Assembly: GCA_947371015.1 (NCBI GenBank)
Contig: CANBNK010000002.1
Location: 1-64,000, forward strand
Direction of reading: 5' to 3'
DNA from: Acetobacteraceae bacterium
GTDB taxonomy: Bacteria > Pseudomonadota > Alphaproteobacteria > Acetobacterales > Acetobacteraceae
Length of the DNA: 64,000 bases
Positions 1 to 64,000 of the stretch are shown here, in pieces. The translations under genes were made by a program, and so were the position numbers. The notes under the pieces are model-generated. The model did no database searches, was not told the origin of the DNA, and saw only the letters and a list, made by a program, of their open reading frames with translations. The number at the start of each line of letters is the position of its first letter. The first letter of the stretch is position 1.

Positions 1-1948
1 GGGCGCCGATCAGCCGGCTGACGCTGTGCTTCTCCATGTATTCGGACATGTCGATCCGCGTCATCGCCCGCTCATCGTCGAACAGGAAGCTCGCCAGCGT
101 CTTCACCAGCTCGGTCTTGCCCACACCGGTGGGGCCCAGGAACAGGAAGCTACCGATGGGCCGGTTGGGGTCCTGCAACCCCGCCCTGGCCCGCCGCACC
201 GCCTTGCTGACCGCCTCCAGCGCCTCCTGCTGGCCGACCACGCGTTGCCGCAGCTGGTCTTCCATCTTCAGCAGCTTGGCGCGCTCGCCCTGCAGCATCT
301 TCTCCACGGGAATGCCGGTCCAGCGGCTGACCACGCCGGCGATGCCTTCCTCGGTCACCGCCTCGTTCACCAGGCGGGCATCGCCATCCCCGGCACTGGC
401 CAGTTTCTTCTCCAGCTGTGGGATTTCGCCGTACAGCAGTTGGGAAGCGCGGGCGAAGTCGCCGCGGTTCTGCGCCATCTCGGCTTCGGTGCGCGACTGG
501 TCCAGTTGCTCCTTCAGCTTCTGGCTCTCGACCACCTTGCCCTTCTCGGCCGCCCAGCGCTGGGTCATCTCACCCGAGCGTTCCTCCAGCTCGGCCAGCT
601 CCTTCTCCAGCTTGCCCAGCCGGTCCTTGGAGGCGGTATCCTGCTCCTTCTTCAGCGCCTCGCGCTCGATCTTCAGCCGCATCAGGTCGCGGTCTATCGC
701 GTCCAGTTCCTCCGGCTTGCTGTCCACCTGCATGCGCAGGCGCGACGACGCCTCGTCCATCAGGTCGATCGCCTTGTCCGGCAGGAAGCGGTCGGTGATG
801 TAGCGGTTGCTCAGCGTCGCCGCGGCCACCAGCGCGGCATCGGTGATCCGCACGCCGTGGTGCAGCTCGTACTTCTCCTTGATGCCGCGGAGGATCGAGA
901 TGGTGTCCTCCACGCTCGGCTCACCCACGAAGACGGACTGGAAGCGCCGCGCCAGCGCCGCATCCTTCTCGATGTGCTTGCGGTATTCATCCAGCGTGGT
1001 CGCGCCGATGCAGTGCAACTCGCCGCGAGCCAGGGCCGGCTTCAGCAGGTTCGACGCATCCATCGCCCCCTCGCCCTTGCCGGCGCCGACCAGCGTGTGC
1101 ATCTCATCGATGAACAAGATGATCTCGCCGGCGGCCTGCTCGACCTCGTTGAGCACGCCCTTCAGCCGCTCCTCGAACTCACCGCGATACTTGGCGCCGG
1201 CGACCATGGCGCCGAGGTCCAGCGCCATGACGCGCTTGTTCTTCAGCGCCTCCGGCACGTCGCCCTTGGCGATGCGCAGCGCCAAGCCCTCCACGATGGC
1301 GGTCTTGCCGACACCTGGTTCGCCGATCAGCACCGGGTTGTTCTTGGTGCGCCGCGCCAATACCTGGATCGAGCGACGGATTTCCTCGTCGCGGCCGATC
1401 ACCGGGTCCAGCTTGCCGTTGCGCGCCAGTTCGGTGATGTCGCGCGCGTATTTCTTCAGCGCCTCGAAGCTCTGCTCAGCGTTCTGGCTATCGACCTTGC
1501 GGCCCTTGCGCAGGTCAGTCACCGCGCCTTCCAGCCGCTGGGCATCGGCGCCTGCCGCCTTCAACAGCTTGGCCGAAGGCGTGTCGCTGGCTGCCAGCGC
1601 CACCAGCAGGCGGTCCTGCGCGACGTATTCGTCGCCGGCGCGCTGCGCCTGCTGCTGCGCGGCGTCCAGCACACGAACTATCTCGGGCGTGAACTGCGGC
1701 TGCTGGCCGGAGGCCCCGCCACCCGTCACCTTCGGCTGGCGACCGATCTCAGCGTCCACCGCCTGCTTGGCGTGGGCGGCATCGCCACCGGCAGCGCGGA
1801 TCAGCCCAGCGGCCGCACCTTGTTCGTCATCCAGCAGCGCCTTGAGCAGATGCTCTGGCGTCACTCGCTGGTGATACTCCCTAATGGCGATCGTTTGCGC
1901 CGCTTGCAGAAAGCCCTTGGCGCGGTCGGTAAATTTCTCGATGTCCAT
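1..1948 (-). CDS. clpB: ATP-dependent disaggregase ClpB, C-terminus cut by window edge
   Basis: ClpB is the cytoplasmic AAA+ disaggregase that works with DnaK/DnaJ to rescue aggregated proteins. About 649 residues are visible. They begin [13 protein letters not shown], followed by the Clp N-domain, the first AAA module with Walker A GEPGVGKT near residue 209 and Walker B ILFIDE, a charged coiled-coil middle domain at about 400-540, and the second Walker A GPTGVGKT near residue 607. A normal ClpB has about 860 residues, so roughly 210 C-terminal residues lie outside the window. The start is the ATG of MDIEKF, which matches the family. It is transcribed away from the MOSC gene. A heat-shock-type promoter is proposed just upstream. 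Confidence 0.98.
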
Positions 1949-2022
1949 GACGATGTCCCTTTCCGGCGACTGGTGCCTCCCATCCCCGAAGGCAATGGGC
2001 CACACCATCTAACGCCAGATGT

Positions 2023-2048
2023 GGTAAATCGCCTTGATCCCCTTCAAG
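2023..2048 (-). promoter_or_regulatory. Possible RpoH (sigma-32) promoter of clpB
   Basis: On the minus strand CTTGAA (2043-2048) is followed after 14 bases by TTTACC (2023-2028), about 75 bases before the clpB start. The alphaproteobacterial heat-shock consensus has CTTG followed about 17 bases later by a T-rich -10. The -35 is perfect and the -10 is only a partial match. clpB is a standard RpoH target, which supports the call. Confidence 0.4.
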
Positions 2049-2071
2049 GTCTGGGCAGAGGAATTTCTTCC

Positions 2072-2842
2072 ATGCGGGTCGAGCAGCTCTATCGCTACCC
2101 GGTCAAAGGGCTGAGTGCCGAGGCGCTGGAAGCCGTCACCCTCAGCCCCGGCCAATGCCTGCCACATGACCGCCGCTTCGCCCTGGCCCAAGGTGATAAT
2201 CCGTTCGACCTGGCGGCCCCGGCCTGGGTACCGAAGACCCGGTTCGGCTGCCTGGCCGTCAATGCCGGCCTGGCACTGCTGCAATCCGCCTTCGACCCCA
2301 AGACCGGCACGCTGGCGCTGCGCGCACCCGACGGCGCCGCCATGCTGGGCGATACCCGCAGCATCGCCGGCCGCGCCGAGATCGCCGGCTTTCTTACCCG
2401 CTACCTCGGCACCGAGGCGCGCGGCACGCCCCGCTTTCTGGAAGCGCCGGGGCACAACTTCACGGATGTCGCGGCGAAATGCGTCTCGATCATCGGCCTG
2501 GCCAGCCTGCACGCACTGGAGGCGGCCACCGGCGCCAGGCTGGACCCGCTGCGATTCCGCGCGAATGTCTATGTCAGCGGCGGCGCGGCCTGGGCCGAGT
2601 TCGGGTTGCTCGGCAAGGAGATCCAACTGGGTGGCGCGCGGCTGCGGGTGTTCAAGCGCATCGTGCGTTGCCCGGCGACGCAGGTGAACCCCGGCACGGC
2701 GCAGCGGGACGCCGACCCGCCGGCCTGGCTGCGCCAGCATTTCGGCCATGCCGATCTCGGCGTCTATGCGGAGGTGCTGGAGGGCGGGCGTGTCACCATG
2801 GGGGACGCGCTGACGCCGTTGCAGGGCGAGTTGCTGGGGTAA
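2072..2842 (+). CDS. MOSC domain-containing protein (YcbX/mARC type)
   Basis: The 256-residue protein has an N-terminal MOSC_N beta-barrel beginning MRVEQLYRYPVKGL and a C-terminal MOSC domain. The conserved cysteine lies in RCPATQVNP at Cys200, which in this family binds molybdenum cofactor or carries sulfur. Relatives such as YcbX and mARC reduce N-hydroxylated compounds with electrons from a partner flavoprotein or ferredoxin. No partner domain is fused here, and the exact substrate cannot be told. The start was chosen at the ATG where family similarity begins. The gene diverges from clpB. Confidence 0.88.
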   Translation: MRVEQLYRYPVKGLSAEALEAVTLSPGQCLPHDRRFALAQGDNPFDLAAPAWVPKTRFGCLAVNAGLALLQSAFDPKTGTLALRAPDGAAMLGDTRSIAGRAEIAGFLTRYLGTEARGTPRFLEAPGHNFTDVAAKCVSIIGLASLHALEAATGARLDPLRFRANVYVSGGAAWAEFGLLGKEIQLGGARLRVFKRIVRCPATQVNPGTAQRDADPPAWLRQHFGHADLGVYAEVLEGGRVTMGDALTPLQGELLG

Positions 2843-2977
2843 TGCCTGATGCCCTGAGAGCGGGGCGTCACGCAGTCTCCCAGACAGGGGCCGGACTGGG
2901 ATCACCCCTGCGGTCGTGGTGATCCCCGCTGCATCAGCGCGAAGCCGGCTGGCGCCTGGACGCCAGCTTGGCGGGGC

Positions 2978-3571
2978 TCAGCCCTGGTCGCGCTCGCGGT
3001 TGTCGCGGTCGCGGCTGTCGCGTTCACGCGCGTCGCGGTCGCGGTCCCGCGGCTCACGATCGCGGGGCTCGCGCGGTTCGGCGTGGATCTGCTGAACCTC
3101 GGCCTCCAGTTCCGCTTCCAGGTTGTTGCCGCCCTGGCTGCCGAACTCCGGCTGCTCCATGCCGCCGCCTTCCTGGCCCTGCATCTCGCTGCCCTGCTCC
3201 GGCCCTTGGTAGCGGCCGCGCGGGTGCTGCTGCTGCGGCGCTGGCTGCTGCGCCTGGCTCATGGCGTTCAGGATGCGGAAGTAGTGCTCGGCGTGCTGGA
3301 AATAGCCCTCGGCCATCACCCGGTCGCCGCCGCTGGTCGCGTCGCGGCCCAGCTGCAGGTATTTCTCGAACAGCTGCTGGGCGGTGCCGCGCAGCCGCAT
3401 ATCCGGCCCGGTCGAGTCGAAGACGTGGTTGCGGTTCATCGGCTGATGACCGCTGCCACCTCCGCTGCTGCCGGCGTTGCGGAAATGACCGCCGCCGCCG
3501 CCGCCACCGCCCCCGCCGCCACCACCGCCGTGCCGGTTCTGCCCGCGGCCACGCATGCGCTTCATGTTCAT
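2978..3571 (-). CDS. DUF4167 domain-containing protein
   Basis: This 197-residue protein begins MNMKRMRGRGQNR, followed by a run of about 14 glycines, then the DUF4167 core (NHVFDSTGPDMRLRGTAQQL at about residues 45-64, and a segment rich in Tyr/His ending RILNAMSQ). The C-terminus is low complexity with alternating Arg/Asp/Glu repeats. The family sits next to prmC/prfA in many alphaproteobacteria. The basic Gly-rich head and charged tail suggest RNA binding, but the function is not established. The internal ATG is chosen because the DUF4167 signature starts there. The upstream 222 bases to prmC show no other gene. Confidence 0.85.
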   Translation of the reverse strand: MNMKRMRGRGQNRHGGGGGGGGGGGGGGHFRNAGSSGGGSGHQPMNRNHVFDSTGPDMRLRGTAQQLFEKYLQLGRDATSGGDRVMAEGYFQHAEHYFRILNAMSQAQQPAPQQQHPRGRYQGPEQGSEMQGQEGGGMEQPEFGSQGGNNLEAELEAEVQQIHAEPREPRDREPRDRDRDARERDSRDRDNRERDQG

Positions 3572-3793
3572 CTGTGTCGTGTCTGCCGTCTCGCAGCGGG
3601 ACCAAACCCTGCGCCTGGCACATGCCACCAAACCGGTTGATGCCCGGTAAGGTCTGCTCGGGTGGTCACATCCTGTTATTGCATCGCGGTGGGGTGCCGA
3701 AGGCCGGCTGGCCCACCAGGCGCTTCCGGGGCTGAAGCCCAACGGAAACCTTGGGCAGGCTAGCCCCCCGGATCGCCAGCGCCAAACAGTATT

Positions 3794-4690
3794 TTACGCT
3801 GCGGCTCTGGTTCCGGCGGAAAGCACCATCGCGCGGTCAATACCCCCCAAATCGGCCCGCAGCGGCCCGGATTCAAGCCCCGCCGCCCGCGCCAGCGCCG
3901 AAACCGCCGGTCCCTGGCCGATTCCCAGTTCCAGCACAGCGCGCCCCCCAGGCCGGAGCAGCCGGGGCAGCGCCGCCACGATGGCCCGGTACGCCACCAG
4001 CCCGTCCGCGCCGCCATCCAGCGCGCTGGCCGGTTCATGCGCCGCCACCTCCGGCATCAGGCCGGGAATCGCCGCTGCTTCGATGTAGGGCGGGTTGGAC
4101 AGCACCAGGTCGAATCGGCCCGCCAGCGGCGCTGCCCACTCCGCCGCCAGAAAGCGTGCCAGCCCGGCCAGCCCCAGCGCCCGCGCATTGCTGGCGGCCA
4201 GCGCTGCCGCCGCGGGGTTGCGGTCCAGCCCCACCCCGGTCGCGTTCGGGTATTCGGACAGCACCGCCAGCAGCAGGCAGCCGGTGCCGGTGCCCAGGTC
4301 CAGCACGCTCAGCGGCGCGGCACGGTCGGGGAAGGCGTCCAGCGCCGCCTCCACCAAGGCCTCGCTATCGGCGCGCGGGATCAGCGTGGCGGGCGAAACC
4401 GCAAACCGCAGCGACCAGAATTCCTGCCAGCCCAGCAGGAAGGCCATCGGTTCATGCCCGACCCGCCGCTGCACCAGGCCGGCGAAGCGCTGCGCCTTTT
4501 GCAGCTCCACCGGCGCGCGGGGGTCGCGCAGCAGGTCCTCGGCGCGGCAGTCCAGCACGTGGGAGAGCAGCAGCCGCGCTTCCATCCGCGGCCCCTCGAT
4601 GGCCGCCGCCCGCAGCAACTGCCCACCGCGACAAAGCAGGAAGCCAACCGTGCCGGCCGGCTCCGCGCAGGCCGCCACGGCGGGGCTCAA
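3794..4690 (-). CDS. prmC: Peptide chain release factor N5-glutamine methyltransferase PrmC
   Basis: PrmC methylates the glutamine of the GGQ motif in release factors using S-adenosylmethionine. The 298-residue protein has an N-terminal helical domain, the SAM-binding motif LDLGTGTG at about 130-137, and the catalytic NPPY motif at 199-202 that holds the target glutamine. Its start overlaps the stop of prfA by four bases (ATGA), so it is translationally coupled to its substrate gene. The length is normal for the family. Confidence 0.96.
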
Positions 4691-5742
4691 TCCAGCTCCG
4701 CCGCCAGCCGTGCGGCCTCGTCCTCGGCGGTCAGCGCGTCGATCACGTCGTCGAACTCGCCCAGCATCACCCGGTCGATCTTGTGCAGCGTCAGGCCGAT
4801 CCGATGGTCCGTCACCCGCCCCTGCGGGAAGTTGTAGGTCCGAATCCGCTCGCTGCGGTCGCCGGTGCCGACCTGGCCCTTGCGGTCCGCCGCCCGCGCA
4901 TTCGCCAGGCTTACCCGCTGCGCTTCGTAGATGCGGCTGCGGAGGATCTTCATCGCCTTGGCGCGGTTCTTGTGCTGGCTGCGCTCCTCCTGCATCGCCA
5001 CCACGGTGCCGGTGGGCAGGTGCGTTATCCGCACGGCGCTGTCGGTCTTGTTGACGTGCTGGCCGCCGGCGCCGCTGGCCCGGTAGGTGTCGATCCGCAG
5101 GTCGCTCTCGTTGATCTGCACATCGACCTCCTCGGCCTCCGGCATCACCGCCACCGTGACGGTGGAGGTATGGATGCGCCCCTGGGTCTCCGTCGCCGGC
5201 ACCCGCTGCACCCGGTGCACGCCACTCTCGAACTTCAGCTTGGCGAACACGCCGCGCCCGGCGATCTCGGCCACCGCGCCCTTGACGCCGCCCAGTTCGC
5301 TCTCGTCGTAGTCCATCACCTCGAACTTCCAGCGCTGGCCCTCGGCGAACTTCTGGTAGGCACGGAACAGCTCGGCGGCGAACAGCCCTGCCTCGTCGCC
5401 ACCGGCGGCGGGGCGGATTTCCAGGATCGCGTTGCGTTCGTCGGCACTGTCCTTCGGCAGCAGCATCAGGCGCACCTCGCGCTCCAGCTGCGGCAGGCTT
5501 TCCTTCAGCGCCTGCAACTCGGCCTCGGCGAGTTCCTTCATCTCGGGGTCGGCCAGCATGGCCTGCGCCTCCGCGCGCGCCTGCTCGGCCTCGCGCAGCG
5601 CCGTCACCCGCTCGACCAGCGGCTCCAGCTCGCTGAGTTCGCGCGACAGGGTGCCGAACTGGCTGCCATCGGCCGAGGATAGCTGGTGCCGGACTTCCTC
5701 TGCCCGGGTCAGCACCCGGTCCAGCTTTTCGGCGAGGCTCAT
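4687..5742 (-). CDS. prfA: Peptide chain release factor 1 (RF1)
   Basis: RF1 recognises UAA and UAG stop codons on the ribosome and triggers peptide release. The 351-residue sequence has the N-terminal coiled-coil domain, the tripeptide anticodon PAT at 182-184 that distinguishes RF1 from RF2 (SPF), and the catalytic GGQ at 226-228 within [15 protein letters not shown]. It lies 6 bases after hisS and overlaps prmC, forming a hisS-prfA-prmC translation operon on the minus strand. Confidence 0.98.
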
Positions 5743-5748
5743 GCCAGC

Positions 5749-7017
5749 TTACCCGCGCGCCGTGGGCGCGAGGCGCGCGGCCACTTCCGCCAGCGGCACC
5801 ATCTCCTGCGTGCCCGCATCCAGGTCGCGCAGCTGCGCCACACCCTTTTCGATCTCGTCCTCGCCCAGGATCACCGCAGCGCGGGCGCCCAGCTTGTTGG
5901 CGCGTTCCATCCGGCGCTTAAGGTTGCCCTTGTAGCCGATCTCCGCCACCACGCCGGCGCGGCGCAGCGCCTGCACCATGTCCAGTGCCGGCCCCTCGGC
6001 CGCCTCGCCCACCGGGATGACGGCCACCGGCCGCGCCGCCGCCGGGGTGCTGCCGGCGACTTCCAGCAGCAGGCCCAGCCGCTCCACGCCGGCGGCCCAG
6101 CCAACGGAAGGCGTTGCCGGCCCGCCCATTTCCTCGACCAGGCCGTCATACCGCCCGCCGGCCATGACCGTGCCCTGGGCGCCCAGCTTCTCGGTCACGA
6201 ACTCGAAGGCCGTGTGGCTGTAGTAGTCCAAGCCACGCACGATCCGCGGGTTGATGCGGTACGGCACGGCGAAGCGCTGCAGGTGCTTCTGCACGCCCTC
6301 GAAAAAGGCCGCGGCCTCCGGCGTCAGGTAGTCGAAGATGGTCGGCGCGCCCTCGATCAGCGCGCGGTCGCCCTTGTCCTTGCTGTCCAGGATGCGGAGC
6401 GGGTTCTTCTCCAGCCGCAGCTTGCTGTCGTCGGAAAGCGCGGGGGCATGCTGCTGGAAATACGCCACCAGCGCGGCCCGATAGGCGTGCCGGCTCGCGG
6501 CGTCGCCCAGCGTGTTCACCTCCAGCACCGTGCCCTCGTCGATGCCGAGTTCCTGCTGAATGTGCCAGCCGGCGGCAATCGCCTCGGCATCTGCCAGCGG
6601 CTCGGCGGCGCCCAGGATTTCCAGCCCGATCTGGTGGAACTGCCGGTAGCGGCCCTTCTGCGGGCGCTCGTAGCGGAACATCGGCCCGGCATAGAACACC
6701 TTGCGGGGTAGGCCGCCCTGCGTCAGGCCGTTGCTGACCAGCGCGCGGCAGACGCCGGCGGTGTTCTCCGGCCGCAGCGTCACGCTCTCGCCGCCACGAT
6801 CCTCGAAGGAATACATCTCCTTCGTCACGACATCCGACGTATCGCCCAGGCTGCGGGCGAAGACGCGGGTATCCTCGAAGATCGGGGTCACCCATTCCTC
6901 GAAGCCATAGAGGGTGGCGATGCGGCGCGCCGTCTCCACCACCTTGTGGTGGCGACGGAACTCCTCGCCGATCAGGTCATGCGTGCCGCGGGCGGGCTGA
7001 AGCTGGGTGGGGGCCAT
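5749..7017 (-). CDS. hisS: Histidine--tRNA ligase
   Basis: Class II aminoacyl-tRNA synthetase that charges tRNA-His in the cytoplasm. The 422-residue protein starts [15 protein letters not shown], the usual beginning with the RGTHD motif. Class II motif 2 is seen as [19 protein letters not shown], the histidine signature as [13 protein letters not shown], and the C-terminal anticodon-binding domain spans about residues 325-420. Length and domain order are standard. It heads the tight hisS-prfA-prmC cluster. Confidence 0.97.
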
Positions 7018-7056
7018 CCCGGCGGGGTAGCGCGCGGCGCCGCGCCGGGCAAGGGT

Positions 7057-7212
7057 TCAGCGCAACGCCAGCGTCAAGCCGAGCATCAGACCCAGTTGTA
7101 GGCTGAGCATGACGGTCAGCCGGCGCAGAGCGGCCTGGTGCCGCACGGGGTCGAACGCCTCCGGCCCGCGCAGGTCCTGCACCAGCAGGGCGGAGGCGCC
7201 GAAGCCGTTCAC
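7057..7212 (-). CDS. Small 51-residue membrane protein coupled to ispG
   Basis: A short reading frame begins at a GTG whose GTGA overlaps the ispG stop codon, the usual four-base coupling. It reads [20 protein letters not shown], then a basic amphipathic stretch, then one hydrophobic segment ([15 protein letters not shown]) ending in a single Arg before TGA. The predicted topology is one C-terminal transmembrane helix. I recognise no family. The overlap, uninterrupted frame, charge distribution and position filling the ispG-hisS gap favour a real gene. With only 51 codons, chance cannot be excluded. Confidence 0.5.
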
Positions 7213-8342
7213 TCCGCTGCCAAAGCCTTGGCCTTCTCGGCGGCCTTCTCGGCCTCCAGTTCACCAGCCCGCTTCTCGACCAGACCGACCAGGTGGTCCA
7301 CCATGGCGTTCTCGTCGATCGTGTGGTCAGTCTTGCCGGCGGCATAGATCATGTGCCGCCCAGCGCCGCCGCCGGTCAGGCCGATATCGGTCATCAGCGC
7401 CTCGCCCGGGCCATTCACCACGCAGCCGATGATGGAAAGGCTGATCGGGGTCTCGATATGCGCCAGCCGGTCCTCCAGCTTCGCCACCGTCTCGATGACG
7501 TTGAAACCCTGGCGGGCACAGCTGGGGCAGGAGATGATCTTCACGCCGCGATGGCGGATGCCCAGCGACTTCAGCATCTCCCAGCCGACATGCACCTCCT
7601 CCTCCGGCTCAGCGCTCAGGGAGACGCGCAGCGTGTCGCCGATGCCGGCCCAGAGCAGGTTGCCCATGCCAATGGCGCTCTTCACCGTGCCGGTCCGCTT
7701 GCCGCCGGCTTCGGTGATGCCGATGTGCAGCGGGTGGTCGCAGACCTCCGCCAACTGCTGGTAGGCGGCGACGGCCAGGAAGACGTCGCTGGCCTTCACG
7801 CTGATCTTGAACTCATGAAAGTCGTTCTGCAGCAGGTGGTCGGCGTGCCACAGCGCGCTTTCCACCAGGGCTTCCGGGTTGGGCTCGCCGTACTTGTCCA
7901 GCAGGTGCTTTTCCAGGCTGCCGCCATTCACGCCGATGCGGATGCTGCACCCGTAGTCGCGCGCCGCCTTGACCACTTCCTTCACCCGCTCGGCGCTGCC
8001 GATATTGCCCGGGTTGATCCGCAGGCAGGCGGCGCCGGCCTTGGCGGCTTCGATGGCGCGGCGATAGTGGAAGTGGATGTCCGCCACGATGGGCACATTC
8101 ACTTCGCGCACAATCTCTGCGAGTGCGGCGGTGGCTTCAGGTGTCGGGCAGGAAACCCGCACAATGTCCACGCCCGCCACCTCGGCCCGGCGGATTTGCG
8201 CGATGGTCGCCGCGGCGTCCTCGGTCGGCGTGTTGGTCATGGTCTGGACGGTGATCGGCGCGCCGCCGCCCACCGGCACCTTGCCGACCATGATCTGCCG
8301 GGACTTGCGGCGTTCAATATGCTGGTAGGGGCGATAGCTCAT
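7209..8342 (-). CDS. ispG: 4-hydroxy-3-methylbut-2-en-1-yl diphosphate synthase (flavodoxin/ferredoxin)
   Basis: IspG (GcpE) reduces 2-C-methyl-D-erythritol 2,4-cyclodiphosphate to HMBPP in the MEP isoprenoid pathway, using a [4Fe-4S] cluster fed by flavodoxin or ferredoxin. In this 377-residue protein the N-terminal TIM barrel starts at [13 protein letters not shown], and the cluster ligands are Cys272, Cys275 and Cys307 plus Glu314 in GCVVNGPGE. The C-terminus carries an extra Lys/Glu/Ala-rich tail. It is followed by a coupled small membrane ORF and then hisS. Confidence 0.97.
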
Positions 8343-8436
8343 CGGTCACGGGTCCCTTGCGCTTGGCGCGCAATATGGCAGCGCGCTCGGCCCGGACCAA
8401 GTGTGCCCTGCCCAAGCACGCCGCGATGATTTCAGC

Positions 8437-9543
8437 CTATTGCGGCGGCTCGTAGGCGCGGTCTTCCGGCCTGGTCGACCGCGGACGCGGGACGGCCGGG
8501 CGCGGCGCAGGGGCCACTGTCGGGGTCGCCGCGGCCAGGGCCGGCGGCGCATCCGCACTCGGCGCCACCGCCGGCAAGGCATTGAAGTTGCCGGCCCTCA
8601 GGCGCTCCGGGTCCATCGGGATATCCCGCTTGACCGAAGTATTGGCCGGAAAGGCCGGGATCGGCAGGCCATCGACCACGATCTCAGTGCCTGCGGCGAA
8701 GCCGATGGTCAGCATCAGCCCTTCCCGCGGCGGAATCTGCAGGATCTCGCCCGCCTTCAGCAGCCGGCTCACCAAGCTCTGGCTGGTGGTGCGGTCGCGC
8801 AGGCTGACCCAGGTATCCGACTTGGCCCGCAGTGAAATCCGCGATTCGTCGCTCCGCGGGGTCGGCGGCGTCGCCAGGCTGGTTTGCCCAAAGCCGGGCC
8901 CGCCGGGCGTCGGCGCGTTCGGCGCGGTAGCCGCAATGGCGGAAGGCGGCCCCGCACCCATTGGGCGCTGGACAGGTTGCTGCAAGGCGCCAGCGATCAG
9001 CGCCCCGGCACCTTGCGGCAAGCTGGCCTGGGGCAGATTGCCCGGCGCCAGGTTAGACGGCAACGGCGAGGCCTCGCGCGCGGCCTGTTCAAGCCGCGGC
9101 GGCATCGGCGGCACTGTATCCACGGTGCGCGTGCCGCTGCCGGACCACTGGAACCACGCCATGTAGGCACCAACCACCAGCACCACGCCGGCCATCACCA
9201 CCACGCCGGCCGGGATGCCACGTTCCGGCACCGGTTCGGGGAAGACCAGGTCGGAACGGCGCTGCGGGGTCGCCGAGGCAGCCTCGCGGAAGCGGCGCAC
9301 CATATCGTCGTCGTCCAGCCCCAGGGCCCGCGCATAGGTACGAACGAATCCGAGGACATAGGCCGGCGCCGGCAACTCGCGGACGCGACCTTCCTCCAGC
9401 GCGGCCAGATAGACCCGGCGGATACGCAGACTGGCGGCCATGTCCTCAATGGACAGGCCCAACGCAATCCGGGCATCGCGCAGTTGCTCCCCGAGCCGAG
9501 CGGCTTCGCCGGCGGAGGGGTCAGGTCGGGAAAGGCGCTTCAT
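8437..9543 (-). CDS. RodZ-like helix-turn-helix membrane protein (DUF4115)
   Basis: The 368-residue protein has an N-terminal cytoplasmic HTH_25 domain (about residues 12-75, with LGEQLRDARIALGLSIEDMA), one transmembrane helix near 110-130 (GVVVMAGVVLVVGAYMAWF), a Pro/Ala-rich periplasmic linker and a C-terminal DUF4115 domain (TWVSLRDRTTSQSLVSRLLK). This is the RodZ architecture, which links MreB to the cell-wall elongation machinery. Whether it does so here is inferred. An upstream in-frame GTG (9552) could add three residues; neither start has an obvious ribosome binding site. ispG follows it, as in many proteobacteria. Confidence 0.85.
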   Translation of the reverse strand: MKRLSRPDPSAGEAARLGEQLRDARIALGLSIEDMAASLRIRRVYLAALEEGRVRELPAPAYVLGFVRTYARALGLDDDDMVRRFREAASATPQRRSDLVFPEPVPERGIPAGVVVMAGVVLVVGAYMAWFQWSGSGTRTVDTVPPMPPRLEQAAREASPLPSNLAPGNLPQASLPQGAGALIAGALQQPVQRPMGAGPPSAIAATAPNAPTPGGPGFGQTSLATPPTPRSDESRISLRAKSDTWVSLRDRTTSQSLVSRLLKAGEILQIPPREGLMLTIGFAAGTEIVVDGLPIPAFPANTSVKRDIPMDPERLRAGNFNALPAVAPSADAPPALAAATPTVAPAPRPAVPRPRSTRPEDRAYEPPQ

Positions 9544-9715
9544 GTGGGACACGCATCAGCGATGTAGCGCCTGGAATGGCCCAGCGCAAAGCGAATCACA
9601 AGAACCGTTGCGCATTTCATCATACGGACACGACCCGGCCGAGGGCCGCGAAACCTGGACGCTCATGTGCCATATGAACTGGACCGCCTAGGCTGTTGGC
9701 CAGAGAAATATCAAG

Positions 9716-9734
9716 CAGTATATCCAATATACTG
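9716..9734. promoter_or_regulatory. AT-rich perfect palindrome after the nitronate monooxygenase gene
   Basis: CAGTATAT and ATATACTG form 8-base arms around CCA, two bases past the stop codon of the monooxygenase gene and about 170 bases upstream of the RodZ-like gene. It stands out as AT-rich in very GC-rich DNA. There is no T-run, so it looks more like a protein-binding operator than an intrinsic terminator. The other 190 bases of this gap show no gene. Confidence 0.4.
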
Positions 9735-9736
9735 GA

Positions 9737-10780
9737 CTAATAATTCTTCTCCGGTGCATGGCGCGCCTCCAACGCCACCGCGGCCTGACCGATCAGTTCA
9801 GCCACGATCTCCGCAGCCGGCTGCTCCTTGCCCACCATGCCGACAGACTGGCCGGCCATCAGGCTGCCCTGCTCGACATCGCCGTCGATCACCGCGCGGC
9901 GCAGCGCCCCGGCCCAGTAGTGCTCGATCTCCAATTGGGCGGCGTCCTTGGCCACCTCGCCAGCCAGGAAACGGGCCAGCACCTTGGCCTGGTGCTCGAC
10001 GAAGCGCTTGGTGCCCTCGTTCTGCAACGCGCGCACCGGAATCACCGGGAAACGCTCATCCAGTTGCACCGTCGGCATGGCGTCACGCGCATTGCCGCGC
10101 AGGAAGGCCTGCTTGAACTTCGGGTGGGCGATGCATTCCGTGGCACAGACGAAGCGGGTGCCAAGCTGCACCCCGGCCGCGCCCATCTCCAGGTAGGACA
10201 GAATCGCCTCGCCGCGGCCAATGCCGCCGGCGACGAAAACCGGTACGTCGCGGATATGCGGCAGGATCTCCTGCGCCAGCACGGTCAGGCTGACCGGGCC
10301 GATATGCCCACCGGCCTCGCTGCCCTCGATCACCAGCGCATCGGCACCGGAGCGCACCAGCTTCTTGGCCAGCGCCAATGCCGGGGCGAAGCAGACCACC
10401 TTGGCGCCGCCTTCCTTGGCCTTCTTGATGGCCGAGGTCGGCGGAATGCCACCGGCGAAGACGATGTGCGTCACCTTGGCCGCCAGGCAGACATCCACCA
10501 GCTGGTCCAGCCGCGGGTGCATGGTGATGAGATTCACCCCGAACGGCATCTGCGTCAGCGCCTGGGTGCCGGCAATCTCCTGCGCCAGCCGCTCCGGCTC
10601 CATCGCGCCGCAGGCGATGACGCCGAAGGCCCCGGCATTGCTCAACGCCGCCACCAGGTGGCGGTCGCTGACCCAGCTCATCGCCCCGCCCATGATGGCA
10701 TAGCGCGTGCCCAGGAAGGCCGCGCCGCGCGCCATCAGCCGGTCGATCCCGGCGGCACCGGGGGGGGTCATCTCGTTCAT
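9737..10780 (-). CDS. Nitronate monooxygenase family flavoprotein
   Basis: A 347-residue FMN-dependent TIM-barrel protein of the 2-nitropropane dioxygenase/nitronate monooxygenase family, which oxidises alkyl nitronates with O2. Family features are the start region RYAIMGGAMSWVSDRHLVAA, the FMN phosphate-binding glycines in GSEAGGHIG and VPVFVAGGIGRGE, and LGTRFVCATE. The start codon overlaps the lysC stop by four bases (ATGA), so the two genes are translationally coupled although no metabolic link is known. The true substrate may differ; many relatives are of unknown role. Confidence 0.88.
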   Translation of the reverse strand: MNEMTPPGAAGIDRLMARGAAFLGTRYAIMGGAMSWVSDRHLVAALSNAGAFGVIACGAMEPERLAQEIAGTQALTQMPFGVNLITMHPRLDQLVDVCLAAKVTHIVFAGGIPPTSAIKKAKEGGAKVVCFAPALALAKKLVRSGADALVIEGSEAGGHIGPVSLTVLAQEILPHIRDVPVFVAGGIGRGEAILSYLEMGAAGVQLGTRFVCATECIAHPKFKQAFLRGNARDAMPTVQLDERFPVIPVRALQNEGTKRFVEHQAKVLARFLAGEVAKDAAQLEIEHYWAGALRRAVIDGDVEQGSLMAGQSVGMVGKEQPAAEIVAELIGQAAVALEARHAPEKNY

Positions 10781-12000
10781 GCGGCGGGTCCGTCCAGGCC
10801 ATAGGCGGTGTGCAGGGCGCGCACCGCCAACTCGGTATAGTCGGCGGCCACCAGCACGCTGACCTTGATCTCGCTGGTGGAGATGACCTGGATGTTGATG
10901 CCCTTCTCCGCAAGGGTACGGAACATGGTGGTCGCCACCCCGGCATGGCTGCGCATCCCGATGCCGACCACGCTGATCTTGGCAACGTCAGGGTCGGCCA
11001 GAATGGCCTCGAACCCCACCTCGGGGCGAGCCTTGTCCAGCGCGTCCTGCGCCCGGGCCAGGTCGGCACGGCCAACCGTGAAGGTCATGTCCGTGCTGCC
11101 ATCGGCGCCCAGGTTCTGGACGATCATGTCCACGTTCACATTGGCCGCCGCCAGCAGGCCGAAGACCGTGGCGGCAATGCCCGGCCGGTCCGGTACGCGA
11201 CGCAGCGTCACCTTGGCCTCGTCGCGGGAATAGGCTATGCCGGATACGATCGGCTTTTCCATGATCTCGTCCTCGTCAACCACCAGGCTGCCCGGCTTGT
11301 CCTCGAAGCTGGACAATACCTGCACCCGCACGCGGGCCTTCATCGCCATCTCGACACTGCGGGTCTGCAGCACCTTGGCTCCGACGCTGGCCAGCTCCAG
11401 CATCTCCTCATAGCTGATGCGGTCCAGCTTCCGCGCCCGCGGTACAATCCGCGGGTCCGTGGTGTAGATGCCGTCCACATCCGTATAGATATCGCAACGG
11501 TCGGCCTTGATGGCAGCCGCCAGTACCACCGCCGACAGGTCGCTGCCGCCGCGGCCGAGCGTACTGACCCGGCCATCCGGCGCCACGCCCTGGAAGCCGG
11601 CCACGACAGGTACTTCGCCGGCCTGCATCCGGGCGATGAGCGTTTCGCCCTCCACCTCGGTTACCCGGGCCTTGCCATGGGCGTGGTCGGTGCGGACCGG
11701 CACCTGCCAGCCCTGCCAGCTGCGCGCCGGCACGCCAATGGTCTGCAGCGCAATCGCCAGCAGGCCGATGGTCACCTGTTCCCCGGTGGCCACCACCACG
11801 TCATATTCGCGGGGGTCATGCAGCGGCGACAGGTCCTGGCACCATTTGACCAGTTGGTTCGTGGTGCCGGCCATGGCACTGACGACGACCGCGACCTCGT
11901 TCCCGGCATCGACTTCCCGTTTCACCCGGTTGGCGACGTTGCGGATGCGGTCCAGGTCGGCCATCGAGGTGCCGCCGAATTTCATGACGATGCGGGACAT
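10777..12000 (-). CDS. lysC: Aspartate kinase (ACT-domain regulated)
   Basis: Phosphorylates aspartate, the first step to lysine, threonine, methionine and diaminopimelate. The 407-residue protein begins with the kinase signature VMKFGGTSMAD, followed by the amino-acid kinase domain to about residue 250 and two C-terminal ACT domains (VSGIAYSRDEAKVTLRRVPD and IQVISTSEIKVSVLV). The length and layout match the single-function LysC type, in which the second half may also be made from an internal start as a beta subunit. It diverges from ubiG. Confidence 0.96.
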   Translation of the reverse strand: MSRIVMKFGGTSMADLDRIRNVANRVKREVDAGNEVAVVVSAMAGTTNQLVKWCQDLSPLHDPREYDVVVATGEQVTIGLLAIALQTIGVPARSWQGWQVPVRTDHAHGKARVTEVEGETLIARMQAGEVPVVAGFQGVAPDGRVSTLGRGGSDLSAVVLAAAIKADRCDIYTDVDGIYTTDPRIVPRARKLDRISYEEMLELASVGAKVLQTRSVEMAMKARVRVQVLSSFEDKPGSLVVDEDEIMEKPIVSGIAYSRDEAKVTLRRVPDRPGIAATVFGLLAAANVNVDMIVQNLGADGSTDMTFTVGRADLARAQDALDKARPEVGFEAILADPDVAKISVVGIGMRSHAGVATTMFRTLAEKGINIQVISTSEIKVSVLVAADYTELAVRALHTAYGLDGPAA

Positions 12001-12119
12001 GTCGGGTCTTCAGTCTTGAGCAGTTAGCCCGGCGGTTGCGGTTCTGCGCGGCAGGGCGGAAAAGGGCGGCAGCAATACCGGGGCAGGCGGCGCCCTGCAA
12101 CACAGAGAGAGCGCATGCC

Positions 12120-12851
12120 ATGAACGGAACAGCCTCGGCGACCGAAATCGCCAAGTTCGATGAGATCGCGGCGGAGTGGTGGGACCCCCAGGGCCCCATG
12201 GCGCCGCTGCACCGGATGCACCCCACCCGCATGGAATGGGTCATCACCAGCATCTGCGCCACCCTGGCGCGGGAAACCAACGTGCCCCTGCCGCTGGCCG
12301 GGCTGCGGATCCTGGATGTCGGCTGCGGCGCCGGGCTGGTGGCGGAATCGCTGGCCAAGGCCGGCGCCGAGGTCACCGGGCTGGACGCGGCGGCCGAGGC
12401 GCTGGGCGTGGCGCGCCAGCATGCCGAGGCCGGCGGCCTGACCATCGACTACCGCAACGGCACCCCGGAATCCCTGCTCGCCCAGGGCATCGCGCCGTTC
12501 GACGTGGTGACCGCGCTGGAGGTGGTGGAGCACGTGACCGACCGCGCCGTCTTCTGCACCGGGCTGGCTGGCCTGGCCAAGCCTGCCGGCCTGGTGGTGC
12601 TTTCCACCCTGAACCGCACGGTGCGTTCCCTGCTGACCGCCAAGATCGCCGCGGAATACCTGCTGCGCTGGCTGCCGCCCGGCACGCATGACTGGAACGG
12701 CTTTGTTCGCCCCGCCGAGTTGGGCGTGGATTGCCGCACCGCCGGGCTGCATGTCCGCCGCATCGCCGGCATTGGCCTGGCACCGGGTGGCGGCTGGCGA
12801 ATCAGCAAGGATGTCGGAGTGAACTACCTGATGCTGGCGCAAAAGGCCTAG
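12120..12851 (+). CDS. ubiG: Ubiquinone biosynthesis O-methyltransferase UbiG
   Basis: SAM-dependent enzyme catalysing the two O-methylations of ubiquinone synthesis at the membrane surface. The 243-residue protein starts MNGTASATEIAKFDEIAAEW, a typical UbiG beginning. SAM motif I is LDVGCGAGLVAE, motif II DVVTALEVVEHV, and the downstream LNRTVRS is characteristic. The ATG at 12120 is preceded by GAGAGAG and fits family length; an upstream in-frame ATG would add an unconserved head. The gene diverges from lysC, an arrangement common in alphaproteobacteria. Confidence 0.95.
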   Translation: MNGTASATEIAKFDEIAAEWWDPQGPMAPLHRMHPTRMEWVITSICATLARETNVPLPLAGLRILDVGCGAGLVAESLAKAGAEVTGLDAAAEALGVARQHAEAGGLTIDYRNGTPESLLAQGIAPFDVVTALEVVEHVTDRAVFCTGLAGLAKPAGLVVLSTLNRTVRSLLTAKIAAEYLLRWLPPGTHDWNGFVRPAELGVDCRTAGLHVRRIAGIGLAPGGGWRISKDVGVNYLMLAQKA

Positions 12852-12863
12852 CAGAAGGCCTGA

Positions 12864-13280
12864 TCAGCGGCGGGTCTGGCCGGTCAGCCGCCCGCTGCTG
12901 TCATAGTGGTAGATGGTGTCGCCGCGGGTCTCGTCCCGTCCGGTCTGCCGGCCGGATTGGTCGTAGAACTGGGTGGTGTCGCCGCGGCGCTCCGCCCGGC
13001 CGTTCTGGCGGCCGGACTGGTCGTAAAAGCGCGTGGTGTCGTCGCGGGTCTCGGCCCGGCCGGTCTGGCGGCCGGACTGGTCGTAGAAGCGCGTGGTGTC
13101 GTCGCGCCGCTCGGCCCGGCCATTCTGCCGGCCGCTGGGGTCGTAGTAGCGGGTGGTGTCGTCCTTGGTCTCCGCCCTGCCCTGCTGGCGGCCGGAGGAA
13201 TCGTAGTCCCGGGTGGTGAATTCCTTCTGCGCGAGAGCCGGCCCGGCGACCAGCAGCGCCAGCAGCAGCCACCTAACCAT
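12864..13280 (-). CDS. Secreted protein made of six 20-residue YD-SGR-GR repeats
   Basis: The 138-residue protein has a signal peptide (MVRWLLLALLVAGPALAQ), then six back-to-back 20-residue units of the type DDTTRFYDQSGRQNGRAERR, in which Tyr-Asp, Ser-Gly-Arg and Gly-Arg are nearly invariant. Such units resemble the beta-rich YD/MORN-like repeats found in exported proteins; no enzymatic function is evident. Alternate units carry N-G-R-A-E-R-R and T-G-R-A-E-T-R, suggesting duplication of a two-unit block. The start overlaps the upstream DUF1178 stop by eight bases, and its signal peptide fixes the choice of this ATG. Confidence 0.75.
   Translation of the reverse strand: MVRWLLLALLVAGPALAQKEFTTRDYDSSGRQQGRAETKDDTTRYYDPSGRQNGRAERRDDTTRFYDQSGRQTGRAETRDDTTRFYDQSGRQNGRAERRGDTTQFYDQSGRQTGRDETRGDTIYHYDSSGRLTGQTRR
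12867..13223 (-). repeat. Six tandem 60-bp repeats inside the repeat-protein gene
   Basis: The coding DNA repeats with a 60-base period, for example ctggcggccggactggtcgt recurring at 13009, 13069 and nearby positions on the plus strand. Inner units are more alike than the outer two, which is typical of recent slippage or unequal crossing-over. Copy number could vary between strains. Confidence 0.85.
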
Positions 13281-13761
13281 CGGCACGGGGCACCCAGGGA
13301 ATCTGCGCAATGTCGATGCCCTCATCCTTCAACGCCTCGGCCTCCTCGGTCGACGCCTCGCCATAGATGCCGCGTGCCTTGGTCTCGCCCAGGTGAATCT
13401 TGCGGGCTTCCTCGGCGAACTCGCTGCCGACGTACTCGCATTTCTGCTCGACCTCGGCCCGCACCCGCTGCAGCAGCGCAACCAGCTGCGCCGGTACCGG
13501 CCCGGCCATGGCCTGGGGTTGCGGCTGGGCGGGCGCGTTGGGCGGGGCCGGCGGCGCGGCTTCAGCCGGCGCCACCTTAGTGCGCGCAGCGCGGCCCTTC
13601 TTCGGAATCGCAGGCGCCATCAGCGCCCGGCTGACCTTGGCGCTGCCACAGGTCGGGCATTCCACGAAGCCGACCTTGGCCTGCTTGTCGAACGCGTCAC
13701 TGTCCTTGAACCAGCCGTCGAAGGGGTGGTCTTCGGCGCAACGCAGTTGATAGTGGATCAT
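13273..13761 (-). CDS. DUF1178 family protein
   Basis: A 162-residue protein beginning MIHYQLRCAEDHPFDGWFKD, the DUF1178 signature. A Cys pair ECPTCGS follows at about 34-39, which with the first Cys resembles a zinc ribbon. A proline/alanine-rich linker follows, then the conserved tail YVGSEFAEEARKIHLGETKARGIYGEAS. The family is widespread in alphaproteobacteria and has no proven function. The downstream repeat-protein gene overlaps by eight bases. Confidence 0.88.
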   Translation of the reverse strand: MIHYQLRCAEDHPFDGWFKDSDAFDKQAKVGFVECPTCGSAKVSRALMAPAIPKKGRAARTKVAPAEAAPPAPPNAPAQPQPQAMAGPVPAQLVALLQRVRAEVEQKCEYVGSEFAEEARKIHLGETKARGIYGEASTEEAEALKDEGIDIAQIPWVPRADG

Positions 13762-13861
13762 GCCGGCAATCCCAGGGGCCCCGGACGGGCGCCCAGCACG
13801 CTATTTGGCACTCGTAACGCCTGAGTGCCAGCCCCTTCCATGATGGTATGGTGACAGGGCT

Positions 13862-14119
13862 TCACCTCGCCAGCAACGCGTCCAGCTTGCCGGCGCGCTC
13901 CAGCGCCACCAGATCATCGCAGCCGCCGACGTGCTGGCCGGCAATGAAAATCTGCGGCACCGAGCTGCGCCCGCCGGAGCGCGCCATCGCTGCCTTGCGC
14001 GCGGCGGAACCGCCTGGCGCGTCATGCTCGACATACGGCGCGCCCTTGCTGTCCAGCAGGGCCTTGGCCCGGTCGCAGTAGGGACAGAAGTATTGGGTGT
14101 AGATTTCGATCTCGGCCAT
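13862..14119 (-). CDS. grxC: Glutaredoxin 3
   Basis: An 85-residue thioredoxin-fold protein with the dithiol active site CPYC at residues 12-15. It also carries the conserved SVPQIFIAGQHVGGCDDL segment containing the cis-proline and glutathione-binding GG. It reduces protein and glutathione mixed disulfides in the cytoplasm using glutathione. Length is normal for GrxC. In many alphaproteobacteria grxC stands close to ubiG and DUF1178, as here. Confidence 0.95.
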   Translation of the reverse strand: MAEIEIYTQYFCPYCDRAKALLDSKGAPYVEHDAPGGSAARKAAMARSGGRSSVPQIFIAGQHVGGCDDLVALERAGKLDALLAR

Positions 14120-14178
14120 GCGCCAGATTTGGCCTGCCGCCGCCGCTGGTCAAGCCCATGCGGCGGGGGCGGGCCGCT

Positions 14179-14409
14179 TCAGCCCAGGATCACGATGCCG
14201 ATGCCGGCCACCACGGCAAACACCATGACCAACGCGGTAAAGGCCCGCAGCAGGTCGCCCAGCGCCATGGCGCTGCGGACCGGTGCATTGGCCTGCGGCA
14301 TCGGCATGGCGAAGGGTGAGCCGGCCATGATGGCGCGGTCCAGGTCCTCATCGTTGTCTTGGCGCTGACGGATGCGGCGATGCGGAGCGGGGCGGCCATC
14401 GGGGGGCAT
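14179..14409 (-). CDS. Small single-pass membrane protein
   Basis: This 76-residue protein has a polar, Arg/Asp-rich N-terminal half (MPPDGRPAPHRRIRQRQDND) and a hydrophobic C-terminal helix (LRAFTALVMVFAVVAGIGIV) that would anchor it in the membrane with the N-terminus in the cytoplasm. The ATG is preceded by GGAAACTACC, a fair ribosome binding site. I do not recognise the family. It stands between grxC and the asmA remnant on the same strand. Confidence 0.55.
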   Translation of the reverse strand: MPPDGRPAPHRRIRQRQDNDEDLDRAIMAGSPFAMPMPQANAPVRSAMALGDLLRAFTALVMVFAVVAGIGIVILG

Positions 14410-14427
14410 GGTAGTTTCCGTTTTGGA

Positions 14428-15581
14428 TCAATATGTTCGCGGAAATTCCTTGCCGCTGCCCTGAGCATGAAGGCAAATCCCTACCGAAACCTTAGCGTCC
14501 AGCGGGCGCCTGCTGCGCTGCGGCGGCAACAGCACACCACAGCGGCAACCAGTACCCGGGCACTTGCGCTTGGTGCCCGCGCAGGTGGCCTTCGCGGATC
14601 GCCTGCTAACGCCGCCGCCCGCCCTCCGCCGAACGCCGCCGCGGTTGCCGCCGCCACGCTGGGCCGCCGCAATCACGCCAGCACACTCGCTCTGCTCGCC
14701 CACGCCCAGCTGGATGGTCGGTAGAAATACCAGCGGCAGCGCCAGCAGCCCCAGCCCCACCGCAGCGCCACCACGCGCCAGCAACTCGCCGGGGTTGGGC
14801 AGGATGCTCGGCGCCTTGAGCCGCCCGGTGATCCCGATGGTCGCCGGCAGCGAGCCGACCGACAGCCCCTTGGACGCCGTCCGCAGCCGCAGGTCCAGCA
14901 TCTCCCGCCCCAAATCCACCGTGCCGCTGCCGGTGATGACGGAGCTTTCGGTGTCCACCAGCAGCGTCCGGGTCTCCAGCACACCTTGACGCAGGGCGAA
15001 ATCCGCCAACAGGCAGCCGATGTTGGTCCGCGCCGGCACCCCCAGCGCCGAGAGCAGGGCTCGACCGAATTGCAGCTCGGACAGGTCCACCACCAGCGCG
15101 CTGAGGTTGCCGCCGACCATGGCGACGGTCAGCGCGCCATTGCCATTGCCATTATCCGGCCAATCGCGGGGGATTGCCCACCGCCACCGGCGGGCAGGTC
15201 GAACAGGAAGTTGGCCTTGCCATCGGCGCCCTGGCGCAACGCCAGCGCCGGCTGCTCCAGCGCCACGCCGGGCAGCACCAAGTGGCCATGGAGCAGGGGC
15301 CGCAACGCCACTTCCATGTCCAGCCGCGGCACCAGGGCCAGCGGCGGGTCGGGCTCGAAGCCGGCGGGGTTGGCGATGTGCAGCCCTTCCACCCGCAGCG
15401 TCACCACGCGGCCAAGCCGGACAAGCAGGTGCTGGATGGTCACCGGACGGCCCAGTGCCGCGCTGGCGCGCGCCTCGGCCAACGGGATCAGCCAGTCCCA
15501 GCGGAACAGCAGCAGCAGCACGGCCAGCGGCAGCACCAGTGCGGCGACCCACCACCAGCGCGAAATCGGAGTGCGTGTCAT
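14428..15581 (-). pseudogene. asmA-family pseudogene with internal deletion and frame change
   Basis: The first 150 codons (from ATG 15581) encode a clean AsmA-family N-terminus: one transmembrane helix (WWVAALVLPLAVLLLLFRWD), then SAALGRPVTIQHLLVRLGRV and the domain up to GGGGQSPAIGR. The frame then ends at TGA 15129. The typical AsmA C-terminus resumes in another frame at NGNGNGALTVAMVGGNLSAL and runs through VDLSELQFGRALLSALG and GITGRLKAPSILPNPGEL. Full-length relatives have about 600-700 residues, so roughly 350 middle codons are missing and the halves are out of frame. The joint lies at a triple AATGGC repeat (about 15135-15160). The tail past ECAGVIAAAQRGGG also looks non-coding. AsmA-like proteins act in lipid transport to the outer membrane. 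An assembly error is the alternative. Confidence 0.72.
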
Positions 15582-15817
15582 GGGGGCTCCTTCCGGCCTG
15601 ACCCAGCGCGTCAGGCGGCGCTGGGTTCACTGGGCCGCGGCAAACGCGCCGTTGCCGGCAGGGCCAGGGCGCCGCACGGCCGCTGGAAGACCGGAGCCGG
15701 ACAATAGGCGATGGCACCCGCTTCGCCCGGGCCGTGCGGCTGGCCCGGTTCGCCTACGGCCGGGGTTTTGCGTCGGAAGTCCTTGATTCGCTGCACGAAG
15801 AACGTTCAGCTGATGTC

Positions 15818-15837
15818 AGCCCACACAATTTTGGGCT
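15818..15837. promoter_or_regulatory. Inverted repeat upstream of the PsiF-like gene
   Basis: AGCCCA (15818-15823) and TGGGCT (15832-15837) form 6-base arms about 30 bases before the PsiF-like start. It could be an operator or a small leader hairpin. The 287 bases between the asmA remnant and the PsiF-like gene show no other gene. Confidence 0.25.
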
Positions 15838-15868
15838 AGGCTATCCGGAGGAAGCAGGGAGGCGCTGC

Positions 15869-16480
15869 ATGCGTGCGTGGATGATGGCGATGGTTGTCGG
15901 CCTGCTGCCGTTGGCCAGCCTGGCGCAACCGCCGCCAACCCCCGGCCCCGCGCCGGCCGCAGCCACCGGTGCCGCACCCGATGCCGCGGAGCGCACGCGC
16001 TCCCCCGCCCAGCAGGCGCAGCAGGACCGCATGCGCAGTTGCAACGCCGAGGCCACCGCCCGCGCCGTGCCGGCCGAGACCCGCCGCGCCTTCATGAGCG
16101 AGTGCCTGGCCGGCAGGATGCCCGCCGCCGCTGCCGCCCCGGCCGCGCCGCCCACCCAGCAGGACCGCATGCGGACCTGCAACGCCGAGGCCGGCACCCG
16201 CAACCTGGCCGGGGAACCGCGCCGGGTATTCATGCGCGACTGCCTGTCCGGCAGCGCCAGCCCGGCCCCCACCCGCGCCACGGCCCCGCCCAACAATGCG
16301 GCCACCTTCCCGACCGAGGCCGCCGCCCGTACCGCCTGCGCCGAGGACACCGTGGTCTGGGGCAATAGTGAAAGCCGGGTGTTCCACCTGCAGGGCTCAC
16401 GCTTCTACGGCAAGACGCAGAACAGCGCCTACCTGTGCCGCGGCCCCGCCGAGATGGCCGGCTATCGCGCGGCGCGCTGA
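15869..16480 (+). CDS. Exported protein with two PsiF repeats and a C-terminal VVW/SRFYG domain
   Basis: The 203-residue protein has a signal peptide (MRAWMMAMVVGLLPLASLAQ), a Pro/Ala linker, two PsiF repeats (QQDRMRSCNAEATA... FMSECLAG at about 51-82 and QQDRMRTCNAEAGT... FMRDCLSG at 97-128), each with two Cys that could form a disulfide, and a separate C-terminal module at about 147-203 (VVWGNSESRVFHLQGSRFYG). E. coli PsiF is phosphate-starvation inducible but of unknown function. The C-terminal module occurs in other proteobacterial exported proteins and has no known role. GGGAGG precedes the chosen ATG. Confidence 0.78.
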   Translation: MRAWMMAMVVGLLPLASLAQPPPTPGPAPAAATGAAPDAAERTRSPAQQAQQDRMRSCNAEATARAVPAETRRAFMSECLAGRMPAAAAAPAAPPTQQDRMRTCNAEAGTRNLAGEPRRVFMRDCLSGSASPAPTRATAPPNNAATFPTEAAARTACAEDTVVWGNSESRVFHLQGSRFYGKTQNSAYLCRGPAEMAGYRAAR

Positions 16481-16545
16481 CGCGGCTCACCGCTGGCCAT
16501 GCAGCGAAATCGGCAAGGCGGTCAGGCCTTGCCCAGCCCGCTATG

Positions 16546-16953
16546 TCAGCCCTTGGCGGCCACCTCGGCGGCCACTTCCTCGGCGTGGCGCATGACCTCG
16601 TCGCCGGTCTTGTTCCAGGTGGTGATGCCACCGACCATCAGCACCTGCACCAGCCCCTCGGCCAACTCGGGCAGGGTCAGCCCCAGGCGGATGGCGTTGG
16701 CGGCATGCGCCTTGGCCCCGCGATTCTGCCCCACCAGCGTGTCCAGCAGCGCGAAGACCAGTTCCTTGGTCTTCAGGTCCAGCGCGCCGCCCTCGGCCTT
16801 GTCGCGCATCAGCCCGGCGCGCATCAGGCCGTAGCCGGCGAAGGCTTCCGGCGCATGGGCGATCATGGTCCGGAAGCTGTCCGGCACGCGGCCATGGGTC
16901 TTCTCGAAATTCGCCAGCCCGGCGGCCACGGCCTGGTCGGTCAGTTCGGTCAT
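16546..16953 (-). CDS. Carboxymuconolactone decarboxylase family protein
   Basis: A 135-residue all-helical protein of the CMD/AhpD superfamily, with the core LDLKTKELVFALLDTLVGQN and AKAHAANAIRLGLTLPELAE. It contains no cysteine, so it lacks the CxxC peroxidase site of AhpD and fits the decarboxylase-like branch. It starts MTELTDQAVAAGLANF with GGGGATG as ribosome binding site. Substrate unknown. It diverges from the YidB gene. Confidence 0.85.
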   Translation of the reverse strand: MTELTDQAVAAGLANFEKTHGRVPDSFRTMIAHAPEAFAGYGLMRAGLMRDKAEGGALDLKTKELVFALLDTLVGQNRGAKAHAANAIRLGLTLPELAEGLVQVLMVGGITTWNKTGDEVMRHAEEVAAEVAAKG

Positions 16954-17072
16954 CGCGCATCCCCTTGTCTCGGTGCCGCCAGCCTGGGGCCGCGCCGGGG
17001 CCTGCGGCAAGCCGATGGTTTGTCTCGGCAGCGCGCCGATCTATAAAGCCACGCAACAGACGGAGATGACCG

Positions 17073-17492
17073 ATGGGCTTGTTCGACCAGATCGCCGGCG
17101 CCGCCATTGGCGCGCTGCAGCAACAGGTGGCCGGCGCTGCCCCAGGTGCGGGAGCGGGCCCGGCAATTCAGGCCATCATGCAACTGGTGCAGCAGCAGGG
17201 CGGGCTGCACGGCCTGCTGGACAAGCTGCGCAGCGGCGGCCTGGCCGAGGTGGTGCAGTCCTGGATCGGCACCGGCGCCAACCAGCCGGTCAGCCCGGGC
17301 CAGCTGACCGCCGCGCTGGGCGACCAGCAGGTCGGGCAGTTGGCCGGCGCCGCCGGGATGGCACCGCAGGAGTTGCTCGGCATGCTGTCGCAGCACCTGC
17401 CCAGCCTGGTGGACCGGCTTTCACCCGCTGGTGAATTGCCGCATGACATGGCCGGCCTGTTGCAGGCGGGGCTGAACCTGCTGCATCGCTGA
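17073..17492 (+). CDS. YidB family protein (DUF937)
   Basis: A 139-residue protein beginning MGLFDQIAGAAIGAL, with the YidB core GGLAEVVQSWIGTGANQPVS and LAGAAGMAPQELLGMLSQHL followed by LSPAGELPHDMAGLLQAGLN. The family is cytoplasmic, small and Gln/Gly-rich near the start; its function is unproven. It is followed after 11 bases by an alpha/beta hydrolase gene and probably shares its transcript. Confidence 0.9.
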   Translation: MGLFDQIAGAAIGALQQQVAGAAPGAGAGPAIQAIMQLVQQQGGLHGLLDKLRSGGLAEVVQSWIGTGANQPVSPGQLTAALGDQQVGQLAGAAGMAPQELLGMLSQHLPSLVDRLSPAGELPHDMAGLLQAGLNLLHR

Positions 17493-17503
17493 GGGAGACC
17501 GCC

Positions 17504-18310
17504 ATGCCGACCATCACCGTGAATGGCCACACGCTGCACACCGCCGAGGCCGGTAGCGGCCCGCCGGTGGTGCTGGTGCATGGCACCCTGCAGGACCAGC
17601 GCTACTGGGCGCCGCAGATGCAGCCGCTGGCCGAGGCCGGGTTCCGCGCCATCGCGCTGAGCCTGCGTCACTTCTGGCCGGAGCAATGGGATGGCGTCGG
17701 CGACGACTTCACCATCGCCCAGCACATGGAGGATGTGGCTGCGGTGATCCGCACGCTGGGCGGCCCGGTGCGGCTGGTCGGGCATTCGCGCGGCGGGCAC
17801 ATCGCCTTCCGCCTGGCCGGCGCCTATCCGGAACTGCTGCACCAGCTGATCCTGGCCGAGCCGGGCGGTGAGCTGGACGAGACCCTGGGCGGAGCGCCCG
17901 CCACCGGCGCGCAGGCCGCGGTGTTCGCCCAGGCCGCCGAGATGGTGCGCGACGGCAAGCTGGAGGAAGGCATGGCCTTCTTCGCCGACTATACCGGCGG
18001 CAAGGGCGCCTGGGGCCGCCGGCCGGAAGCCCGCCGCCAAGTGGCGCGGGACAACGCCCGCACGCTGCTGGGCCAGATCAACGAGGCGCGGAAGCCCTAT
18101 GGGCTGGCGGCGGTGAAGCTGATCCGCACGCCGACGCTGTTCGTGCAGGGCGAGAATACCCAGCCGCAGTTCAAGACCATCATCGCCGCCATGCTGCCGC
18201 AGGTGCCGGGCGCAGCCAGCGTGGTGGTGCCGCGCGCCACCCACAGCATGAGCCTGGAGAACCCGGCCGACTTCAACACGGCGATGCTGGGGTTCTTCGC
18301 CAAGGGATGA
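17504..18310 (+). CDS. Alpha/beta hydrolase
   Basis: A 268-residue alpha/beta-hydrolase fold protein. The oxyanion motif VLVHGTLQDQRYW is at about residues 23-35, the nucleophile Ser95 lies in GHSRGG, and the catalytic His in PRATHSMSLENP near the end. No signal peptide. The substrate cannot be told; the closest overall pattern is the soluble-esterase and haloperoxidase group. It starts 11 bases after the YidB gene with GAGGGAGA as ribosome binding site. Confidence 0.88.
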   Translation: MPTITVNGHTLHTAEAGSGPPVVLVHGTLQDQRYWAPQMQPLAEAGFRAIALSLRHFWPEQWDGVGDDFTIAQHMEDVAAVIRTLGGPVRLVGHSRGGHIAFRLAGAYPELLHQLILAEPGGELDETLGGAPATGAQAAVFAQAAEMVRDGKLEEGMAFFADYTGGKGAWGRRPEARRQVARDNARTLLGQINEARKPYGLAAVKLIRTPTLFVQGENTQPQFKTIIAAMLPQVPGAASVVVPRATHSMSLENPADFNTAMLGFFAKG

Positions 18311-18324
18311 GCGAGGTCGGCTAA

Positions 18325-18472
18325 CAGGCTGCGGAAATTCGATTTTCGGCACCGGACGCCGCAACATTGATTCGCGGCGCCGACGCGGAGCGACAGGAAG
18401 TTTCAGGCAAAGGCCCGGACGGATTCCATTGCGACCTTTGTTGCCCTTCCGTGGCATAATTTCGGCAGCCTG
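18325..18472. mobile_element. 148-bp MITE-like element with 15-bp inverted ends and CTAA target duplication
   Basis: The left end CAGGCTGCGGAAATT (18325-18339) and the right end, read inward on the minus strand, CAGGCTGCCGAAATT (18472-18458), match at 14 of 15 bases. The element is flanked by the direct repeats CTAA at 18321-18324 and 18473-18476. It contains no reading frame. The ends resemble the CAGGCTGC-GAAA type seen in IS1182-like elements (from memory, unverified), so it may be a non-autonomous derivative or an internal-deletion remnant. The right CTAA contains the stop codon (TAG on the minus strand) of the LLM oxidoreductase gene. Confidence 0.7.
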
Positions 18473-19405
18473 CTAAAGCCGCCCGCGCACACTCGCCAAC
18501 ATCTCCAGCTGCTTCTCCGGCGCACCGCAGAAGCGCAGCATCAGGTGGCTGGCGCCGGCGTTGATGAAGCCGCGCAGGAACGCCACCGCGCCATCCAGCC
18601 CGCCGCCATAGCAGGGGCCGAGTTTGGAGGAGATATCCGCGCGGTCACCGTAGTAGCTGCGCAGGAAGTCGTGCACGCGCTGGGTCGCCACCGCGGCGTC
18701 ATCATCAATGGAGATGGTCAGGTAGGCCGCGCCGGTGATGGCGGCGGGGTCGCGCCCATGGTCCCGCGCCGCCTGCTGGAAGTCCGGCCATTTCCGCGCA
18801 AAGCCGGCGGCGTCCAGCGAGGATGGAAACCAACCGTCCAGCTCCTGGGAAACGCGCCGCAGCGTGGCCGGCACCGTGCCGCCGATCCACACCGGCGGGC
18901 CGCCCTTCCGGTGCGGCATCGGGCCGACCTGCTGGCCCTTGAGCGCCCACAGCCCGTCCCAATCCACCCGCTCGCCGGTCCACAGCGCCCGGCACAGCCG
19001 GATCGCCTGCATCATCCGGGTGCCGCGCGCCTCGAACGGCACGCCGCAGGCGGTGAACTCGTCACGGATGGCCGGCGCGTCGGTGGCGGCGCCGATGCCG
19101 AGGATCATCCGCCCCTCGCTGATCTGGTCCAGCGTGGCCAACTGATGCGCCAGCACCACGGGGTTGCGCAGCGCCGGCAGCAGCACGGCGGTGCCGATCT
19201 CCACCCGCCTGGTGCGTGCCGCCACGGCGGCCAGCAGGGTCAGCGGTTCATGCCGCGGCCGGGCGGTGATGCTGTCACCGACCCAGATGCTGTCATAGCC
19301 CAGCGCCTCCGCCTGCTCGGCCAGGGCCAGCATCGGCGCGACCTCGGGGCGGCCGAGCACGATCTGCTCACGCGTCGGCAGCAGGTAGCCGATTTTCACG
19401 TTCAT
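18473..19405 (-). CDS. LLM class flavin-dependent oxidoreductase
   Basis: A 310-residue luciferase-like monooxygenase homologue, probably using F420 or FMN in a TIM barrel. It begins MNVKIGYLLPTREQIVLGRP, with LLAAVAARTRRVEIGTAVLL and ISEGRMILGIGAATD in the expected places. The ATG of MNVKIG is chosen because the family starts here. A second ATG six codons upstream would overlap the gamma-glutamyltransferase stop. The two genes are 7 bases apart and likely cotranscribed. A MITE-like element sits directly after the stop codon. Substrate unknown. Confidence 0.87.
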   Translation of the reverse strand: MNVKIGYLLPTREQIVLGRPEVAPMLALAEQAEALGYDSIWVGDSITARPRHEPLTLLAAVAARTRRVEIGTAVLLPALRNPVVLAHQLATLDQISEGRMILGIGAATDAPAIRDEFTACGVPFEARGTRMMQAIRLCRALWTGERVDWDGLWALKGQQVGPMPHRKGGPPVWIGGTVPATLRRVSQELDGWFPSSLDAAGFARKWPDFQQAARDHGRDPAAITGAAYLTISIDDDAAVATQRVHDFLRSYYGDRADISSKLGPCYGGGLDGAVAFLRGFINAGASHLMLRFCGAPEKQLEMLASVRGRL

Positions 19406-19412
19406 GCCGGGT

Positions 19413-21113
19413 TCAGCCAGCAATCGCGTAGGCGGGGCGGCGCGGATCGGCGCCGGCGGCCAGCAGGCCCTTTGCCGGGTCGCTCATCACCACTTCGACG
19501 GTGCCGGCCAGCCAGGTCTGAGCCGGCCAGTCGCTGATGCCGTGGCCCTTGGCGGCCAGCGCATCCCGCGTTGCCTGCGGAATGGCACCTTCCACCGCCA
19601 ACCGGCCGGGGAAGTACTCGAACGGCGCGAAGGAGCTGGGGAAGGAGTAGCTGGCCACGCGCGGCGCCTCGATGGCTTCCTGCACCTCCATGCCGAACTG
19701 CAGGATGTTCAGCACCACCTGCACCATGGCCTGGATCTGCACGTCGCCGCCGGGGGTGCCGAAGGGCATGACGCCGCCGCCCTTGGTCACGATCATCGCC
19801 GGGTTCGGCGTCAGCCGCGGCCGCTTGCCGGGCGCCACGCCGCAGGGGTGCAACGGGTCCGGACGAGACTGCGAACCGCGGTTGGACGGGATGATGCCGA
19901 GGCCAGGGATGACAGGGGACGCCCAGGACCCATCGGACGGCGTGGCGCTGAAGGCATTGCCCCAGCGGTCCACCACCGCGCAGTAGCTGGTATCCGCCTC
20001 CACCAGCGGCTGGTCGGCGCGGGTGGCGCCCGGCAGTTGCGGCGTGGCGTTGAGGATCGGCCCCGGCATTTCCGGCATGGCGCGGTCGGGGTGAATCTGC
20101 GCCAGCCGGGCGCCCAGGTGGCTGTCGGAAAGCAGCCGGTCCAGCGGCACCTCCACGAAGCGTGGGTCGCCGAAGTGGTATTCGCGGTCGGCCATGGCGG
20201 CCTTCACGCATTCGGTGAACAGATGCAGGTATTCGGCGCTGTTGTGCGCCATGTTGGCGATGCCGCCCTTTTCCAGCAGCAGCATCAATTCCAGCAGCGC
20301 CGGCCCCTGGCACCAGGGACCGCAGGTGATCACCTGATGGCCGCGCCAGTCACGCACCACGGCAGGCTCGATCCGACTCCGAAAACTGGACAGGTCGGCC
20401 ATGGTCAGGTAGCCGCCCTCGCGCTTCATGAAGGCGTCGATCTCGCGGGCGATGTCGCCCTTGTAGAAGGCGGCATGCGCGGCTGCCAGGCCGGCGGCGC
20501 GGCCCTGGCCCGCGACCTTCTTCTCCTCATCGGCCATGTATTGCAGCGTGCACGCCAGGTCGGATTGCACGAAGCGTTCCCCCACCTGCGGCAGCCGGCC
20601 GCCGGGGTAGAAGATCGGCATGCTGGTCGGGAAGCGCTCGTACTCGGCGCGGTGTTCCCGCAGATTGTCGTGCAGCAGCGGGTACACCGCATAACCGTCC
20701 CGGGCATGGCGGATGGCGTATTGCGCGACATCGCCGAAGCTCATGGTGCCGTGACGTTCCAGGGCGGTGATCCAGGCATCAGGGGCCGCCGGCACCACGG
20801 TGCGCAGCACGCCGGCCGGAATCTTCCCGCCGTGTTCGCGCATGAACAGGTCGGCGGGGATGCTCGCCGGCCAGTGGCCCAGCCCGGCGATGGTCTCCAC
20901 CGTGCCATCAGCCAGCCGGATGATGATCGGCGCCACGCCGGCCACGTTGACCAGGTCGGGCAGCAGCACGCCCAGCGCCATGCCGGCGGCGCAGCCGGCA
21001 TCCACCGCGTTGCCGCCGGCCTCCAGCACCGCGAAGCCGGCCGCGGAGGCCAGGTAATGCCCGGCGGAAACCGCGTGGCGGGCGCCGTACAAGGTGGGTC
21101 GCGTGGCGTACAT
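19413..21113 (-). CDS. Gamma-glutamyltransferase family protein
   Basis: A 566-residue Ntn-hydrolase of the gamma-glutamyltransferase/cephalosporin-acylase family. It has the N-terminal EAGGNAVDAGCAAGMALGVL segment, and self-cleavage and catalysis are expected at Thr375 in EADTSYCAVVD. The small-subunit signature FGTPGGDVQIQAMVQVVLNI and the closing NILQFGMEVQEAIEAPR are present. No signal peptide is visible, unlike periplasmic Ggt, so the enzyme is probably cytoplasmic and may act on other gamma-glutamyl or acyl amides. The ATG of MYATRPTLYGARHAVS is chosen by family start. Confidence 0.9.
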   Translation of the reverse strand: MYATRPTLYGARHAVSAGHYLASAAGFAVLEAGGNAVDAGCAAGMALGVLLPDLVNVAGVAPIIIRLADGTVETIAGLGHWPASIPADLFMREHGGKIPAGVLRTVVPAAPDAWITALERHGTMSFGDVAQYAIRHARDGYAVYPLLHDNLREHRAEYERFPTSMPIFYPGGRLPQVGERFVQSDLACTLQYMADEEKKVAGQGRAAGLAAAHAAFYKGDIAREIDAFMKREGGYLTMADLSSFRSRIEPAVVRDWRGHQVITCGPWCQGPALLELMLLLEKGGIANMAHNSAEYLHLFTECVKAAMADREYHFGDPRFVEVPLDRLLSDSHLGARLAQIHPDRAMPEMPGPILNATPQLPGATRADQPLVEADTSYCAVVDRWGNAFSATPSDGSWASPVIPGLGIIPSNRGSQSRPDPLHPCGVAPGKRPRLTPNPAMIVTKGGGVMPFGTPGGDVQIQAMVQVVLNILQFGMEVQEAIEAPRVASYSFPSSFAPFEYFPGRLAVEGAIPQATRDALAAKGHGISDWPAQTWLAGTVEVVMSDPAKGLLAAGADPRRPAYAIAG

Positions 21114-21217
21114 GGCTGGACCTGTGCGTGTTTTGCGGCCCAGGGTTGGCCTGGGCCAACCCGCTGTCAATAATTGCGGTTTGGCCCCCGCAAAGACGCT
21201 GTCAAGGAAACGCCACC

Positions 21218-22003
21218 ATGCCCGACCCGGTCCTGCTCGCCATCGACGCCCGCGGCATCGCCTCCGCCACGCTGAACCGGCCGGAGGTCGGCAATGCCTA
21301 TAACGAGGCCCTGCTGCTGGGCCTGATCGGCGGGCTGGAGGCGCTGGCGAAGGACAAGTCGGTCCGCGCCCTGGTGGTCCGCGGGGCTGGCAAGCACTTT
21401 GCCGCCGGCGCCGATATCAACTGGCTGGCCGAGGTCTCCGGCTACGGGCCTGAGCGGGCCTATGAATGCAGCTACGCCACCACCCTGGCGATGACCCGGC
21501 TGAACGAGTTCCACCGCCCGACCTTCGCGGTGATCCAGGGCGCCTGCTTCGGCGGCGGCTTCGGCATTGCCTGCTGCGTGGACGTGGCGCTGGCCACGCC
21601 GGCGGCGCTGTTCGGCATCACCGAGGTCCGGGTCGGCGTCGCCGCCACGCCGATCTCGACCCACATGGTCAACGCCATCGGCCTGCGGCAGACCCGGCGC
21701 TACGCGCTGACCGGCGAACGCTTCGGCCCCGAGGAGGCGCTGCGCATGGGCCTGGTGCATGAGGTGGTGGCCGCCGATGCCATGGAGGGCCGACTCGCGC
21801 ACATATTGGATGAGACGCTCAAATCCTCCCCCGCCGCGGTGGCGCTGACCAAGCACAGCTTCCTTTCCGCGAACGGACTGACCCTGGATGAGCGGCAGAT
21901 GCAGATGCTGTCGCACGAAGGCTGGACCATCCGCGCCACCGCGGAAGCGCAGGAAGGATTGGCCGCTTTCCGGGCCAAGCGGGCGCCGGCCTGGTACCGA
22001 TAA
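21218..22003 (+). CDS. Enoyl-CoA hydratase/isomerase family protein
   Basis: A 261-residue crotonase-fold protein. The oxyanion-hole segments are HFAAGADINWLAE and QGACFGGGFGIACCVDVA, and LTGERFGPEEALRMGLV is characteristic of the fold. Catalytic acids cannot be assigned with certainty: the position of the second Glu of enoyl-CoA hydratases reads EVRVGVAATP. It may be a hydratase, an isomerase or a methylglutaconyl-CoA hydratase type. AAGGAAA precedes the ATG. It diverges from the gamma-glutamyltransferase gene. Confidence 0.88.
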   Translation: MPDPVLLAIDARGIASATLNRPEVGNAYNEALLLGLIGGLEALAKDKSVRALVVRGAGKHFAAGADINWLAEVSGYGPERAYECSYATTLAMTRLNEFHRPTFAVIQGACFGGGFGIACCVDVALATPAALFGITEVRVGVAATPISTHMVNAIGLRQTRRYALTGERFGPEEALRMGLVHEVVAADAMEGRLAHILDETLKSSPAAVALTKHSFLSANGLTLDERQMQMLSHEGWTIRATAEAQEGLAAFRAKRAPAWYR

Positions 22004-22022
22004 GTCGGCAGGTCATCCGGGC

Positions 22023-22044
22023 CTGTCATTTAAGCTTCATAAAT
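22023..22044 (+). promoter_or_regulatory. Pho box upstream of pstS
   Basis: CTGTCATTTAA (22023-22033) is followed in the next 11 bases by GCTTCATAAAT, giving two PhoB half-sites of the consensus CTGTCAT at the correct 11-base spacing. It lies 63 bases before the pstS start. PhoB is encoded at the end of the same gene group, implying the usual self-activation under phosphate limitation. Confidence 0.75.
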
Positions 22045-22106
22045 TCGCAACAGGATAGTCGCTTTGTCCGCCTAGAAGCCCGGCACGCCTTTCGCGGAGA
22101 TAAATC

Positions 22107-23147
22107 ATGAACCGTCGGTCCTTCCTGCTCGCCACCAGCGGCCTCGCCCTTGCCCCCCAGCTCGCGAGCGCCCAGGCCGCCCAGATCACCGGCGCCGGCG
22201 CCACCTTCCCCAACCCGGTCTATCAGAAGTGGGCCGAGGCCGGGAAAGCCGCCACCAGCATCACCGTCAACTACCAGTCGGTCGGCTCGGGCGCCGGCAT
22301 CAACCAGATCCGCAACCGCACGGTGGATTTCGGCGCCACCGACGCCCCGCTGACGGTGGCCCAGCTGACCGAAGCCAACCTGCTGCAGTTCCCGTCCGTC
22401 ATGGGCAGCCTGGTGCCGATCGTGAACATCCCGGGCATCGAGAACGAGCAGATGAAGCTGACCGGCGAGGTCATCGCCGACATCTATCTCGGAAAAATCA
22501 CCAAGTGGAACGACCAGCGCATCGTGGAGATGAACGCCGGCCTGACCCTGCCGAACCTGGCCATCGCGCCGGCCTATCGCGCCGACGGCTCGGGCACGAC
22601 CTTCGTGTGGGTGTCCTACCTGGCAGCGGTTTCCCCGGAATGGAAGGAAAAGGTCGGCGTCGGCACCTCGGTGCGCTTCCCGGCCGGCACCGGCGCCCGC
22701 GGCAATGAAGGCGTGGCCGGCACGGTCAAGAACATCCGTGGTGCCATCGGCTATGTCGAGAACGCCTATGCAATCACCAACAAGCTGGTCACCACCCAGC
22801 TGCGCAACAAGGCCGGCCTCTTCGTGAAGCCGACCCAGGAGGCCTTCATCGCCGCGGCGAGCAACGCCGACTGGTCCACTCCCGGCATGGCCGCCAGCCT
22901 GATCGACCAGCATGGCGCGACCTCGTGGCCGATCGTCTCGCCCACCTTCATCCTCCTGCCGAAGAACCCGACCGACGGCGGCCGCAGCCTGAACGTCATG
23001 AAGTTCTTCGACTGGGCCTTCAAGAACGGCGCGGCCCTGGCCCAGGAACTGGAGTACATCCCGCTACCGCCGGCGGTGCAGGCCGCCATCCGCGCCGCCT
23101 GGGCGGCCGAGGTGAAGGTCAACGGCCAGCCGGTCTGGACCAACTGA
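22107..23147 (+). CDS. pstS: Phosphate ABC transporter substrate-binding protein PstS
   Basis: Periplasmic high-affinity phosphate receptor feeding PstCAB. The 346-residue protein starts with a twin-arginine-like signal (MNRRSFLLATSGLALAPQLA) cut near ASAQA. Phosphate-contacting segments are GAGATFPNPVYQKW, YQSVGSGAGINQI, DFGATDAPL and RADGSGTTFVW. No lipobox is present, so it should be soluble. It heads pstSCAB-phoU-phoB, and a hairpin after it probably keeps its transcript more abundant than the rest. Confidence 0.97.
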   Translation: MNRRSFLLATSGLALAPQLASAQAAQITGAGATFPNPVYQKWAEAGKAATSITVNYQSVGSGAGINQIRNRTVDFGATDAPLTVAQLTEANLLQFPSVMGSLVPIVNIPGIENEQMKLTGEVIADIYLGKITKWNDQRIVEMNAGLTLPNLAIAPAYRADGSGTTFVWVSYLAAVSPEWKEKVGVGTSVRFPAGTGARGNEGVAGTVKNIRGAIGYVENAYAITNKLVTTQLRNKAGLFVKPTQEAFIAAASNADWSTPGMAASLIDQHGATSWPIVSPTFILLPKNPTDGGRSLNVMKFFDWAFKNGAALAQELEYIPLPPAVQAAIRAAWAAEVKVNGQPVWTN

Positions 23148-23167
23148 GCCTGACGGCCTGAGCAACA

Positions 23168-23198
23168 GCGGCGGCACGGGCATCCCCCTTGCCGCCGC
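23168..23198 (+). promoter_or_regulatory. Hairpin between pstS and pstC
   Basis: GCGGCGGCA (23168-23176) and TGCCGCCGC (23190-23198) form a 9-base GC stem with a 13-base loop. No U-run follows, so it is more likely a 3' RNA stabiliser or partial attenuator that raises receptor yield over permease, as is common after ABC receptor genes. Confidence 0.55.
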
Positions 23199-23235
23199 AC
23201 CCTGCCCCCCCTCTCCGCTACCCGGAGCGCTGACT

Positions 23236-24216
23236 TTGTCCCAGGCAGTTGCCACCCCCCTCGGTTCGCCGATGGGAGCCAAAGCCGCAACGGCGCGCCG
23301 CGCCAATATCGGCGACCCCATCTTCGAGCTGGCCTGCCGCGCGGCTGGCCTCGGCGTGCTGCTGCTGCTGGGCGGCATCATCGTGTCCTTGTTCATGGGC
23401 GGCCTGCCTGCCTTCCAGAAGTTCGGCATCGAATTCCTGTGGTCCACGGAATGGGACCCGGTGACCGAGGTGTTCGGCGCCGGCGTATCCATCTACGGCA
23501 CCGTCATCACCGCCGTGCTGGCCATTCTGCTGGCCGTACCGGTGGCGTTCGGCATCGCCTTCACGCTGACCGAACTGGCTCCCAACTGGCTGCGCCGCCC
23601 GGTCGGCACCGCGGTTGAGCTGCTGGCCGCCGTGCCCAGCATCATCTACGGCATGTGGGGCTTCTTCCTCATCGCGCCGCTGATGTCGCAATATGTGCAG
23701 CCGACGCTGATCGACAGCCTGGGGGAGGTTCCCGGCATCGGGTTCCTGTTCCAGGGCCCGCCCTTCGGCACGGGCATCTTCACCGCCGCGCTGATCCTGG
23801 CGATCATGATCCTGCCCTTCATCGCCGCCACCATGCGCGACGTGTTCGAGCAGGTGCCCCCGGTGTTCAAGGAAAGCGCCTACGGCCTGGGTTGCACCAC
23901 CTGGGAAGTGATGAAGGGCGTGGTGCTGCCCTATACCCGCGTCTCGGTCGCCGGCGGGATCATGCTCGGCCTCGGCCGCGCGCTGGGGGAGACCATGGCG
24001 GTCACCTTCGTCATCGGCAACGCCAACCGCATCACCACCACGCTGTTCGGCCCGGGCAACACAATCGCTTCCGTGGTGGCACTGGAGTTCGGCGAGAGCG
24101 AGGCCGGCAGCCTGAAGCTTTCCGCGCTGCTCGCGCTGGGCTTCATCCTGTTCGTCATCTCGTTCATCGTGCTGGCGGCGTCCCGCTACCTGCTGCGTTC
24201 GCGGCTGAAGGGCTGA
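23236..24216 (+). CDS. pstC: Phosphate ABC transporter permease PstC
   Basis: Inner-membrane permease subunit that forms the phosphate channel with PstA. The 326-residue protein has about six transmembrane segments, with the permease (EAA-like) loop at [20 protein letters not shown] and [20 protein letters not shown]. Translation seems to start at TTG 23236, preceded by GGAG at the right distance. The next ATG (23272) lies 12 codons in and has no clear site. Confidence 0.95.
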
Positions 24217-24221
24217 CCCCG

Positions 24222-25109
24222 ATGAGCGCCACCATCCACCCCTCGCTCGCGCCGGCCAAGGACGTGGCCGTCGCCGCGCGGCTCGGCCGCAGCCGCAGCC
24301 GCAGCGACGTCATCGCGCGCACGCTCTCGCTGCTCGCCACCGCCATCGGCCTGGTGTTCCTCATCTCCATCCTGGTGACGCTGTTCTTCAAGGGCTTCAA
24401 CGCGATGAACCTCTCGGTGTTCACCGAGGTCACGCGCCCGCCCGGCTCCAATGGTGGCCTGCTGAACGCCATCGTCGGCAGCGTCATCCAGGTGGCACTT
24501 GGCACCGCCATCGGCACGCCGATCGGCATGCTGGTCGGCACCTACCTGGCGGAATACGCCCGCGGCTCGAAGTTCGGCGGCGTGGTCCGGTTCGTGTCGG
24601 ACATCCTGCTCTCGGCGCCCTCCATCCTGATCGGCCTGTTCGTCTATTCGCTGCTGGTGCTGCCCTTCGGCGGCTTCTCCGGCTGGGCGGGCGTCGCCGC
24701 GCTGGCCATCATCATCATCCCCATCGTGGTCCGCACCACCGAGGACATGCTGAGCCTGATCCCGAACACGCTGCGCGAAGCGGTGATCGGGCTGGGTTCG
24801 CCGAAGTGGAAGATGATCGTGCTGGTGTGCTGGCGCTCGGCGATCTCGGGCATCATCACCGGCGTGCTGCTGGGCATTGCCCGCATCGCCGGCGAGACCG
24901 CGCCGCTGCTGTTCACCAGCCTGGGCAACAACGCCTGGTCCACCGACCTGACGCAGCCGATGCCCAGCCTGCCGATCACCATCTATTCCTATGCCGGCTC
25001 GCCCTTCCAGGACTGGATTGAGCTGGCCTGGGCCGGTGCCCTGGTCATCACCCTGGCGGTTCTGGGTCTCAATATCGCGGCCCGTAGTCTTTTCAGCGGC
25101 AAGAAGTGA
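24222..25109 (+). CDS. pstA: Phosphate ABC transporter permease PstA
   Basis: Second phosphate permease subunit, 295 residues with about six transmembrane helices. The cytoplasmic coupling loop reads [20 protein letters not shown], and [20 protein letters not shown] is the PstA signature. The ATG lies five bases after the pstC stop. An Arg/Ser-rich stretch ([14 protein letters not shown]) precedes the first helix. Confidence 0.96.
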
Positions 25110-25116
25110 GGCGGAG

Positions 25117-25953
25117 ATGAGCGGGACCATGACCGAACAGACGGGCCAGAACGCCAGCTTCGGCGGCATGGCGGCACGTTCCAGTGCCGAGCTGAACCAG
25201 ACAGCGCGGATCAGCATCCGCAACCTGGATTTCTACTACGGCACCAACAAGGCGCTGAAGGCGATCAACATCGACTACCCGGAGAAGCAGGTGACCGGCA
25301 TGATCGGTCCCTCCGGCTGCGGCAAATCGACACTTCTGCGCGTGCTGAATCGCATGTTCAGCCTCTACCCCGGCCAGCGCGCCACGGGTGAGGTGATGAT
25401 GGACGGCACGAACATCATCGGCGCCGACGTCGATATGAACGAACTGCGCTCCAAGGTCGGCATGGTGTTTCAGAAGCCGACGCCGTTCCCGATGACGATC
25501 TACGAAAACATCGCCTTCGGCATCCGCCTGCATGAAAAGCTCAGCCGTTCGCAGATGGATGAGCGGATCGAGTGGGCGCTGACCCGCGCCGCGATCTGGG
25601 GTGAGGTCAAGGACCGGCTGAACAGCTCCGCCATGGGGCTGTCCGGTGGCCAGCAGCAGCGCCTCTGCATCGCCCGCACCATCGCGGTGAGGCCGGAGGT
25701 GATCCTGTTCGACGAACCAACCTCGGCGCTCGACCCGATCTCGACCTTGAAGATCGAGGAGTTGATCGACGAGTTGAAGCGCGACTTCACCATCGCCATC
25801 GTTACCCACAACATGCAGCAGGCGGCCCGTTGCGCCGACCAGGTGGCGTTCTTCTACCTGGGGGAGCTGATCGAGGTGGCGCCCGCCGCACAGTTGTTCA
25901 CCGCGCCCAAGCAGCAGAAGACCCAGGAATACATCACGGGGAGGTTCGGCTGA
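25117..25953 (+). CDS. pstB: Phosphate ABC transporter ATP-binding protein PstB
   Basis: ATPase that drives phosphate import. The 278-residue protein has Walker [11 protein letters not shown]-loop [20 protein letters not shown], signature [14 protein letters not shown], Walker [15 protein letters not shown] and switch His in [11 protein letters not shown]. The N-terminus is about 30 residues longer than usual. The ATG at 25117 (after GAGGCGGAG) or one four codons on (25129) are both possible. The stop overlaps the phoU start (TGATG). Confidence 0.96.
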
Positions 25954-26675
25954 TGGGCGAAGAGGCGCAGGAGCATACCGTGAAGAGCTATGCCGAAGAA
26001 CTGAAGCGCCTGAGCGGCATGATCATCCGCATGGGTGGCCTGGCCGAACGCGCGGTGGCAGACGCCACCCACGCCCTGGTCGAGCGCGATTCCGACCTGG
26101 CGGCCGACGTGGTCCAGCGCGATGTCGAGATCGACAAGCTTGAGCGGGAAATCGAGAGCTTCACCATCCGCCTGCTGGCGCTGCGCCAGCCGATGGGCAG
26201 CGACCTGCGGATGATCGTCGCCTCCATGCGCATCAGCCACGACCTGGAACGCATCGGCGACTACGCCCGCAACGCCGCCAAGCGCGCCATCGTCATTGCC
26301 GAGCAGCCGCAGATCGGCAGCCTCAACGGCTTTCAGCGCATGGCACGGCTGGTGCAGGAAAACCTGAAGAACGCCATCGACGCGCTGGTCACCGCCGATG
26401 TCGCCAAGGCCGATGAGGTCTGGGCCGCGGATGAGCCGGTGGACGAGATCTACAACGGCATCTTCCGCGAGATGCTGACCCACATGATGGAAGACCCGCG
26501 CAACATCACCGCGGCGACCCACCTTCTGTTCATCGCCAAGAACCTGGAACGCATCGGCGACCACGCGACCAACATCGCCGAGACCGTTCACTTCGCCGTT
26601 CGTGGCGACACCCTTACCGAGGAAAGGCCGAAAGCCGATGCTTCAGCCTATGCTGTCGTCCGCCCGCACGACTGA
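25953..26675 (+). CDS. phoU: Phosphate signalling protein PhoU
   Basis: Cytoplasmic negative regulator connecting the Pst transporter state to the Pho two-component system. The 240 residues form two three-helix repeats, with metal-binding motifs seen as RDVEIDKLEREIE and DEPVDEIYNGIFREM, and the paired HDLERIGDYARNAAKRA and KNLERIGDHATNIAETV. The stop of pstB overlaps its start and phoB begins inside its 3' end. Confidence 0.96.
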   Translation: MGEEAQEHTVKSYAEELKRLSGMIIRMGGLAERAVADATHALVERDSDLAADVVQRDVEIDKLEREIESFTIRLLALRQPMGSDLRMIVASMRISHDLERIGDYARNAAKRAIVIAEQPQIGSLNGFQRMARLVQENLKNAIDALVTADVAKADEVWAADEPVDEIYNGIFREMLTHMMEDPRNITAATHLLFIAKNLERIGDHATNIAETVHFAVRGDTLTEERPKADASAYAVVRPHD

Positions 26676-27375
26676 ATTGGGCGCCCGCCCCACCGTACTG
26701 GTGGTGGAGGACGAGGCCCCGCTGCTCACGCTGCTGCGCTACAACCTGGAACGCCAGGGCTTCCGTGTGGATGAAGCCGCCGACGGACAGGAAGCGCTGC
26801 TGCGCGTGGCCGAGGCACGGCCTGACCTGGTCTTGCTGGACTGGATGCTGCCCAGCCTGTCCGGGATCGAGGTCTGCCGCCAGCTGCGTCGCCGCCCGGC
26901 CACGCGGGACCTGCCGATCATCATGGTGACCGCCCGTACCGAGGACCAGGACGCCGTGCGCGCCCTGGACCTGGGTGCCGACGACTACATCACCAAGCCC
27001 TTCGTCATGGAAGCGCTGATGGCGCGGATCCGCGCGCTGCTGCGCCGCTCCGGCAGCATCGCCAGCAAGGGCACGCTGGCCTATCGCGACCTGGTGATGG
27101 ACCAGGACGCACATCGCGTCTCGCGCAATACCCGCGCGCTGCACCTCGGCCCCACCGAATACCGGCTGCTGGAGTTCTTCCTGCAGCATCCCGGCCGGGT
27201 GTTCACGCGCGAACAGCTGCTGGACGGCGTCTGGGGCCGCGACATCCATGTCGAGCCGCGAACCGTGGACGTGCATATCCGCCGGCTGCGCAAGGCAGTG
27301 AACGGCCCTGGTGAGGAAGACCTGATCCGCACCGTGCGTTCGGCCGGCTACGCGCTGGACGCGGAAGCCACCTGA
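26638..27375 (+). CDS. phoB: Phosphate regulon response regulator PhoB
   Basis: OmpR-type response regulator that binds Pho boxes. The 245-residue protein has a receiver domain with phospho-acceptor Asp68 in LVLLDWMLPSLSG, the conserved Thr in IIMVTARTED and Lys in DDYITKPF. The C-terminal winged helix ends EPRTVDVHIRRLRKAV with the closing TVRSAGYAL. The start at 26638 follows GGAAAGG and overlaps phoU by 38 bases. A Pho box lies upstream of pstS. Confidence 0.95.
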   Translation: MLQPMLSSARTTELGARPTVLVVEDEAPLLTLLRYNLERQGFRVDEAADGQEALLRVAEARPDLVLLDWMLPSLSGIEVCRQLRRRPATRDLPIIMVTARTEDQDAVRALDLGADDYITKPFVMEALMARIRALLRRSGSIASKGTLAYRDLVMDQDAHRVSRNTRALHLGPTEYRLLEFFLQHPGRVFTREQLLDGVWGRDIHVEPRTVDVHIRRLRKAVNGPGEEDLIRTVRSAGYALDAEAT

Positions 27376-27436
27376 ACCGCTTGCGGCCAGCCGCTGCCGT
27401 ATGCCAAGCAGGCAGCAGCGGCGGTAGGCAGCAAAC

Positions 27437-28471
27437 GTGGAAAGTCTGGTTGGCTGGGTAACGGACCTGGTTCGGCGGCAGAGCTGGCAGCGCGGCCTGG
27501 CCGTCGGCCTGCCCCTGTTCGCCCTGGCCTTTGCCGGGCGGTTTGCCCTGGGCCAATCGGTGCAGGGCCGCCCGTTCATCGTGTTCATCCCGGTCGCGCT
27601 GTTCACCGTGTTGGCCGGCGGCGGTCGCGCCGGGTTCGGCATCGCCGCGCTGAGCGCGCTGACGGGCTGGTACTTCTTCGTCGAGCCCTTCTACACCTTC
27701 GCGCTGCCGTCGATGCACGACGCTATTGCCATGGCCTTCGCCTGGGCCGGCATGGGGTTGATGGTGGTGATGGTAGCCGCGCTCAGCCGCAGTCTGCGCA
27801 TCCAGGTCGCGGCCCAGGCCTCTGCCGCGGCAGAGGCCGAGGCGCGGCGTGTGATGTTCCATGAGTTGCAGCACCGCGTCGCCAACAACCTGCAATTCGT
27901 CTCCGCCCTGCTGGGCCTGGCCGCTGGCCAGGTGAACAGCGCCGCGGATGGCCGCGACGCGCTGTGGGATGCCCAGCGCCGACTGCACCAGATGGCCCGG
28001 CTGCATCGCTGGCTGCACGACCCGGACGCCGGCAACCGCGACCTGCAGGCGTTGCTCGGCACCATCTGCGAGCAGTTGCGCGACGCCGCCGGCCGGCCTG
28101 AGGCGCGCTTCGAACTGACCGTCGCGGACGAAGCGCTGCCGACCGAAAGCCTGACCGCCGTTGCCCTGCTGGTGAACGAGGCAGTGACCAACGCGCTGAA
28201 ATACGCCGCCGGCCAGCCCGAGCCGCTGCTGGTCAAGGTTGGGCTGCACCGGCAGGGCAATATGCTGGAGTTGAGCGTGCAGGATAACGGCCCCGGCCTG
28301 CCCGAGCCGGTCAGCCGGGAACAGCCGGGCGCCCGCAGCGGCAGCCTGGGCCTGCGGGTGATGGCGGCACTGGCCAGCCAGTTGGGGGGCCGACTGGACC
28401 TGAGCAATGCCGATGGCGCCCTGGTCCGCGTGCGCTTCGCCCTGGCGGCGCGGCCTGGCGGCCTGCTGTAG
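27437..28471 (+). CDS. HisKA_2-type membrane sensor histidine kinase
   Basis: The 344-residue protein has four hydrophobic segments in the first 115 residues (DUF4118-like; about 21-39, 48-60, 65-90, 98-115) and no large periplasmic sensor. A short coiled coil leads to the phospho-acceptor motif FHELQHRVANNLQ with His146. The HATPase has N-box NEAVTNALKYA, G1 DNGPGLP and G2 GSLGLRVMAAL. This is the HisKA_2 family, not the HisKA class of PhoR. It starts at a GTG 61 bases after phoB, so it may share the transcript. Whether it phosphorylates PhoB is unproven; these kinases more often signal to other regulators. Confidence 0.85.
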   Translation: MESLVGWVTDLVRRQSWQRGLAVGLPLFALAFAGRFALGQSVQGRPFIVFIPVALFTVLAGGGRAGFGIAALSALTGWYFFVEPFYTFALPSMHDAIAMAFAWAGMGLMVVMVAALSRSLRIQVAAQASAAAEAEARRVMFHELQHRVANNLQFVSALLGLAAGQVNSAADGRDALWDAQRRLHQMARLHRWLHDPDAGNRDLQALLGTICEQLRDAAGRPEARFELTVADEALPTESLTAVALLVNEAVTNALKYAAGQPEPLLVKVGLHRQGNMLELSVQDNGPGLPEPVSREQPGARSGSLGLRVMAALASQLGGRLDLSNADGALVRVRFALAARPGGLL

Positions 28472-28555
28472 GGCAAGGCCCGGCGAGCGACGCGCGGTTT
28501 ACACCCAGGGGGCGATACCCGAAGCTGCTCCCCTCAAGCGGGAGGAGGATAGCGC

Positions 28556-29089
28556 ATGGCGGCGGCTCAGCTGACCCATATGGGCATCTACGTGCACGAC
28601 CTGGAGCGCATGGTCGGCTTCTACGGCAACGTACTCGGGCTGGTGATCTCGGACCGCGGGCATGTGCCGCGCTTCGGCGGCGACATCGTCTTCATGTCGG
28701 GCGACAGCCAGATCCACCACCAGGTGGTGCTGGTGCATGGCCGCCCCGCCAGCGCCACCTACACGACAGTGATGCAGATCAGCTTCACCGTGCCGGACCT
28801 GGCCGAGTTACGCCGCGCGCGCGACCGAGCCCTGGCCAATGGTGCCGCCAACCTGCGCGCCACCAGCCATGGCAATGCCTGGTCGATCTACTTCGAGGAC
28901 CCCGAGGGCAACGTGATCGAGGTCTATCTGGACAGCCCCTTCCATGTGCCGCAGCCGCATGGCGACCCGCTGGACCTGGACAAGCCGGACGCGCAGATCC
29001 TGGCCGAGACCGAGGCCACCTGCCGCGCCGACCCGGGCTTTCTGCCCCGCGTGGAATGGGAGCGCCTGCAGGCGGCCCGCCTGGCGTGA
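28556..29089 (+). CDS. VOC family protein (glyoxalase/extradiol dioxygenase fold)
   Basis: A 177-residue protein of the vicinal-oxygen-chelate superfamily. It has the N-terminal beta-alpha-beta module beginning LTHMGIYVHDLERMVGFYGN and the second module ending WSIYFEDPEGNVIEVYLDSP. Candidate metal ligands are His8, His64 or His65 and Glu122; two modules in one chain suit a ring-cleavage or isomerase-like enzyme. Substrate unknown. GGGAGGAGG precedes the start. Confidence 0.87.
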   Translation: MAAAQLTHMGIYVHDLERMVGFYGNVLGLVISDRGHVPRFGGDIVFMSGDSQIHHQVVLVHGRPASATYTTVMQISFTVPDLAELRRARDRALANGAANLRATSHGNAWSIYFEDPEGNVIEVYLDSPFHVPQPHGDPLDLDKPDAQILAETEATCRADPGFLPRVEWERLQAARLA

Positions 29090-29094
29090 TGACG

Positions 29095-29125
29095 GCCGAC
29101 AATATACGCGACACATCGTGTCGGC
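29095..29125. promoter_or_regulatory. Nested inverted repeats between VOC and hydrolase genes
   Basis: Outer arms GCCGACA (29095-29101) and TGTCGGC (29119-29125) share bases with the inner arms CGACAC (29109-29114) and GTGTCG (29118-29123) around ATC. The two hairpins are mutually exclusive. No T-run follows, so this may be an operator or weak terminator. Confidence 0.35.
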
Positions 29126-29159
29126 ATTCCCAGTTGCGGCAACAGTAAAAATCCGTCCA

Positions 29160-30014
29160 ATGGCCGCCATGGATATGCAAGCCGAATACGACAACCGCGC
29201 CCGAGTCGCTGGTTCGGCTGAACTGCTGTCCCACTGGCAGCGCGACGCCGCGGCCTACCGCGAAGCCTCCGTGGATGCCGAGTTGAACCTGGCCTATGGC
29301 CCAGGCAAACGGGAAAAGCTGGACCTGTTCCGCCCCGCCGGTGGTGGCGACGTGCCCTTGGCCATCTTCATCCATGGTGGCTACTGGCAAAGCCTGGACC
29401 GGGGGTTTTGTTCCCACTTCGCCCATGGCCTGGTGCAGCGGGGCATCGCGGTGGCCATGCCGTCCTACGACCTGGCGCCCGCGGTACCGTTGAGCCGCAT
29501 CGCCGACCAGATGCGTTCCGCCACCAGCTGGCTGTTCCGTCGGCTGCGCCGTCGCCCGCTGCTCATGGGCCATTCCGCCGGCGGCCACCTGACGGCCATG
29601 CTGATGACGACCGACTGGCGCGCCCTGCAACCCGGCCTGCCGCAGGACCTGGCGCCGGCGGGGATGCCGATCTCCGGCGTGTTCGAGCTGGAGCCGCTGA
29701 TGCCGACCACCATCGCCAAGGCGCTGCGGCTGCGGCCGGAGGATGCCAAGCGGCTTTCGCCGCGCTGGATGAAGCCGCCAAGCTTTGCCTCGCATCACTT
29801 GGTCACCCCGGGCGCCAGCCTGCACTGCGTCGTCGGTGCTGCCGAATCCGGTGAGTTCATCCGCCAGAGCCGTGACTTCGCCACCGCCTGGGGCGGCAGC
29901 TTCGAAGCGCTGCCCGGCGCGAACCACTTCACCGTGCTGGACCCGCTGCTGGACCCCGGCAGCGCGCTGGTCTCGCGCGCTGCCGCCATGGCATCCATGC
30001 TTGCCCGAGGCTGA
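29160..30014 (+). CDS. Alpha/beta hydrolase, kynurenine-formamidase-like (HGGxW)
   Basis: The 284-residue protein belongs to the hormone-sensitive-lipase-like alpha/beta hydrolases. The oxyanion motif IFIHGGYWQSLDRG is at about 70-83, the nucleophile Ser139 in GHSAGG, and the His in LPGANHFTVLD near the end. HGGYW is typical of arylformamidases that open N-formyl-kynurenine. A formamidase or esterase role is plausible but unproven. Three in-frame ATGs (29160, 29169, 29175) compete as start. It precedes an amino-acid-type ABC operon. Confidence 0.82.
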   Translation: MAAMDMQAEYDNRARVAGSAELLSHWQRDAAAYREASVDAELNLAYGPGKREKLDLFRPAGGGDVPLAIFIHGGYWQSLDRGFCSHFAHGLVQRGIAVAMPSYDLAPAVPLSRIADQMRSATSWLFRRLRRRPLLMGHSAGGHLTAMLMTTDWRALQPGLPQDLAPAGMPISGVFELEPLMPTTIAKALRLRPEDAKRLSPRWMKPPSFASHHLVTPGASLHCVVGAAESGEFIRQSRDFATAWGGSFEALPGANHFTVLDPLLDPGSALVSRAAAMASMLARG

Positions 30015-30060
30015 AGCTTCAGGCCTAGAATACCGTTCAAGCGATAGGGGAGTTTCCGGC

Positions 30061-31248
30061 ATGGCCGAGTTCGGCAGGCGTGGCGTTCTGTTGGGTAGCG
30101 CAGGCACCTTGGCGATGCCCCTGGGGATGCCGCATGTCGCCCGCGCCCAGGCGGCGGGCGTGAAGATCGGCCTGGTGGCGGTGCAGACCGGCCCGGCCGC
30201 CGCGCTCGGCACCCACCTGAAGGACGGCTTCATGCAGGGGCTGAAGCACCTGGATGGCAAGCTGGGTGGCCTGACCGCCAGCGTGGTCGATATCGACGAC
30301 GAGCTGCGCCCGGAAGTGGCGGTCACCAAGGTTCGCGCCGCGCTGGAACGCGACAAGGTGGATTTCGTCGTCGGCGTGGTGTTCAGCAACATCCTGGCCG
30401 CCATCATCCGCCCGGTGACCGAAAGCGGCACCATCCTGATCAGCACCAATGCCGGGCCTTCCACCTTTGCCGGCGCCGGTTGCAACCCCAACCTGTTCGT
30501 CACCAGCTACAGCAACGACCAGGTGCATTCGGTGATGGGCGAAGCCGCCGAGCGGAACGGCTACAAGAAGGTTTTTGTTCTTGTGCCGAACTACCAGGCG
30601 GGCCAGGACGCGGTGGCCGGCTTCAAGAGCCGCTTCAAGGGCGAAGTCGTCGATGAAGTGTACGTGCCGCTGAACCAGCTGGATTTCAGCGCCGAGCTGG
30701 CCAAGATCGCCGCGGCCAAGCCGGATGCGATCTTCACCTTCATGCCCGGTGGCCTGGGCGTGAACCTGGTAAAGCAGTATCGCGCGGCCGGCCTCGCCCA
30801 CATCCCGTTCCTGTCCACCTTCACGGTGGATGAGAGCACGCTGCCGGCGCAGCAGGACGCGGCGCTGGGCTTCTTCAGCGCCTGCCCCTGGGCGCCCAAC
30901 ATGGACAACGCCGCCAACCACAAGTTCGTCCGCGACTTCGAGGCCGCGCACAACTACGTCCCCGGCAGCTACGCGGCGCAGAGCTACGACGCGGCGATGC
31001 TGCTGGACAGCGCCATCCGCAAGGTCGGCGGCAACCTGGCCAACAAGCCCGCGCTGCGCGCCGCGATCAAGGCGGCGGATTTCCACAGCGTGCGCGGCCC
31101 GTTCAAGTTCGGTGCCAACCACTACCCGGTGCAGGATTTCTGGCTGTGCAAGGTGGTCAAGCGCGCCGACGGCAAGTTCGCCACCGAGACGGTCCGCAAG
31201 GTGCTGTCGAACGACACCGACCCCTACGCCGCCGCCTGCAAGATGTAA
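30061..31248 (+). CDS. Branched-chain-amino-acid-type ABC transporter substrate-binding protein
   Basis: A 395-residue periplasmic receptor (Peripla_BP_6). It has a signal peptide with a twin-arginine-like start (MAEFGRRGVLLGSAGTLAMP) cut near ARAQA, then VKIGLVAVQTGPAAALGTHL. Ligand-binding lobe features include VVGVVFSNILAAI and TNAGPSTFAGAGC. The ligand class (amino acid, aromatic acid or other) is not clear. One base separates it from the first permease gene, forming a complete receptor-permease-permease-ATPase-ATPase operon. Confidence 0.92.
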   Translation: MAEFGRRGVLLGSAGTLAMPLGMPHVARAQAAGVKIGLVAVQTGPAAALGTHLKDGFMQGLKHLDGKLGGLTASVVDIDDELRPEVAVTKVRAALERDKVDFVVGVVFSNILAAIIRPVTESGTILISTNAGPSTFAGAGCNPNLFVTSYSNDQVHSVMGEAAERNGYKKVFVLVPNYQAGQDAVAGFKSRFKGEVVDEVYVPLNQLDFSAELAKIAAAKPDAIFTFMPGGLGVNLVKQYRAAGLAHIPFLSTFTVDESTLPAQQDAALGFFSACPWAPNMDNAANHKFVRDFEAAHNYVPGSYAAQSYDAAMLLDSAIRKVGGNLANKPALRAAIKAADFHSVRGPFKFGANHYPVQDFWLCKVVKRADGKFATETVRKVLSNDTDPYAAACKM

Positions 31249-31249
31249 G

Positions 31250-32173
31250 GTGAACACGCAGCTTCTTCTGATCCAGTCGCTGAACGGGTTGCAGTTCGGC
31301 GTCCTGCTGTTCCTGGTGGCGGCGGGGCTGACGCTGGTGTTCGGGGTGATGGATTTCATTAACCTGGCGCATGGCGTGCAGTACATGCTGGGCGCCTATC
31401 TCGGCGCCAGCTTCGCCGCGGCCACCGGCAGCTTCTGGTGGGCGCTGCTGCTGGCGCTGCCGGTGGCGCTGCTGGCCGGGCTTCTGCTGGAATGGCTGGT
31501 GTTCCGGCACCTTTACGCGCGCGACCACCTGGCGCAGGTGCTGGCCACCTTCGGCGTCATCCTCAGCCTGAACCAGCTGGTCCGAATGGTCTGGGGCAGC
31601 GCGCCGTTGCAGGTGCCGGTGCCGGCGCTGCTGGAGGGCGGCATCCAGCTGATGCCGGGCCTGACCTGGCCGACCTATCGCGCCGCCATCCTGCTGGCCG
31701 GCCTGGCCACCGCCGGGCTGCTCTGGCTGGTGGTGGAACGCACGCGCATTGGCGCCCTGGTCCGCGCCGGGGCCAGCAACGCGCCGATGGTGGCCGCGCT
31801 CGGCGTCGATATCCACCGGCTGTTCATGCTGGTTTTTGGGTGTGGCGCCATGCTGGCGGGGTTCGCCGGGGTGATGGCCGCGCCGATCCTCAGCGTGGAG
31901 CCGGGCATGGGCGACACGGTGCTGATCCTGGCCTTCGTCGTCATCGTCATCGGCGGCATCGGCAGCGTGCGCGGCGCCTTCATTGCGGCGTTGCTGGTCG
32001 GGCTGATCGAGACCTTGGGGCGCTCATTGATGCCGGACCTGATGCGGCTGTTCCTGGCGGCTTCCCCGGCGCGGCAGACCGGCGCGGCGCTGGCCTCGAT
32101 GCTGGTCTATGTCGCCATGGCGGGCATTCTGGCCTGGCGTCCCCGCGGCCTGTTTCCCGTGCGGGCCGGCTGA
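31250..32173 (+). CDS. Branched-chain-type ABC permease (LivH type)
   Basis: A 307-residue inner-membrane permease beginning at GTG (VNTQLLLIQSLNGLQFGVLL) one base after the receptor stop. It has about eight hydrophobic helices, with the LivH signature LTLVFGVMDFINLAHGVQYM and the cytoplasmic coupling loop RAGASNAPMVAALGVDI. It pairs with the LivM-type permease that follows directly. Confidence 0.93.
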   Translation: MNTQLLLIQSLNGLQFGVLLFLVAAGLTLVFGVMDFINLAHGVQYMLGAYLGASFAAATGSFWWALLLALPVALLAGLLLEWLVFRHLYARDHLAQVLATFGVILSLNQLVRMVWGSAPLQVPVPALLEGGIQLMPGLTWPTYRAAILLAGLATAGLLWLVVERTRIGALVRAGASNAPMVAALGVDIHRLFMLVFGCGAMLAGFAGVMAAPILSVEPGMGDTVLILAFVVIVIGGIGSVRGAFIAALLVGLIETLGRSLMPDLMRLFLAASPARQTGAALASMLVYVAMAGILAWRPRGLFPVRAG

Positions 32174-33089
32174 GTGCTGCACCGTTACACCGTCCCGCTG
32201 ACGATCTTCGGCGCGCTCGCGCTGGCGCCGCTGCTCGGCTTCGGCGCCGGGCACAGCCTCTCGCTACTGGCACGCGCGATGATCCTCGGCCTCGGCGCGC
32301 TGGGACTGAGCGTACTGGTCGGCGGCGCCGGCCTGGTCAGCCTGGGGCATGCCGCCAGCTTCGGCATCGGCGCCTATGCGGTGGTGATGCTGGACGCCGC
32401 TGGGATCACCGATGCCGGCGTGGTCTTCCCCACATCGGTGCTGGCGGCCGCGGTCTTCGCGCTGCTGACCGGCGCGGTCGCGATCCGCACGGCGGGCGTC
32501 AACTTCATCATGATCACGCTGGCCTTCGGGCAGATGGCCTTCTTTACCGCGGCCTCGCTCTCGGCCTATGGCGGGGATGACGGCTACACGCTGTACGCCC
32601 GCACCCGGCTGTTCGGCACCAAGCTGTTGGAGAACCGCTGGTTCTTCCACTACCTGCTGCTGGCGCTGCTGGTGCTGGCCTGGCTTGCCGGCCGCCGGCT
32701 GCTCGCCTCCCGCTTCGGCAGGGTGCTGCGCGCGGCACGCGAAAACCCACTACGGCTGCAGGCGCTGGGCTTTTCGCCCTACCCGTACCAGCTGCTGGCC
32801 TACACCCTGGCCGGTGCGCTGGGCGGGCTGGCCGGCGCGCTGCTGGCCAATGCCACGGAGTTCGTCGCGCCCAGCTTCATCGCCTGGCAGCGCAGCGGGG
32901 ATCTGCTGTTCATGGTCATCCTGGGCGGCCTGGGCCAATTGCACGGCGCGGTACTGGGCGCCCTGGCCTTCGTGCTGCTGGAGGAATACCTGGCCGAGCT
33001 GACCCCGCATTGGCGGCTGATCTTCGGCCCGCTGCTGGTGCTTGTGGCGCTGTATCTGAAGGGCGGGCTGCTCGGCCTGGTGCAGCGCC

Positions 33090-33097
<8 letters not shown>
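32174..33097 (+). CDS. Branched-chain-type ABC permease (LivM type)
   Basis: A 307-residue permease starting at GTG immediately after the LivH stop codon. It shows about eight to nine transmembrane segments, LGLSVLVGGAGLVSLGHAAS near the start and the coupling loop RAARENPLRLQALGFSPYPY. Its 3' end overlaps the LivG-type ATPase start by eight bases, implying coupled translation. Confidence 0.93.
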
Positions 33098-33838
<741 letters not shown>

Positions 33839-33839
<1 letters not shown>

Positions 33840-34540
33840 TGCTGCGGGTGGACAGCCTGGCCGCCGGCTATGGCCACAGCCAGGTGCTGTTCGACGTCTC
33901 CCTGGCCGTCGATGCCGGCCAGATGGTGACGCTGATGGGCCGCAACGGCATGGGCAAGACCACCACGGTGCGCGCCCTGATGGGCATGCTGCCGGCGCTG
34001 GGCGGCCGTGTGCTGGCCGGGCGCGTGGGCTGGCAGGGCGCCAGCATCATCGGCCAGCCGGCGCATCGCATCGCGCAGCAGGGGCTGGGCCTGGTGCCGG
34101 AAGGGCGGCAGGTGTTCCCCACCCTGACGGTGCTGGAGAACCTGACCGCCACGGCGCGCCCGGGGCCGTGGACGCTGCCGCGCGTATTGGCGCTGTTCCC
34201 GCGACTGGCCGAACGCGCCGGCAACCTCGGCGCCCGGCTTTCGGGCGGCGAACAGCAGATGCTCGCCATCGGCCGCGCGCTGCTGACCAACCCCAGTCTG
34301 CTGATCCTGGACGAAGCCACCGAAGGCCTGGCCCCGCTGGTCCGCGCGGAGATCTGGGCGGTGCTGGCGCGGCTGAAGGCGGAGGGCCTGGCGATATTGC
34401 TGATCGACAAGAACCTCGGCGCCGTCATGCGGCTGTCGGACCAGTTGGTGATCGTCGAAAAAGGTCGCACCGTCTGGTCCGGCCCGCCGGAGGCCTTGGC
34501 AGCGGCGCCCGAGGTGAGCCAAACTTATCTGCACGTTTGA
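33839..34540 (+). CDS. Branched-chain-type ABC ATP-binding protein (LivF type)
   Basis: A 233-residue ATPase with Walker A GRNGMGKTT, signature LSGGEQQMLAIGRALLTNPS and Walker B LLILDEATEGLAP. The switch position reads LLIDKNLGAV, with Lys-Asn where LivF proteins normally have Gln-Asn and most ABC ATPases His. Together with the LivG-type protein it would energise the two permeases. A cupin gene follows after 16 bases. Confidence 0.92.
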
Positions 34541-34556
34541 AACAAAGGGAAAACCC

Positions 34557-35006
34557 ATGTCGATCCCCCCGATGAGCGCTGGCATCACCCCCGCCAATGA
34601 AGGCGAAGGCGGGATCGTCTGGAATATTCTCGGCCAAACCTACAAGCCGAAGCAGCACAGCGCCGACAGCTTCGCCTTCGACACGCTGTTCCCGCCTGGC
34701 ACCTTCGTGCCGCCGCACATCCACACCGACCAGGATGAGTTCATCTACATCCACGACGGCAAGTTCGAGCTGTTCCTGGACGGCCAGACCAAGTTCGCCA
34801 GCACCGGCGACCTGGTCCGCATGCCGATGGGCATTCCGCACGGCATCTTCAACAAGTCCGGCAGCCCGGTGAAGGCGCTGTTCTGGGTAGCCCCGGCGCG
34901 CGGCCTGTATGAGCTGTTCACCCGCATCCACAACGTGGCCGACCCGGCCGAGGTGGTGCGGATTGCCAGCGAGTACAACGTGAACTTCCTGCCGCCTCCG
35001 GGCTGA
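34557..35006 (+). CDS. Cupin domain-containing protein
   Basis: A 149-residue single-domain cupin. Motif 1 is PPHIHTDQDEFIYIHDGKFE, with His, His and Glu metal ligands, and motif 2 is GDLVRMPMGIPHGIFNKSG with the last His. The small size fits a quercetinase-like or isomerase-like cupin. It is the last gene of the ABC operon and probably acts on the imported compound, which is inference. A strong hairpin terminator follows. Confidence 0.86.
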   Translation: MSIPPMSAGITPANEGEGGIVWNILGQTYKPKQHSADSFAFDTLFPPGTFVPPHIHTDQDEFIYIHDGKFELFLDGQTKFASTGDLVRMPMGIPHGIFNKSGSPVKALFWVAPARGLYELFTRIHNVADPAEVVRIASEYNVNFLPPPG

Positions 35007-35015
35007 GGGGCAGCG

Positions 35016-35042
35016 GGCTGGCCGGGCTCGTCCCGGCCAGCC
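35016..35042. terminator. Bidirectional hairpin between cupin and enolase-superfamily genes
   Basis: GGCTGGCCGGG and CCCGGCCAGCC form a perfect 11-base stem with a 5-base loop, centred between two converging genes. There is no clear T-run on either side, but the stem strength and position favour shared termination. Confidence 0.65.
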
Positions 35043-35053
35043 AAGCGGCGGCC

Positions 35054-36142
35054 TCAATCCGCCGCGGCCAGCGCCTCGGGGCTGATCTCGAAGCCCAGCC
35101 CCGGCCCATCCGGAATGGCGATGAAGCCGCCCTGCGGCACCAGCTGCGGATAGGGCGGCAGCGCCAGGTCGGCGAAGTAGACCTCCAGCGGTTCCTCCGC
35201 CTCTGCCGCCGCCAGGAAGTGCAGCGTGGCCAGCAGGCCCGGCCCGAAATACGGGCTGTGCGGCACGCAGCGCAGGCCGTGCGCCGCCGCCAGCCTGCCC
35301 ACGGCGGCCAGCGCGGAAACGCCACCCACCTTGGTCACGCTCGGCTGCATCACGTCGACCGCACCGGCGGCGGCCATCGCCTCGAACTCCGCCAGGCCGC
35401 CCAGGTTCTCGCCGGCCGCGATCGGCACGCCCGCGCTGCGCCGCACCTCCGCAATGGGGCCAGGCTGTTCCGGCGGCCAGACCGGCTCCTCCACCCACCA
35501 GATGTTCTTGCCCTGGACGGCCCCGCAGAACTCGACCGCCTGCGGCACCGTGTCCCAGAAGCAGTTGATGTCGAGCATCAGCGGCACTCCGGCCGGCGCG
35601 TTGTCGCGGGCGGCCTGGATGCAGTCCAGCTTCACCTCATGCAGCTTGATGTGGCGGTAGCCCTTGGCCACGGCGGCGGCCGTGTTCTTCGCCACCAGTC
35701 CCGGCTCGCCATAGCGCAGCAGACTGGCATAGGCCGGCACGCGGCTGCGCTTCGCCCCGCCCAGCAGCGCATGCAGCGGCTTGCCCGCGGCCTTGCCGGC
35801 AATGTCCCACAGCGCAATGTCGAGGCCAGACAGCGCAAACGTCACCGCGCCATTGCGGCCGAAATTGTGGAAGCGCCTGGCCAGGGCCTTCATCGTGCCG
35901 GCGATATCCGCCGCATCCATGCCCAGCGCCACCGGCGCCACCAGCTTGTCCATGGCAAAGCGCGTGGTCTCGCACAGCGTGAAGCCGAAGCCCTCACCCC
36001 AGCCGATGATGCCGGTGTCGGTCTCCACGCGGATCGCCAGCGTATCCATGCCGCGCAGGTGCAGGTTGCCACCGACTCCGCCCTCGGCCCCATAGGTGAA
36101 GCTGGAACGCAGCATGTGCGTGGTGATGCGGGCGATCTTCAT
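35054..36142 (-). CDS. Mandelate racemase/muconate lactonizing enzyme family protein
   Basis: A 362-residue enolase-superfamily enzyme. The N-terminal capping domain begins MKIARITTHMLRSSF. The barrel carries the Lys motif HIKLHEVKL, then the metal ligands Asp in LMLDINCFWD, Glu in WWVEEPVWPPE and Glu in AAGENLGG, and a basic residue region QPSVTKVGG. These enzymes abstract a proton alpha to a carboxylate, as sugar-acid dehydratases, racemases or lactonizing enzymes. The substrate is unknown. AGGAGG precedes the ATG. The gene diverges from a Bug receptor. Confidence 0.9.
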   Translation of the reverse strand: MKIARITTHMLRSSFTYGAEGGVGGNLHLRGMDTLAIRVETDTGIIGWGEGFGFTLCETTRFAMDKLVAPVALGMDAADIAGTMKALARRFHNFGRNGAVTFALSGLDIALWDIAGKAAGKPLHALLGGAKRSRVPAYASLLRYGEPGLVAKNTAAAVAKGYRHIKLHEVKLDCIQAARDNAPAGVPLMLDINCFWDTVPQAVEFCGAVQGKNIWWVEEPVWPPEQPGPIAEVRRSAGVPIAAGENLGGLAEFEAMAAAGAVDVMQPSVTKVGGVSALAAVGRLAAAHGLRCVPHSPYFGPGLLATLHFLAAAEAEEPLEVYFADLALPPYPQLVPQGGFIAIPDGPGLGFEISPEALAAAD

Positions 36143-36203
36143 GCGGTTCCCTCCTGAGGCGTTGCACGCGATACTCGGCGCAATCGCTTCACGGAGGAAG
36201 CCC

Positions 36204-37169
36204 ATGCTCACCCGCCTCATGCCAGCCCTGCTGGCACTCCTCGTCGCGTGGCCGGCGCTGGCGCAGGACGCCTTCCCCAACCGGCCCGTCCGCCTGATCG
36301 TGCCCTTCGCCACCGGCGGCCCCAGCGACATCCTGGCCCGGCTGATCACGCCGAAGATGAGCGAGCGCCTCGGCCAGACCGTGGTGGTGGAGGCCCGCCC
36401 CGGCGCCGGCGGCGTCACCGGCGTGGACGTGATGGTGAAGGCCCCGGCCGATGGCTACACCATCGCGCTCGGCTCGGCCGGTGGGCTGGTGATCTCGCCG
36501 GGCCTGGACCGCAACATGCCCTACGACACGCTGCGCGACCTGGTGCCGCTGACCCTGGCCGCGGTGGTGCCGGAACCCGTGGTGGTCGGCGGCGCCACGC
36601 CGTTCCATTCCATGCAGGAATTGCTGGCCGCCGCCCGCGCCCGGCCGGGCCAGTTGAACTACGCCTCCACCGGCCCCGGCAGCATGCCGCATCTGGCGGG
36701 CGAGTGGATCAAGGCCGTCACCGGCGTGGACATCACCCATGTGCCCTATCGCGGCGGCGCCCCGCTGGCGACGGCGCTGCTGACCGGGGAAGTACAGATC
36801 GGCCTGGCCGACCTGCCGATTTTGCTGCCGCATCTGCGCGCCGGCAGCATCCGCGCCCTGGCCATCGGCCACGCCACCCGCGTGCCCTGGCTGCCGGACG
36901 TGCCGACCATGCGCGAGGTCGGCATCGCCGAGGTCAACACCGACAATTGGCACGGCCTGGTCGCCCGCGCGGGCACACCGGAAGCCATCATCGCCCGACT
37001 GGCCGAAGCGGCGGTCTTCGCCATCAAGGACCCGGCCGTGGCCCGGCTGATGTACGACCAGGGCGCCCTGCCCGGCGGCAATACGCGCGCCGAGTTCGCC
37101 GCCTTCATCAAGGCGGAGCTGGAGCGCTGGGGCGGCGTGATCCGCCGCGCCAACATCAAGGTGGATTGA
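36204..37169 (+). CDS. Tripartite tricarboxylate transporter-type receptor (Bug family)
   Basis: A 321-residue periplasmic binding protein. The signal peptide MLTRLMPALLALLVAWPALA is followed by FPNRPVRLIVPFATGGPSDI, the Bug/TctC start. The ligand loops include YASTGPGSMPHLAGEWIK and VPYRGGAPLATALLTGEVQI. Bug receptors bind carboxylates and normally serve TctA/TctB membrane proteins, which are absent from the window. It is thus an orphan receptor next to an acid-sugar-type enzyme. GGAGG precedes the ATG. Confidence 0.92.
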   Translation: MLTRLMPALLALLVAWPALAQDAFPNRPVRLIVPFATGGPSDILARLITPKMSERLGQTVVVEARPGAGGVTGVDVMVKAPADGYTIALGSAGGLVISPGLDRNMPYDTLRDLVPLTLAAVVPEPVVVGGATPFHSMQELLAAARARPGQLNYASTGPGSMPHLAGEWIKAVTGVDITHVPYRGGAPLATALLTGEVQIGLADLPILLPHLRAGSIRALAIGHATRVPWLPDVPTMREVGIAEVNTDNWHGLVARAGTPEAIIARLAEAAVFAIKDPAVARLMYDQGALPGGNTRAEFAAFIKAELERWGGVIRRANIKVD

Positions 37170-37224
37170 GGTATCTGAGCGGCTGATCCACGCCGCCGAT
37201 GATGCCACCGGCGCTGATCAGACG

Positions 37225-38166
37225 CTAGTCAGCCTTGATGTTCGCTCGCCGCACCACCTCGCCCCATTTGGCGATCTCGGCGGCAATGAAGACCCGCGCC
37301 GCTTCCGGCGTATTGCCGATGGCGCGGGTGCCCATGGCGGCGAAGCGGCGCTGCAGGTCCGGGTCGGCCAGCGCCGCCACCACGGCGGCATGCAGCGCGG
37401 CCACTCGGGCTGGTGGCGTGGCAGCGGGCGCCAGCAGCGGGTACCAAGTCTCGGTCTCTACGCCCGCCACGCCGGCCTGGGCCATGGTCGGCACCTCCGG
37501 CAGCACGGCGCTGCGCACCGGGCTGGCCACCGCCAGCGCGCGCAGCGTCCCCTCCCGCACATGCGGCAGCAGCACCGCCAGGTCGTGGAAGCTCAGGTCC
37601 AGTTCCCCGGCCAGCAGCGCGGTGATGGCCGGCGCGGCGCCCCTGTAGGCCACATGCGTCAGCTGAATACCCGCCCGCAGCGCCAGCAGTTCAGGCGCCA
37701 AATGCGGCGTGCCGCCCGGCCCGGTGCTGCCGAAAGTCAGGCCCGGCCGCTGCTTCGCCAACGCCACCAGCTCCTCCAGCGTCTTCACCGGCGACGCCGC
37801 CCGCACCACCAGCAGCGAAGGTGTGGCGCCGACGATGCTGACCGGCGCGAAGTCGCGCAGCGTGTCGTAGGGCAAGCCAGGGATCAGCGACATCGCGACC
37901 GAGGCCGGCCCGGTGCTGGCGAAGGCCAGCGTCATCCCATCCGGCGCTGACTTGGCCACCGCATCCACGCCGATGGTGCCGCCGGCGCCGCCCCGGTTCT
38001 CCACCAGGATCGGCTGTCCCAACGGCCCGGCCATGGCAGCCGCCAGCAGCCGCGCGGCGGTATCCACCGGCCCACCCGGCGGGAACGGCACGATGAAGCG
38101 CACCGCACTGCCCTGGGCCAGCGCGGGCGAGGCCGCCAGCGCGGCCAGCAGCGCCCGCCGCTTCAC
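37225..38166 (-). CDS. Second Bug-family receptor, coupled to an M81 peptidase gene
   Basis: A 313-residue Bug receptor starting at GTG (VKRRALLAALAASPALAQGS), with a short signal peptide, then VRFIVPFPPGGPVDTAARLL and FGSTGPGGTPHLAPELLA. Its GTGA start overlaps the stop of the M81 family gene, so the two are made together. The usual partners TctA and TctB are not nearby. The ligand is probably a carboxylate or amide, by analogy only. Confidence 0.9.
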   Translation of the reverse strand: MKRRALLAALAASPALAQGSAVRFIVPFPPGGPVDTAARLLAAAMAGPLGQPILVENRGGAGGTIGVDAVAKSAPDGMTLAFASTGPASVAMSLIPGLPYDTLRDFAPVSIVGATPSLLVVRAASPVKTLEELVALAKQRPGLTFGSTGPGGTPHLAPELLALRAGIQLTHVAYRGAAPAITALLAGELDLSFHDLAVLLPHVREGTLRALAVASPVRSAVLPEVPTMAQAGVAGVETETWYPLLAPAATPPARVAALHAAVVAALADPDLQRRFAAMGTRAIGNTPEAARVFIAAEIAKWGEVVRRANIKAD

Positions 38167-39656
38167 GCCACGCGGTCCGGGCCCAGCGGCCGCAGCCGCA
38201 CGCCGGGGCGCAGCTTGGTGTAGGGGTAAAGCGCAGGGTCGGCGCCGTAGTAGCCCGGCGCCAGCACCACGATCACAGCCTCCGCGATCGGCTGGAAATC
38301 CCCGCGGAAATGGCAGGTGGATTTCAGCGCCAAGATCTTCTCGGCGGTCGGCTCCACACCCACGTGGCGGAACGGCGCCAGGTCCAGCGCCTGCATGCGC
38401 TTGGTGGTCACGACAACGCGCACGCCGCCGGTCTCCAGCACCGCCATCGGGCCGAGATCGACCGGACGGTTGCCGGAGACGCTGCCGGTGGTGTTGAACT
38501 TCCCGGCGCCGAGCGTGACCACGCGGAAGGTCGCGGCCAGCGGCGTTACCGGCTCCGGCCCGGTGCGGCCGCCGAGCGCCAGGGTGATGCTGGCGCCCTC
38601 GCCGGCTGCATGCGCCGCGCGCGCGGCATCCGCGTCGCACAGGAAGCCCAGCACCGCGCCTTCCGCCTTGGCCGCGATCAGCGCCTTCAACAGGTCGGTG
38701 GTGTCGGCATTGCCGCCGCAGCCCGGGTTGTCCTGGGTGTCCGCGATCACCACCGGCCTGGTCGCGGTGCGGGCGATGGCCATGGCCTGCGCCACGCCCT
38801 CCTCCGGGCTCACCATCGCCACCGCGAAGTTGGCTTCCTGTAGCACAATCTCGCGCAGCATGGCGTCGGCGGCGCGGTCGGCATCGGCCTGGGTCCAGGC
38901 ATGGGCGATCACGCTCGGCCCGCACCAGTACAGGTCGCTCGGCGGAAAGCCCGCGAGGTAGCTGAGGTTCAGCAGCCCGTCCTCGCACACCTTGCTGCGC
39001 GCCACGATGCCGGCGCTCGGCTCCACCAGCGTGCACTGGTCGTTCAGCGGAATCAGGAACGGCGTTTTTCGTAGCGCGCGGCCGGCGGGGCGGCCCTTTT
39101 CCAGCACCGCCTCCATCGCCTTCGCCGCGCGCAGCCCGGTCTGCGGCCGATCCACATGCGGGTAGGTCAGGTAGGCGATCAGCGCATCGGTATTCTGCAC
39201 CATCGCGGGGGTCACGTTGGAATGGTAATCCAGGCTGATCACCACCGGGATCACCTCGCCGACCACCGCGCGCACGCGGCGCAGCAACTCGCCCTCGCCA
39301 TCCTCGAACGGCGCACTCACCATGGCGCCGTGCAGGTCCAGGTACACCGCATCCAGCGGCATCGCCTCGCTCAGCCGGCCGACCATCTCGCCGACGATGC
39401 GCTCATACGCATCCGCGGTCACCAGGCCGCCAGCGCCACCACTGGTCCACAGCAGCGGCACCAACTCGTGCTTCGCCTCCATGGCCTGCATGAAGCCACC
39501 GAGCGCGAAGCTGGAGCCGCGCAGCCACTCGAATACATCGGCGCCGCGCACCAGCGGCGGGCGGTCGCGGTGGGTGTTGAAGTAGGCGTAGTCGGTATCC
39601 GGCTTCACGAAGCAATTCGTCTCGTGGTGAAATCCACCAACGGCTATGCGGGCCAT
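38163..39656 (-). CDS. M81 family metallopeptidase (MlrC-like)
   Basis: A 497-residue protein of the MlrC/microcystinase family. It begins MARIAVGGFHHETNCFVKPD, with further signature blocks AVYLDLHGAMVS, VISLDYHSNVTPAM and ADTQDNPGCGGNADTTDLLK. The His and Asp in these blocks are likely zinc ligands. Characterised members open cyclic peptides; most relatives in soil bacteria have unknown small amide substrates and, as here, stand beside peptide ABC transporters. The ATG of MARIAVGG is chosen by family start. Confidence 0.9.
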   Translation of the reverse strand: MARIAVGGFHHETNCFVKPDTDYAYFNTHRDRPPLVRGADVFEWLRGSSFALGGFMQAMEAKHELVPLLWTSGGAGGLVTADAYERIVGEMVGRLSEAMPLDAVYLDLHGAMVSAPFEDGEGELLRRVRAVVGEVIPVVISLDYHSNVTPAMVQNTDALIAYLTYPHVDRPQTGLRAAKAMEAVLEKGRPAGRALRKTPFLIPLNDQCTLVEPSAGIVARSKVCEDGLLNLSYLAGFPPSDLYWCGPSVIAHAWTQADADRAADAMLREIVLQEANFAVAMVSPEEGVAQAMAIARTATRPVVIADTQDNPGCGGNADTTDLLKALIAAKAEGAVLGFLCDADAARAAHAAGEGASITLALGGRTGPEPVTPLAATFRVVTLGAGKFNTTGSVSGNRPVDLGPMAVLETGGVRVVVTTKRMQALDLAPFRHVGVEPTAEKILALKSTCHFRGDFQPIAEAVIVVLAPGYYGADPALYPYTKLRPGVRLRPLGPDRVA

Positions 39657-39780
39657 GCGGCGCCCTCCCCTTGCCTGTCCGGAGCCTGATCCGCGAAGGC
39701 GAAGGCCGGAGCGGTGAATCAGTCTCCTCAATTACGGCGCAGCATGCCAGCGTGGCGCCAAAGCACAAGGAACCGCCCGC

Positions 39781-40467
39781 ATGCTGCACAACCCGCCGCT
39801 GCTGACCCTGCATCGCGGCCACCAGCGCCCGTCGCGCGCCATCATCGAAGCCTTCCGCAACGCGCAGACCGGCCATGTCTGCGACGCCATGGACGGCCGA
39901 GGCGCGGTGGACTGGCGGATCAAGCCGCTGGACCCCGACAACGCGGTGTTCTGCGGCCCCGCCATCACCGCCCACGCCTACCCGGCCGATACGGTCGGCA
40001 TGTTCGGCGCCCTGCATGAGGCCGAAGCCGGCGACGTGATCCTGGTGGCCTGCGACGGCTATACCGGCACCGCCGTGCTGGGCGACCTGGCCGCGGGCAT
40101 GATGAAGAACAAGGGCGTCGCCGGCTTCGTCACCGACGGCCTGGCACGGGACAAGGCGGGCATTTTGGCGACCCGCCTGCCGGTATTTGCCATGGGCGTC
40201 TCGCCCAACAGCCCCGCGCGCAACGGCCCCGGCGTGGTCGGCCTGCCCGTTGTGCTGGGTGGCGTGTACGTCCGCCCCGGCGACATCATCGTGGCCGATG
40301 CCGACAGCGTGGTGGTTGTGCCGCAGGACCGCGCGGAACAGGTGCTGGAAGCCCTGGCCGAAATTCGCGCCGCCGAGTTGATGGCGGAGCAGAAGGTGCG
40401 CGAGGGCGCGACGATGACCGGCGGCATGCTGCCGATCATCGCCGCCGCGAAGATCGTGCTGGGTTAG
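39781..40467 (+). CDS. RraA family protein (HMG/CHA aldolase-like)
   Basis: A 228-residue protein of the RraA/dimethylmenaquinone-methyltransferase-like family. Its characteristic region reads GDVILVACDGYTGTAVLGDL and GVAGFVTDGLARDKAG, then VVGLPVVLGGVYVRPGDIIV. Soluble relatives are either RNase E inhibitors or class II aldolases for 4-carboxy-4-hydroxy-2-oxoadipate. The Arg/Asp pattern fits the aldolase subgroup, but this is not certain. Between MlrC-like and peptide transport genes it likely belongs to a catabolic set. Confidence 0.85.
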   Translation: MLHNPPLLTLHRGHQRPSRAIIEAFRNAQTGHVCDAMDGRGAVDWRIKPLDPDNAVFCGPAITAHAYPADTVGMFGALHEAEAGDVILVACDGYTGTAVLGDLAAGMMKNKGVAGFVTDGLARDKAGILATRLPVFAMGVSPNSPARNGPGVVGLPVVLGGVYVRPGDIIVADADSVVVVPQDRAEQVLEALAEIRAAELMAEQKVREGATMTGGMLPIIAAAKIVLG

Positions 40468-40508
40468 CGCCTGATAGCCTGTGCCGAAAGGCGTGGATCA
40501 GTGGCTCG

Positions 40509-41363
40509 TCACCTTCGTTGGCTGCGCGGGTCCAAGGCATCGCGCAGCCCGTCGCCGACCAGGTTGAAGGCCAGCACCACCAGGAAGATCGCCACGCCGG
40601 GATAGATCGCCATCCACGGCGCCTGCGTCAGGAAGCGTTGCGCGCTGTTCAGCATGCTGCCCCAGCTGGGGTTGGGCGGCTGCTGGCCCAGGCCCAGGAA
40701 GCTCAGCGACGCCTCGGCGATGATGGCTTCGGCGATGGACAGCGTCGCCTGCACCATCAGCGGCGGGATGATGTTGGGCAGCACATGCACCACTGCCAGA
40801 CGCCAGGGCGGGTTGCCCATGGCGCGCGCGGCCTCCGCCCAGTCGGTGTTCTTCGCCTCCAGCGCCATGCCGCGCGACAGCCGCACGAAGACCGGGCTGG
40901 CGGTGATGGCGATGGCCAGCATCGCATTCTCCAGCGCCGGGCCGAGGAAAGCCGCCAGCGCGATGGCGAGAATGAGGAAAGGCACCGCCAACATGGCATC
41001 GGCCACGCGGCCGATGATGGTTTCCGTCCAGCCACCGGAAAGCCCGGCGATCAGCCCCAGCGGCACGCCGATCATCGCCGCCAGCGAGACCGCAACCACA
41101 CCCGCCAGCAGGCTTGCACGCGCGCCGTAGATGACGCGCGCCAGCACGTCGCGCCCGTTCTCATCCGTGCCGAACCAATGCGCCGCGCTGGGCGCCTTGC
41201 GCACCAGGGTCCAGCTGGTCTGCAACGGGTCGAACGGCGCCAGCAGCGGCGCGAAGACGGCCGCCGCGACGACGGCAGTGACCACCACCAGGCCGAATAC
41301 CGCCAGCCGATGCCGCAGGAACTGCCGCAGCGCGCGGCGGAAAGGTGACTCCGGGCCGCTCAT
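40509..41363 (-). CDS. Dipeptide/oligopeptide ABC permease (DppC type)
   Basis: A 284-residue inner-membrane permease with an N-terminal DppC/OppC helix (RFLRHRLAVFGLVVVTAVVA), HWFGTDENGRDVLARVIYGA and the coupling loop AEAARAMGNPPWRLAVVHVL. It is the last gene of a five-gene minus-strand operon DppD-DppF-DppA-DppB-DppC-like, overlapping its partner permease by four bases. Confidence 0.94.
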   Translation of the reverse strand: MSGPESPFRRALRQFLRHRLAVFGLVVVTAVVAAAVFAPLLAPFDPLQTSWTLVRKAPSAAHWFGTDENGRDVLARVIYGARASLLAGVVAVSLAAMIGVPLGLIAGLSGGWTETIIGRVADAMLAVPFLILAIALAAFLGPALENAMLAIAITASPVFVRLSRGMALEAKNTDWAEAARAMGNPPWRLAVVHVLPNIIPPLMVQATLSIAEAIIAEASLSFLGLGQQPPNPSWGSMLNSAQRFLTQAPWMAIYPGVAIFLVVLAFNLVGDGLRDALDPRSQRR

Positions 41364-42307
41364 GCGTGCCGCAGCCTCGGGTTGACCAGCAGGTAGATCA
41401 CGTCCGCGACCAGCGCCAGCAGCACGGTGATGACAGCCACCACCATGACCACGCCCTGCACCACCGGGTAGTCGCGGTTGAACACCGCATCCACGATCAG
41501 CTTGCCGAAGCCGGGGATGGTAAAGATTTGTTCCGTGAGCACCGCGCCAGCCAATAGCCGTCCCAGTTCAATCGCGCCCAGCGTCACCACCGGCACCAGC
41601 GCGTTGCGCAGCGCGTGCTTCAGCACCACCACGCGCTCGCCCATGCCCTTGGCGCGGGCCGTCCGCACATAGTCCTGGCTCAGCGCGTTCAGCATGGCGG
41701 CGCGCGTATGGCGCATCAGGACGGCCGAGATGGCATTGCCCAGCACGAAGGCCGGCATGATCGTGGTCTTCAGGCTCTGCCAGGGGTCCTCGAAGAACGG
41801 CACATAGCCCGAGGGCGGCAACCAGCCGAGGTTCACGCTGATCAGCAGGATCAGCATGATGCCGAGCCAGAAATTCGGCGTGGAGATGCCGGCCAGCGCC
41901 ACCGCATTCACCAGCACATCCGGCCAGCGTCCCTTGTACACGGCGGAAAGCACGCCCAGCGGCACGCCGATGCAGCAGGCGATGATGAAGGCCATGCCGC
42001 CGAGTTGCAGCGTCACCGGCAGCTTCTGCAGGATCAGCACCGCCACCGGTTCCCGGATGCGCCAGGAAAAGCCAAGGTCGCCCTGCAAGGCGCGCCACAG
42101 CCAGCGCGCGTATTGCTCCGGCAACGGCCGGTCCAGGAACAACTCCGCCCGGATCTGCGCCAGTACCAGCGGGTCGCCGCGCTCCTCGCCCGCCAAAATC
42201 AGCGCGGGGTCGCCCGGCATCAGCTGCTGCAACGCGAAGATCAGTACCGAGAGGATCAGCAGCGTCGGGATGATCTGTCCGACACGGCGCAGCAGCCATC
42301 CCGCCAT
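41360..42307 (-). CDS. Dipeptide/oligopeptide ABC permease (DppB type)
   Basis: A 315-residue permease with the DppB start MAGWLLRRVGQIIPTLLILS, PGDPALILAGEE, and the coupling loop YVRTARAKGMGERVVVLKHA. The C-terminus ends VIYLLVNPRLRHA as in the family. It directly follows the receptor gene with no gap and overlaps the DppC-type gene by four bases. Confidence 0.94.
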   Translation of the reverse strand: MAGWLLRRVGQIIPTLLILSVLIFALQQLMPGDPALILAGEERGDPLVLAQIRAELFLDRPLPEQYARWLWRALQGDLGFSWRIREPVAVLILQKLPVTLQLGGMAFIIACCIGVPLGVLSAVYKGRWPDVLVNAVALAGISTPNFWLGIMLILLISVNLGWLPPSGYVPFFEDPWQSLKTTIMPAFVLGNAISAVLMRHTRAAMLNALSQDYVRTARAKGMGERVVVLKHALRNALVPVVTLGAIELGRLLAGAVLTEQIFTIPGFGKLIVDAVFNRDYPVVQGVVMVVAVITVLLALVADVIYLLVNPRLRHA

Positions 42308-43810
42308 CTATTGCAGCCTCAGCCCCTGCACGCGGATCAGGCCGTCCGGCACGGCGGCGAAGCCCTGCACGCGGGCGCTCATCGCCGGGGTGTTCTTGCG
42401 GTGCCACAGGTAGATGCGCGACACGTCCTGCACCAACGCAATGCGCCACATCTGCTCCAGCAGCACGCGGCGCTCGGCCACGCCGTTAACCTGGCGCTGC
42501 TGGTTCAGCAGGGAATCGACCTGCGGGTTGCTGTAGCGGCCGTCATTCTGCGGCGCGCCGGTGTGGATGAAGGTCCAGATATTGCCATCCGGGTCGGTAC
42601 GGCCGGACCAGCCGAGCAGATAGGTCTCGAACTCGCCCCGCGTCGCCGCCTGCAGGCTGGAGGCGAACTCCATCGCGTTGATCTTCAGCTCGAAGCCCGC
42701 CTCGGCCACCATCGCCTGGATCACCTCGGCCACCTGGCGCAGGTCCGGGTTGTTCGGCACCGTCATCTCAACCTGCAACGGCGTGCGCACGCCGGCTTCG
42801 CGCAGGTGCGCCTTGGCGCGCTCCACATTGCGCGGCTCCGGCCGAATGCCCGGCACATAGTAGGGGCTGGCTGGCGGAACCGCCTGGCGGGTCGGGCTGT
42901 ACATGCCCTCATACACCACCTGGTTCGCCGCATCGCGGTCGATCGCCAACTCGAACGCCTGGCGCACCCTGGGGTCGCGGCCGAAGGGCGTGTTGGCGCG
43001 CGGGCCGTTGCCGATATTCAGCGTGATGCTCTGGTAGCCAAGCTCGTCGCTCAGCATCAGGCGCAGCCGGCTGTTGCGGCGGATGGCGGCAACGTCGGAA
43101 GGGCTGACGGTCTCTGATATCTCGATGGCGCCGGATTGCAGGTTGGCCAGCCGCACCGTGCTGTCGGGGATCGGCAGGTAGGTGATGCGGTTCAGGTGGA
43201 TGCGCGCGGCGTCCCAGTAGTCGGGAAAGCGCTCCACCACGATGCGGTCCTGCGCCACCCGCTCGACGAAGCGGAACGGCCCGGCGCAGACGGGGCGGTT
43301 GCCGAACTGGTTGCCCGCGGCTTCCGCCGCCTTGGGGCTGACGATCATGCCGGCGCGGTCGGTCAGCTGTGACAGGAACGGCGCGAAGGGTTCCTTCAAC
43401 CGGATGCGGACATGGGTGGCGTCCACCACCTCCACGCTCTCCATGCTGTTGATCTCGCCACGGCGAAAACTGCCCTGCATCGTCAGGTGGCGCATCAGGC
43501 TGTACTTCACCGCCTCGGCGTCCATCGCCTCGCCATCATGGAAGCGCACGCCGGTGCGCAGCGTGATGAGCAGCGTCCTCGGGTCCTCCCAGGCATGGGC
43601 AGTGGCCAGCTGCGGCACGATCTCCAGCTTCTCATTGATGTCGAACAGCTTGTCGCACAGCGCCGCAAAGACGATGCGGCCGACATAGGTGCGCGCCAGG
43701 CTGGGGTCGAGGATGTCCGGGTCCTCGCGCAGGCCGATCCGCAGGTTGGGCAGCGGTTGCGCGGCCACCGCGCCAGCCAGCAGCACCAATGCAAGCACAA
43801 GTCGGATCAT
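42308..43810 (-). CDS. Peptide ABC transporter substrate-binding protein (SBP family 5)
   Basis: A 500-residue periplasmic receptor. The signal peptide (MIRLVLALVLLAGAVAAQPL) is followed by LRIGLREDPDILDPSLARTY, the family-5 beginning. TLRTGVRFHDGEAMDAEAVK is the family hallmark, and the long bilobed body ends with the VQGLRLQ tail. Members bind di- and oligopeptides, opines, glutathione or nickel chelates; the ligand is not known here. It starts within the stop of the DppF-type ATPase (ATGA). Confidence 0.94.
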   Translation of the reverse strand: MIRLVLALVLLAGAVAAQPLPNLRIGLREDPDILDPSLARTYVGRIVFAALCDKLFDINEKLEIVPQLATAHAWEDPRTLLITLRTGVRFHDGEAMDAEAVKYSLMRHLTMQGSFRRGEINSMESVEVVDATHVRIRLKEPFAPFLSQLTDRAGMIVSPKAAEAAGNQFGNRPVCAGPFRFVERVAQDRIVVERFPDYWDAARIHLNRITYLPIPDSTVRLANLQSGAIEISETVSPSDVAAIRRNSRLRLMLSDELGYQSITLNIGNGPRANTPFGRDPRVRQAFELAIDRDAANQVVYEGMYSPTRQAVPPASPYYVPGIRPEPRNVERAKAHLREAGVRTPLQVEMTVPNNPDLRQVAEVIQAMVAEAGFELKINAMEFASSLQAATRGEFETYLLGWSGRTDPDGNIWTFIHTGAPQNDGRYSNPQVDSLLNQQRQVNGVAERRVLLEQMWRIALVQDVSRIYLWHRKNTPAMSARVQGFAAVPDGLIRVQGLRLQ

Positions 43811-44844
43811 GCGGCGGTCCCTTGGGTGAAGAAGGCTTGCAGGCGGCGCAGGCGCTCGCCGCCGGTCTCGGTTTCATGCGGTGCAATGGCCGGCGGCAGC
43901 TCGGCGGCCAAGTGGCAGGCGGCGGCGTGGGCTTCGCTCGGCAGCATCGGGTCCACTTCCCGGCATTTCGCCACCGCATGAGCGCAGCGGGTGTGGAAGC
44001 GGCAACCGCTCGGCGGCGCCATAGGGCTGGGCACATCCCCGGCCAGCGGCGGCGCCTTGGCACCCTGGCCCGGCACGGCGGCCAGCAGCGCGCGGGTGTA
44101 CGGGTGCTTGGGCCTGTTGAAAACCTGCTCGGTCTCGCCCAGTTCCACAATGCGGCCCAGGTACATCACCGCCACGCGGTCAGCGATGTGCCGCACTACC
44201 GCCAGGTCGTGGCTGATCAGCACGAAAGTCAGGCCGAGATCGCGGATCAAATCCTGCAGCAGGTTCACCACCTGCGCCTGGATCGAGACGTCGAGCGCAC
44301 TCACCGGCTCGTCGCCAATCACCAGCTTCGGCCCGCTGGCCAGGGCGCGGGCAATGGCGATGCGCTGGCGCTGGCCGCCGCTGAACTCATGCGGCCAGCG
44401 GCGGGCATGGTCGGCGCGCAGGCCGACGCGCTCCAGCCATTCGGCGACCTTGGCGCTTTCCTGCCCACGCGGCACCACGCCATGCAGGCGCATCGGCTCG
44501 GCGATGGCGGCTTCCACCGTCATGCGTGGGTCCAGACTCGCAAAAGGGTCCTGGAAGATCAGTTGCATGTCGCGCCGCCGCGCCCGCAGCGCGGCAGGCG
44601 ACAACGCCCGCAGGTCCTCGCCGCCGAAGCGCACCTCGCCCGCATCGGGCTCGATCAGCCGCAGCGCCAGCCGGCCCAGCGTGGACTTGCCACAGCCGCT
44701 TTCGCCGACGATGGCCAGCACCTCGCCCTGCGCCACGCTCAGCGACACGCCATCCACCGCGCGCACCGCACCACGAGAGCGCCCCAACGCATCCCGCACC
44801 GGAAACAGTTTGCGGAGATCGCGCAGTTCCAGCAGCGCGCTCAT
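43807..44844 (-). CDS. Dipeptide/oligopeptide ABC ATP-binding protein (DppF type)
   Basis: A 345-residue ATPase with Walker [10 protein letters not shown], signature FSGGQRQRIAIARAL, Walker B LVIGDEPVSALD and switch His LISHDLAVVRH. The C-terminal oligopeptide-transporter domain carries HPYTRALLAAVPG and the Cys cluster CRFHTRCAHAVAKCREVDP, which in relatives may bind an Fe-S cluster. The ATG overlaps the DppD-type stop by four bases. Confidence 0.94.
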   Translation of the reverse strand: MSALLELRDLRKLFPVRDALGRSRGAVRAVDGVSLSVAQGEVLAIVGESGCGKSTLGRLALRLIEPDAGEVRFGGEDLRALSPAALRARRRDMQLIFQDPFASLDPRMTVEAAIAEPMRLHGVVPRGQESAKVAEWLERVGLRADHARRWPHEFSGGQRQRIAIARALASGPKLVIGDEPVSALDVSIQAQVVNLLQDLIRDLGLTFVLISHDLAVVRHIADRVAVMYLGRIVELGETEQVFNRPKHPYTRALLAAVPGQGAKAPPLAGDVPSPMAPPSGCRFHTRCAHAVAKCREVDPMLPSEAHAAACHLAAELPPAIAPHETETGGERLRRLQAFFTQGTAA

Positions 44845-45800
44845 GCCGCCAGCACCTGGTCCAGTGGCGCGCGCCAGCAGGCGGCGCTGTGCCCGGGCGC
44901 TACCTCGGCCAAGGGCGGCGGCTGTTTGCAGCGCGCCTCCGCGAAGGGACAACGCGGGGCGAAGCGGCAGCCTGGGGGCAGGTTCAGCGGGTCCGGCACG
45001 GCGCCCTCGATGCTCGCCAGCCGGCCGCGCCCACCCACCAGCCGTGGCGCCGCACCCAGCAGCCCCACCGTGTAGGGGTGCTGCGGCGTGGCGAATAGCT
45101 GCGCCGCCGGCGCCGCCTCCACCACCCGCCCGGCATACATCACTGCCACATGGTCGGCGCGGTCAGCGACCACGCCCAGGTCATGGGTGATCAGCACCAC
45201 TGCGGTGCCGGTTTCTTGCCGCAACTCGTCCAGCAGCGCCATGATCTGCGCCTGCACCGTCACGTCCAACGCCGTGGTCGGCTCGTCGCACAGCAGCAGG
45301 CGGGGGCGGCAGGCCAGCGCCATGGCGATCATCACCCGCTGGCGCATGCCGCCGGAAAGCTGATGCGGGTATTGCCGCGCCCGCCGCTCGGCATCCGGTA
45401 TCTGTGCGCGCGAAAGCATCTCCACCGCGGCGTCGAAGGCGGCGCGAGGCGCCAGGCCGCGATGCCGGCGCAATGCCTCGGCCACCTGTTCGCCGGCGGT
45501 GAAGGCCGGGTTCAGGCTGGTCATCGGTTCCTGGAATACCATGGCCAGGTCACGACCGCGCTGCGCCTCGCGCGCGTCTCGGCCATCGAACAGAATGCGC
45601 CCGCCCAACTGGGCGCTGTCTGGCAGCAGTCCCATCACCGCCAGCGCGGTGACGGACTTGCCGCAGCCGCTTTCGCCGACCACCGCCAGCATCTGGCCAG
45701 GTGCCACGCTGAAGGAAACCGCCTCCACTGCGCGCACCAGGCCGCGATCGGTGGCAAAGCCAACGGAGAGATTGTCGAGTTCCAGGACCGGGGTGCTCAT
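44841..45800 (-). CDS. Dipeptide/oligopeptide ABC ATP-binding protein (DppD type)
   Basis: A 319-residue ATPase, the first gene of the five-gene peptide transport operon. It has Walker [11 protein letters not shown]-loop [18 protein letters not shown], signature [15 protein letters not shown] and Walker [15 protein letters not shown]. The C-terminal domain has [14 protein letters not shown] and the Cys cluster [16 protein letters not shown]. The order ATPases, receptor, permeases is unusual compared with dppABCDF. Confidence 0.94.
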
Positions 45801-45846
45801 TCCCCCGATCCTAGCAAGGCTCGCGCCAAGGGCACGAGGGGCTTGG

Positions 45847-46842
45847 CTACAGCTTCACCTTGAACAGGTTGCCGATCTCGCCAACGATGCCGCGGCGGAA
45901 GGCCAGCACGCAGGCAACGAAGATCACGCCCTGGATGACTGTCACCCAGGCGCCCATCTCGGCCAGGTAGTTCTGCATGCCGATCACCACGGCGGCACCG
46001 ATCACCGGCCCGAAGATGGTGCCAAGCCCGCCCACCAGCGTCATCAGCACCACCTCGCCGGACATGGAGAAGTGCACGTCGGTCAGCGTGGCGATGCCGA
46101 AGACCAGCGTCTTGGTCGCGCCGGCCACGCCGGCCAGCCCGCAGGACAGGATGAAGGCCACCAGCTTGTAGTCATCCGTGCGGTAGCCCAGGGAGGTCGT
46201 CCGCGGCTCATTCTCGCGGATCGCCTTCATCACCTGGCCGAACGGGGAATGGATGACCCGGTGGATGGCCATGAAGCCGCACAGGAAGACCACTGCGACC
46301 ACCCAGTACATGGACATGTCGTTGTCCAGCGGGATGACACCGAACAGCTTGCCGCGCGGGATCGCTTGGATGCCGTCCTCGCCGCCGGTGAAGGGCGCCT
46401 GCACGCAGAAGAAATAGACCATCTGCGCCAGCGCCATGGTGATCATGGCGAAGTAGATACCCTGGCGGCGAATGGCCAGCCAGCCGCCCACCAGGCCAAG
46501 GGCAGCGCCGATCAGGCCGCCGGCAATGATGCTGATCTCTGGCGTCAGGCCCATCACCTTGGCGGCGTGCCCGGCGACATAGCCGCCCATGCCGAAATAG
46601 GCGGCATGGCCGAAGCTCATCAGCCCGACATAGCCGATCAACAGGTTGAAGGCGCAGGCGAACAGCGCGAAGCAGAGCAACTTCATCACGAAGACCGGGT
46701 AGAGGAAGAACGGCGCCGCCCCAACCGCCGCGACCAGCAGGAGCAGCGCGATCAGTTGGCTGCCGTTGAAGCCCCAGATACCCGGCGCCTGCTTGCCGAC
46801 AACGCCGGTCGGAATGGCGGTGAGCGTGGTTTCGCTGGCCAT
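45847..46842 (-). CDS. Second LivM-type ABC permease
   Basis: A 331-residue permease, last gene of the second branched-chain-type operon. It has a roughly 30-residue polar N-terminus, about nine transmembrane helices, FNLLIGYVGLMSFGHAAYFG near the start, and the coupling loop KAIRENEPRTTSLGYRTDDY. The central part carries VQAPFTGGEDGIQAIPRGKL, as in LivM proteins that serve amides and aromatic acids. It starts four bases after the LivH-type stop. Confidence 0.93.
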   Translation of the reverse strand: MASETTLTAIPTGVVGKQAPGIWGFNGSQLIALLLLVAAVGAAPFFLYPVFVMKLLCFALFACAFNLLIGYVGLMSFGHAAYFGMGGYVAGHAAKVMGLTPEISIIAGGLIGAALGLVGGWLAIRRQGIYFAMITMALAQMVYFFCVQAPFTGGEDGIQAIPRGKLFGVIPLDNDMSMYWVVAVVFLCGFMAIHRVIHSPFGQVMKAIRENEPRTTSLGYRTDDYKLVAFILSCGLAGVAGATKTLVFGIATLTDVHFSMSGEVVLMTLVGGLGTIFGPVIGAAVVIGMQNYLAEMGAWVTVIQGVIFVACVLAFRRGIVGEIGNLFKVKL

Positions 46843-46845
46843 GGG

Positions 46846-47742
46846 TCAGGCCCTCCCGAACAGGCCGGCGGGACGCGCCAGCAGCACGATCGCCATGATG
46901 ACGAAGATAACGGTGGCCGAAGCCTCCGGATAATAGACTTTTGTGAGTCCCTCGACGATGCCGAGGCCGAAGCCGGTGATGATGGACCCGAGGATGCTGC
47001 CCATGCCGCCGATGACCACAACGGCAAAGACCACGATGATGAGGTTGCTGCCCATCTGCGGGTTCACCGAATAGATCGGCGCCGCCAGCACCCCGGCAAC
47101 CGCGGCCAGCGCCACGCCGGCACCGTAGGTCAGCGTGATCATCCGCGGCACGTTGATACCGAAGGCCTGCACCAGTTCAGCCCGTTCCGTCGCGGCGCGC
47201 AGATAGGCGCCCAGCCGCGTCTTCTCGATGATCAGCCAGGTGGCGATGCAGAAGAACAGCGCGGCGACCACGACCCAGCCGCGATAGATCGGCATGAACA
47301 TGAAGCCGAGGTCCCAGGCGCCGCTGAGTTCGGCCGGGATGCGATAGGGCAGGCCGGAGGAGCCGAACTCATTGCGGAACACGCCCTCAATGATCAGCCC
47401 CAGGCCCAGCGTCAGCAGCAGGCCATACAGGTGGTCCAGCTTGTACAGCCGGCTGATGAACAGCTTTTCCAGGATGATCCCGCTGAAGCCGACGATCAGC
47501 GGCGACAGCAACAGCGCCCACCAATAGCCCAGCCCCGCCCAGGCCAGCAGCATCCAGGCGGCGAAGGCGCCCATCATGAACTGCGCGCCATGGGTGAAGT
47601 TGATGATGTTCAGCAGCCCGAAGATCACCGCCAGCCCCAGCGAGAGCATGGCGTAGAACGCGCCGTTGATCAGGCCAAGCAACAGCTGCCCGAACAGCAG
47701 GGGCGCGGGCACGCCGAGAATGGCCTCAATCGCATCGAGCAT
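46846..47742 (-). CDS. Second LivH-type ABC permease
   Basis: A 298-residue permease with LGLAVIFGLLNIINFTHGAQ, the LivH hallmark, and the coupling loop RAATERAELVQAFGINVPRM. The ATG of MLDAIEAILGVP is chosen with GGAG upstream. A hairpin separates it from the receptor genes, and the ATPase genes lie beyond the three receptors on the same strand. Confidence 0.93.
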   Translation of the reverse strand: MLDAIEAILGVPAPLLFGQLLLGLINGAFYAMLSLGLAVIFGLLNIINFTHGAQFMMGAFAAWMLLAWAGLGYWWALLLSPLIVGFSGIILEKLFISRLYKLDHLYGLLLTLGLGLIIEGVFRNEFGSSGLPYRIPAELSGAWDLGFMFMPIYRGWVVVAALFFCIATWLIIEKTRLGAYLRAATERAELVQAFGINVPRMITLTYGAGVALAAVAGVLAAPIYSVNPQMGSNLIIVVFAVVVIGGMGSILGSIITGFGLGIVEGLTKVYYPEASATVIFVIMAIVLLARPAGLFGRA

Positions 47743-47802
47743 CGCGCTCCAACTCCTTCGCAAGTCAATTCAACCACCCGGCCGACCACGGTGGCGGGAC
47801 GC

Positions 47803-47824
47803 GGCCCGGGGTCGCCCCCGGGCC
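47803..47824 (-). promoter_or_regulatory. Hairpin between receptor and permease genes
   Basis: GGCCCGGGG and CCCCGGGCC form a perfect 9-base stem with a TCGC loop, just after the stop of the third receptor gene and before the LivH-type gene (minus-strand transcription). No U-run follows. It likely stabilises receptor mRNA or attenuates permease expression. Confidence 0.55.
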
Positions 47825-47831
47825 AGCGGGA

Positions 47832-49052
47832 TCAGCTACGGACCAGGCTGCAGTTGCCCTCGTTCAGCGGGCGGAAGGCCTCGCCGGCCGGGGTGGTGCC
47901 CAGCAGCTTGTAGTAGTCGTAAGGGCCCTTGCTCTCCGCCGGGCTCTTCACTTCGAACAGGTAGCTCGGGCACAGCTTGCGGCCGTCTACGCGGATGGTG
48001 CCGGCGCCGAAGGCGTCGTCATCGCAGGGAATGGCCTTCATGCGGTTGATCAGTTCGATGCCGCTGGCCTTGGCTGCCGGCACGCCCATGTCCTTCACCG
48101 CCTTCAGGAAGTGCAGGGTCGCCGAGTAGTTGGCGATGCTCGCCATGTTCGGGTAGGAGCCGCTCAGATGCGGCAGCAGCCGGCGCGTCACCGCGCGGGT
48201 GCGGTCGTTCAGGTCCCAGTAGAAGCTCTCGGTCAGTACCAGGCCCTGCGCGGTCTGCAGGCCCAGCGCATGCACGTCGGCCAGGAACATCAGCAGCGCC
48301 GCCAGCTTGGTGCCGCGCCGGGTGATGCCGAACTCGGCGGCCTGCTTGATGCAGTTGATGGTGTCGGCGCCGGCATTGGCCAGGCCGATAACCTTGGCGC
48401 GGCTGGACTGCGCCTGCACCAGGAAGGAGGAGAAGTCGCTTGTGGAGGGGAACGGGTAACGAACTGCGCCCTTCACGTCGCCGCCGGCAGCCTTGACGAA
48501 GGCCGAGGTATCACGCTCCAGCGCATGGCCGAAGGCGTAGTCCGCGGTCAGGAAGAACCAGCTGTCGCCGCCCGCTTTCACCATGGCGGAGCCGGTGGAC
48601 TTGGCCAGCATGTAGGTGTCGTACATCCAGTGCACGGTGGTGGCCTGGCAGGCGGACCCGGTCAGGTCCGAGGTCGCCGAGCCGGTGTTGATGTAGGCCT
48701 TGTTCTTTTCCTTGGCCACCTGCGCAACCGCCAGGCCGACCGAGGAGGTCGGCACGTCGAGGATCAGGTCCACGCCCTGGTCATACCACTGCCGCGCCAG
48801 GCCGGCGCCGACATCCGGCTTGTTCTGGTGGTCGGCGTTGATGACTTCCACGTTGAAGCCCTGCGCGCCGAACTCAGCCACGGCCTGCTTGGTGCAGGCC
48901 ACGCCGTAGGGGCCGCTGATGTCGCGGTACGGCCCCGACATGTCGTTCAACACGCCGATCCGGATGGTATTGGCCTGCGCCCGAGCCCGCGAAAGCGGGG
49001 CAACGCCCATGGCGGCGCTGGCGGCGAGGACGGAACGGCGAGAAAACGACAT
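47832..49052 (-). CDS. ABC transporter substrate-binding protein, tandem copy 3
   Basis: A 406-residue Peripla_BP_6 receptor. The Tat-like signal (MSFSRRSVLAASAAMGVAPL) is followed by NTIRIGVLNDMSGPYRDISG and DADHQNKPDVG-type segments shared with its two upstream paralogues (NADHQNKPDVGAGLARQWYD; ITRRGTKLAALLMFLADVHA). It belongs to the receptor branch with YFEVK-type C-terminus (PSYLFEVKSPAESKGPYDYY). Copy-specific changes cluster around residues 280-340. AAGGAGA precedes the ATG. Confidence 0.93.
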   Translation of the reverse strand: MSFSRRSVLAASAAMGVAPLSRARAQANTIRIGVLNDMSGPYRDISGPYGVACTKQAVAEFGAQGFNVEVINADHQNKPDVGAGLARQWYDQGVDLILDVPTSSVGLAVAQVAKEKNKAYINTGSATSDLTGSACQATTVHWMYDTYMLAKSTGSAMVKAGGDSWFFLTADYAFGHALERDTSAFVKAAGGDVKGAVRYPFPSTSDFSSFLVQAQSSRAKVIGLANAGADTINCIKQAAEFGITRRGTKLAALLMFLADVHALGLQTAQGLVLTESFYWDLNDRTRAVTRRLLPHLSGSYPNMASIANYSATLHFLKAVKDMGVPAAKASGIELINRMKAIPCDDDAFGAGTIRVDGRKLCPSYLFEVKSPAESKGPYDYYKLLGTTPAGEAFRPLNEGNCSLVRS

Positions 49053-49072
49053 GGCGGTCTCCTTACTGAGGC

Positions 49073-50305
49073 TTAGCTGCGTACCAGGGCACAACCGCCC
49101 TGGTTGATCGGACGGAACGCTTCGCCGGCCGGGGTGGTGCCAAGCACCTTGTAGTAATCCCAGGGGCCCTTGCTCTCGGACGGCTTCTTCACCTCAAGCA
49201 GGTAGCTGGCGTGCAGCTTGCGGCCGTCCGGGCGGATGGTACCGGCGCCGAAGGCGTCGTCCATCGTCGGCATCGCCTTCATGCGGTTCACCACCTCGAC
49301 GCCGCCGGCGGCCTTGGCGGCGGCCACGCCCATATCCTTCACTGTCTTCAGGTAGTGCAGGGTGGCGCTGTAGCAGCCGGCATGGATCATGTTGGGGTAC
49401 AGGTTCGGCATCTTCGGCAGCACGCGGCGGGTGAAGGCGCGCGTGGTCGCGTTCAGGTCCCAGTAGAAGGTCTCGGAACAGACCAGGCCCTGGCCGGTTT
49501 CCAGGCCGATGCTGTGGACATCGGTGATGAACATCAGCAGCGCCGCCAGCTTGGTGCCGCGCCGGGTGATGCCGAACTCGGCAGCCTGCTTCACGCAGTT
49601 GATGGTGTCGCTGCCCGCATTGGCGAAGCCGATGACCTTGGCGCGCGACGCCTGGGCCTGGGTCAGGAAGGCGGCGAAATCCGTGGTGCCCGGGAACGGC
49701 GTGCGCACCGCCCCCAGGATACGCCCGCCGGCCGCCTTGACGAAGTCGCCGGTGTCACGCTCCAGGGCATGGCCGAAGGCGTAGTCCGCGGTGATGAAGA
49801 ACCAGGTGTCGCCGCCCGCCGCCACGGTGGCGCCGCCGGTGGTGCGCGCCAGCTGGTAGGTGTCATAGGCCCAGTGCACGGCCGAGGGGCTGCACTGCGC
49901 GCCGGTCAGGTCGGACGTCGCCGAGCCGACATTGATGGCGACCTTGTTCTTCTCGCGCGAGACATTCTGCACCGCCAGCCCGACCGAGGAGGTCGGGATG
50001 TCCAGGATCATGTCCACGCCCTGGTCGTACCACTGCCGCGCCAGTGCCACGCCGACATCTGGCTTGTTCTGGTGGTCGGCCGCGATCAGTTCGACGTTGA
50101 AGCCCTGGGCGCCGAACTCCTCGATCGCCTGGCGCGCGCAGGCAACGGAACCCGGGCCAGTGTTGTCCTTGTAGGTGCCGGACTGGTCATTCATCACACC
50201 AATACGGATGGTGTTGCCAGCCTGAGCGCGGGCCAGGTGCGGCAGGCTGGAGCCAATGGAGGTGACCGCGAAGGCACCCAGCATCGAACGGCGTGACATC
50301 GTCAT
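49073..50305 (-). CDS. ABC transporter substrate-binding protein, tandem copy 2
   Basis: A 410-residue paralogue of its two neighbours, with a Tat-like signal peptide (MTMSRRSMLGAFAVTSIGSS), then NTIRIGVMNDQSGTYKDNTG and AADHQNKPDVGVALARQWYD. The loop after the first strand (QSGTYKDNTGPGS) differs most from the other copies, which suggests a different ligand. Two start ATGs lie two codons apart. Confidence 0.93.
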   Translation of the reverse strand: MTMSRRSMLGAFAVTSIGSSLPHLARAQAGNTIRIGVMNDQSGTYKDNTGPGSVACARQAIEEFGAQGFNVELIAADHQNKPDVGVALARQWYDQGVDMILDIPTSSVGLAVQNVSREKNKVAINVGSATSDLTGAQCSPSAVHWAYDTYQLARTTGGATVAAGGDTWFFITADYAFGHALERDTGDFVKAAGGRILGAVRTPFPGTTDFAAFLTQAQASRAKVIGFANAGSDTINCVKQAAEFGITRRGTKLAALLMFITDVHSIGLETGQGLVCSETFYWDLNATTRAFTRRVLPKMPNLYPNMIHAGCYSATLHYLKTVKDMGVAAAKAAGGVEVVNRMKAMPTMDDAFGAGTIRPDGRKLHASYLLEVKKPSESKGPWDYYKVLGTTPAGEAFRPINQGGCALVRS

Positions 50306-50361
50306 CTTGGTGGTCCCCAGGTTTGCGCCCGCTTCTGCGGGTCGCGCTTGGTTGGCGTGGT

Positions 50362-51597
50362 TCAGGCGGGAATCAGGCTGCAGCCACCGGCGGCCAGAGG
50401 ACGGAACGCCTCGTTGGTCGGGGTGGTACCCAGCAGCTTGTAGTAGTCCCAGGCATGCTTGCTCTCTTCGGGCTTCTTCACCTCGAACAGGTAGGCCGGG
50501 TGAATCTTGCGACCGTCGGCGCGGATGCTGCCCTGGCCGAAGCAGTCGTCGCTGGTCGGCAGCGCCTTCATGCGGTTCACCGCCTCCACGCCGCTGGCCT
50601 TGGCGGCGGCCACGCCCATCGCCTTCACCGCCTTCAGGTAGTGCAGCGTCCCGGCGTAGCAGCCGGCCTGGGTCATGGTCGGATAGATCGCGCCCATGTT
50701 CGGCCGCACCTTGGCGGTGAAGCGGCGGGTCGCCTCGTTCATGTCCCAGTAGAAGGTCTCGGTGCAGACTAGGCCATTGGCGGTGGCCAGCCCCAGCGAA
50801 TGCACATCGGTCAGGAACATCAGCAGCGCCGCCAGCTTGGTGCCGCGGCGCGTGATGCCGAACTCGGCCGCCTGCTTGATGCAGTTGATGGTGTCGGTGC
50901 CGGCATTGGCGAAGCCGATGACCTTGGCGCGCGACGCCTGCGCCTGCACCAGGAAGCTGGAGAAATCCGTGGTGCCCGGGAAGGGCGAGCGCACCGCGCC
51001 CAGTACCCGGCCGCCGGCTTCCTTGACGAAATTGCCGGTGTCGCGTTCCAACGCGTGGCCGAAGGCGTAGTCCGCGGTGATGAAATACCAGCTGTCGCCG
51101 CCGGCCTTCACCATGGCGGCGCCGGTGGAATGCGCCAGCATCCAGGTGTCATAGGTCCAGTGCACCGTGTTGGGCGAGCACTTCGCCCCGGTGAGGTCCG
51201 ACGTCGCCGCGCCGCTGTTGATGTGGACCTTGTTCTTCTCGCGGCAGATGTCGTTCACCGCCAGCGCCACCGAGGAAGTGGTCACATCCAGCAGCACATC
51301 CACGCCAGACTGGTCGATCCATTGCCGGGCGATGTTGCTGCCGACATCCGGCTTGTTCTGATGGTCGGCGTGCAGCACTTCGACGTTGAAGCCCTGGTTG
51401 CCGAAATCCGCCACTGCCTGGCGCGCGCAGACCGCCGCGGTTTCGCCGGCGATGTCCCGGTACATGCCCGAGCCATCGTTCAGCACACCGATCTTGATGG
51501 TATTGGCCGCCTGGGCGCGGGCGCTGCGGAACGGCAGGCCACCCAGCGCCGGCAAGATCGCGGCGGCACCCAGCAGGCTGCGACGATCAAGCGCCAT
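50362..51597 (-). CDS. ABC transporter substrate-binding protein, tandem copy 1
   Basis: A 411-residue paralogue, the first of the three receptors in transcription order. Its signal sequence is MALDRRSLLGAAAILPALGG, followed by NTIKIGVLNDGSGMYRDIAG and HADHQNKPDVGSNIARQWID. It shares ITRRGTKLAALLMFLTDVHS with the other copies. GGAGAGAG precedes the ATG. It lies 14 bases after the LivF-type ATPase gene. Confidence 0.93.
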   Translation of the reverse strand: MALDRRSLLGAAAILPALGGLPFRSARAQAANTIKIGVLNDGSGMYRDIAGETAAVCARQAVADFGNQGFNVEVLHADHQNKPDVGSNIARQWIDQSGVDVLLDVTTSSVALAVNDICREKNKVHINSGAATSDLTGAKCSPNTVHWTYDTWMLAHSTGAAMVKAGGDSWYFITADYAFGHALERDTGNFVKEAGGRVLGAVRSPFPGTTDFSSFLVQAQASRAKVIGFANAGTDTINCIKQAAEFGITRRGTKLAALLMFLTDVHSLGLATANGLVCTETFYWDMNEATRRFTAKVRPNMGAIYPTMTQAGCYAGTLHYLKAVKAMGVAAAKASGVEAVNRMKALPTSDDCFGQGSIRADGRKIHPAYLFEVKKPEESKHAWDYYKLLGTTPTNEAFRPLAAGGCSLIPA

Positions 51598-51611
51598 GCT
51601 CTCTCTCCATC

Positions 51612-52316
51612 TCAAACGCCAAGGTACTGGTGCAGCCGGTCCAGCGAACCGAGCAACTCGTCATTGCCGACCATGTCCACCACGCGGCCATGCTCCATGA
51701 CATAATGGCGGTCCGCCACGGTCTGGGCGAAGCGGAAGTTCTGCTCCACCAGCAGCACAGTAAAGCCGCGCGACTTGATCTCGCGGATCATGGCGCCGAT
51801 CTGCTGCACGATGACGGGTGCCAGGCCCTCGGTCGGCTCATCCAGCAGCAGCAGCTTGGCGCCGGTGCGCAGGATGCGCGCAATGGCCAGCATCTGCTGT
51901 TCGCCGCCCGAAAGCTTGGTGCCCTGGCTGCCAGCGCGTTCCTTCAGGTTGGGGAACAGCTTGTAGATGGTGTCCAGGTCCAGCCCACCCTCGGCCACCA
52001 CCGGGGGCAGCATCAGGTTCTCGGTTACGTTCAGGCTGGCGAAGATACCGCGTTCTTCCGGGCAATAGCCAATGCCGGTGCGCGCGATCAGGTCCGGCCG
52101 CAGCCCCACCATCTCCCGCCCATTGTAGCGGATGCTGCCCTTCCGGCGCCCCACCAGGCCCATGATCGCCCGCAGCGTCGTGGTCTTGCCGGCGCCATTG
52201 CGGCCAAGCAGCGTCACCACCTCGCCCGGATGCACCTCCAGCCCGACGCCGTGCAGGATGTGGCTTTCGCCGTACCAAGCCTCGAGGTCCTTGATGTCGA
52301 GCAGCGGGCTAGACAT
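51612..52316 (-). CDS. Second LivF-type ABC ATP-binding protein
   Basis: A 234-residue ATPase with Walker A GRNGAGKTT, signature LSGGEQQMLAIARILRTGAK, Walker B LLLLDEPTEGLAP and LLVEQNFRFA at the switch position, as in LivF. The ATG of MSSPLLDIKDLEAWYG overlaps the LivG-type stop by eight bases; an in-frame TTG two codons earlier is less likely. Confidence 0.94.
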   Translation of the reverse strand: MSSPLLDIKDLEAWYGESHILHGVGLEVHPGEVVTLLGRNGAGKTTTLRAIMGLVGRRKGSIRYNGREMVGLRPDLIARTGIGYCPEERGIFASLNVTENLMLPPVVAEGGLDLDTIYKLFPNLKERAGSQGTKLSGGEQQMLAIARILRTGAKLLLLDEPTEGLAPVIVQQIGAMIREIKSRGFTVLLVEQNFRFAQTVADRHYVMEHGRVVDMVGNDELLGSLDRLHQYLGV

Positions 52317-53085
52317 GCGCAACAGCCCCCGAAGTCGCCGGATCGGTGCCGAGATAGGCGGCGATCACCTCCGGATTGGCGGAGACGCTGGCGTAGTCGC
52401 CCTCGGCCAGCACCTGGCCGCGCGCGAGCACGGTGATGCGATCGCACAGGCCTTGGACAACCTTCAAATTATGCTCCACCAGCAGCACGGTGCGACCGAC
52501 CGCAACGCGCTTCACCAACGCCACGATCCGATCCACGTCGTCATGCGTCATGCCGGCCGTCGGTTCGTCCAGCAGCATCATCTCAGGGTCCATCGCCAAG
52601 GTGGTGGCGATCTCCAGCGCGCGCTTGCGGCCATAGGGCAGGCTGCCGGCCAGCTCGCTCACGTAGTCGGTCAGGCCGACCTCTCCCAGCAGTTGCATGG
52701 CCCGGTCGTCATACTGCCGCAGCAGCGATTCGCTGCGCCAGAAGTCGAAGCTGCCGCCGCGTTGCCGCTGCAGCGCCACGCGTACGTTTTCCAGCACCGT
52801 GATGTGCGGGAACACCGCCGAGATCTGGAAGCTTCGGATCAACCCCAGCCTGGCCACCTGGGCCGGCTTCATGCGGGTGATGTCGCGACCATTATAGGTA
52901 ATCTTGCCGCGCGTCGGCGGCAGGAAGTTGGTCAGCAGGTTGAAACAGGTGGTCTTGCCGGCGCCGTTGGGGCCGATAAGCGCATGGATGCTGCCGCGCT
53001 GGACCTTCAGCGCCACGTCGCTCACCGCGACGAAGCCCCGAAACTCCTTGGTCAGTCCTTCGGTTTCCAGGATGGTGTCTGACAC
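52309..53085 (-). CDS. Second LivG-type ABC ATP-binding protein
   Basis: A 258-residue ATPase starting at GTG, first gene of the second branched-chain-type operon. It has Walker A GPNGAGKTT, the LivG insert FDFWRSESLLRQYDDRAM, a signature altered to LPYGRKRALEIATTLA, Walker B MLLDEPTAGMT and switch His LLVEHNLKVV. The operon order is ATPase, ATPase, three receptors, LivH, LivM. Its promoter must lie in the 167 bases upstream, in which no other gene is seen. Confidence 0.94.
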   Translation of the reverse strand: MSDTILETEGLTKEFRGFVAVSDVALKVQRGSIHALIGPNGAGKTTCFNLLTNFLPPTRGKITYNGRDITRMKPAQVARLGLIRSFQISAVFPHITVLENVRVALQRQRGGSFDFWRSESLLRQYDDRAMQLLGEVGLTDYVSELAGSLPYGRKRALEIATTLAMDPEMMLLDEPTAGMTHDDVDRIVALVKRVAVGRTVLLVEHNLKVVQGLCDRITVLARGQVLAEGDYASVSANPEVIAAYLGTDPATSGAVAHV

Positions 53086-53252
53086 CCGGATCGCTCTCCC
53101 CAGTCACGGCCTGCCTGGTTGAGGCAATGGCAGCCGTCGTTGGAGCTAGGTATGGCCGGGGCGCAGGCGGGATGCAAGGCCAGCGCATGGCTTCCGGCGG
53201 CCTTTATGCTTGTGAACCCCAGTACAGAATTGACCGCGTGTAGCGGGGCTGC

Positions 53253-53837
53253 CTAACGCAACCCATCCTTGCCTTCTATCTGGGCAATCGTCAGCCCACC
53301 GATGCGGGGCAACGGCCTTCCGCCCACGGTCAAGGCAACGCAGACCAGGATCTCATCGGCCCGCGGCGCGTCCGGCACCCGCGCTTCCATCGCGTCGAAG
53401 TGGCTGCGCACGAAGGCGGCATCCTTGTGGCCCAGCGGCACGTCGATGGCGGTGCCCGGCCCGCCCGACTTCTTCGCCGAGGGAATCAGCGCCGCGCCGC
53501 CGCCCAGCGCCGCCCGCACCGGTGCGCCCATCTTTGGGTGCAGCAGCGCGGCGGCGTGCTCCAACTCGCCATTCTCCCCGACCACGGCGGCCTTGCCGTA
53601 GCTCTCCACCGCCCTCCCCGGCACGCCCAGCGCGGCAATGGCGCGCGCAACCAGCAGGGCGCCCAACTCCTCGCCCTGCGCCACCAGCTCGGCCAGGTCT
53701 TCCTGGTAGCGTCCAGCGAAGGGGTTGCGGATGACGGCGCAGGCCACCGCCCGGCGAATCGGCGGGGAAACGGTGCGCCCCATCTCCAGGTGGGTCTCGT
53801 CCAGCAGCGTCACCAGCTTGCGGATCATGGCGGGCAT
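53253..53837 (-). CDS. Amino acid synthesis family protein (AA_synth, DUF1185)
   Basis: A 194-residue protein of the AA_synth (formerly DUF1185) family: IRKLVTLLDETHLEMGRTVS at the start, AVIRNPFAGRYQEDL, AALLHPKMGAPVRAALGGG, and HKDAAFVRSHFDAMEARVPD. The family has a chorismate-mutase-like fold by structure and no proven reaction. Its members recur in degradation clusters for N-containing ring compounds (from memory). It is 15 bases downstream of the enamidase-like gene, so it is likely the second gene of that unit. AGGAG precedes the ATG. Confidence 0.85.
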   Translation of the reverse strand: MPAMIRKLVTLLDETHLEMGRTVSPPIRRAVACAVIRNPFAGRYQEDLAELVAQGEELGALLVARAIAALGVPGRAVESYGKAAVVGENGELEHAAALLHPKMGAPVRAALGGGAALIPSAKKSGGPGTAIDVPLGHKDAAFVRSHFDAMEARVPDAPRADEILVCVALTVGGRPLPRIGGLTIAQIEGKDGLR

Positions 53838-53852
53838 CGGTGGCGCTCCTCT

Positions 53853-55052
53853 CTAATGCTTAAGCAGTTCGGGCACGCGCTCGGCCGGGGGCGTGTTGCG
53901 GCTTCGCCCACAGCGCACGGCGCCATCGATCATCACCATGCCGACCCCCGGGATATCGCCCAGCTCGATGCTGTGCAGCATGTCCCGCCCGGCGGAATGC
54001 TGCGCGCGGTCCAGGAAGACCAGGTCGGCGGCGCGGCCCACTTCCAGCAGCCCGCCATCCAGGTTGCGGATTCGCGCGGTATTGCCGGTGGCCAGGGCAA
54101 TGGCCTGCGCTGCAGGTATACGCCCGAAGCCGGCCAGCAGCGAGATCAGCCGCAGGATGCCCAGCGGCTGCACCCCGGACCCCGCCGGGCTGTCGGTGCC
54201 CAGGATGACTCGCCCCAGCACGCCCAAATCCCGCGCCGCCTGCACCGCGGCCACCGCCACCCGCTCATTGCCGTTGTGGACAATCTCGATCGCGCGGCTG
54301 CTGCGCTCGCACAGCTCGCAGACATGCGCTTCCGACAGGCTGGTATGCCCACCATTGATATGGCCGATGATGTCGGCATCAGCTTCCAGCACGGTGTCCT
54401 TGTCGATGTAGCCGCTGCCGGGAACGCTGGGGCCGCCGGTATGGATGGTGCTCTGGATGCCGTGCTTGCGCGCCCAGCCGATCATCTCCCGCGCCTCGTA
54501 GCCGGCCTTGACGCTCCCCAGGCCAACCTCCCCCAGCAGGGTCACGCCGGCGGCGGCCAGCTCGGCGAAATCGGCCTCCACCATGCCCTTCTCCAGCACC
54601 GGGGCGCCGGCGATCACCTTCACCCCGGCGGGGCGGGCGTTGGAAAAGGCGCGCTGCGCGGTGATGGCCAGCGCCTTCAGGCCCACGATGTCCTTCGGCC
54701 GTCCGGGCAGATGCACCTCCCCGGCGCTCACCATGGTGGTGACCCCACCATGCAGGAAGCTCTCGATCCAACCCATCTGGTTCTGCCGCGGGGTCCAATC
54801 GCCGAACACCGGATGGACATGGCTGTCGATCAGCCCCGGCGCCACGGCGCAGCCATGCGCGTCGATCACCATGTCGAACGGCCCATGCGCGATCAGCTCA
54901 TGCCCACGGCCGAGCGCGGCGATCACGCCGTCCTGGATCACCAGCGCATCCGCCTCCAGCAGCGGCCGGTCCACATCGCCCGAGAGCATCAGCCCGGCAT
55001 TGCGCACCAGGGTGCGGCCCTGCTGCGGGCCGGCGGTTGGTTCCAGCGCCAT
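53853..55052 (-). CDS. Amidohydrolase family protein, enamidase-like
   Basis: A 399-residue metal-dependent hydrolase. Predicted ligands, in the amidohydrolase order, are His78 and His80 in SHVHP, Glu175 in LLGEVGLG, His204 in STIHTGG, His231 in GHINGG and Asp287 in GTDSPAGSG. This set fits a binuclear centre such as that of enamidase (Fe/Zn), which hydrolyses 1,4,5,6-tetrahydro-6-oxonicotinate to 2-formylglutarate and ammonia in Eubacterium barkeri. Calling it a ring-opening enamidase rests on this pattern plus the nearby hydroxynicotinate-reductase-like gene; other cyclic amides are possible. It diverges from the MarR gene. Confidence 0.82.
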   Translation of the reverse strand: MALEPTAGPQQGRTLVRNAGLMLSGDVDRPLLEADALVIQDGVIAALGRGHELIAHGPFDMVIDAHGCAVAPGLIDSHVHPVFGDWTPRQNQMGWIESFLHGGVTTMVSAGEVHLPGRPKDIVGLKALAITAQRAFSNARPAGVKVIAGAPVLEKGMVEADFAELAAAGVTLLGEVGLGSVKAGYEAREMIGWARKHGIQSTIHTGGPSVPGSGYIDKDTVLEADADIIGHINGGHTSLSEAHVCELCERSSRAIEIVHNGNERVAVAAVQAARDLGVLGRVILGTDSPAGSGVQPLGILRLISLLAGFGRIPAAQAIALATGNTARIRNLDGGLLEVGRAADLVFLDRAQHSAGRDMLHSIELGDIPGVGMVMIDGAVRCGRSRNTPPAERVPELLKH

Positions 55053-55114
55053 GGGTCGGGTCTCCTTCAGCCTCAATGCTAGCCTCGGGCCGACCGTAAG
55101 CCTAGAAACGAAGC

Positions 55115-55546
55115 ATGGGAACGTCCCCCGCCCCCGACTACCAGCTGGAAGACCAGGTCGGCCACCTGCTGCGGCGCGCCTACCAGCGCCACCTGGCGCT
55201 GTTCCAGGGCATCATGGGGGAGGACGGGCCGACCTCCATGCAGTTCGCCGCGCTGGTCACGCTGTGGCGCCAGGGGCCGCTCTCGCAGAACCTGCTGGGC
55301 CGCGGCCTGGCGATGGACCCGCCGACGGTGAAGGGCGTGGTCGCCCGACTGATGGCGCGCGGCTGGGTCACCCGCCACCGCGACCCCGCCGATGCCCGGC
55401 TGCTGCGGGTGGCGCTGACGCCGGCCGCCGAGGCCGCCCTGCCCGGCTGGGTGGAGAAGGCCCGCGGCATCACCGCCGCCACGCTCGCGCCGCTCGGCCC
55501 GGCCGATGCCGCGCGGGTCGGCACGCTGCTGCGCCGGATGGAATAG
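55115..55546 (+). CDS. MarR family transcriptional regulator
   Basis: A 143-residue winged-helix protein with LEDQVGHLLRRAYQRHLALF as the first dimer helix, recognition region LLGRGLAMDPPTVKGVVARL, and wing WVTRHRDPADARLLRVALTP. MarR proteins usually repress neighbouring genes until an aromatic ligand binds. It lies 62 bases from the divergent enamidase-like gene and just upstream of the molybdenum-hydroxylase genes, so it probably controls both. Confidence 0.92.
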   Translation: MGTSPAPDYQLEDQVGHLLRRAYQRHLALFQGIMGEDGPTSMQFAALVTLWRQGPLSQNLLGRGLAMDPPTVKGVVARLMARGWVTRHRDPADARLLRVALTPAAEAALPGWVEKARGITAATLAPLGPADAARVGTLLRRME

Positions 55547-55562
55547 ACTTGGCGGGGTGCCG

Positions 55563-55586
55563 GCAGGCTGGCTATCGTTAGCCTGC
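55563..55586. promoter_or_regulatory. Putative MarR operator before the molybdenum-hydroxylase genes
   Basis: GCAGGCT (55563-55569) and AGCCTGC (55580-55586) form a 7-base inverted repeat with a 10-base spacer. An inner pair GGCTA/TAGCC (55570-55583) strengthens it. The segment TTAGCCTGCAAACAA matches, at 12 of 15 bases, TAAGCCTAGAAACGA just before marR (about 55096-55110), suggesting one regulator reads both. Confidence 0.5.
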
Positions 55587-55606
55587 AAACAATCGGCTGC
55601 CCCAGC

Positions 55607-56446
55607 ATGGATGGCTATCTCCGCCCCCGCACCCTCGACGACGCGCTGGCCATGCTGGCGGCGACCCCCGGCTGCCAGGTGCTGGCCGGCGGTACGGATG
55701 TCTTCCCCGCGCGCACCGGCGCCGAGGTCTGGCTGAAGCGCGACAACCGCCCACTGCTGGACCTTTCTGGCATCGCAGCCCTTGCCGGCATTACCGAAAC
55801 CGCGACGGGGTGGCGCATCGGCGCGCTGGCCACCTGGACGGAGTTCTGCGCCACGCAACTGCCACCAGCTTTCGACGGGCTGAAGCAGGCGGCACGCCAG
55901 GTCGGTGGCGCCCAGGTACAGAATCGCGGCACGCTGTTGGGCAATCTCTGCAACGCCTCCCCGGCTGCGGACGGTGCGCCGCCGCTGCTGACGCTGGACG
56001 CGCAGGTGGAACTCAGCGGCCCCGCCGGCGGGCGGGTGCTGCCGCTGGCGGCGTTCCTGCTCGGCAACCGCCGCACCGCGCTGGCGCCCGGGGAGATCGC
56101 CACCGCACTGCTGCTGCCGCACCCGCCTGAAGGGGCGATGGGCGGCTTCATGAAGCTGGGCGCGCGCAGCCACCTGGTCATCTCCATCGCCATGGTCGCC
56201 GGCACGCTGGCACTGGAAGGCGGCGTGGTGCGCCATGCCCGGCTTGCGGTGGGCGCCTGTTCCGCCACCGCCCAACGCCTGCCGCTGGCCGAGGCCGCCC
56301 TGCTGAACGCCCCGCCCGACCCCGCCCGCCTGCTGCCGGAACACCTGGCCGCGCTGACCCCCATCGACGACGTCCGCGCCAGCGCCGCCTATCGCCGGCA
56401 CGCCGCGCTGGTGCTGCTGCAGCGCCTGGTGGAGAGCCTGGCATGA
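55607..56446 (+). CDS. FAD-binding subunit of a xanthine-dehydrogenase-family hydroxylase
   Basis: A 279-residue CoxM/XdhB-type FAD protein. FAD contacts are seen as VLAGGTDVFP at about residues 24-33 and QVQNRGTLLGNLCNASPAAD near 103-122, with MGGFMKLGARSHLVISIAMV in the C-terminal half. It passes electrons from the Mo/Fe-S subunit to an acceptor. Its ATGA stop/start overlap with the next gene shows a tight two-subunit complex. Confidence 0.93.
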   Translation: MDGYLRPRTLDDALAMLAATPGCQVLAGGTDVFPARTGAEVWLKRDNRPLLDLSGIAALAGITETATGWRIGALATWTEFCATQLPPAFDGLKQAARQVGGAQVQNRGTLLGNLCNASPAADGAPPLLTLDAQVELSGPAGGRVLPLAAFLLGNRRTALAPGEIATALLLPHPPEGAMGGFMKLGARSHLVISIAMVAGTLALEGGVVRHARLAVGACSATAQRLPLAEAALLNAPPDPARLLPEHLAALTPIDDVRASAAYRRHAALVLLQRLVESLA

Positions 56447-59118
56447 CAATCGCACTCACCCTCAACGGCGCCGCCGAGCTGGTCGCCGCCGCCCCCGCCA
56501 CCCGCCTCTCCGCCGCGTTGCGCGACGCCTGCGGCCTCACCGGCACCAAGGTGGGCTGCGACACTGGTGACTGCGGCGCCTGCACCGTGCTGCTGGACGG
56601 CGCCCAGGTTTGTGCCTGCCTGGTGCCGCTGGCCCAGGCCGAGGGGCGCGCCGTGACCACGGTGGAAGGCCTGGCCGCCACCCCGCTGGGTGCCGCGTTG
56701 CAGGCCGCCTTCCACGCCCATGGCGCGGCGCAGTGCGGCATCTGCACCCCGGGCATGCTGATGGCGGCGACCGAGTTGCTGGCCACCACGCCGCACCCGG
56801 ATGAAGCACAGGTGCAGGCCGCGCTGGGCGGCGTGCTCTGCCGCTGCACTGGCTATCGTCGCATCATCGCCGCGGTCTTGGCGGCGGGCAGCGCCACCAC
56901 AGCGTCGGCCGCCGCGGTGCTGGCCCTCGGCACCGCCACCGCCCCGCTGGCCGGCGCGGTCGGCGCGGTCGGCGAAAGCATCCCCCGCCTGGACGGCCTG
57001 CCCAAGCTCAACGGCACCGAGCGCTTCGGCGCCGACGACGCCCCCGCGGACGCGCTGTGGCTGCGCCCGATCCGCAGCCCCTACGCGCATGCCCGCTTCA
57101 GCATCGGCGACGCATCCCACCTGCCCGTACGCCTGCTGACCGCCGCCGATATCCCCGGCCGCAACGGCTTCGGCATCTACCCGGACATCAAGGACCAGGC
57201 AGTGTTCGCGCCTGGCCTGGCGCGCTATCGCGGGGATTGCGTGGCGGCACTGCTCGGCGAGCGTGCAGCGGTGGAGGCCGTGCGCTGGGACGACCTGCCG
57301 ATCACCTGGCAGGAACTGCCACCCCTCACCGCCACCGCCGCGCCCGGCGGCCCCGCCCTGCATGAACGCTGGCCGGACAACATCCTGACCACCGGCCGCC
57401 TGCGCAGCGGCGAGACCCCGCCTCCTGCCACGCACATCGCGCAGGGCGAATGGACCACCGGCTTCGTCGAGCACGCCTATATCGAACCCGAGGCCGGCTG
57501 GGCCGAGCGCCATGGCGAAACCATTCACGTGCATGGCTGCACCCAGGCGCCCTACATGGACCGCGAGGAGGTCGCAGGCGTCCTAGGCATCGCACCCGAG
57601 GCCGTCCGCATCATCCCCAGCGCCTGCGGCGGCGGTTTTGGGGGTAAGCTGGACGTCTCCTTTCAGCCCATGGTCGCGGTAGCCGCTTGGCTGACCGGCC
57701 GCCCGGTGCGCGCAGTGTGGTCGCGCGGCGAAAGCCTGGCCTCCTCCACCAAGCGCCACCCCGCCAGCATCCAGGCCAGCGCCGGCTGCGACGCCGAGGG
57801 CCGGCTGACCAGCTTCGAGTTCGAGGCCGACTACGACACCGGCGCCTATGCCAGCTGGGGGCCAACCGTGGCCGGCCGCGTGCCGGTGCATTGCATGGGA
57901 CCGTATCGCCTGCCCTTCGTGCACAGCCAGGCGCGGGCGGTGCTGACCAACAACCCGCCCAGCGGCGCCTTCCGCGGCTTCGGCGTGCCGCAGGCGGCCA
58001 TTGCGCAGGAAATGCTGTGGGACCAGCTGGCGGACGCCGCCGGCATGGACCGGCTGGAGTTCCGCCTGCTGAACGCGCTGCGCAACGGCGATACCACCAA
58101 TACCGGGCAACGCCTGGACCACAGCGTCGGCCTGGTGGAATGCCTGGAGGCGCTGCGCCCGCACTGGCACGCGCTGCGTGCCGCCCGCCGCACCACCGGT
58201 CGCACGCGTGGCGGCGTCGGCGTTGCCTGCATGTGGTACGGCATCGGCAACACCGGCATGTCCAACCCCTCCACCATGCGGCTGACCCTGGCGCCCGATG
58301 GCCGACTGACCTTCCACAACGGCGCCGTGGATATCGGCCAGGGCAGCACCACCGTGCTGGCCCAGATCGCCGCCGAGGCCCTCGGCCTGCCGGTATCCGC
58401 CCTGCACATGGTCCTCTACGACACCGGCCTGACCGCCGATGCCGGCAAGACCAGCGCCTCTCGCCAAACTTTTGTGAGTGGCCGCGCGGCCCAGGCCGCC
58501 GGCGCGGCGCTACGCGGCGAGATCCTCCGCCGGGCCAATGCCGGCGCCGAGGCCCGCCTCACCCTCTCGGACGGCACGCTGCGCGTGAACGGCGAGGCGC
58601 TGCGGCTGGACAGCACGCTGGAGGGGCTCGGCAGCTACGATCCACCGACTGTGCCGCTGGACGCGGATGGCCAGGGCATCCCCTACGCCACCTATGGCTT
58701 CGCCGCGCAACTCGCGGCGCTTGAGGTGGATATGGACCTCGGCACCATCCACCTGCAAAAAATCGTCGCCGCGCATGACGTCGGCCGCGCCATCAACCCG
58801 TTGCTCGTGCAGGGCCAGGTGGAGGGCGGCATCGCCCAGGGCATCGGCCTGGCGCTGATGGAAGAATACCTGCCCGGCCGCACCGAGAACCTGCACGACT
58901 ACCTGATCCCCACCATCGGCGACGTGCCTGAGATCGAGACCATCCTGATCGAGGCGCGCGAGCCGCTCGGCCCCTTCGGCGCCAAGGGCATCGGCGAGCC
59001 GGCGCTGGTGCCGACCGCCCCGGCTATCCTCTCGGCCATCCGCGACGCCACCGGCGCCACGCTGCGCCGCGTGCCCGCTTTGCCCCATCGCGTGCTGGAG
59101 GCTCTTCGTGGCCACTGA
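56443..59118 (+). CDS. Fused [2Fe-2S] and molybdopterin subunit of a xanthine-dehydrogenase-family hydroxylase
   Basis: An 891-residue chain that combines the usual small and large subunits. Residues 1-150 hold two [2Fe-2S] clusters, with Cys39, Cys44, Cys47, Cys57 and Cys98, Cys101, Cys133, Cys135 as candidate ligands. From about 175 the large molybdenum domain follows, with SACGGGFGGKLDVSFQPMVA, SGAFRGFGVPQAAIAQEMLW, and the catalytic base Glu852 in GIGEPALVPTAPAI. Such enzymes hydroxylate N-heteroaromatics using water. A nicotinate- or purine-type substrate is suggested by context only. No selenium-type split of the Mo subunit is present, unlike the E. barkeri enzyme. Confidence 0.93.
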   Translation: MTIALTLNGAAELVAAAPATRLSAALRDACGLTGTKVGCDTGDCGACTVLLDGAQVCACLVPLAQAEGRAVTTVEGLAATPLGAALQAAFHAHGAAQCGICTPGMLMAATELLATTPHPDEAQVQAALGGVLCRCTGYRRIIAAVLAAGSATTASAAAVLALGTATAPLAGAVGAVGESIPRLDGLPKLNGTERFGADDAPADALWLRPIRSPYAHARFSIGDASHLPVRLLTAADIPGRNGFGIYPDIKDQAVFAPGLARYRGDCVAALLGERAAVEAVRWDDLPITWQELPPLTATAAPGGPALHERWPDNILTTGRLRSGETPPPATHIAQGEWTTGFVEHAYIEPEAGWAERHGETIHVHGCTQAPYMDREEVAGVLGIAPEAVRIIPSACGGGFGGKLDVSFQPMVAVAAWLTGRPVRAVWSRGESLASSTKRHPASIQASAGCDAEGRLTSFEFEADYDTGAYASWGPTVAGRVPVHCMGPYRLPFVHSQARAVLTNNPPSGAFRGFGVPQAAIAQEMLWDQLADAAGMDRLEFRLLNALRNGDTTNTGQRLDHSVGLVECLEALRPHWHALRAARRTTGRTRGGVGVACMWYGIGNTGMSNPSTMRLTLAPDGRLTFHNGAVDIGQGSTTVLAQIAAEALGLPVSALHMVLYDTGLTADAGKTSASRQTFVSGRAAQAAGAALRGEILRRANAGAEARLTLSDGTLRVNGEALRLDSTLEGLGSYDPPTVPLDADGQGIPYATYGFAAQLAALEVDMDLGTIHLQKIVAAHDVGRAINPLLVQGQVEGGIAQGIGLALMEEYLPGRTENLHDYLIPTIGDVPEIETILIEAREPLGPFGAKGIGEPALVPTAPAILSAIRDATGATLRRVPALPHRVLEALRGH

Positions 59119-60523
59119 TCGTACGGCCCTGTTCGGCGCCCGCGAGGGCAATGAGGGCATCATCCGCTGCGACGCCTGCCCGGTGCTGTGCCGCATCCGC
59201 CCCGGCCGCGCCGGCGCCTGCGCCCGCTACGCCAACAAGGACGGCGACCTGATCCGCACCGATCCCCTCGTGCTGCTGGAATCCGGGGAAAAAAGCTTCG
59301 TCACCGGCATCGGCAGCGGCACCACCTACCCGGACTACAAGCCCGCGCCTTTCATCGTGGGCTCCACGCATGAGGGCGTGGACACCGTTACGGTCGTCAC
59401 TGAGGGCATGTTCAGCTACTGCGGCCTCAAGGTGAAAATCGACACCGACCGCCACCTGGGCGACGAGACCGCCGCCGTGCGCGTGAACGGCGAGCAGATC
59501 GGCCACGTCACCTCGGCCGAATACGGCAGCCAGATGCTCTCGCTCGGTGGCGTCCATCACCTGGTCGGCGGCAGCAAGAAGGAGGGCAACGCCACCTGCG
59601 CCGCCATGCTCACCCTGGCCAATCGCGGCGCGGTGGAGGTGACGATCGACGGCGGCGCCACCATCCTGTTGCAGGCCGGGACCCAGCCCATCGTCAACGG
59701 CCGGCCGGAAGCGCGGATGCGCGTCGGCTGCGGCAGCGCCGCCATCGGCATCTTCGCCCAGCAATGGCACGGCCATGTGGACGAGGTGATCGTGGTGGAC
59801 GACCACATCACCGGCGTGCTGAGCGAGCACCAGGCCGGCAAGTGCCTGGACATCCCGCCTGCCGGCATCCGCGTCCGTGGCCGGCGCTCCACCCCCGGGC
59901 GCTACTTCCAGGTGGCCAACCCCGGCACCGGCTGGGGCGGCACCGACATCACCGAGCCGCTATCCATCATCGAAAGCATCGACCCCAAGGTGGCCCGCCC
60001 CGGCCTGCGCCTGCTGCTGACCAGCACCACCGGGGAGGACGCGCTATACTGCGTGCTGGACGAGGAACTGAAGCCGCGCGAAGCCGCCATGCCACCCGCG
60101 GTGCAACTGGTGGTGGACCGCATCGGCGAGAACTGCGAACCGGCGCTGACCAGCATACTGTTCATGGCCGGTGCCGGCGGCTCGCTGCGCGCCGGGATCA
60201 CGGAAAACCCGATCTTGCTGACCCGCGCGGTACAGGCCGGCCAGGTGCGGGTGACCATGGGTGGCGCGCCCTGCTACCTCTGGCCCGGCGGCGGCATCAC
60301 CATCATGGCGGATGTGCTGAGCATGCCGCGCGACAGTTTTGGGTATGTACCCACGCCCGCGCTGGTGGCGCCCTTGGAGTTCACGCTGAACGCCGCGACC
60401 TACGCCGCGTTGGGCGGGCATATGCAGCACATCCAGCCCGCCGCGCGCATCCTGGCCGACTACGGCGCCGCCGCCCGCCACGACGCGGCTCTGCCGGAAA
60501 ACCCGTGGCCCACAGCGCCGTAA
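59108..60523 (+). CDS. 6-hydroxynicotinate reductase-like Fe-S flavoprotein
   Basis: A 471-residue protein resembling Hnr of Eubacterium barkeri, which reduces 6-hydroxynicotinate to 1,4,5,6-tetrahydro-6-oxonicotinate with ferredoxin electrons and carries covalent flavin, one [2Fe-2S] and two [4Fe-4S] clusters. Here an N-terminal Cys motif C-x2-C-x3-C-x9-C (Cys21, 24, 28, 38; IIRCDACPVLCRIRPGRAG) is followed by Cys105, 164, 208, 246, 315, 343 and 389, enough for several clusters. Length is close to Hnr. It overlaps both neighbours. The substrate is inferred from the gene set. Confidence 0.85.
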   Translation: MATDRTALFGAREGNEGIIRCDACPVLCRIRPGRAGACARYANKDGDLIRTDPLVLLESGEKSFVTGIGSGTTYPDYKPAPFIVGSTHEGVDTVTVVTEGMFSYCGLKVKIDTDRHLGDETAAVRVNGEQIGHVTSAEYGSQMLSLGGVHHLVGGSKKEGNATCAAMLTLANRGAVEVTIDGGATILLQAGTQPIVNGRPEARMRVGCGSAAIGIFAQQWHGHVDEVIVVDDHITGVLSEHQAGKCLDIPPAGIRVRGRRSTPGRYFQVANPGTGWGGTDITEPLSIIESIDPKVARPGLRLLLTSTTGEDALYCVLDEELKPREAAMPPAVQLVVDRIGENCEPALTSILFMAGAGGSLRAGITENPILLTRAVQAGQVRVTMGGAPCYLWPGGGITIMADVLSMPRDSFGYVPTPALVAPLEFTLNAATYAALGGHMQHIQPAARILADYGAAARHDAALPENPWPTAP

Positions 60524-61350
60524 TCCTGCCCGACGGCCGCCTGCATTTGCAGGAAGGCCCGATCGACATCGTCATCGGCCTCGCCGGCACCCGCGCTGCA
60601 ATGGCGGAGGCCCGCAGCCGCGCGGAAGCCGTCTTCGCCGGGCTGCTCGGCGCGCTGGCGGCGGAACTGCCGTTGCTGCGCACGCCGCTGGCGGTGGACA
60701 TGCCGGAGGCGCGGCATCCGGTGGCGCAGCGCATGGTTGCGGCGTGCTGGCCGCACCGGCGCGGCTTCATCACCCCCATGGCCGCCGTCGCTGGCGCCGT
60801 CGCCGAGCATATCCGCGACGCGCTGGCGGAAACGCCGGACCTGGCCACCGCCTATGTCAACAATGGCGGCGACATCGCGCTGCACCTGGCCCCCGGCCAG
60901 CGCCTGCATATCGGTCTGGTCCGCCACCTGGCCCACGCCGCGCCGGAGGGCCTGGTACGGGTGCGGGCCGAAGACCCGGTTCGCGGCATCGCCACGTCAG
61001 GCTGGCCCGGCCGCAGCTTCTCGCTCGGCATCGCCGATGCGGTGACGGTGCTGGCGCGGGATGCCGCCGCGGCCGATGCTGCCGCCACCGTCATCGCCAA
61101 TGCCTGCAACGTGGCCCACCCCGCCATCAGCCGCGCCCCGGCGCGCAGCCTGGACCCCGACAGCGACCTGGGTGCGTTGCTGGTCACCATCGCGGTCGGC
61201 CCGCTGCCGGCGGAAGCCGTCGCCGCCGCGCTCGCGGCCGGGGAGGCGATGGCGGAAGCCCTGCTGGCGCGCGGCCTGATCCACGCCGCGCTGCTGGCCG
61301 TGGGCGACGAACTCCGCACGGTGGGCACGCCGCTGCTGAGCCATGGCTGA
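60505..61350 (+). CDS. UPF0280 family protein with ApbE-like motifs
   Basis: A 281-residue protein starting at GTG inside the preceding reductase gene. Blocks in the order of ApbE flavin transferases are visible: YVNNGGDIAL (117-126, NxGGD), GIATSGWPGRSFSLGIADAV (161-180, the ATSG-type substrate strand) and DAAATVIANACNV (191-203, the D-x-x-A/T helix). ApbE attaches FMN covalently to Ser/Thr of target proteins. Since Hnr is reported to hold covalent flavin, this gene is a good candidate for its maturation, which is inference. UPF0280 itself has no proven function. Confidence 0.8.
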   Translation: MAHSAVILPDGRLHLQEGPIDIVIGLAGTRAAMAEARSRAEAVFAGLLGALAAELPLLRTPLAVDMPEARHPVAQRMVAACWPHRRGFITPMAAVAGAVAEHIRDALAETPDLATAYVNNGGDIALHLAPGQRLHIGLVRHLAHAAPEGLVRVRAEDPVRGIATSGWPGRSFSLGIADAVTVLARDAAAADAAATVIANACNVAHPAISRAPARSLDPDSDLGALLVTIAVGPLPAEAVAAALAAGEAMAEALLARGLIHAALLAVGDELRTVGTPLLSHG

Positions 61351-61360
61351 TCGTCTTCAC

Positions 61361-61431
61361 CGTATACGGCAGGCCGCCGCATCAGCCCCAACGGCGGCAA
61401 AAACCGATTGACGGGGCCATCGCCGTATACG
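61361..61431. promoter_or_regulatory. Two CGTATACG palindromes 63 bp apart upstream of the haem-oxygenase-fold gene
   Basis: CGTATACG occurs at 61361-61368 and 61424-61431, extended to CGTATACGGC in opposite orientations. The 63-bp distance equals six helical turns, placing both on one DNA face. They fill the 115-base gap after the UPF0280 gene and suit a looping repressor. Confidence 0.45.
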
Positions 61432-61465
61432 ACGATGCCCCACCCCACCCGCAGGAGAGCCCGCG

Positions 61466-62197
61466 ATGACCGCGCTGATGAACCAGGACGAATTCCGTAC
61501 CGCGCTGGAAAACGCCATCAAGGGGCGCAGCGCGAACACCTCGCCGTTCAGCGTCGCCTGGGCCTCGGGCAAGCTCTCGCGTGAGCATCTCTGCCGCTGG
61601 GCCGAGAACCACTACCACTATGTCGGCCCCTTCGCCGACTACCTCGGCTACGTCTATGGCCGCATGCCCGCGCAGTACCAGGAGGCCAAGGACTTCCTGC
61701 TGGCCAACATGTACGAGGAAGAGATCGGCGGCGACCGCCACACCGACCTGCTGATCCGCTTCGCCGAGTCCTGCGGCACCACGCGCGAGCGGGTGAAGGA
61801 CGAGAACAACATGTCCGCCACCACCCGCGCCCTGCAGGCCTGGTGCTACTGCGTGGCCATGCGCGAAGACCCGATCGTCGCCGTCGCCGGCCTGGTCGTC
61901 GGCCTGGAATCGCAGGTCCCCAGCATCTACCGCCGCCAGACGCCGACGCTGCGCGAGAAGTACGGCTTCACCGATGAGGAGGTCGAGTTCTTCGACCTGC
62001 ACATCGTCTCCGACGAGATCCATGGCGAGCGCGGCTACCAGATCGTGCTGGAGCACGCGACCACGGTCGAGTTGCAGCAGAAGTGCCTGAAGATCTGCGA
62101 GATCGGCGCCGAAATGCGGCTACTGTACACGACGGCGCTGTACAACGACTACGTGGCCAAGGACCTCAGCCTGGCCGAGCTGGACATGGCCGCCTGA
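61466..62197 (+). CDS. Haem-oxygenase-fold di-iron (HDO/CADD/PqqC-like) protein
   Basis: A 243-residue all-helical protein beginning MTALMNQDEFRTALENAIKG, with CRWAENHYHYVGPFADYLGY near 43-62. The pattern Glu85-x6-His92, Glu148, His179-x3-Asp183-x2-His186 reproduces the six metal ligands known for Chlamydia CADD (Glu81/His88/Glu142/His174/Asp178/His181). This points to an O2-using haem-oxygenase-like di-iron enzyme rather than cofactor-free PqqC. The reaction is unknown. It sits in the ring-reduction cluster behind its own operator-like repeats, and a strong terminator covers its stop codon. Confidence 0.85.
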   Translation: MTALMNQDEFRTALENAIKGRSANTSPFSVAWASGKLSREHLCRWAENHYHYVGPFADYLGYVYGRMPAQYQEAKDFLLANMYEEEIGGDRHTDLLIRFAESCGTTRERVKDENNMSATTRALQAWCYCVAMREDPIVAVAGLVVGLESQVPSIYRRQTPTLREKYGFTDEEVEFFDLHIVSDEIHGERGYQIVLEHATTVELQQKCLKICEIGAEMRLLYTTALYNDYVAKDLSLAELDMAA

Positions 62198-62239
62198 TTT
62201 TGTGGGCAACCAGGTTGCCCGCAAAATCAGGCCTTTTCC
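62192..62239 (+). terminator. Strong intrinsic terminator overlapping the stop of the haem-oxygenase-fold gene
   Basis: GCCTGATTTTGTGGGCAACC pairs with GGTTGCCCGCAAAATCAGGC (62192-62232) over about 18 base pairs with one T-G wobble, followed by CTTTTCC. The stop codon (62195-62197) lies in the left arm. It should end the transcript here, making the ferredoxin genes a separate or attenuated unit. Confidence 0.85.
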
Positions 62240-62345
62240 GCCCGCAAGCGGCGGGCGCGGCCAACCGGCCGCTAGCCTTATGCGAGATTGGTGGCGGGCG
62301 CCTCGGCCCGGGGCTTGGCCCCGTGCCGCATTCATGAGGAACCGC

Positions 62346-62642
62346 ATGCCCTCCGTCACCTTCCGCGTCGGCGACCAGGCCTTCACCGAGGAGGTGGCGG
62401 CCAACACCAACCTGGTGGTCCGCGCCGGCATCAAGAAGTTCCCCTTCCCGCACCTGAAGTACAAGTGCGGCATGGGCAAGTGCGGCACCTGCGCCAGCCG
62501 TGTACTGGCCGGGGCCGAACACCTGCCCGAGCCGAATTGGAAGGAAGTGAAGGTGCTGGGCGACCGCCTGGCGCAGGGCTGGCGGCTGGGCTGCCAGCTC
62601 TGGCTGCATCAAGACCTTGAACTGACGCAGGACCGCGCCTGA
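62346..62642 (+). CDS. Plant-type [2Fe-2S] ferredoxin, first copy
   Basis: A 98-residue ferredoxin beginning MPSVTFRVGDQAFTEEV. The cluster ligands are seen in KYKCGMGKCGTCASRVLAG (C-x4-C-x2-C) with the fourth Cys in RLGCQLWLHQD. It likely carries electrons to or from the oxidoreductases of the cluster, for example to the hydroxynicotinate-reductase-like protein. The second of two in-frame ATGs (62346, not 62334) is chosen because AGGA sits five bases before it. Confidence 0.9.
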   Translation: MPSVTFRVGDQAFTEEVAANTNLVVRAGIKKFPFPHLKYKCGMGKCGTCASRVLAGAEHLPEPNWKEVKVLGDRLAQGWRLGCQLWLHQDLELTQDRA

Positions 62643-62959
62643 TGTACGCCATCCTCACCAGCAAGCCCGGCCAGTACCGCACGGAGATCGCCGCCGGCGT
62701 GACCCCGGTGGAAGCCTATGACTACGTGTTCTGCGGCGCCGTCCGCGCCCGCTTCGTCATTGCGGAATTGGGCGATGCCAAGCGCCTGCACGTCATCGAC
62801 GAAGGCACGCCGCCCACCGTCAACAAGGTACCCGTGAAGTTCTTCCCCAGCTTCGCCACGCTGGAAGCCGCGCGGCGCGAGTTGCAGCACCTGGTGAAGT
62901 TCGGCTCCATGCAGGTGGCGCTGGACCCCGTCCCGCTACCGCGTGCGGTTGCCGCCTGA
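62642..62959 (+). CDS. Unknown 105-residue protein between two ferredoxin genes
   Basis: This protein begins MYAILTSKPGQYRTEIAAGV and contains EAYDYVFCGAVRARFVIAEL, KRLHVIDEGTPPTVNKVPVK and a helical LEAARRELQHLVKFGSM. I do not recognise it. It has one Cys and a mixed alpha/beta pattern, with no signal peptide or membrane segment. Its start overlaps the first ferredoxin stop and its stop overlaps the second ferredoxin start (ATG in TGATG), so the three are made together; an electron-transfer accessory role is possible. Confidence 0.8.
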   Translation: MYAILTSKPGQYRTEIAAGVTPVEAYDYVFCGAVRARFVIAELGDAKRLHVIDEGTPPTVNKVPVKFFPSFATLEAARRELQHLVKFGSMQVALDPVPLPRAVAA

Positions 62960-63276
62960 TGCCGCAGGTCACCTTCCTGACCAATGCCGGCAAGGTCGCC
63001 CCCGCCCCGGAGGAGCCGACCAGCCTGCTGCGCATCTCCATCCGCGAGAAAGGCGGCATTCCCTTCAAATGCGGTGGCGGCCTCTGCGGCACCTGCAAAT
63101 GCCTGATCGAAGTGGGCCGCGAGAACACCGACGCGATCAAGCCGAAGGAGCGCAAGCACCTGAGCGAAGAACAATTCGTCCAAGGCTGGCGCATGGCCTG
63201 CCAGACCTTCGTTCTCGGCGATGTCAGCGTCTCCTGGCCGCCACCCCCGCCCAAGCCCGGAGCCCCGCGCCCATGA
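62959..63276 (+). CDS. Plant-type [2Fe-2S] ferredoxin, second copy
   Basis: A 105-residue ferredoxin beginning MPQVTFLTNAGKVAPAPEEP, with cluster ligands in PFKCGGGLCGTCKCLIEVG (C-x4-C-x2-C, plus one extra Cys after the third ligand) and a fourth in RMACQTFVLG. A Pro-rich tail ends it. It is only distantly like the first copy, so the two may serve different partners. It overlaps the HbpS-like gene by four bases. Confidence 0.9.
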   Translation: MPQVTFLTNAGKVAPAPEEPTSLLRISIREKGGIPFKCGGGLCGTCKCLIEVGRENTDAIKPKERKHLSEEQFVQGWRMACQTFVLGDVSVSWPPPPPKPGAPRP

Positions 63277-63752
63277 AAACAGCCCTGAAGCTGGAAGCCC
63301 GCGAGGCCCGCGCCATGGTCGCCGCCGCGCTGGCGGAAGCCGCGCGCCTCGGCGTGCCACAGACGTGCTGCGTGACGGATGAAGGCGGCTTCCCGATCGT
63401 ACTGGAACGCATGGACGGCGCCCGCGTCACCGGCCCGCAGATCAGCTGGAACAAGGCTTTTACGAGTGCCGGCCACAAGCGCAGCACCCACCTGTTCAAC
63501 ACCCCGCCCAATGGGCCGGCGCTACCGGGCAACGAGGCCTTCGGCATCCAATGGAGCTTCGAGGGCAAGTTTGCCGTCTTCGTCGGAGGCTTCCCGGTGG
63601 TGGTGAATGGCGAGGTCGTCGGCGGCATCGGCCTGTCCGGCGGCAATGGCGAACAGGACATCGCCTGCGGCGTCGCCGGGCTGAAGGCGCTGGCCGAACT
63701 GCTGGCGCCGGAAGGCCACACCGTGCTGGTGGCGGCGGATATCAAGAAGTAG
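63273..63752 (+). CDS. GlcG/HbpS family heme-binding-like protein
   Basis: A 159-residue protein with the GlcG/HbpS core: EAREARAMVAAALAEAARLG, then ISWNKAFTSAGHKRSTHLFN, GFPVVVNGEVVGGIGLSGG and EQDIACGVAGLKAL. Family members bind haem or cobalamin, or act as small accessory enzymes; no catalytic assignment is possible. It starts within the second ferredoxin's stop codon (ATGA). Confidence 0.86.
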   Translation: MKTALKLEAREARAMVAAALAEAARLGVPQTCCVTDEGGFPIVLERMDGARVTGPQISWNKAFTSAGHKRSTHLFNTPPNGPALPGNEAFGIQWSFEGKFAVFVGGFPVVVNGEVVGGIGLSGGNGEQDIACGVAGLKALAELLAPEGHTVLVAADIKK

Positions 63753-63774
63753 CGGCCTGGGTTATCCTGCCCGG

Positions 63775-64000
63775 GTGACCCATGACAGCCCTGCCCCGCC
63801 GGGATTCCGGCAACTCCCCGGCTACGACAAGCCCGTCTTCAACAACCTGGTCGGCCCGCTCTGGGCCATGCCGGAGGGTGCCGACGGCATCCTCTACGGC
63901 TTCCGGGTGGAACTGCGGCACTGCAACCCGCAGGAAGTTGCGCATGGCGGCCTGCTGGCCAGCTTCGCCGATATCGTGCTGACCGGCGGCACCAACTACG
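63775..64000 (+). CDS. PaaI family hotdog thioesterase, cut by window edge
   Basis: Only the first 75 codons are visible, from GTG (VTHDSPAPPGFRQLPGYDKP) through VELRHCNPQEVAHGGLLASF and ADIVL. The H-G-G-x-x-x-x-x-x-D layout (HGGLLASFAD) is the PaaI thioesterase motif. Relatives hydrolyse aryl- and acyl-CoA thioesters. The C-terminal half lies outside the window. Confidence 0.85.
   Translation, partial: MTHDSPAPPGFRQLPGYDKPVFNNLVGPLWAMPEGADGILYGFRVELRHCNPQEVAHGGLLASFADIVLTGGTNY

Follow-up and report, generated by a model that had tools for sequence, protein, structure and literature searches.

The question raised by this locus is whether the genes at 53253–63752 of a 64,000-nucleotide stretch of Acetobacteraceae DNA (hereafter, the window) form a single reductive pathway for an N-heteroaromatic ring, as the first-pass annotation had proposed, or two systems that lie side by side. 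The genes fall into two runs. On the minus strand, Liv branched-chain-type transporter genes (three LivK-like, LivF and LivG, named from their translated open reading frames; 47832–53085) are followed by AA_synth (53253–53837; PF06684, 3.3e-73) and a ring-opening enamidase (53853–55076). The plus strand continues with a MarR regulator (55115–55546; PF01047), the FAD subunit (55607–56446; family match) and the fused 2Fe-2S/Mo subunit (56443–59118; family match, a relative of 3hrd) of a molybdenum hydroxylase, the 6-hydroxynicotinate reductase Hnr (59108–60523; assigned by homologues and tree), and UPF0280, a remote ApbE relative (60520–61350; NF003322, 352.9 bits against a cut-off of 290). An inverted repeat with 7-base arms between the MarR and FAD genes (55563–55586) may be a MarR operator, and from 55607 to 61350 every gene start overlaps the preceding stop. 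The second run begins 115 bases past the end of the first (61350), and two predicted GTATAC operators, identified by sequence motif, precede it on the plus strand (61360–61370 and 61423–61433). It consists, on the same strand, of genes for a haem-oxygenase-fold protein (61466–62197; PF14518, 1.1e-36), a 2Fe-2S ferredoxin (62346–62642, in a frame that opens at 62202), a small protein conserved in position (62642–62959), for which the family scan matched no family, a second 2Fe-2S ferredoxin (62959–63276; family match) and, last, an HbpS-like protein (63273–63752; PF03928). Open reading frames and family scans recovered all genes listed by the first-pass annotation in their places, but its list had omitted the HbpS-like gene. 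With a probability of about three in four, we read 53253–61350, together with the Liv-type transporter, and 61466–63752 as two adjacent catabolic systems, one probably for nicotinate and one built around a putative pyridine-carboxylate oxygenase.

The haem-oxygenase-fold protein scored 99.4 bits against the CADD family, below the cut-off of 200. CADD-type oxygenases have the diiron ligand motif E-x6-H, E, H-x3-D-x2-H, and the corresponding ligands E85, H92, E148, H179, D183 and H186 were aligned in nine sequences, one of which (L159) has an insertion before the first His; by fold family and ligand set the protein is a predicted diiron oxygenase. The two GTATAC sites in front of its gene recur in the same form at a GntR gene on another contig, C100; this gene adjoins a transporter-like gene and is not adjacent to the oxygenase module. 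Genome-wide, the extended motif YYGTATACGRC has only four occurrences, one pair in front of the oxygenase gene and one pair at the C100 GntR and transporter promoters; this count is not above the backward control (four against five), and the positions alone are informative. GTATAC sites are also found at the module in Cupriavidus, Caballeronia and other genomes. In five of the eight module-bearing genomes from elsewhere in the family, a GntR protein 57–64% identical to that of C100 adjoins the module, and in four of the eight the transporter-like gene is also found beside it. The oxygenase operon would be controlled in trans, by the C100 GntR protein acting through the two operators.

The same module, with an oxygenase 82–86% identical to that of the window, is present in Cupriavidus, Caballeronia and other genomes. 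Plasmid pSBC2-4 of Caballeronia sp. SBC2 and the megaplasmid of Cupriavidus metallidurans CH34 share the oxygenase, the small protein between two ferredoxins, the HbpS-like protein, GntR and the GTATAC sites; they differ in having the ferredoxin genes oriented away from the oxygenase gene, in a divergent arrangement, and in their extra aldehyde dehydrogenase, reductase and OCD genes. These stretches are without Hnr. Beside the window's module (locus L155, contig positions 60001–80000) no ferredoxin reductase gene was found, the best candidate in the genome being a 2.8e-8 match on contig C133; of the two enzymes that go with the Cupriavidus/Caballeronia modules and are missing there, the aldehyde dehydrogenase has a genome-wide best match of 37% and the ferredoxin reductase a weak match in two pieces. 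Reportedly, Mu described in 2022 a dip (dipicolinate) cluster with a dipicolinate hydroxylase in Alcaligenes faecalis JQ135. That cluster resembles the window's module in combining a non-classical oxygenase with genes for a haem-binding protein and ferredoxins, which here also accompany the oxygenase, and has a regulator, for which the C100 GntR is the candidate here; the window differs in having no adjacent reductase or aldehyde dehydrogenase, and in that its candidate regulator and the transporter-like gene are located in trans. The diiron oxygenase, the two [2Fe-2S] ferredoxins, the small protein and the HbpS-like protein would together hydroxylate what is most likely a pyridine carboxylate, with dipicolinate as the best candidate. 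That the module is a GntR-controlled hydroxylase for some other substrate is the strongest of the alternatives, although we consider it unlikely. In its favour, the reductase and aldehyde dehydrogenase genes that accompany the Cupriavidus/Caballeronia form are missing from that of the Acetobacteraceae, contig C100 carries an FAD monooxygenase instead, and the likeness to the dip cluster is one of gene content and order; against it speaks the close identity to the oxygenase of the larger modules, in which the genes appear to be arranged as in the dip cluster.

To judge from its genes, the first run is most likely a reductive nicotinate cluster. The enamidase matched PDB entry 2vun (ENAMIDASE) over its full length (residues 20–404, E 1.9e-111), and the hydroxylase matched chains 3hrd_A, 3hrd_B and 3hrd_D of the E. 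barkeri-type nicotinate dehydrogenase. Neither NCBIfam nor Pfam offered a family for Hnr above cut-off, and there was only a sub-threshold hint of GCV_T_C; Hnr is 61–71% identical to 13 other Hnr sequences and falls into a nine-row clade (SH-aLRT 99) in which every member comes with an enamidase gene. Among 26 plasmid records with an Hnr relative (60–67% identity), 17 name it 6-hydroxynicotinate reductase or hnr, and the other nine call it hypothetical or list no gene. The 2vun and 3hrd matches and the enamidase-bearing clade uphold the earlier assignment to a hydroxylase-Hnr-enamidase cluster of the Eubacterium barkeri kind, and Hnr does not group with an unrelated pathway. The nicotinate fermentation cluster of E. 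barkeri, reportedly described by Alhapel in 2006, shares the FAD-containing Mo hydroxylase, Hnr and enamidase, but has a separate FeS chain and two Mo chains (3hrd) where the window has a fused FeS/Mo subunit; the fermentative pathway of E. barkeri continues in a lower branch with formylglutarate reductase and methyleneglutarate mutase.

From these genes we infer that uptake of nicotinate by the Liv-type transporter would be followed by its C6 hydroxylation, carried out by the FAD and fused FeS/Mo enzyme; Hnr would reduce the 6-hydroxynicotinate to 1,4,5,6-tetrahydro-6-oxonicotinate, which the enamidase would hydrolyse to 2-formylglutarate and ammonia. AA_synth may act on a late intermediate, and the MarR protein may regulate the genes of this system. 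Substrate uptake is the probable role of the transporter; relatives of LivF and LivG adjoin AA_synth and the enamidase in related loci. Since the fused subunit, a member of the XDH family, scores higher against solved aldehyde oxidoreductases than against 3hrd, the hydroxylase substrate is deduced from the neighbouring genes. It is improbable that homologues of the hydroxylase, Hnr and the enamidase were recruited for an N-heteroaromatic acid other than nicotinate: the fused hydroxylase is indeed not of the NicAB type and is by score closer to aldehyde oxidoreductases, and the fused loci of the enamidase type yielded no nicotinamidase-like gene, but Hnr and enamidase accompany both hydroxylase types, which suggests a common product, the Hnr tree mixes these types, and a nicotinamidase-like gene (the query passes the NCBIfam nicotinamidase cut-off with 215 against 174 bits) occurs in 12/80 Hnr loci and in 10/61 fused loci.

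The cluster itself is ordinary, its main pathway being already known; an aerobic reductive nicotinate route and clusters of this kind have been published (PMC3511419). The nicotinate cluster described there for Azorhizobium and for Bradyrhizobiaceae strain SG-6C, in which it is linked to nicotinate breakdown, shares with the window the hydroxylation, Hnr, third-step and transporter genes, two conserved unknown proteins and aerobic hosts. The window's Hnr was linked to that of E. barkeri through the SG-6C Hnr, for which the same source gives 42% identity to the E. barkeri enzyme (PMC3511419). A Sulfitobacter pontiacus plasmid (NZ_CP049345.1) shares the FAD and fused Mo subunits, Hnr, UPF0280, AA_synth, MarR, the enamidase (61% identical to the window's) and a Liv-type transporter, and has as extras a ferredoxin-NADP reductase, a second AA_synth and an aromatic-ring dioxygenase subunit; unlike the window, its stretch is without the diiron module. 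The same gene set together with ferredoxin-NADP reductase is found on Sulfitobacter plasmids.

The distribution of the oxygenase module separates the two runs. Hnr loci were compared in two sets, 80 scored loci (31 of them in stretches shorter than 20 kb) and 31 loci of a phylum sample; the module was present at one and at none of the other loci in these sets, respectively (1/111). It adjoins Hnr-UPF0280 in 6/6 genomes of the genus and in 0/8 module-bearing family genomes outside it, two of which (G422 and G458) hold the module without Hnr and six of which hold it away from Hnr. The neighbourhood should therefore not be read as a single pathway for the whole stretch: the haem-oxygenase-fold protein and the small protein with its two flanking ferredoxins, which the first-pass annotation had counted as pathway parts, belong to a separately regulated, GntR-controlled module that occurs elsewhere without Hnr, and 61466–63752 would be an operon of its own and not a step of the nicotinate cluster. 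The adjacency kept throughout the genus could reflect a functional link between the systems. That the oxygenase and ferredoxin genes serve the nicotinate pathway itself, for example by passing electrons to Hnr or removing O2 near it, is very improbable: Hnr needs low-potential electrons, no ferredoxin reductase was seen in the window's cluster (12/80 Hnr loci have one) and the genes follow Hnr-UPF0280 in the genus, but the module has its own operators and regulator and the occurrences outside the genus speak against such a role.

The FAD-Mo-Hnr-UPF0280 order is not due to chance, since it recurs across many genomes. Its most constant pair is Hnr and UPF0280, whose gene is located behind hnr: 79/80 and 31/31 Hnr loci contain UPF0280, on the Hnr strand in 110/110 cases and at a median gap of 29.5 bases. 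Within the phylum sample, the 32 of 398 genomes that contain Hnr are the same 32 that contain UPF0280, which is found in 0/366 others. To our knowledge, neither UPF0280 nor AA_synth is part of the E. barkeri scheme; both had been taken for additions to it, and both turn out to be usual members of Hnr loci, AA_synth occurring at 58/80 (31/80 being stretches shorter than 20 kb) and at 30/31 in the phylum sample. The E. barkeri Hnr is reported to carry a covalent flavin. A Pfam ApbE match at E<=1 was obtained for 24/38 UPF0280 members (best 5e-5); the window's protein remained below the ApbE cut-off (E 0.017; 15.1 against 25.6 bits), and hhalign against E. coli Ftp gave E 0.00096 with a probability of 22%. 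The remote profile similarity to ApbE/Ftp spans the GGD, TSG and AD-x3-T region, and the HxIDP stretch of Ftp was unmatched in this comparison. In the aligned Hnr rows no conserved ApbE-type acceptor motif was evident; within a SAT-like stretch, the window's Hnr shows A where 11/14 and 29/36 rows show T. UPF0280 differs from the FAD:protein FMN transferases ApbE/Ftp in being genetically tied to Hnr, and we propose that it is an obligate Hnr partner, most likely an ApbE-type enzyme that would attach or load the Hnr flavin as transferase or loading factor. Its co-occurrence with Hnr, without exception in the phylum sample, gives a family of unassigned function a concrete and testable role.

Around this pair the other components vary. 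Across the 80 scored loci, an enamidase was found in 22 and a HyuAB-type lactamase in 36; since the two never share a stretch, they appear to be interchangeable ring openers. The curated models nearest to HyuAB are caprolactamase subunits, and we propose an ATP-dependent, caprolactamase-like ring opening for HyuAB, as against the metal-dependent enamidase. The hydroxylase varies as well: instead of the FAD and fused FeS/Mo form of the window, 12/31 phylum-sample loci have a NicAB-type enzyme with cytochrome c domains, and in Neorhizobium hnr lies near genes annotated as nicA and nicB. Judging by the fused hydroxylase and the HyuAB alternative, aerobes appear to have interchangeable forms of reductive nicotinate breakdown. 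A wider generalization, in which UPF0280 is dedicated to Hnr as an ApbE-type enzyme that transfers or loads its flavin, and this fixed core is combined with a swappable hydroxylase and ring opener into a modular, widespread aerobic route, is tentative, and we would put it somewhat below even odds. AA_synth in the form present in the window follows these types, being found at 22/22 enamidase loci and 12/12 NicAB loci, and at 2/36 HyuA loci.

The genes named in the first-pass annotation are genuine and correctly placed, as open reading frames and family scans confirmed, and its reading of the locus as one aerobic N-heteroaromatic pathway is partly supported: the nicotinate cluster is of a known kind, whereas the oxygenase and ferredoxin genes form a separate module. 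To the left of a MarR regulator gene lie an enamidase gene (53853-55076), beyond it AA_synth (53253-53837), and a branched-chain-type transporter with LivG, LivF and three LivK-like genes (47832-53085); the three LivK-like binding-protein genes stand in tandem ahead of LivF and LivG (47832-51615) and are mutually similar. To the right, an FAD subunit, a fused FeS/Mo subunit, 6-hydroxynicotinate reductase (Hnr, 59108-60523) and UPF0280 (60520-61350) occupy 55607-61350, every start overlapping the preceding stop; a gap of 115 bases then separates the end of UPF0280 from a second run (61466-63752) of haem-oxygenase-fold protein, ferredoxin, small protein, second ferredoxin and HbpS-like protein. 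The closest named relative is an Acetobacteraceae bacterium (L039), with 96% Hnr identity.

The genes from AA_synth to UPF0280 most likely encode the reductive route of nicotinate breakdown already known. Over its full length the enamidase aligned with the solved enamidase 2vun (E 1.9e-111), and the fused Mo subunit matched the nicotinate dehydrogenase chains 3hrd_A (2e-73) and 3hrd_B (4.9e-63), which were outscored by solved aldehyde oxidoreductases. The aerobic reductive route is not new, because, according to PMC3511419, this route, first found in Eubacterium barkeri, has also been reported for aerobic Azorhizobium, and an Hnr with 42% identity to that of E. barkeri, from strain SG-6C, lies within a cluster kept in A. 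caulinodans and other proteobacteria, and because 17 of 26 plasmid records with an Hnr relative already label it 6-hydroxynicotinate reductase or hnr; the window's nicotinate cluster adds another example of a known cluster type. The 21 matches to PF02738 (MoCoBD_1) in the genome catalogued as G000, some being fragments of a single gene, amount to a large set of XDH-family hydroxylases. At the window end and past it, at 63775-70763 of contig C2 (3775-10763 of the stretch L155), follow genes for a thioesterase, an MFS transporter, a Bug-type binding protein, a CaiB-type CoA transferase, and HMG-CoA-lyase-like, enoyl-CoA hydratase and L-2-hydroxyglutarate-oxidase-like proteins; the nearest model of the CoA transferase is succinate-glutarate CoA-transferase (216.9 of 750 bits), and these genes could have a putative role in handling glutarate derived from nicotinate.

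Hnr was found in 32 of 398 genomes of a phylum sample, the window's among them; the other 31 form set B, from which two further matches spanning only about 36 residues (G103, G072) were left out, and in which the Hnr of G016 is split over two frames and that of G367 carries one internal TGA. Set A holds the 80 best-scoring relatives of Hnr, out of at least 590, and hence is biased to the window's kin; 31 of its 80 stretches are shorter than 20 kb. UPF0280 and AA_synth, previously taken for extras, are regular at Hnr loci, UPF0280 in 79/80 of set A and 31/31 of set B, AA_synth in 58/80 and 30/31. Hydroxylase and ring opener were scored in 80 loci, made up of 49 from set A and the whole of set B (31). 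Of these loci, 61 have a hydroxylase of FAD and fused FeS/Mo subunits and 12, all in set B, one of the NicAB type, and in seven none was found; as ring opener, 22 loci carry enamidase, 36 carry HyuA, 22 have neither and none has both. Among the 22 loci with neither, enamidase lay at or just past the stretch end in five (G217, G287, G200, G335, G339) and on a different contig in two (G123, G194); genome-wide, it was present in 17 of the 31 set B genomes and in 0/8 of those of the HyuA type. AA_synth of the window's form (at least 55% identity) was present in every enamidase locus (22/22) and every NicAB locus (12/12), but in 2/36 with HyuA and in 6/22 of the remaining loci; L082, L195 and Neorhizobium are possible exceptions that combine HyuA with the enamidase-type AA_synth.

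The HyuA, HyuB, nicotinamidase-like and NicB-type genes were scanned against NCBIfam and Pfam. By Pfam, the HyuA query belongs to Hydantoinase A and the HyuB query to Hydantoinase B; their nearest curated models, caprolactamase subunits, scored 499.6 and 312.1 of 1000 bits, under the equivalog cut-off. The HyuA family is large, and a part of the HyuA genes near Hnr may be unrelated. A nicotinamidase-like gene occurred in 12 of the 80 scored loci, its query scoring above the NCBIfam nicotinamidase cut-off. The Sulfitobacter pontiacus cluster combines the fused hydroxylase with enamidase and that of Fuscovulum the fused hydroxylase with HyuAB, and the Neorhizobium cluster is annotated nicA, nicB, hnr, hyuA and hyuB; within the library searched, no paper linked nicotinate breakdown with hydantoinase. 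Two Hnr contigs titled Mesoflavibacter and Solirubrobacterales (L079, L107) carry a proteobacterial-type Hnr and are perhaps mislabelled or mis-binned.

UPF0280 was found in 32 of the 398 genomes, the identical set to the Hnr holders with no exception seen, although these genomes, from 16 genera, are not independent of one another and distant copies may escape a search that scored limited first-look candidates (up to six for UPF0280). The one set A locus without it lies on a 7.5 kb contig (L107); in all 110 loci that have it, UPF0280 stands behind hnr on the same strand, with a median gap of 29.5 bases and, in 95 loci, a gap within -60 to 400 bases. Its profile matched the solved chain 2o34 (1.9e-11). 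Pfam ApbE matched 24 of 38 UPF0280 members (a set drawn from 106 candidates), at best with 5e-5, and the window's protein fell under the cut-off (E 0.017); against E. coli Ftp, annotated as FAD:protein FMN transferase, hhalign gave E 0.00096 and 22% probability, with a GGD, TSG and AD-x3-T region common to both and the HxIDP of Ftp unmatched. The Hnr of E. barkeri contains covalent flavin, and AD-x3-T binds metal in ApbE. Co-occurrence, position behind hnr, likeness to ApbE and these properties together suggest that UPF0280 is a flavinylation or loading factor of Hnr. A flavin-transfer role is weakened since Hnr has no evident ApbE-type acceptor motif; a classical one was rejected, none being conserved in the Hnr alignments. 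No paper on UPF0280 was found within the library searched.

In a quick Hnr tree of 113 rows (L166 omitted as short), the window's protein falls within a nine-row clade (SH-aLRT 99) whose members all have enamidase; the tree implies at least nine changes of ring opener and at least four of hydroxylase, and UPF0280 and Hnr may be partners around which hydroxylases and ring openers are swapped. Eleven cysteines occur in the window's Hnr; seven of them are invariant in the 14-sequence alignment and eight in that of 36 sequences; the three FeS clusters of E. barkeri Hnr would require 12 if every ligand were cysteine. The window's protein is also about 25 residues shorter after residue 57 or so, between its Cys-rich N-terminus and the remainder; the other 13 sequences of the smaller alignment have the longer linker, and the L039 match is as long as the window's Hnr. 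The Hnr fold model (pLDDT 84.8) had no Foldseek match in the PDB at E<=0.001; a second structural comparison gave at best Z 3.9 over 62 residues, to glycine cleavage system T-protein, in agreement with a sub-threshold Pfam hint at Hnr residues 105-141. These matches to a predicted structure support no fold assignment.

Judged by its operators, its regulator and its neighbourhoods in other genomes, the run at 61466-63752 is a separate oxygenase module. The first-pass annotation had made its haem-oxygenase-fold protein and ferredoxins parts of the nicotinate pathway; this membership was rejected because the module has its own GTATAC operators and GntR regulator, and the oxygenase, small protein and HbpS-like gene occur at 0/31 Hnr loci of set B and at 1/80 of set A, namely L039 of the window's genus, which is genus genome G401 and not independent of the same-genus count. 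That these genes serve nicotinate breakdown is kept as an improbable alternative. As a separate module, the run begins with an oxygenase retaining the six ligands of the diiron-subfamily motif (E85, H92, E148, H179, D183, H186). Its homologs in six Cupriavidus and Caballeronia plasmid records (82-86% identity) are accompanied, where read, by ferredoxin, small protein, ferredoxin, HbpS-like protein, aldehyde dehydrogenase, ferredoxin reductase and GntR, in stretches without Hnr and with GTATAC palindromes. Among 147 relatives, 14 same-family genomes have an oxygenase at least 85% identical; it follows Hnr and UPF0280 in six, of the window's genus, and in the eight of other genera Hnr is absent (two) or on a separate contig (six). 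The small protein gave a poor single-sequence model (mean pLDDT 59.3). A hairpin at 62192-62232, with a 19-bp stem, one G-U-type mismatch, a 3-base loop and no T-run after the stem, extends from the oxygenase stop codon ahead of the first ferredoxin.

Three GTATAC sites occur in the 64-kb window, two of them within the 115-base gap before the oxygenase, and 32 genome-wide. In the window's genome, the protein most closely related to the Caballeronia GntR is encoded on another contig (C100:12611-13243, 47%), where GTATAC sites precede both this gene and its divergent transporter-like neighbour, a name drawn from the sequence of a gene that matched no Pfam or NCBIfam family. The longer form YYGTATACGRC, derived from these sites, occurs at just four places genome-wide, two before the oxygenase and two at the C100 GntR and transporter; a backward control gave five matches against four, so that the positions carry weight and not the count. 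In each of five genus relatives, two operators are kept before the module. Among the eight other-genus genomes, the module adjoins a GntR gene in five (57-64% identity to that of C100) and also a relative of the transporter-like gene in four (66-69%). Since those modules adjoin their GntR and transporter relatives and those of the window's genus follow Hnr and UPF0280, the module was probably split in this genus, the oxygenase operon moving behind the nicotinate operon with its operators retained and the regulator and transporter left elsewhere.

In gene content and arrangement the Caballeronia module agrees with the dip (dipicolinate) cluster of Alcaligenes faecalis JQ135, which reportedly comprises the oxygenase dipD, the haem-binding protein dipF, the reductase dipG and the ferredoxins dipJ, dipK and dipL. 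By analogy, the window's module probably works like the dip hydroxylase; it is likened to this system and not called a member because no reductase or aldehyde dehydrogenase was found adjacent to it. A reductase partner on another contig (C133) was rejected, its two GTATAC sites lacking the operator form and the gene matching in two pieces only (29-40%). A more distant sister oxygenase (44-46%) is encoded at the locus L159 (genome G139), together with HbpS-like and GntR genes and a pair of GTATAC sites; relatives of the ferredoxins were not seen in its vicinity. An FAD monooxygenase gene (stretch L176, 8470-9735; NF005720, 530 bits) is located some 1.2 kb away from the transporter-like gene that adjoins the C100 GntR.
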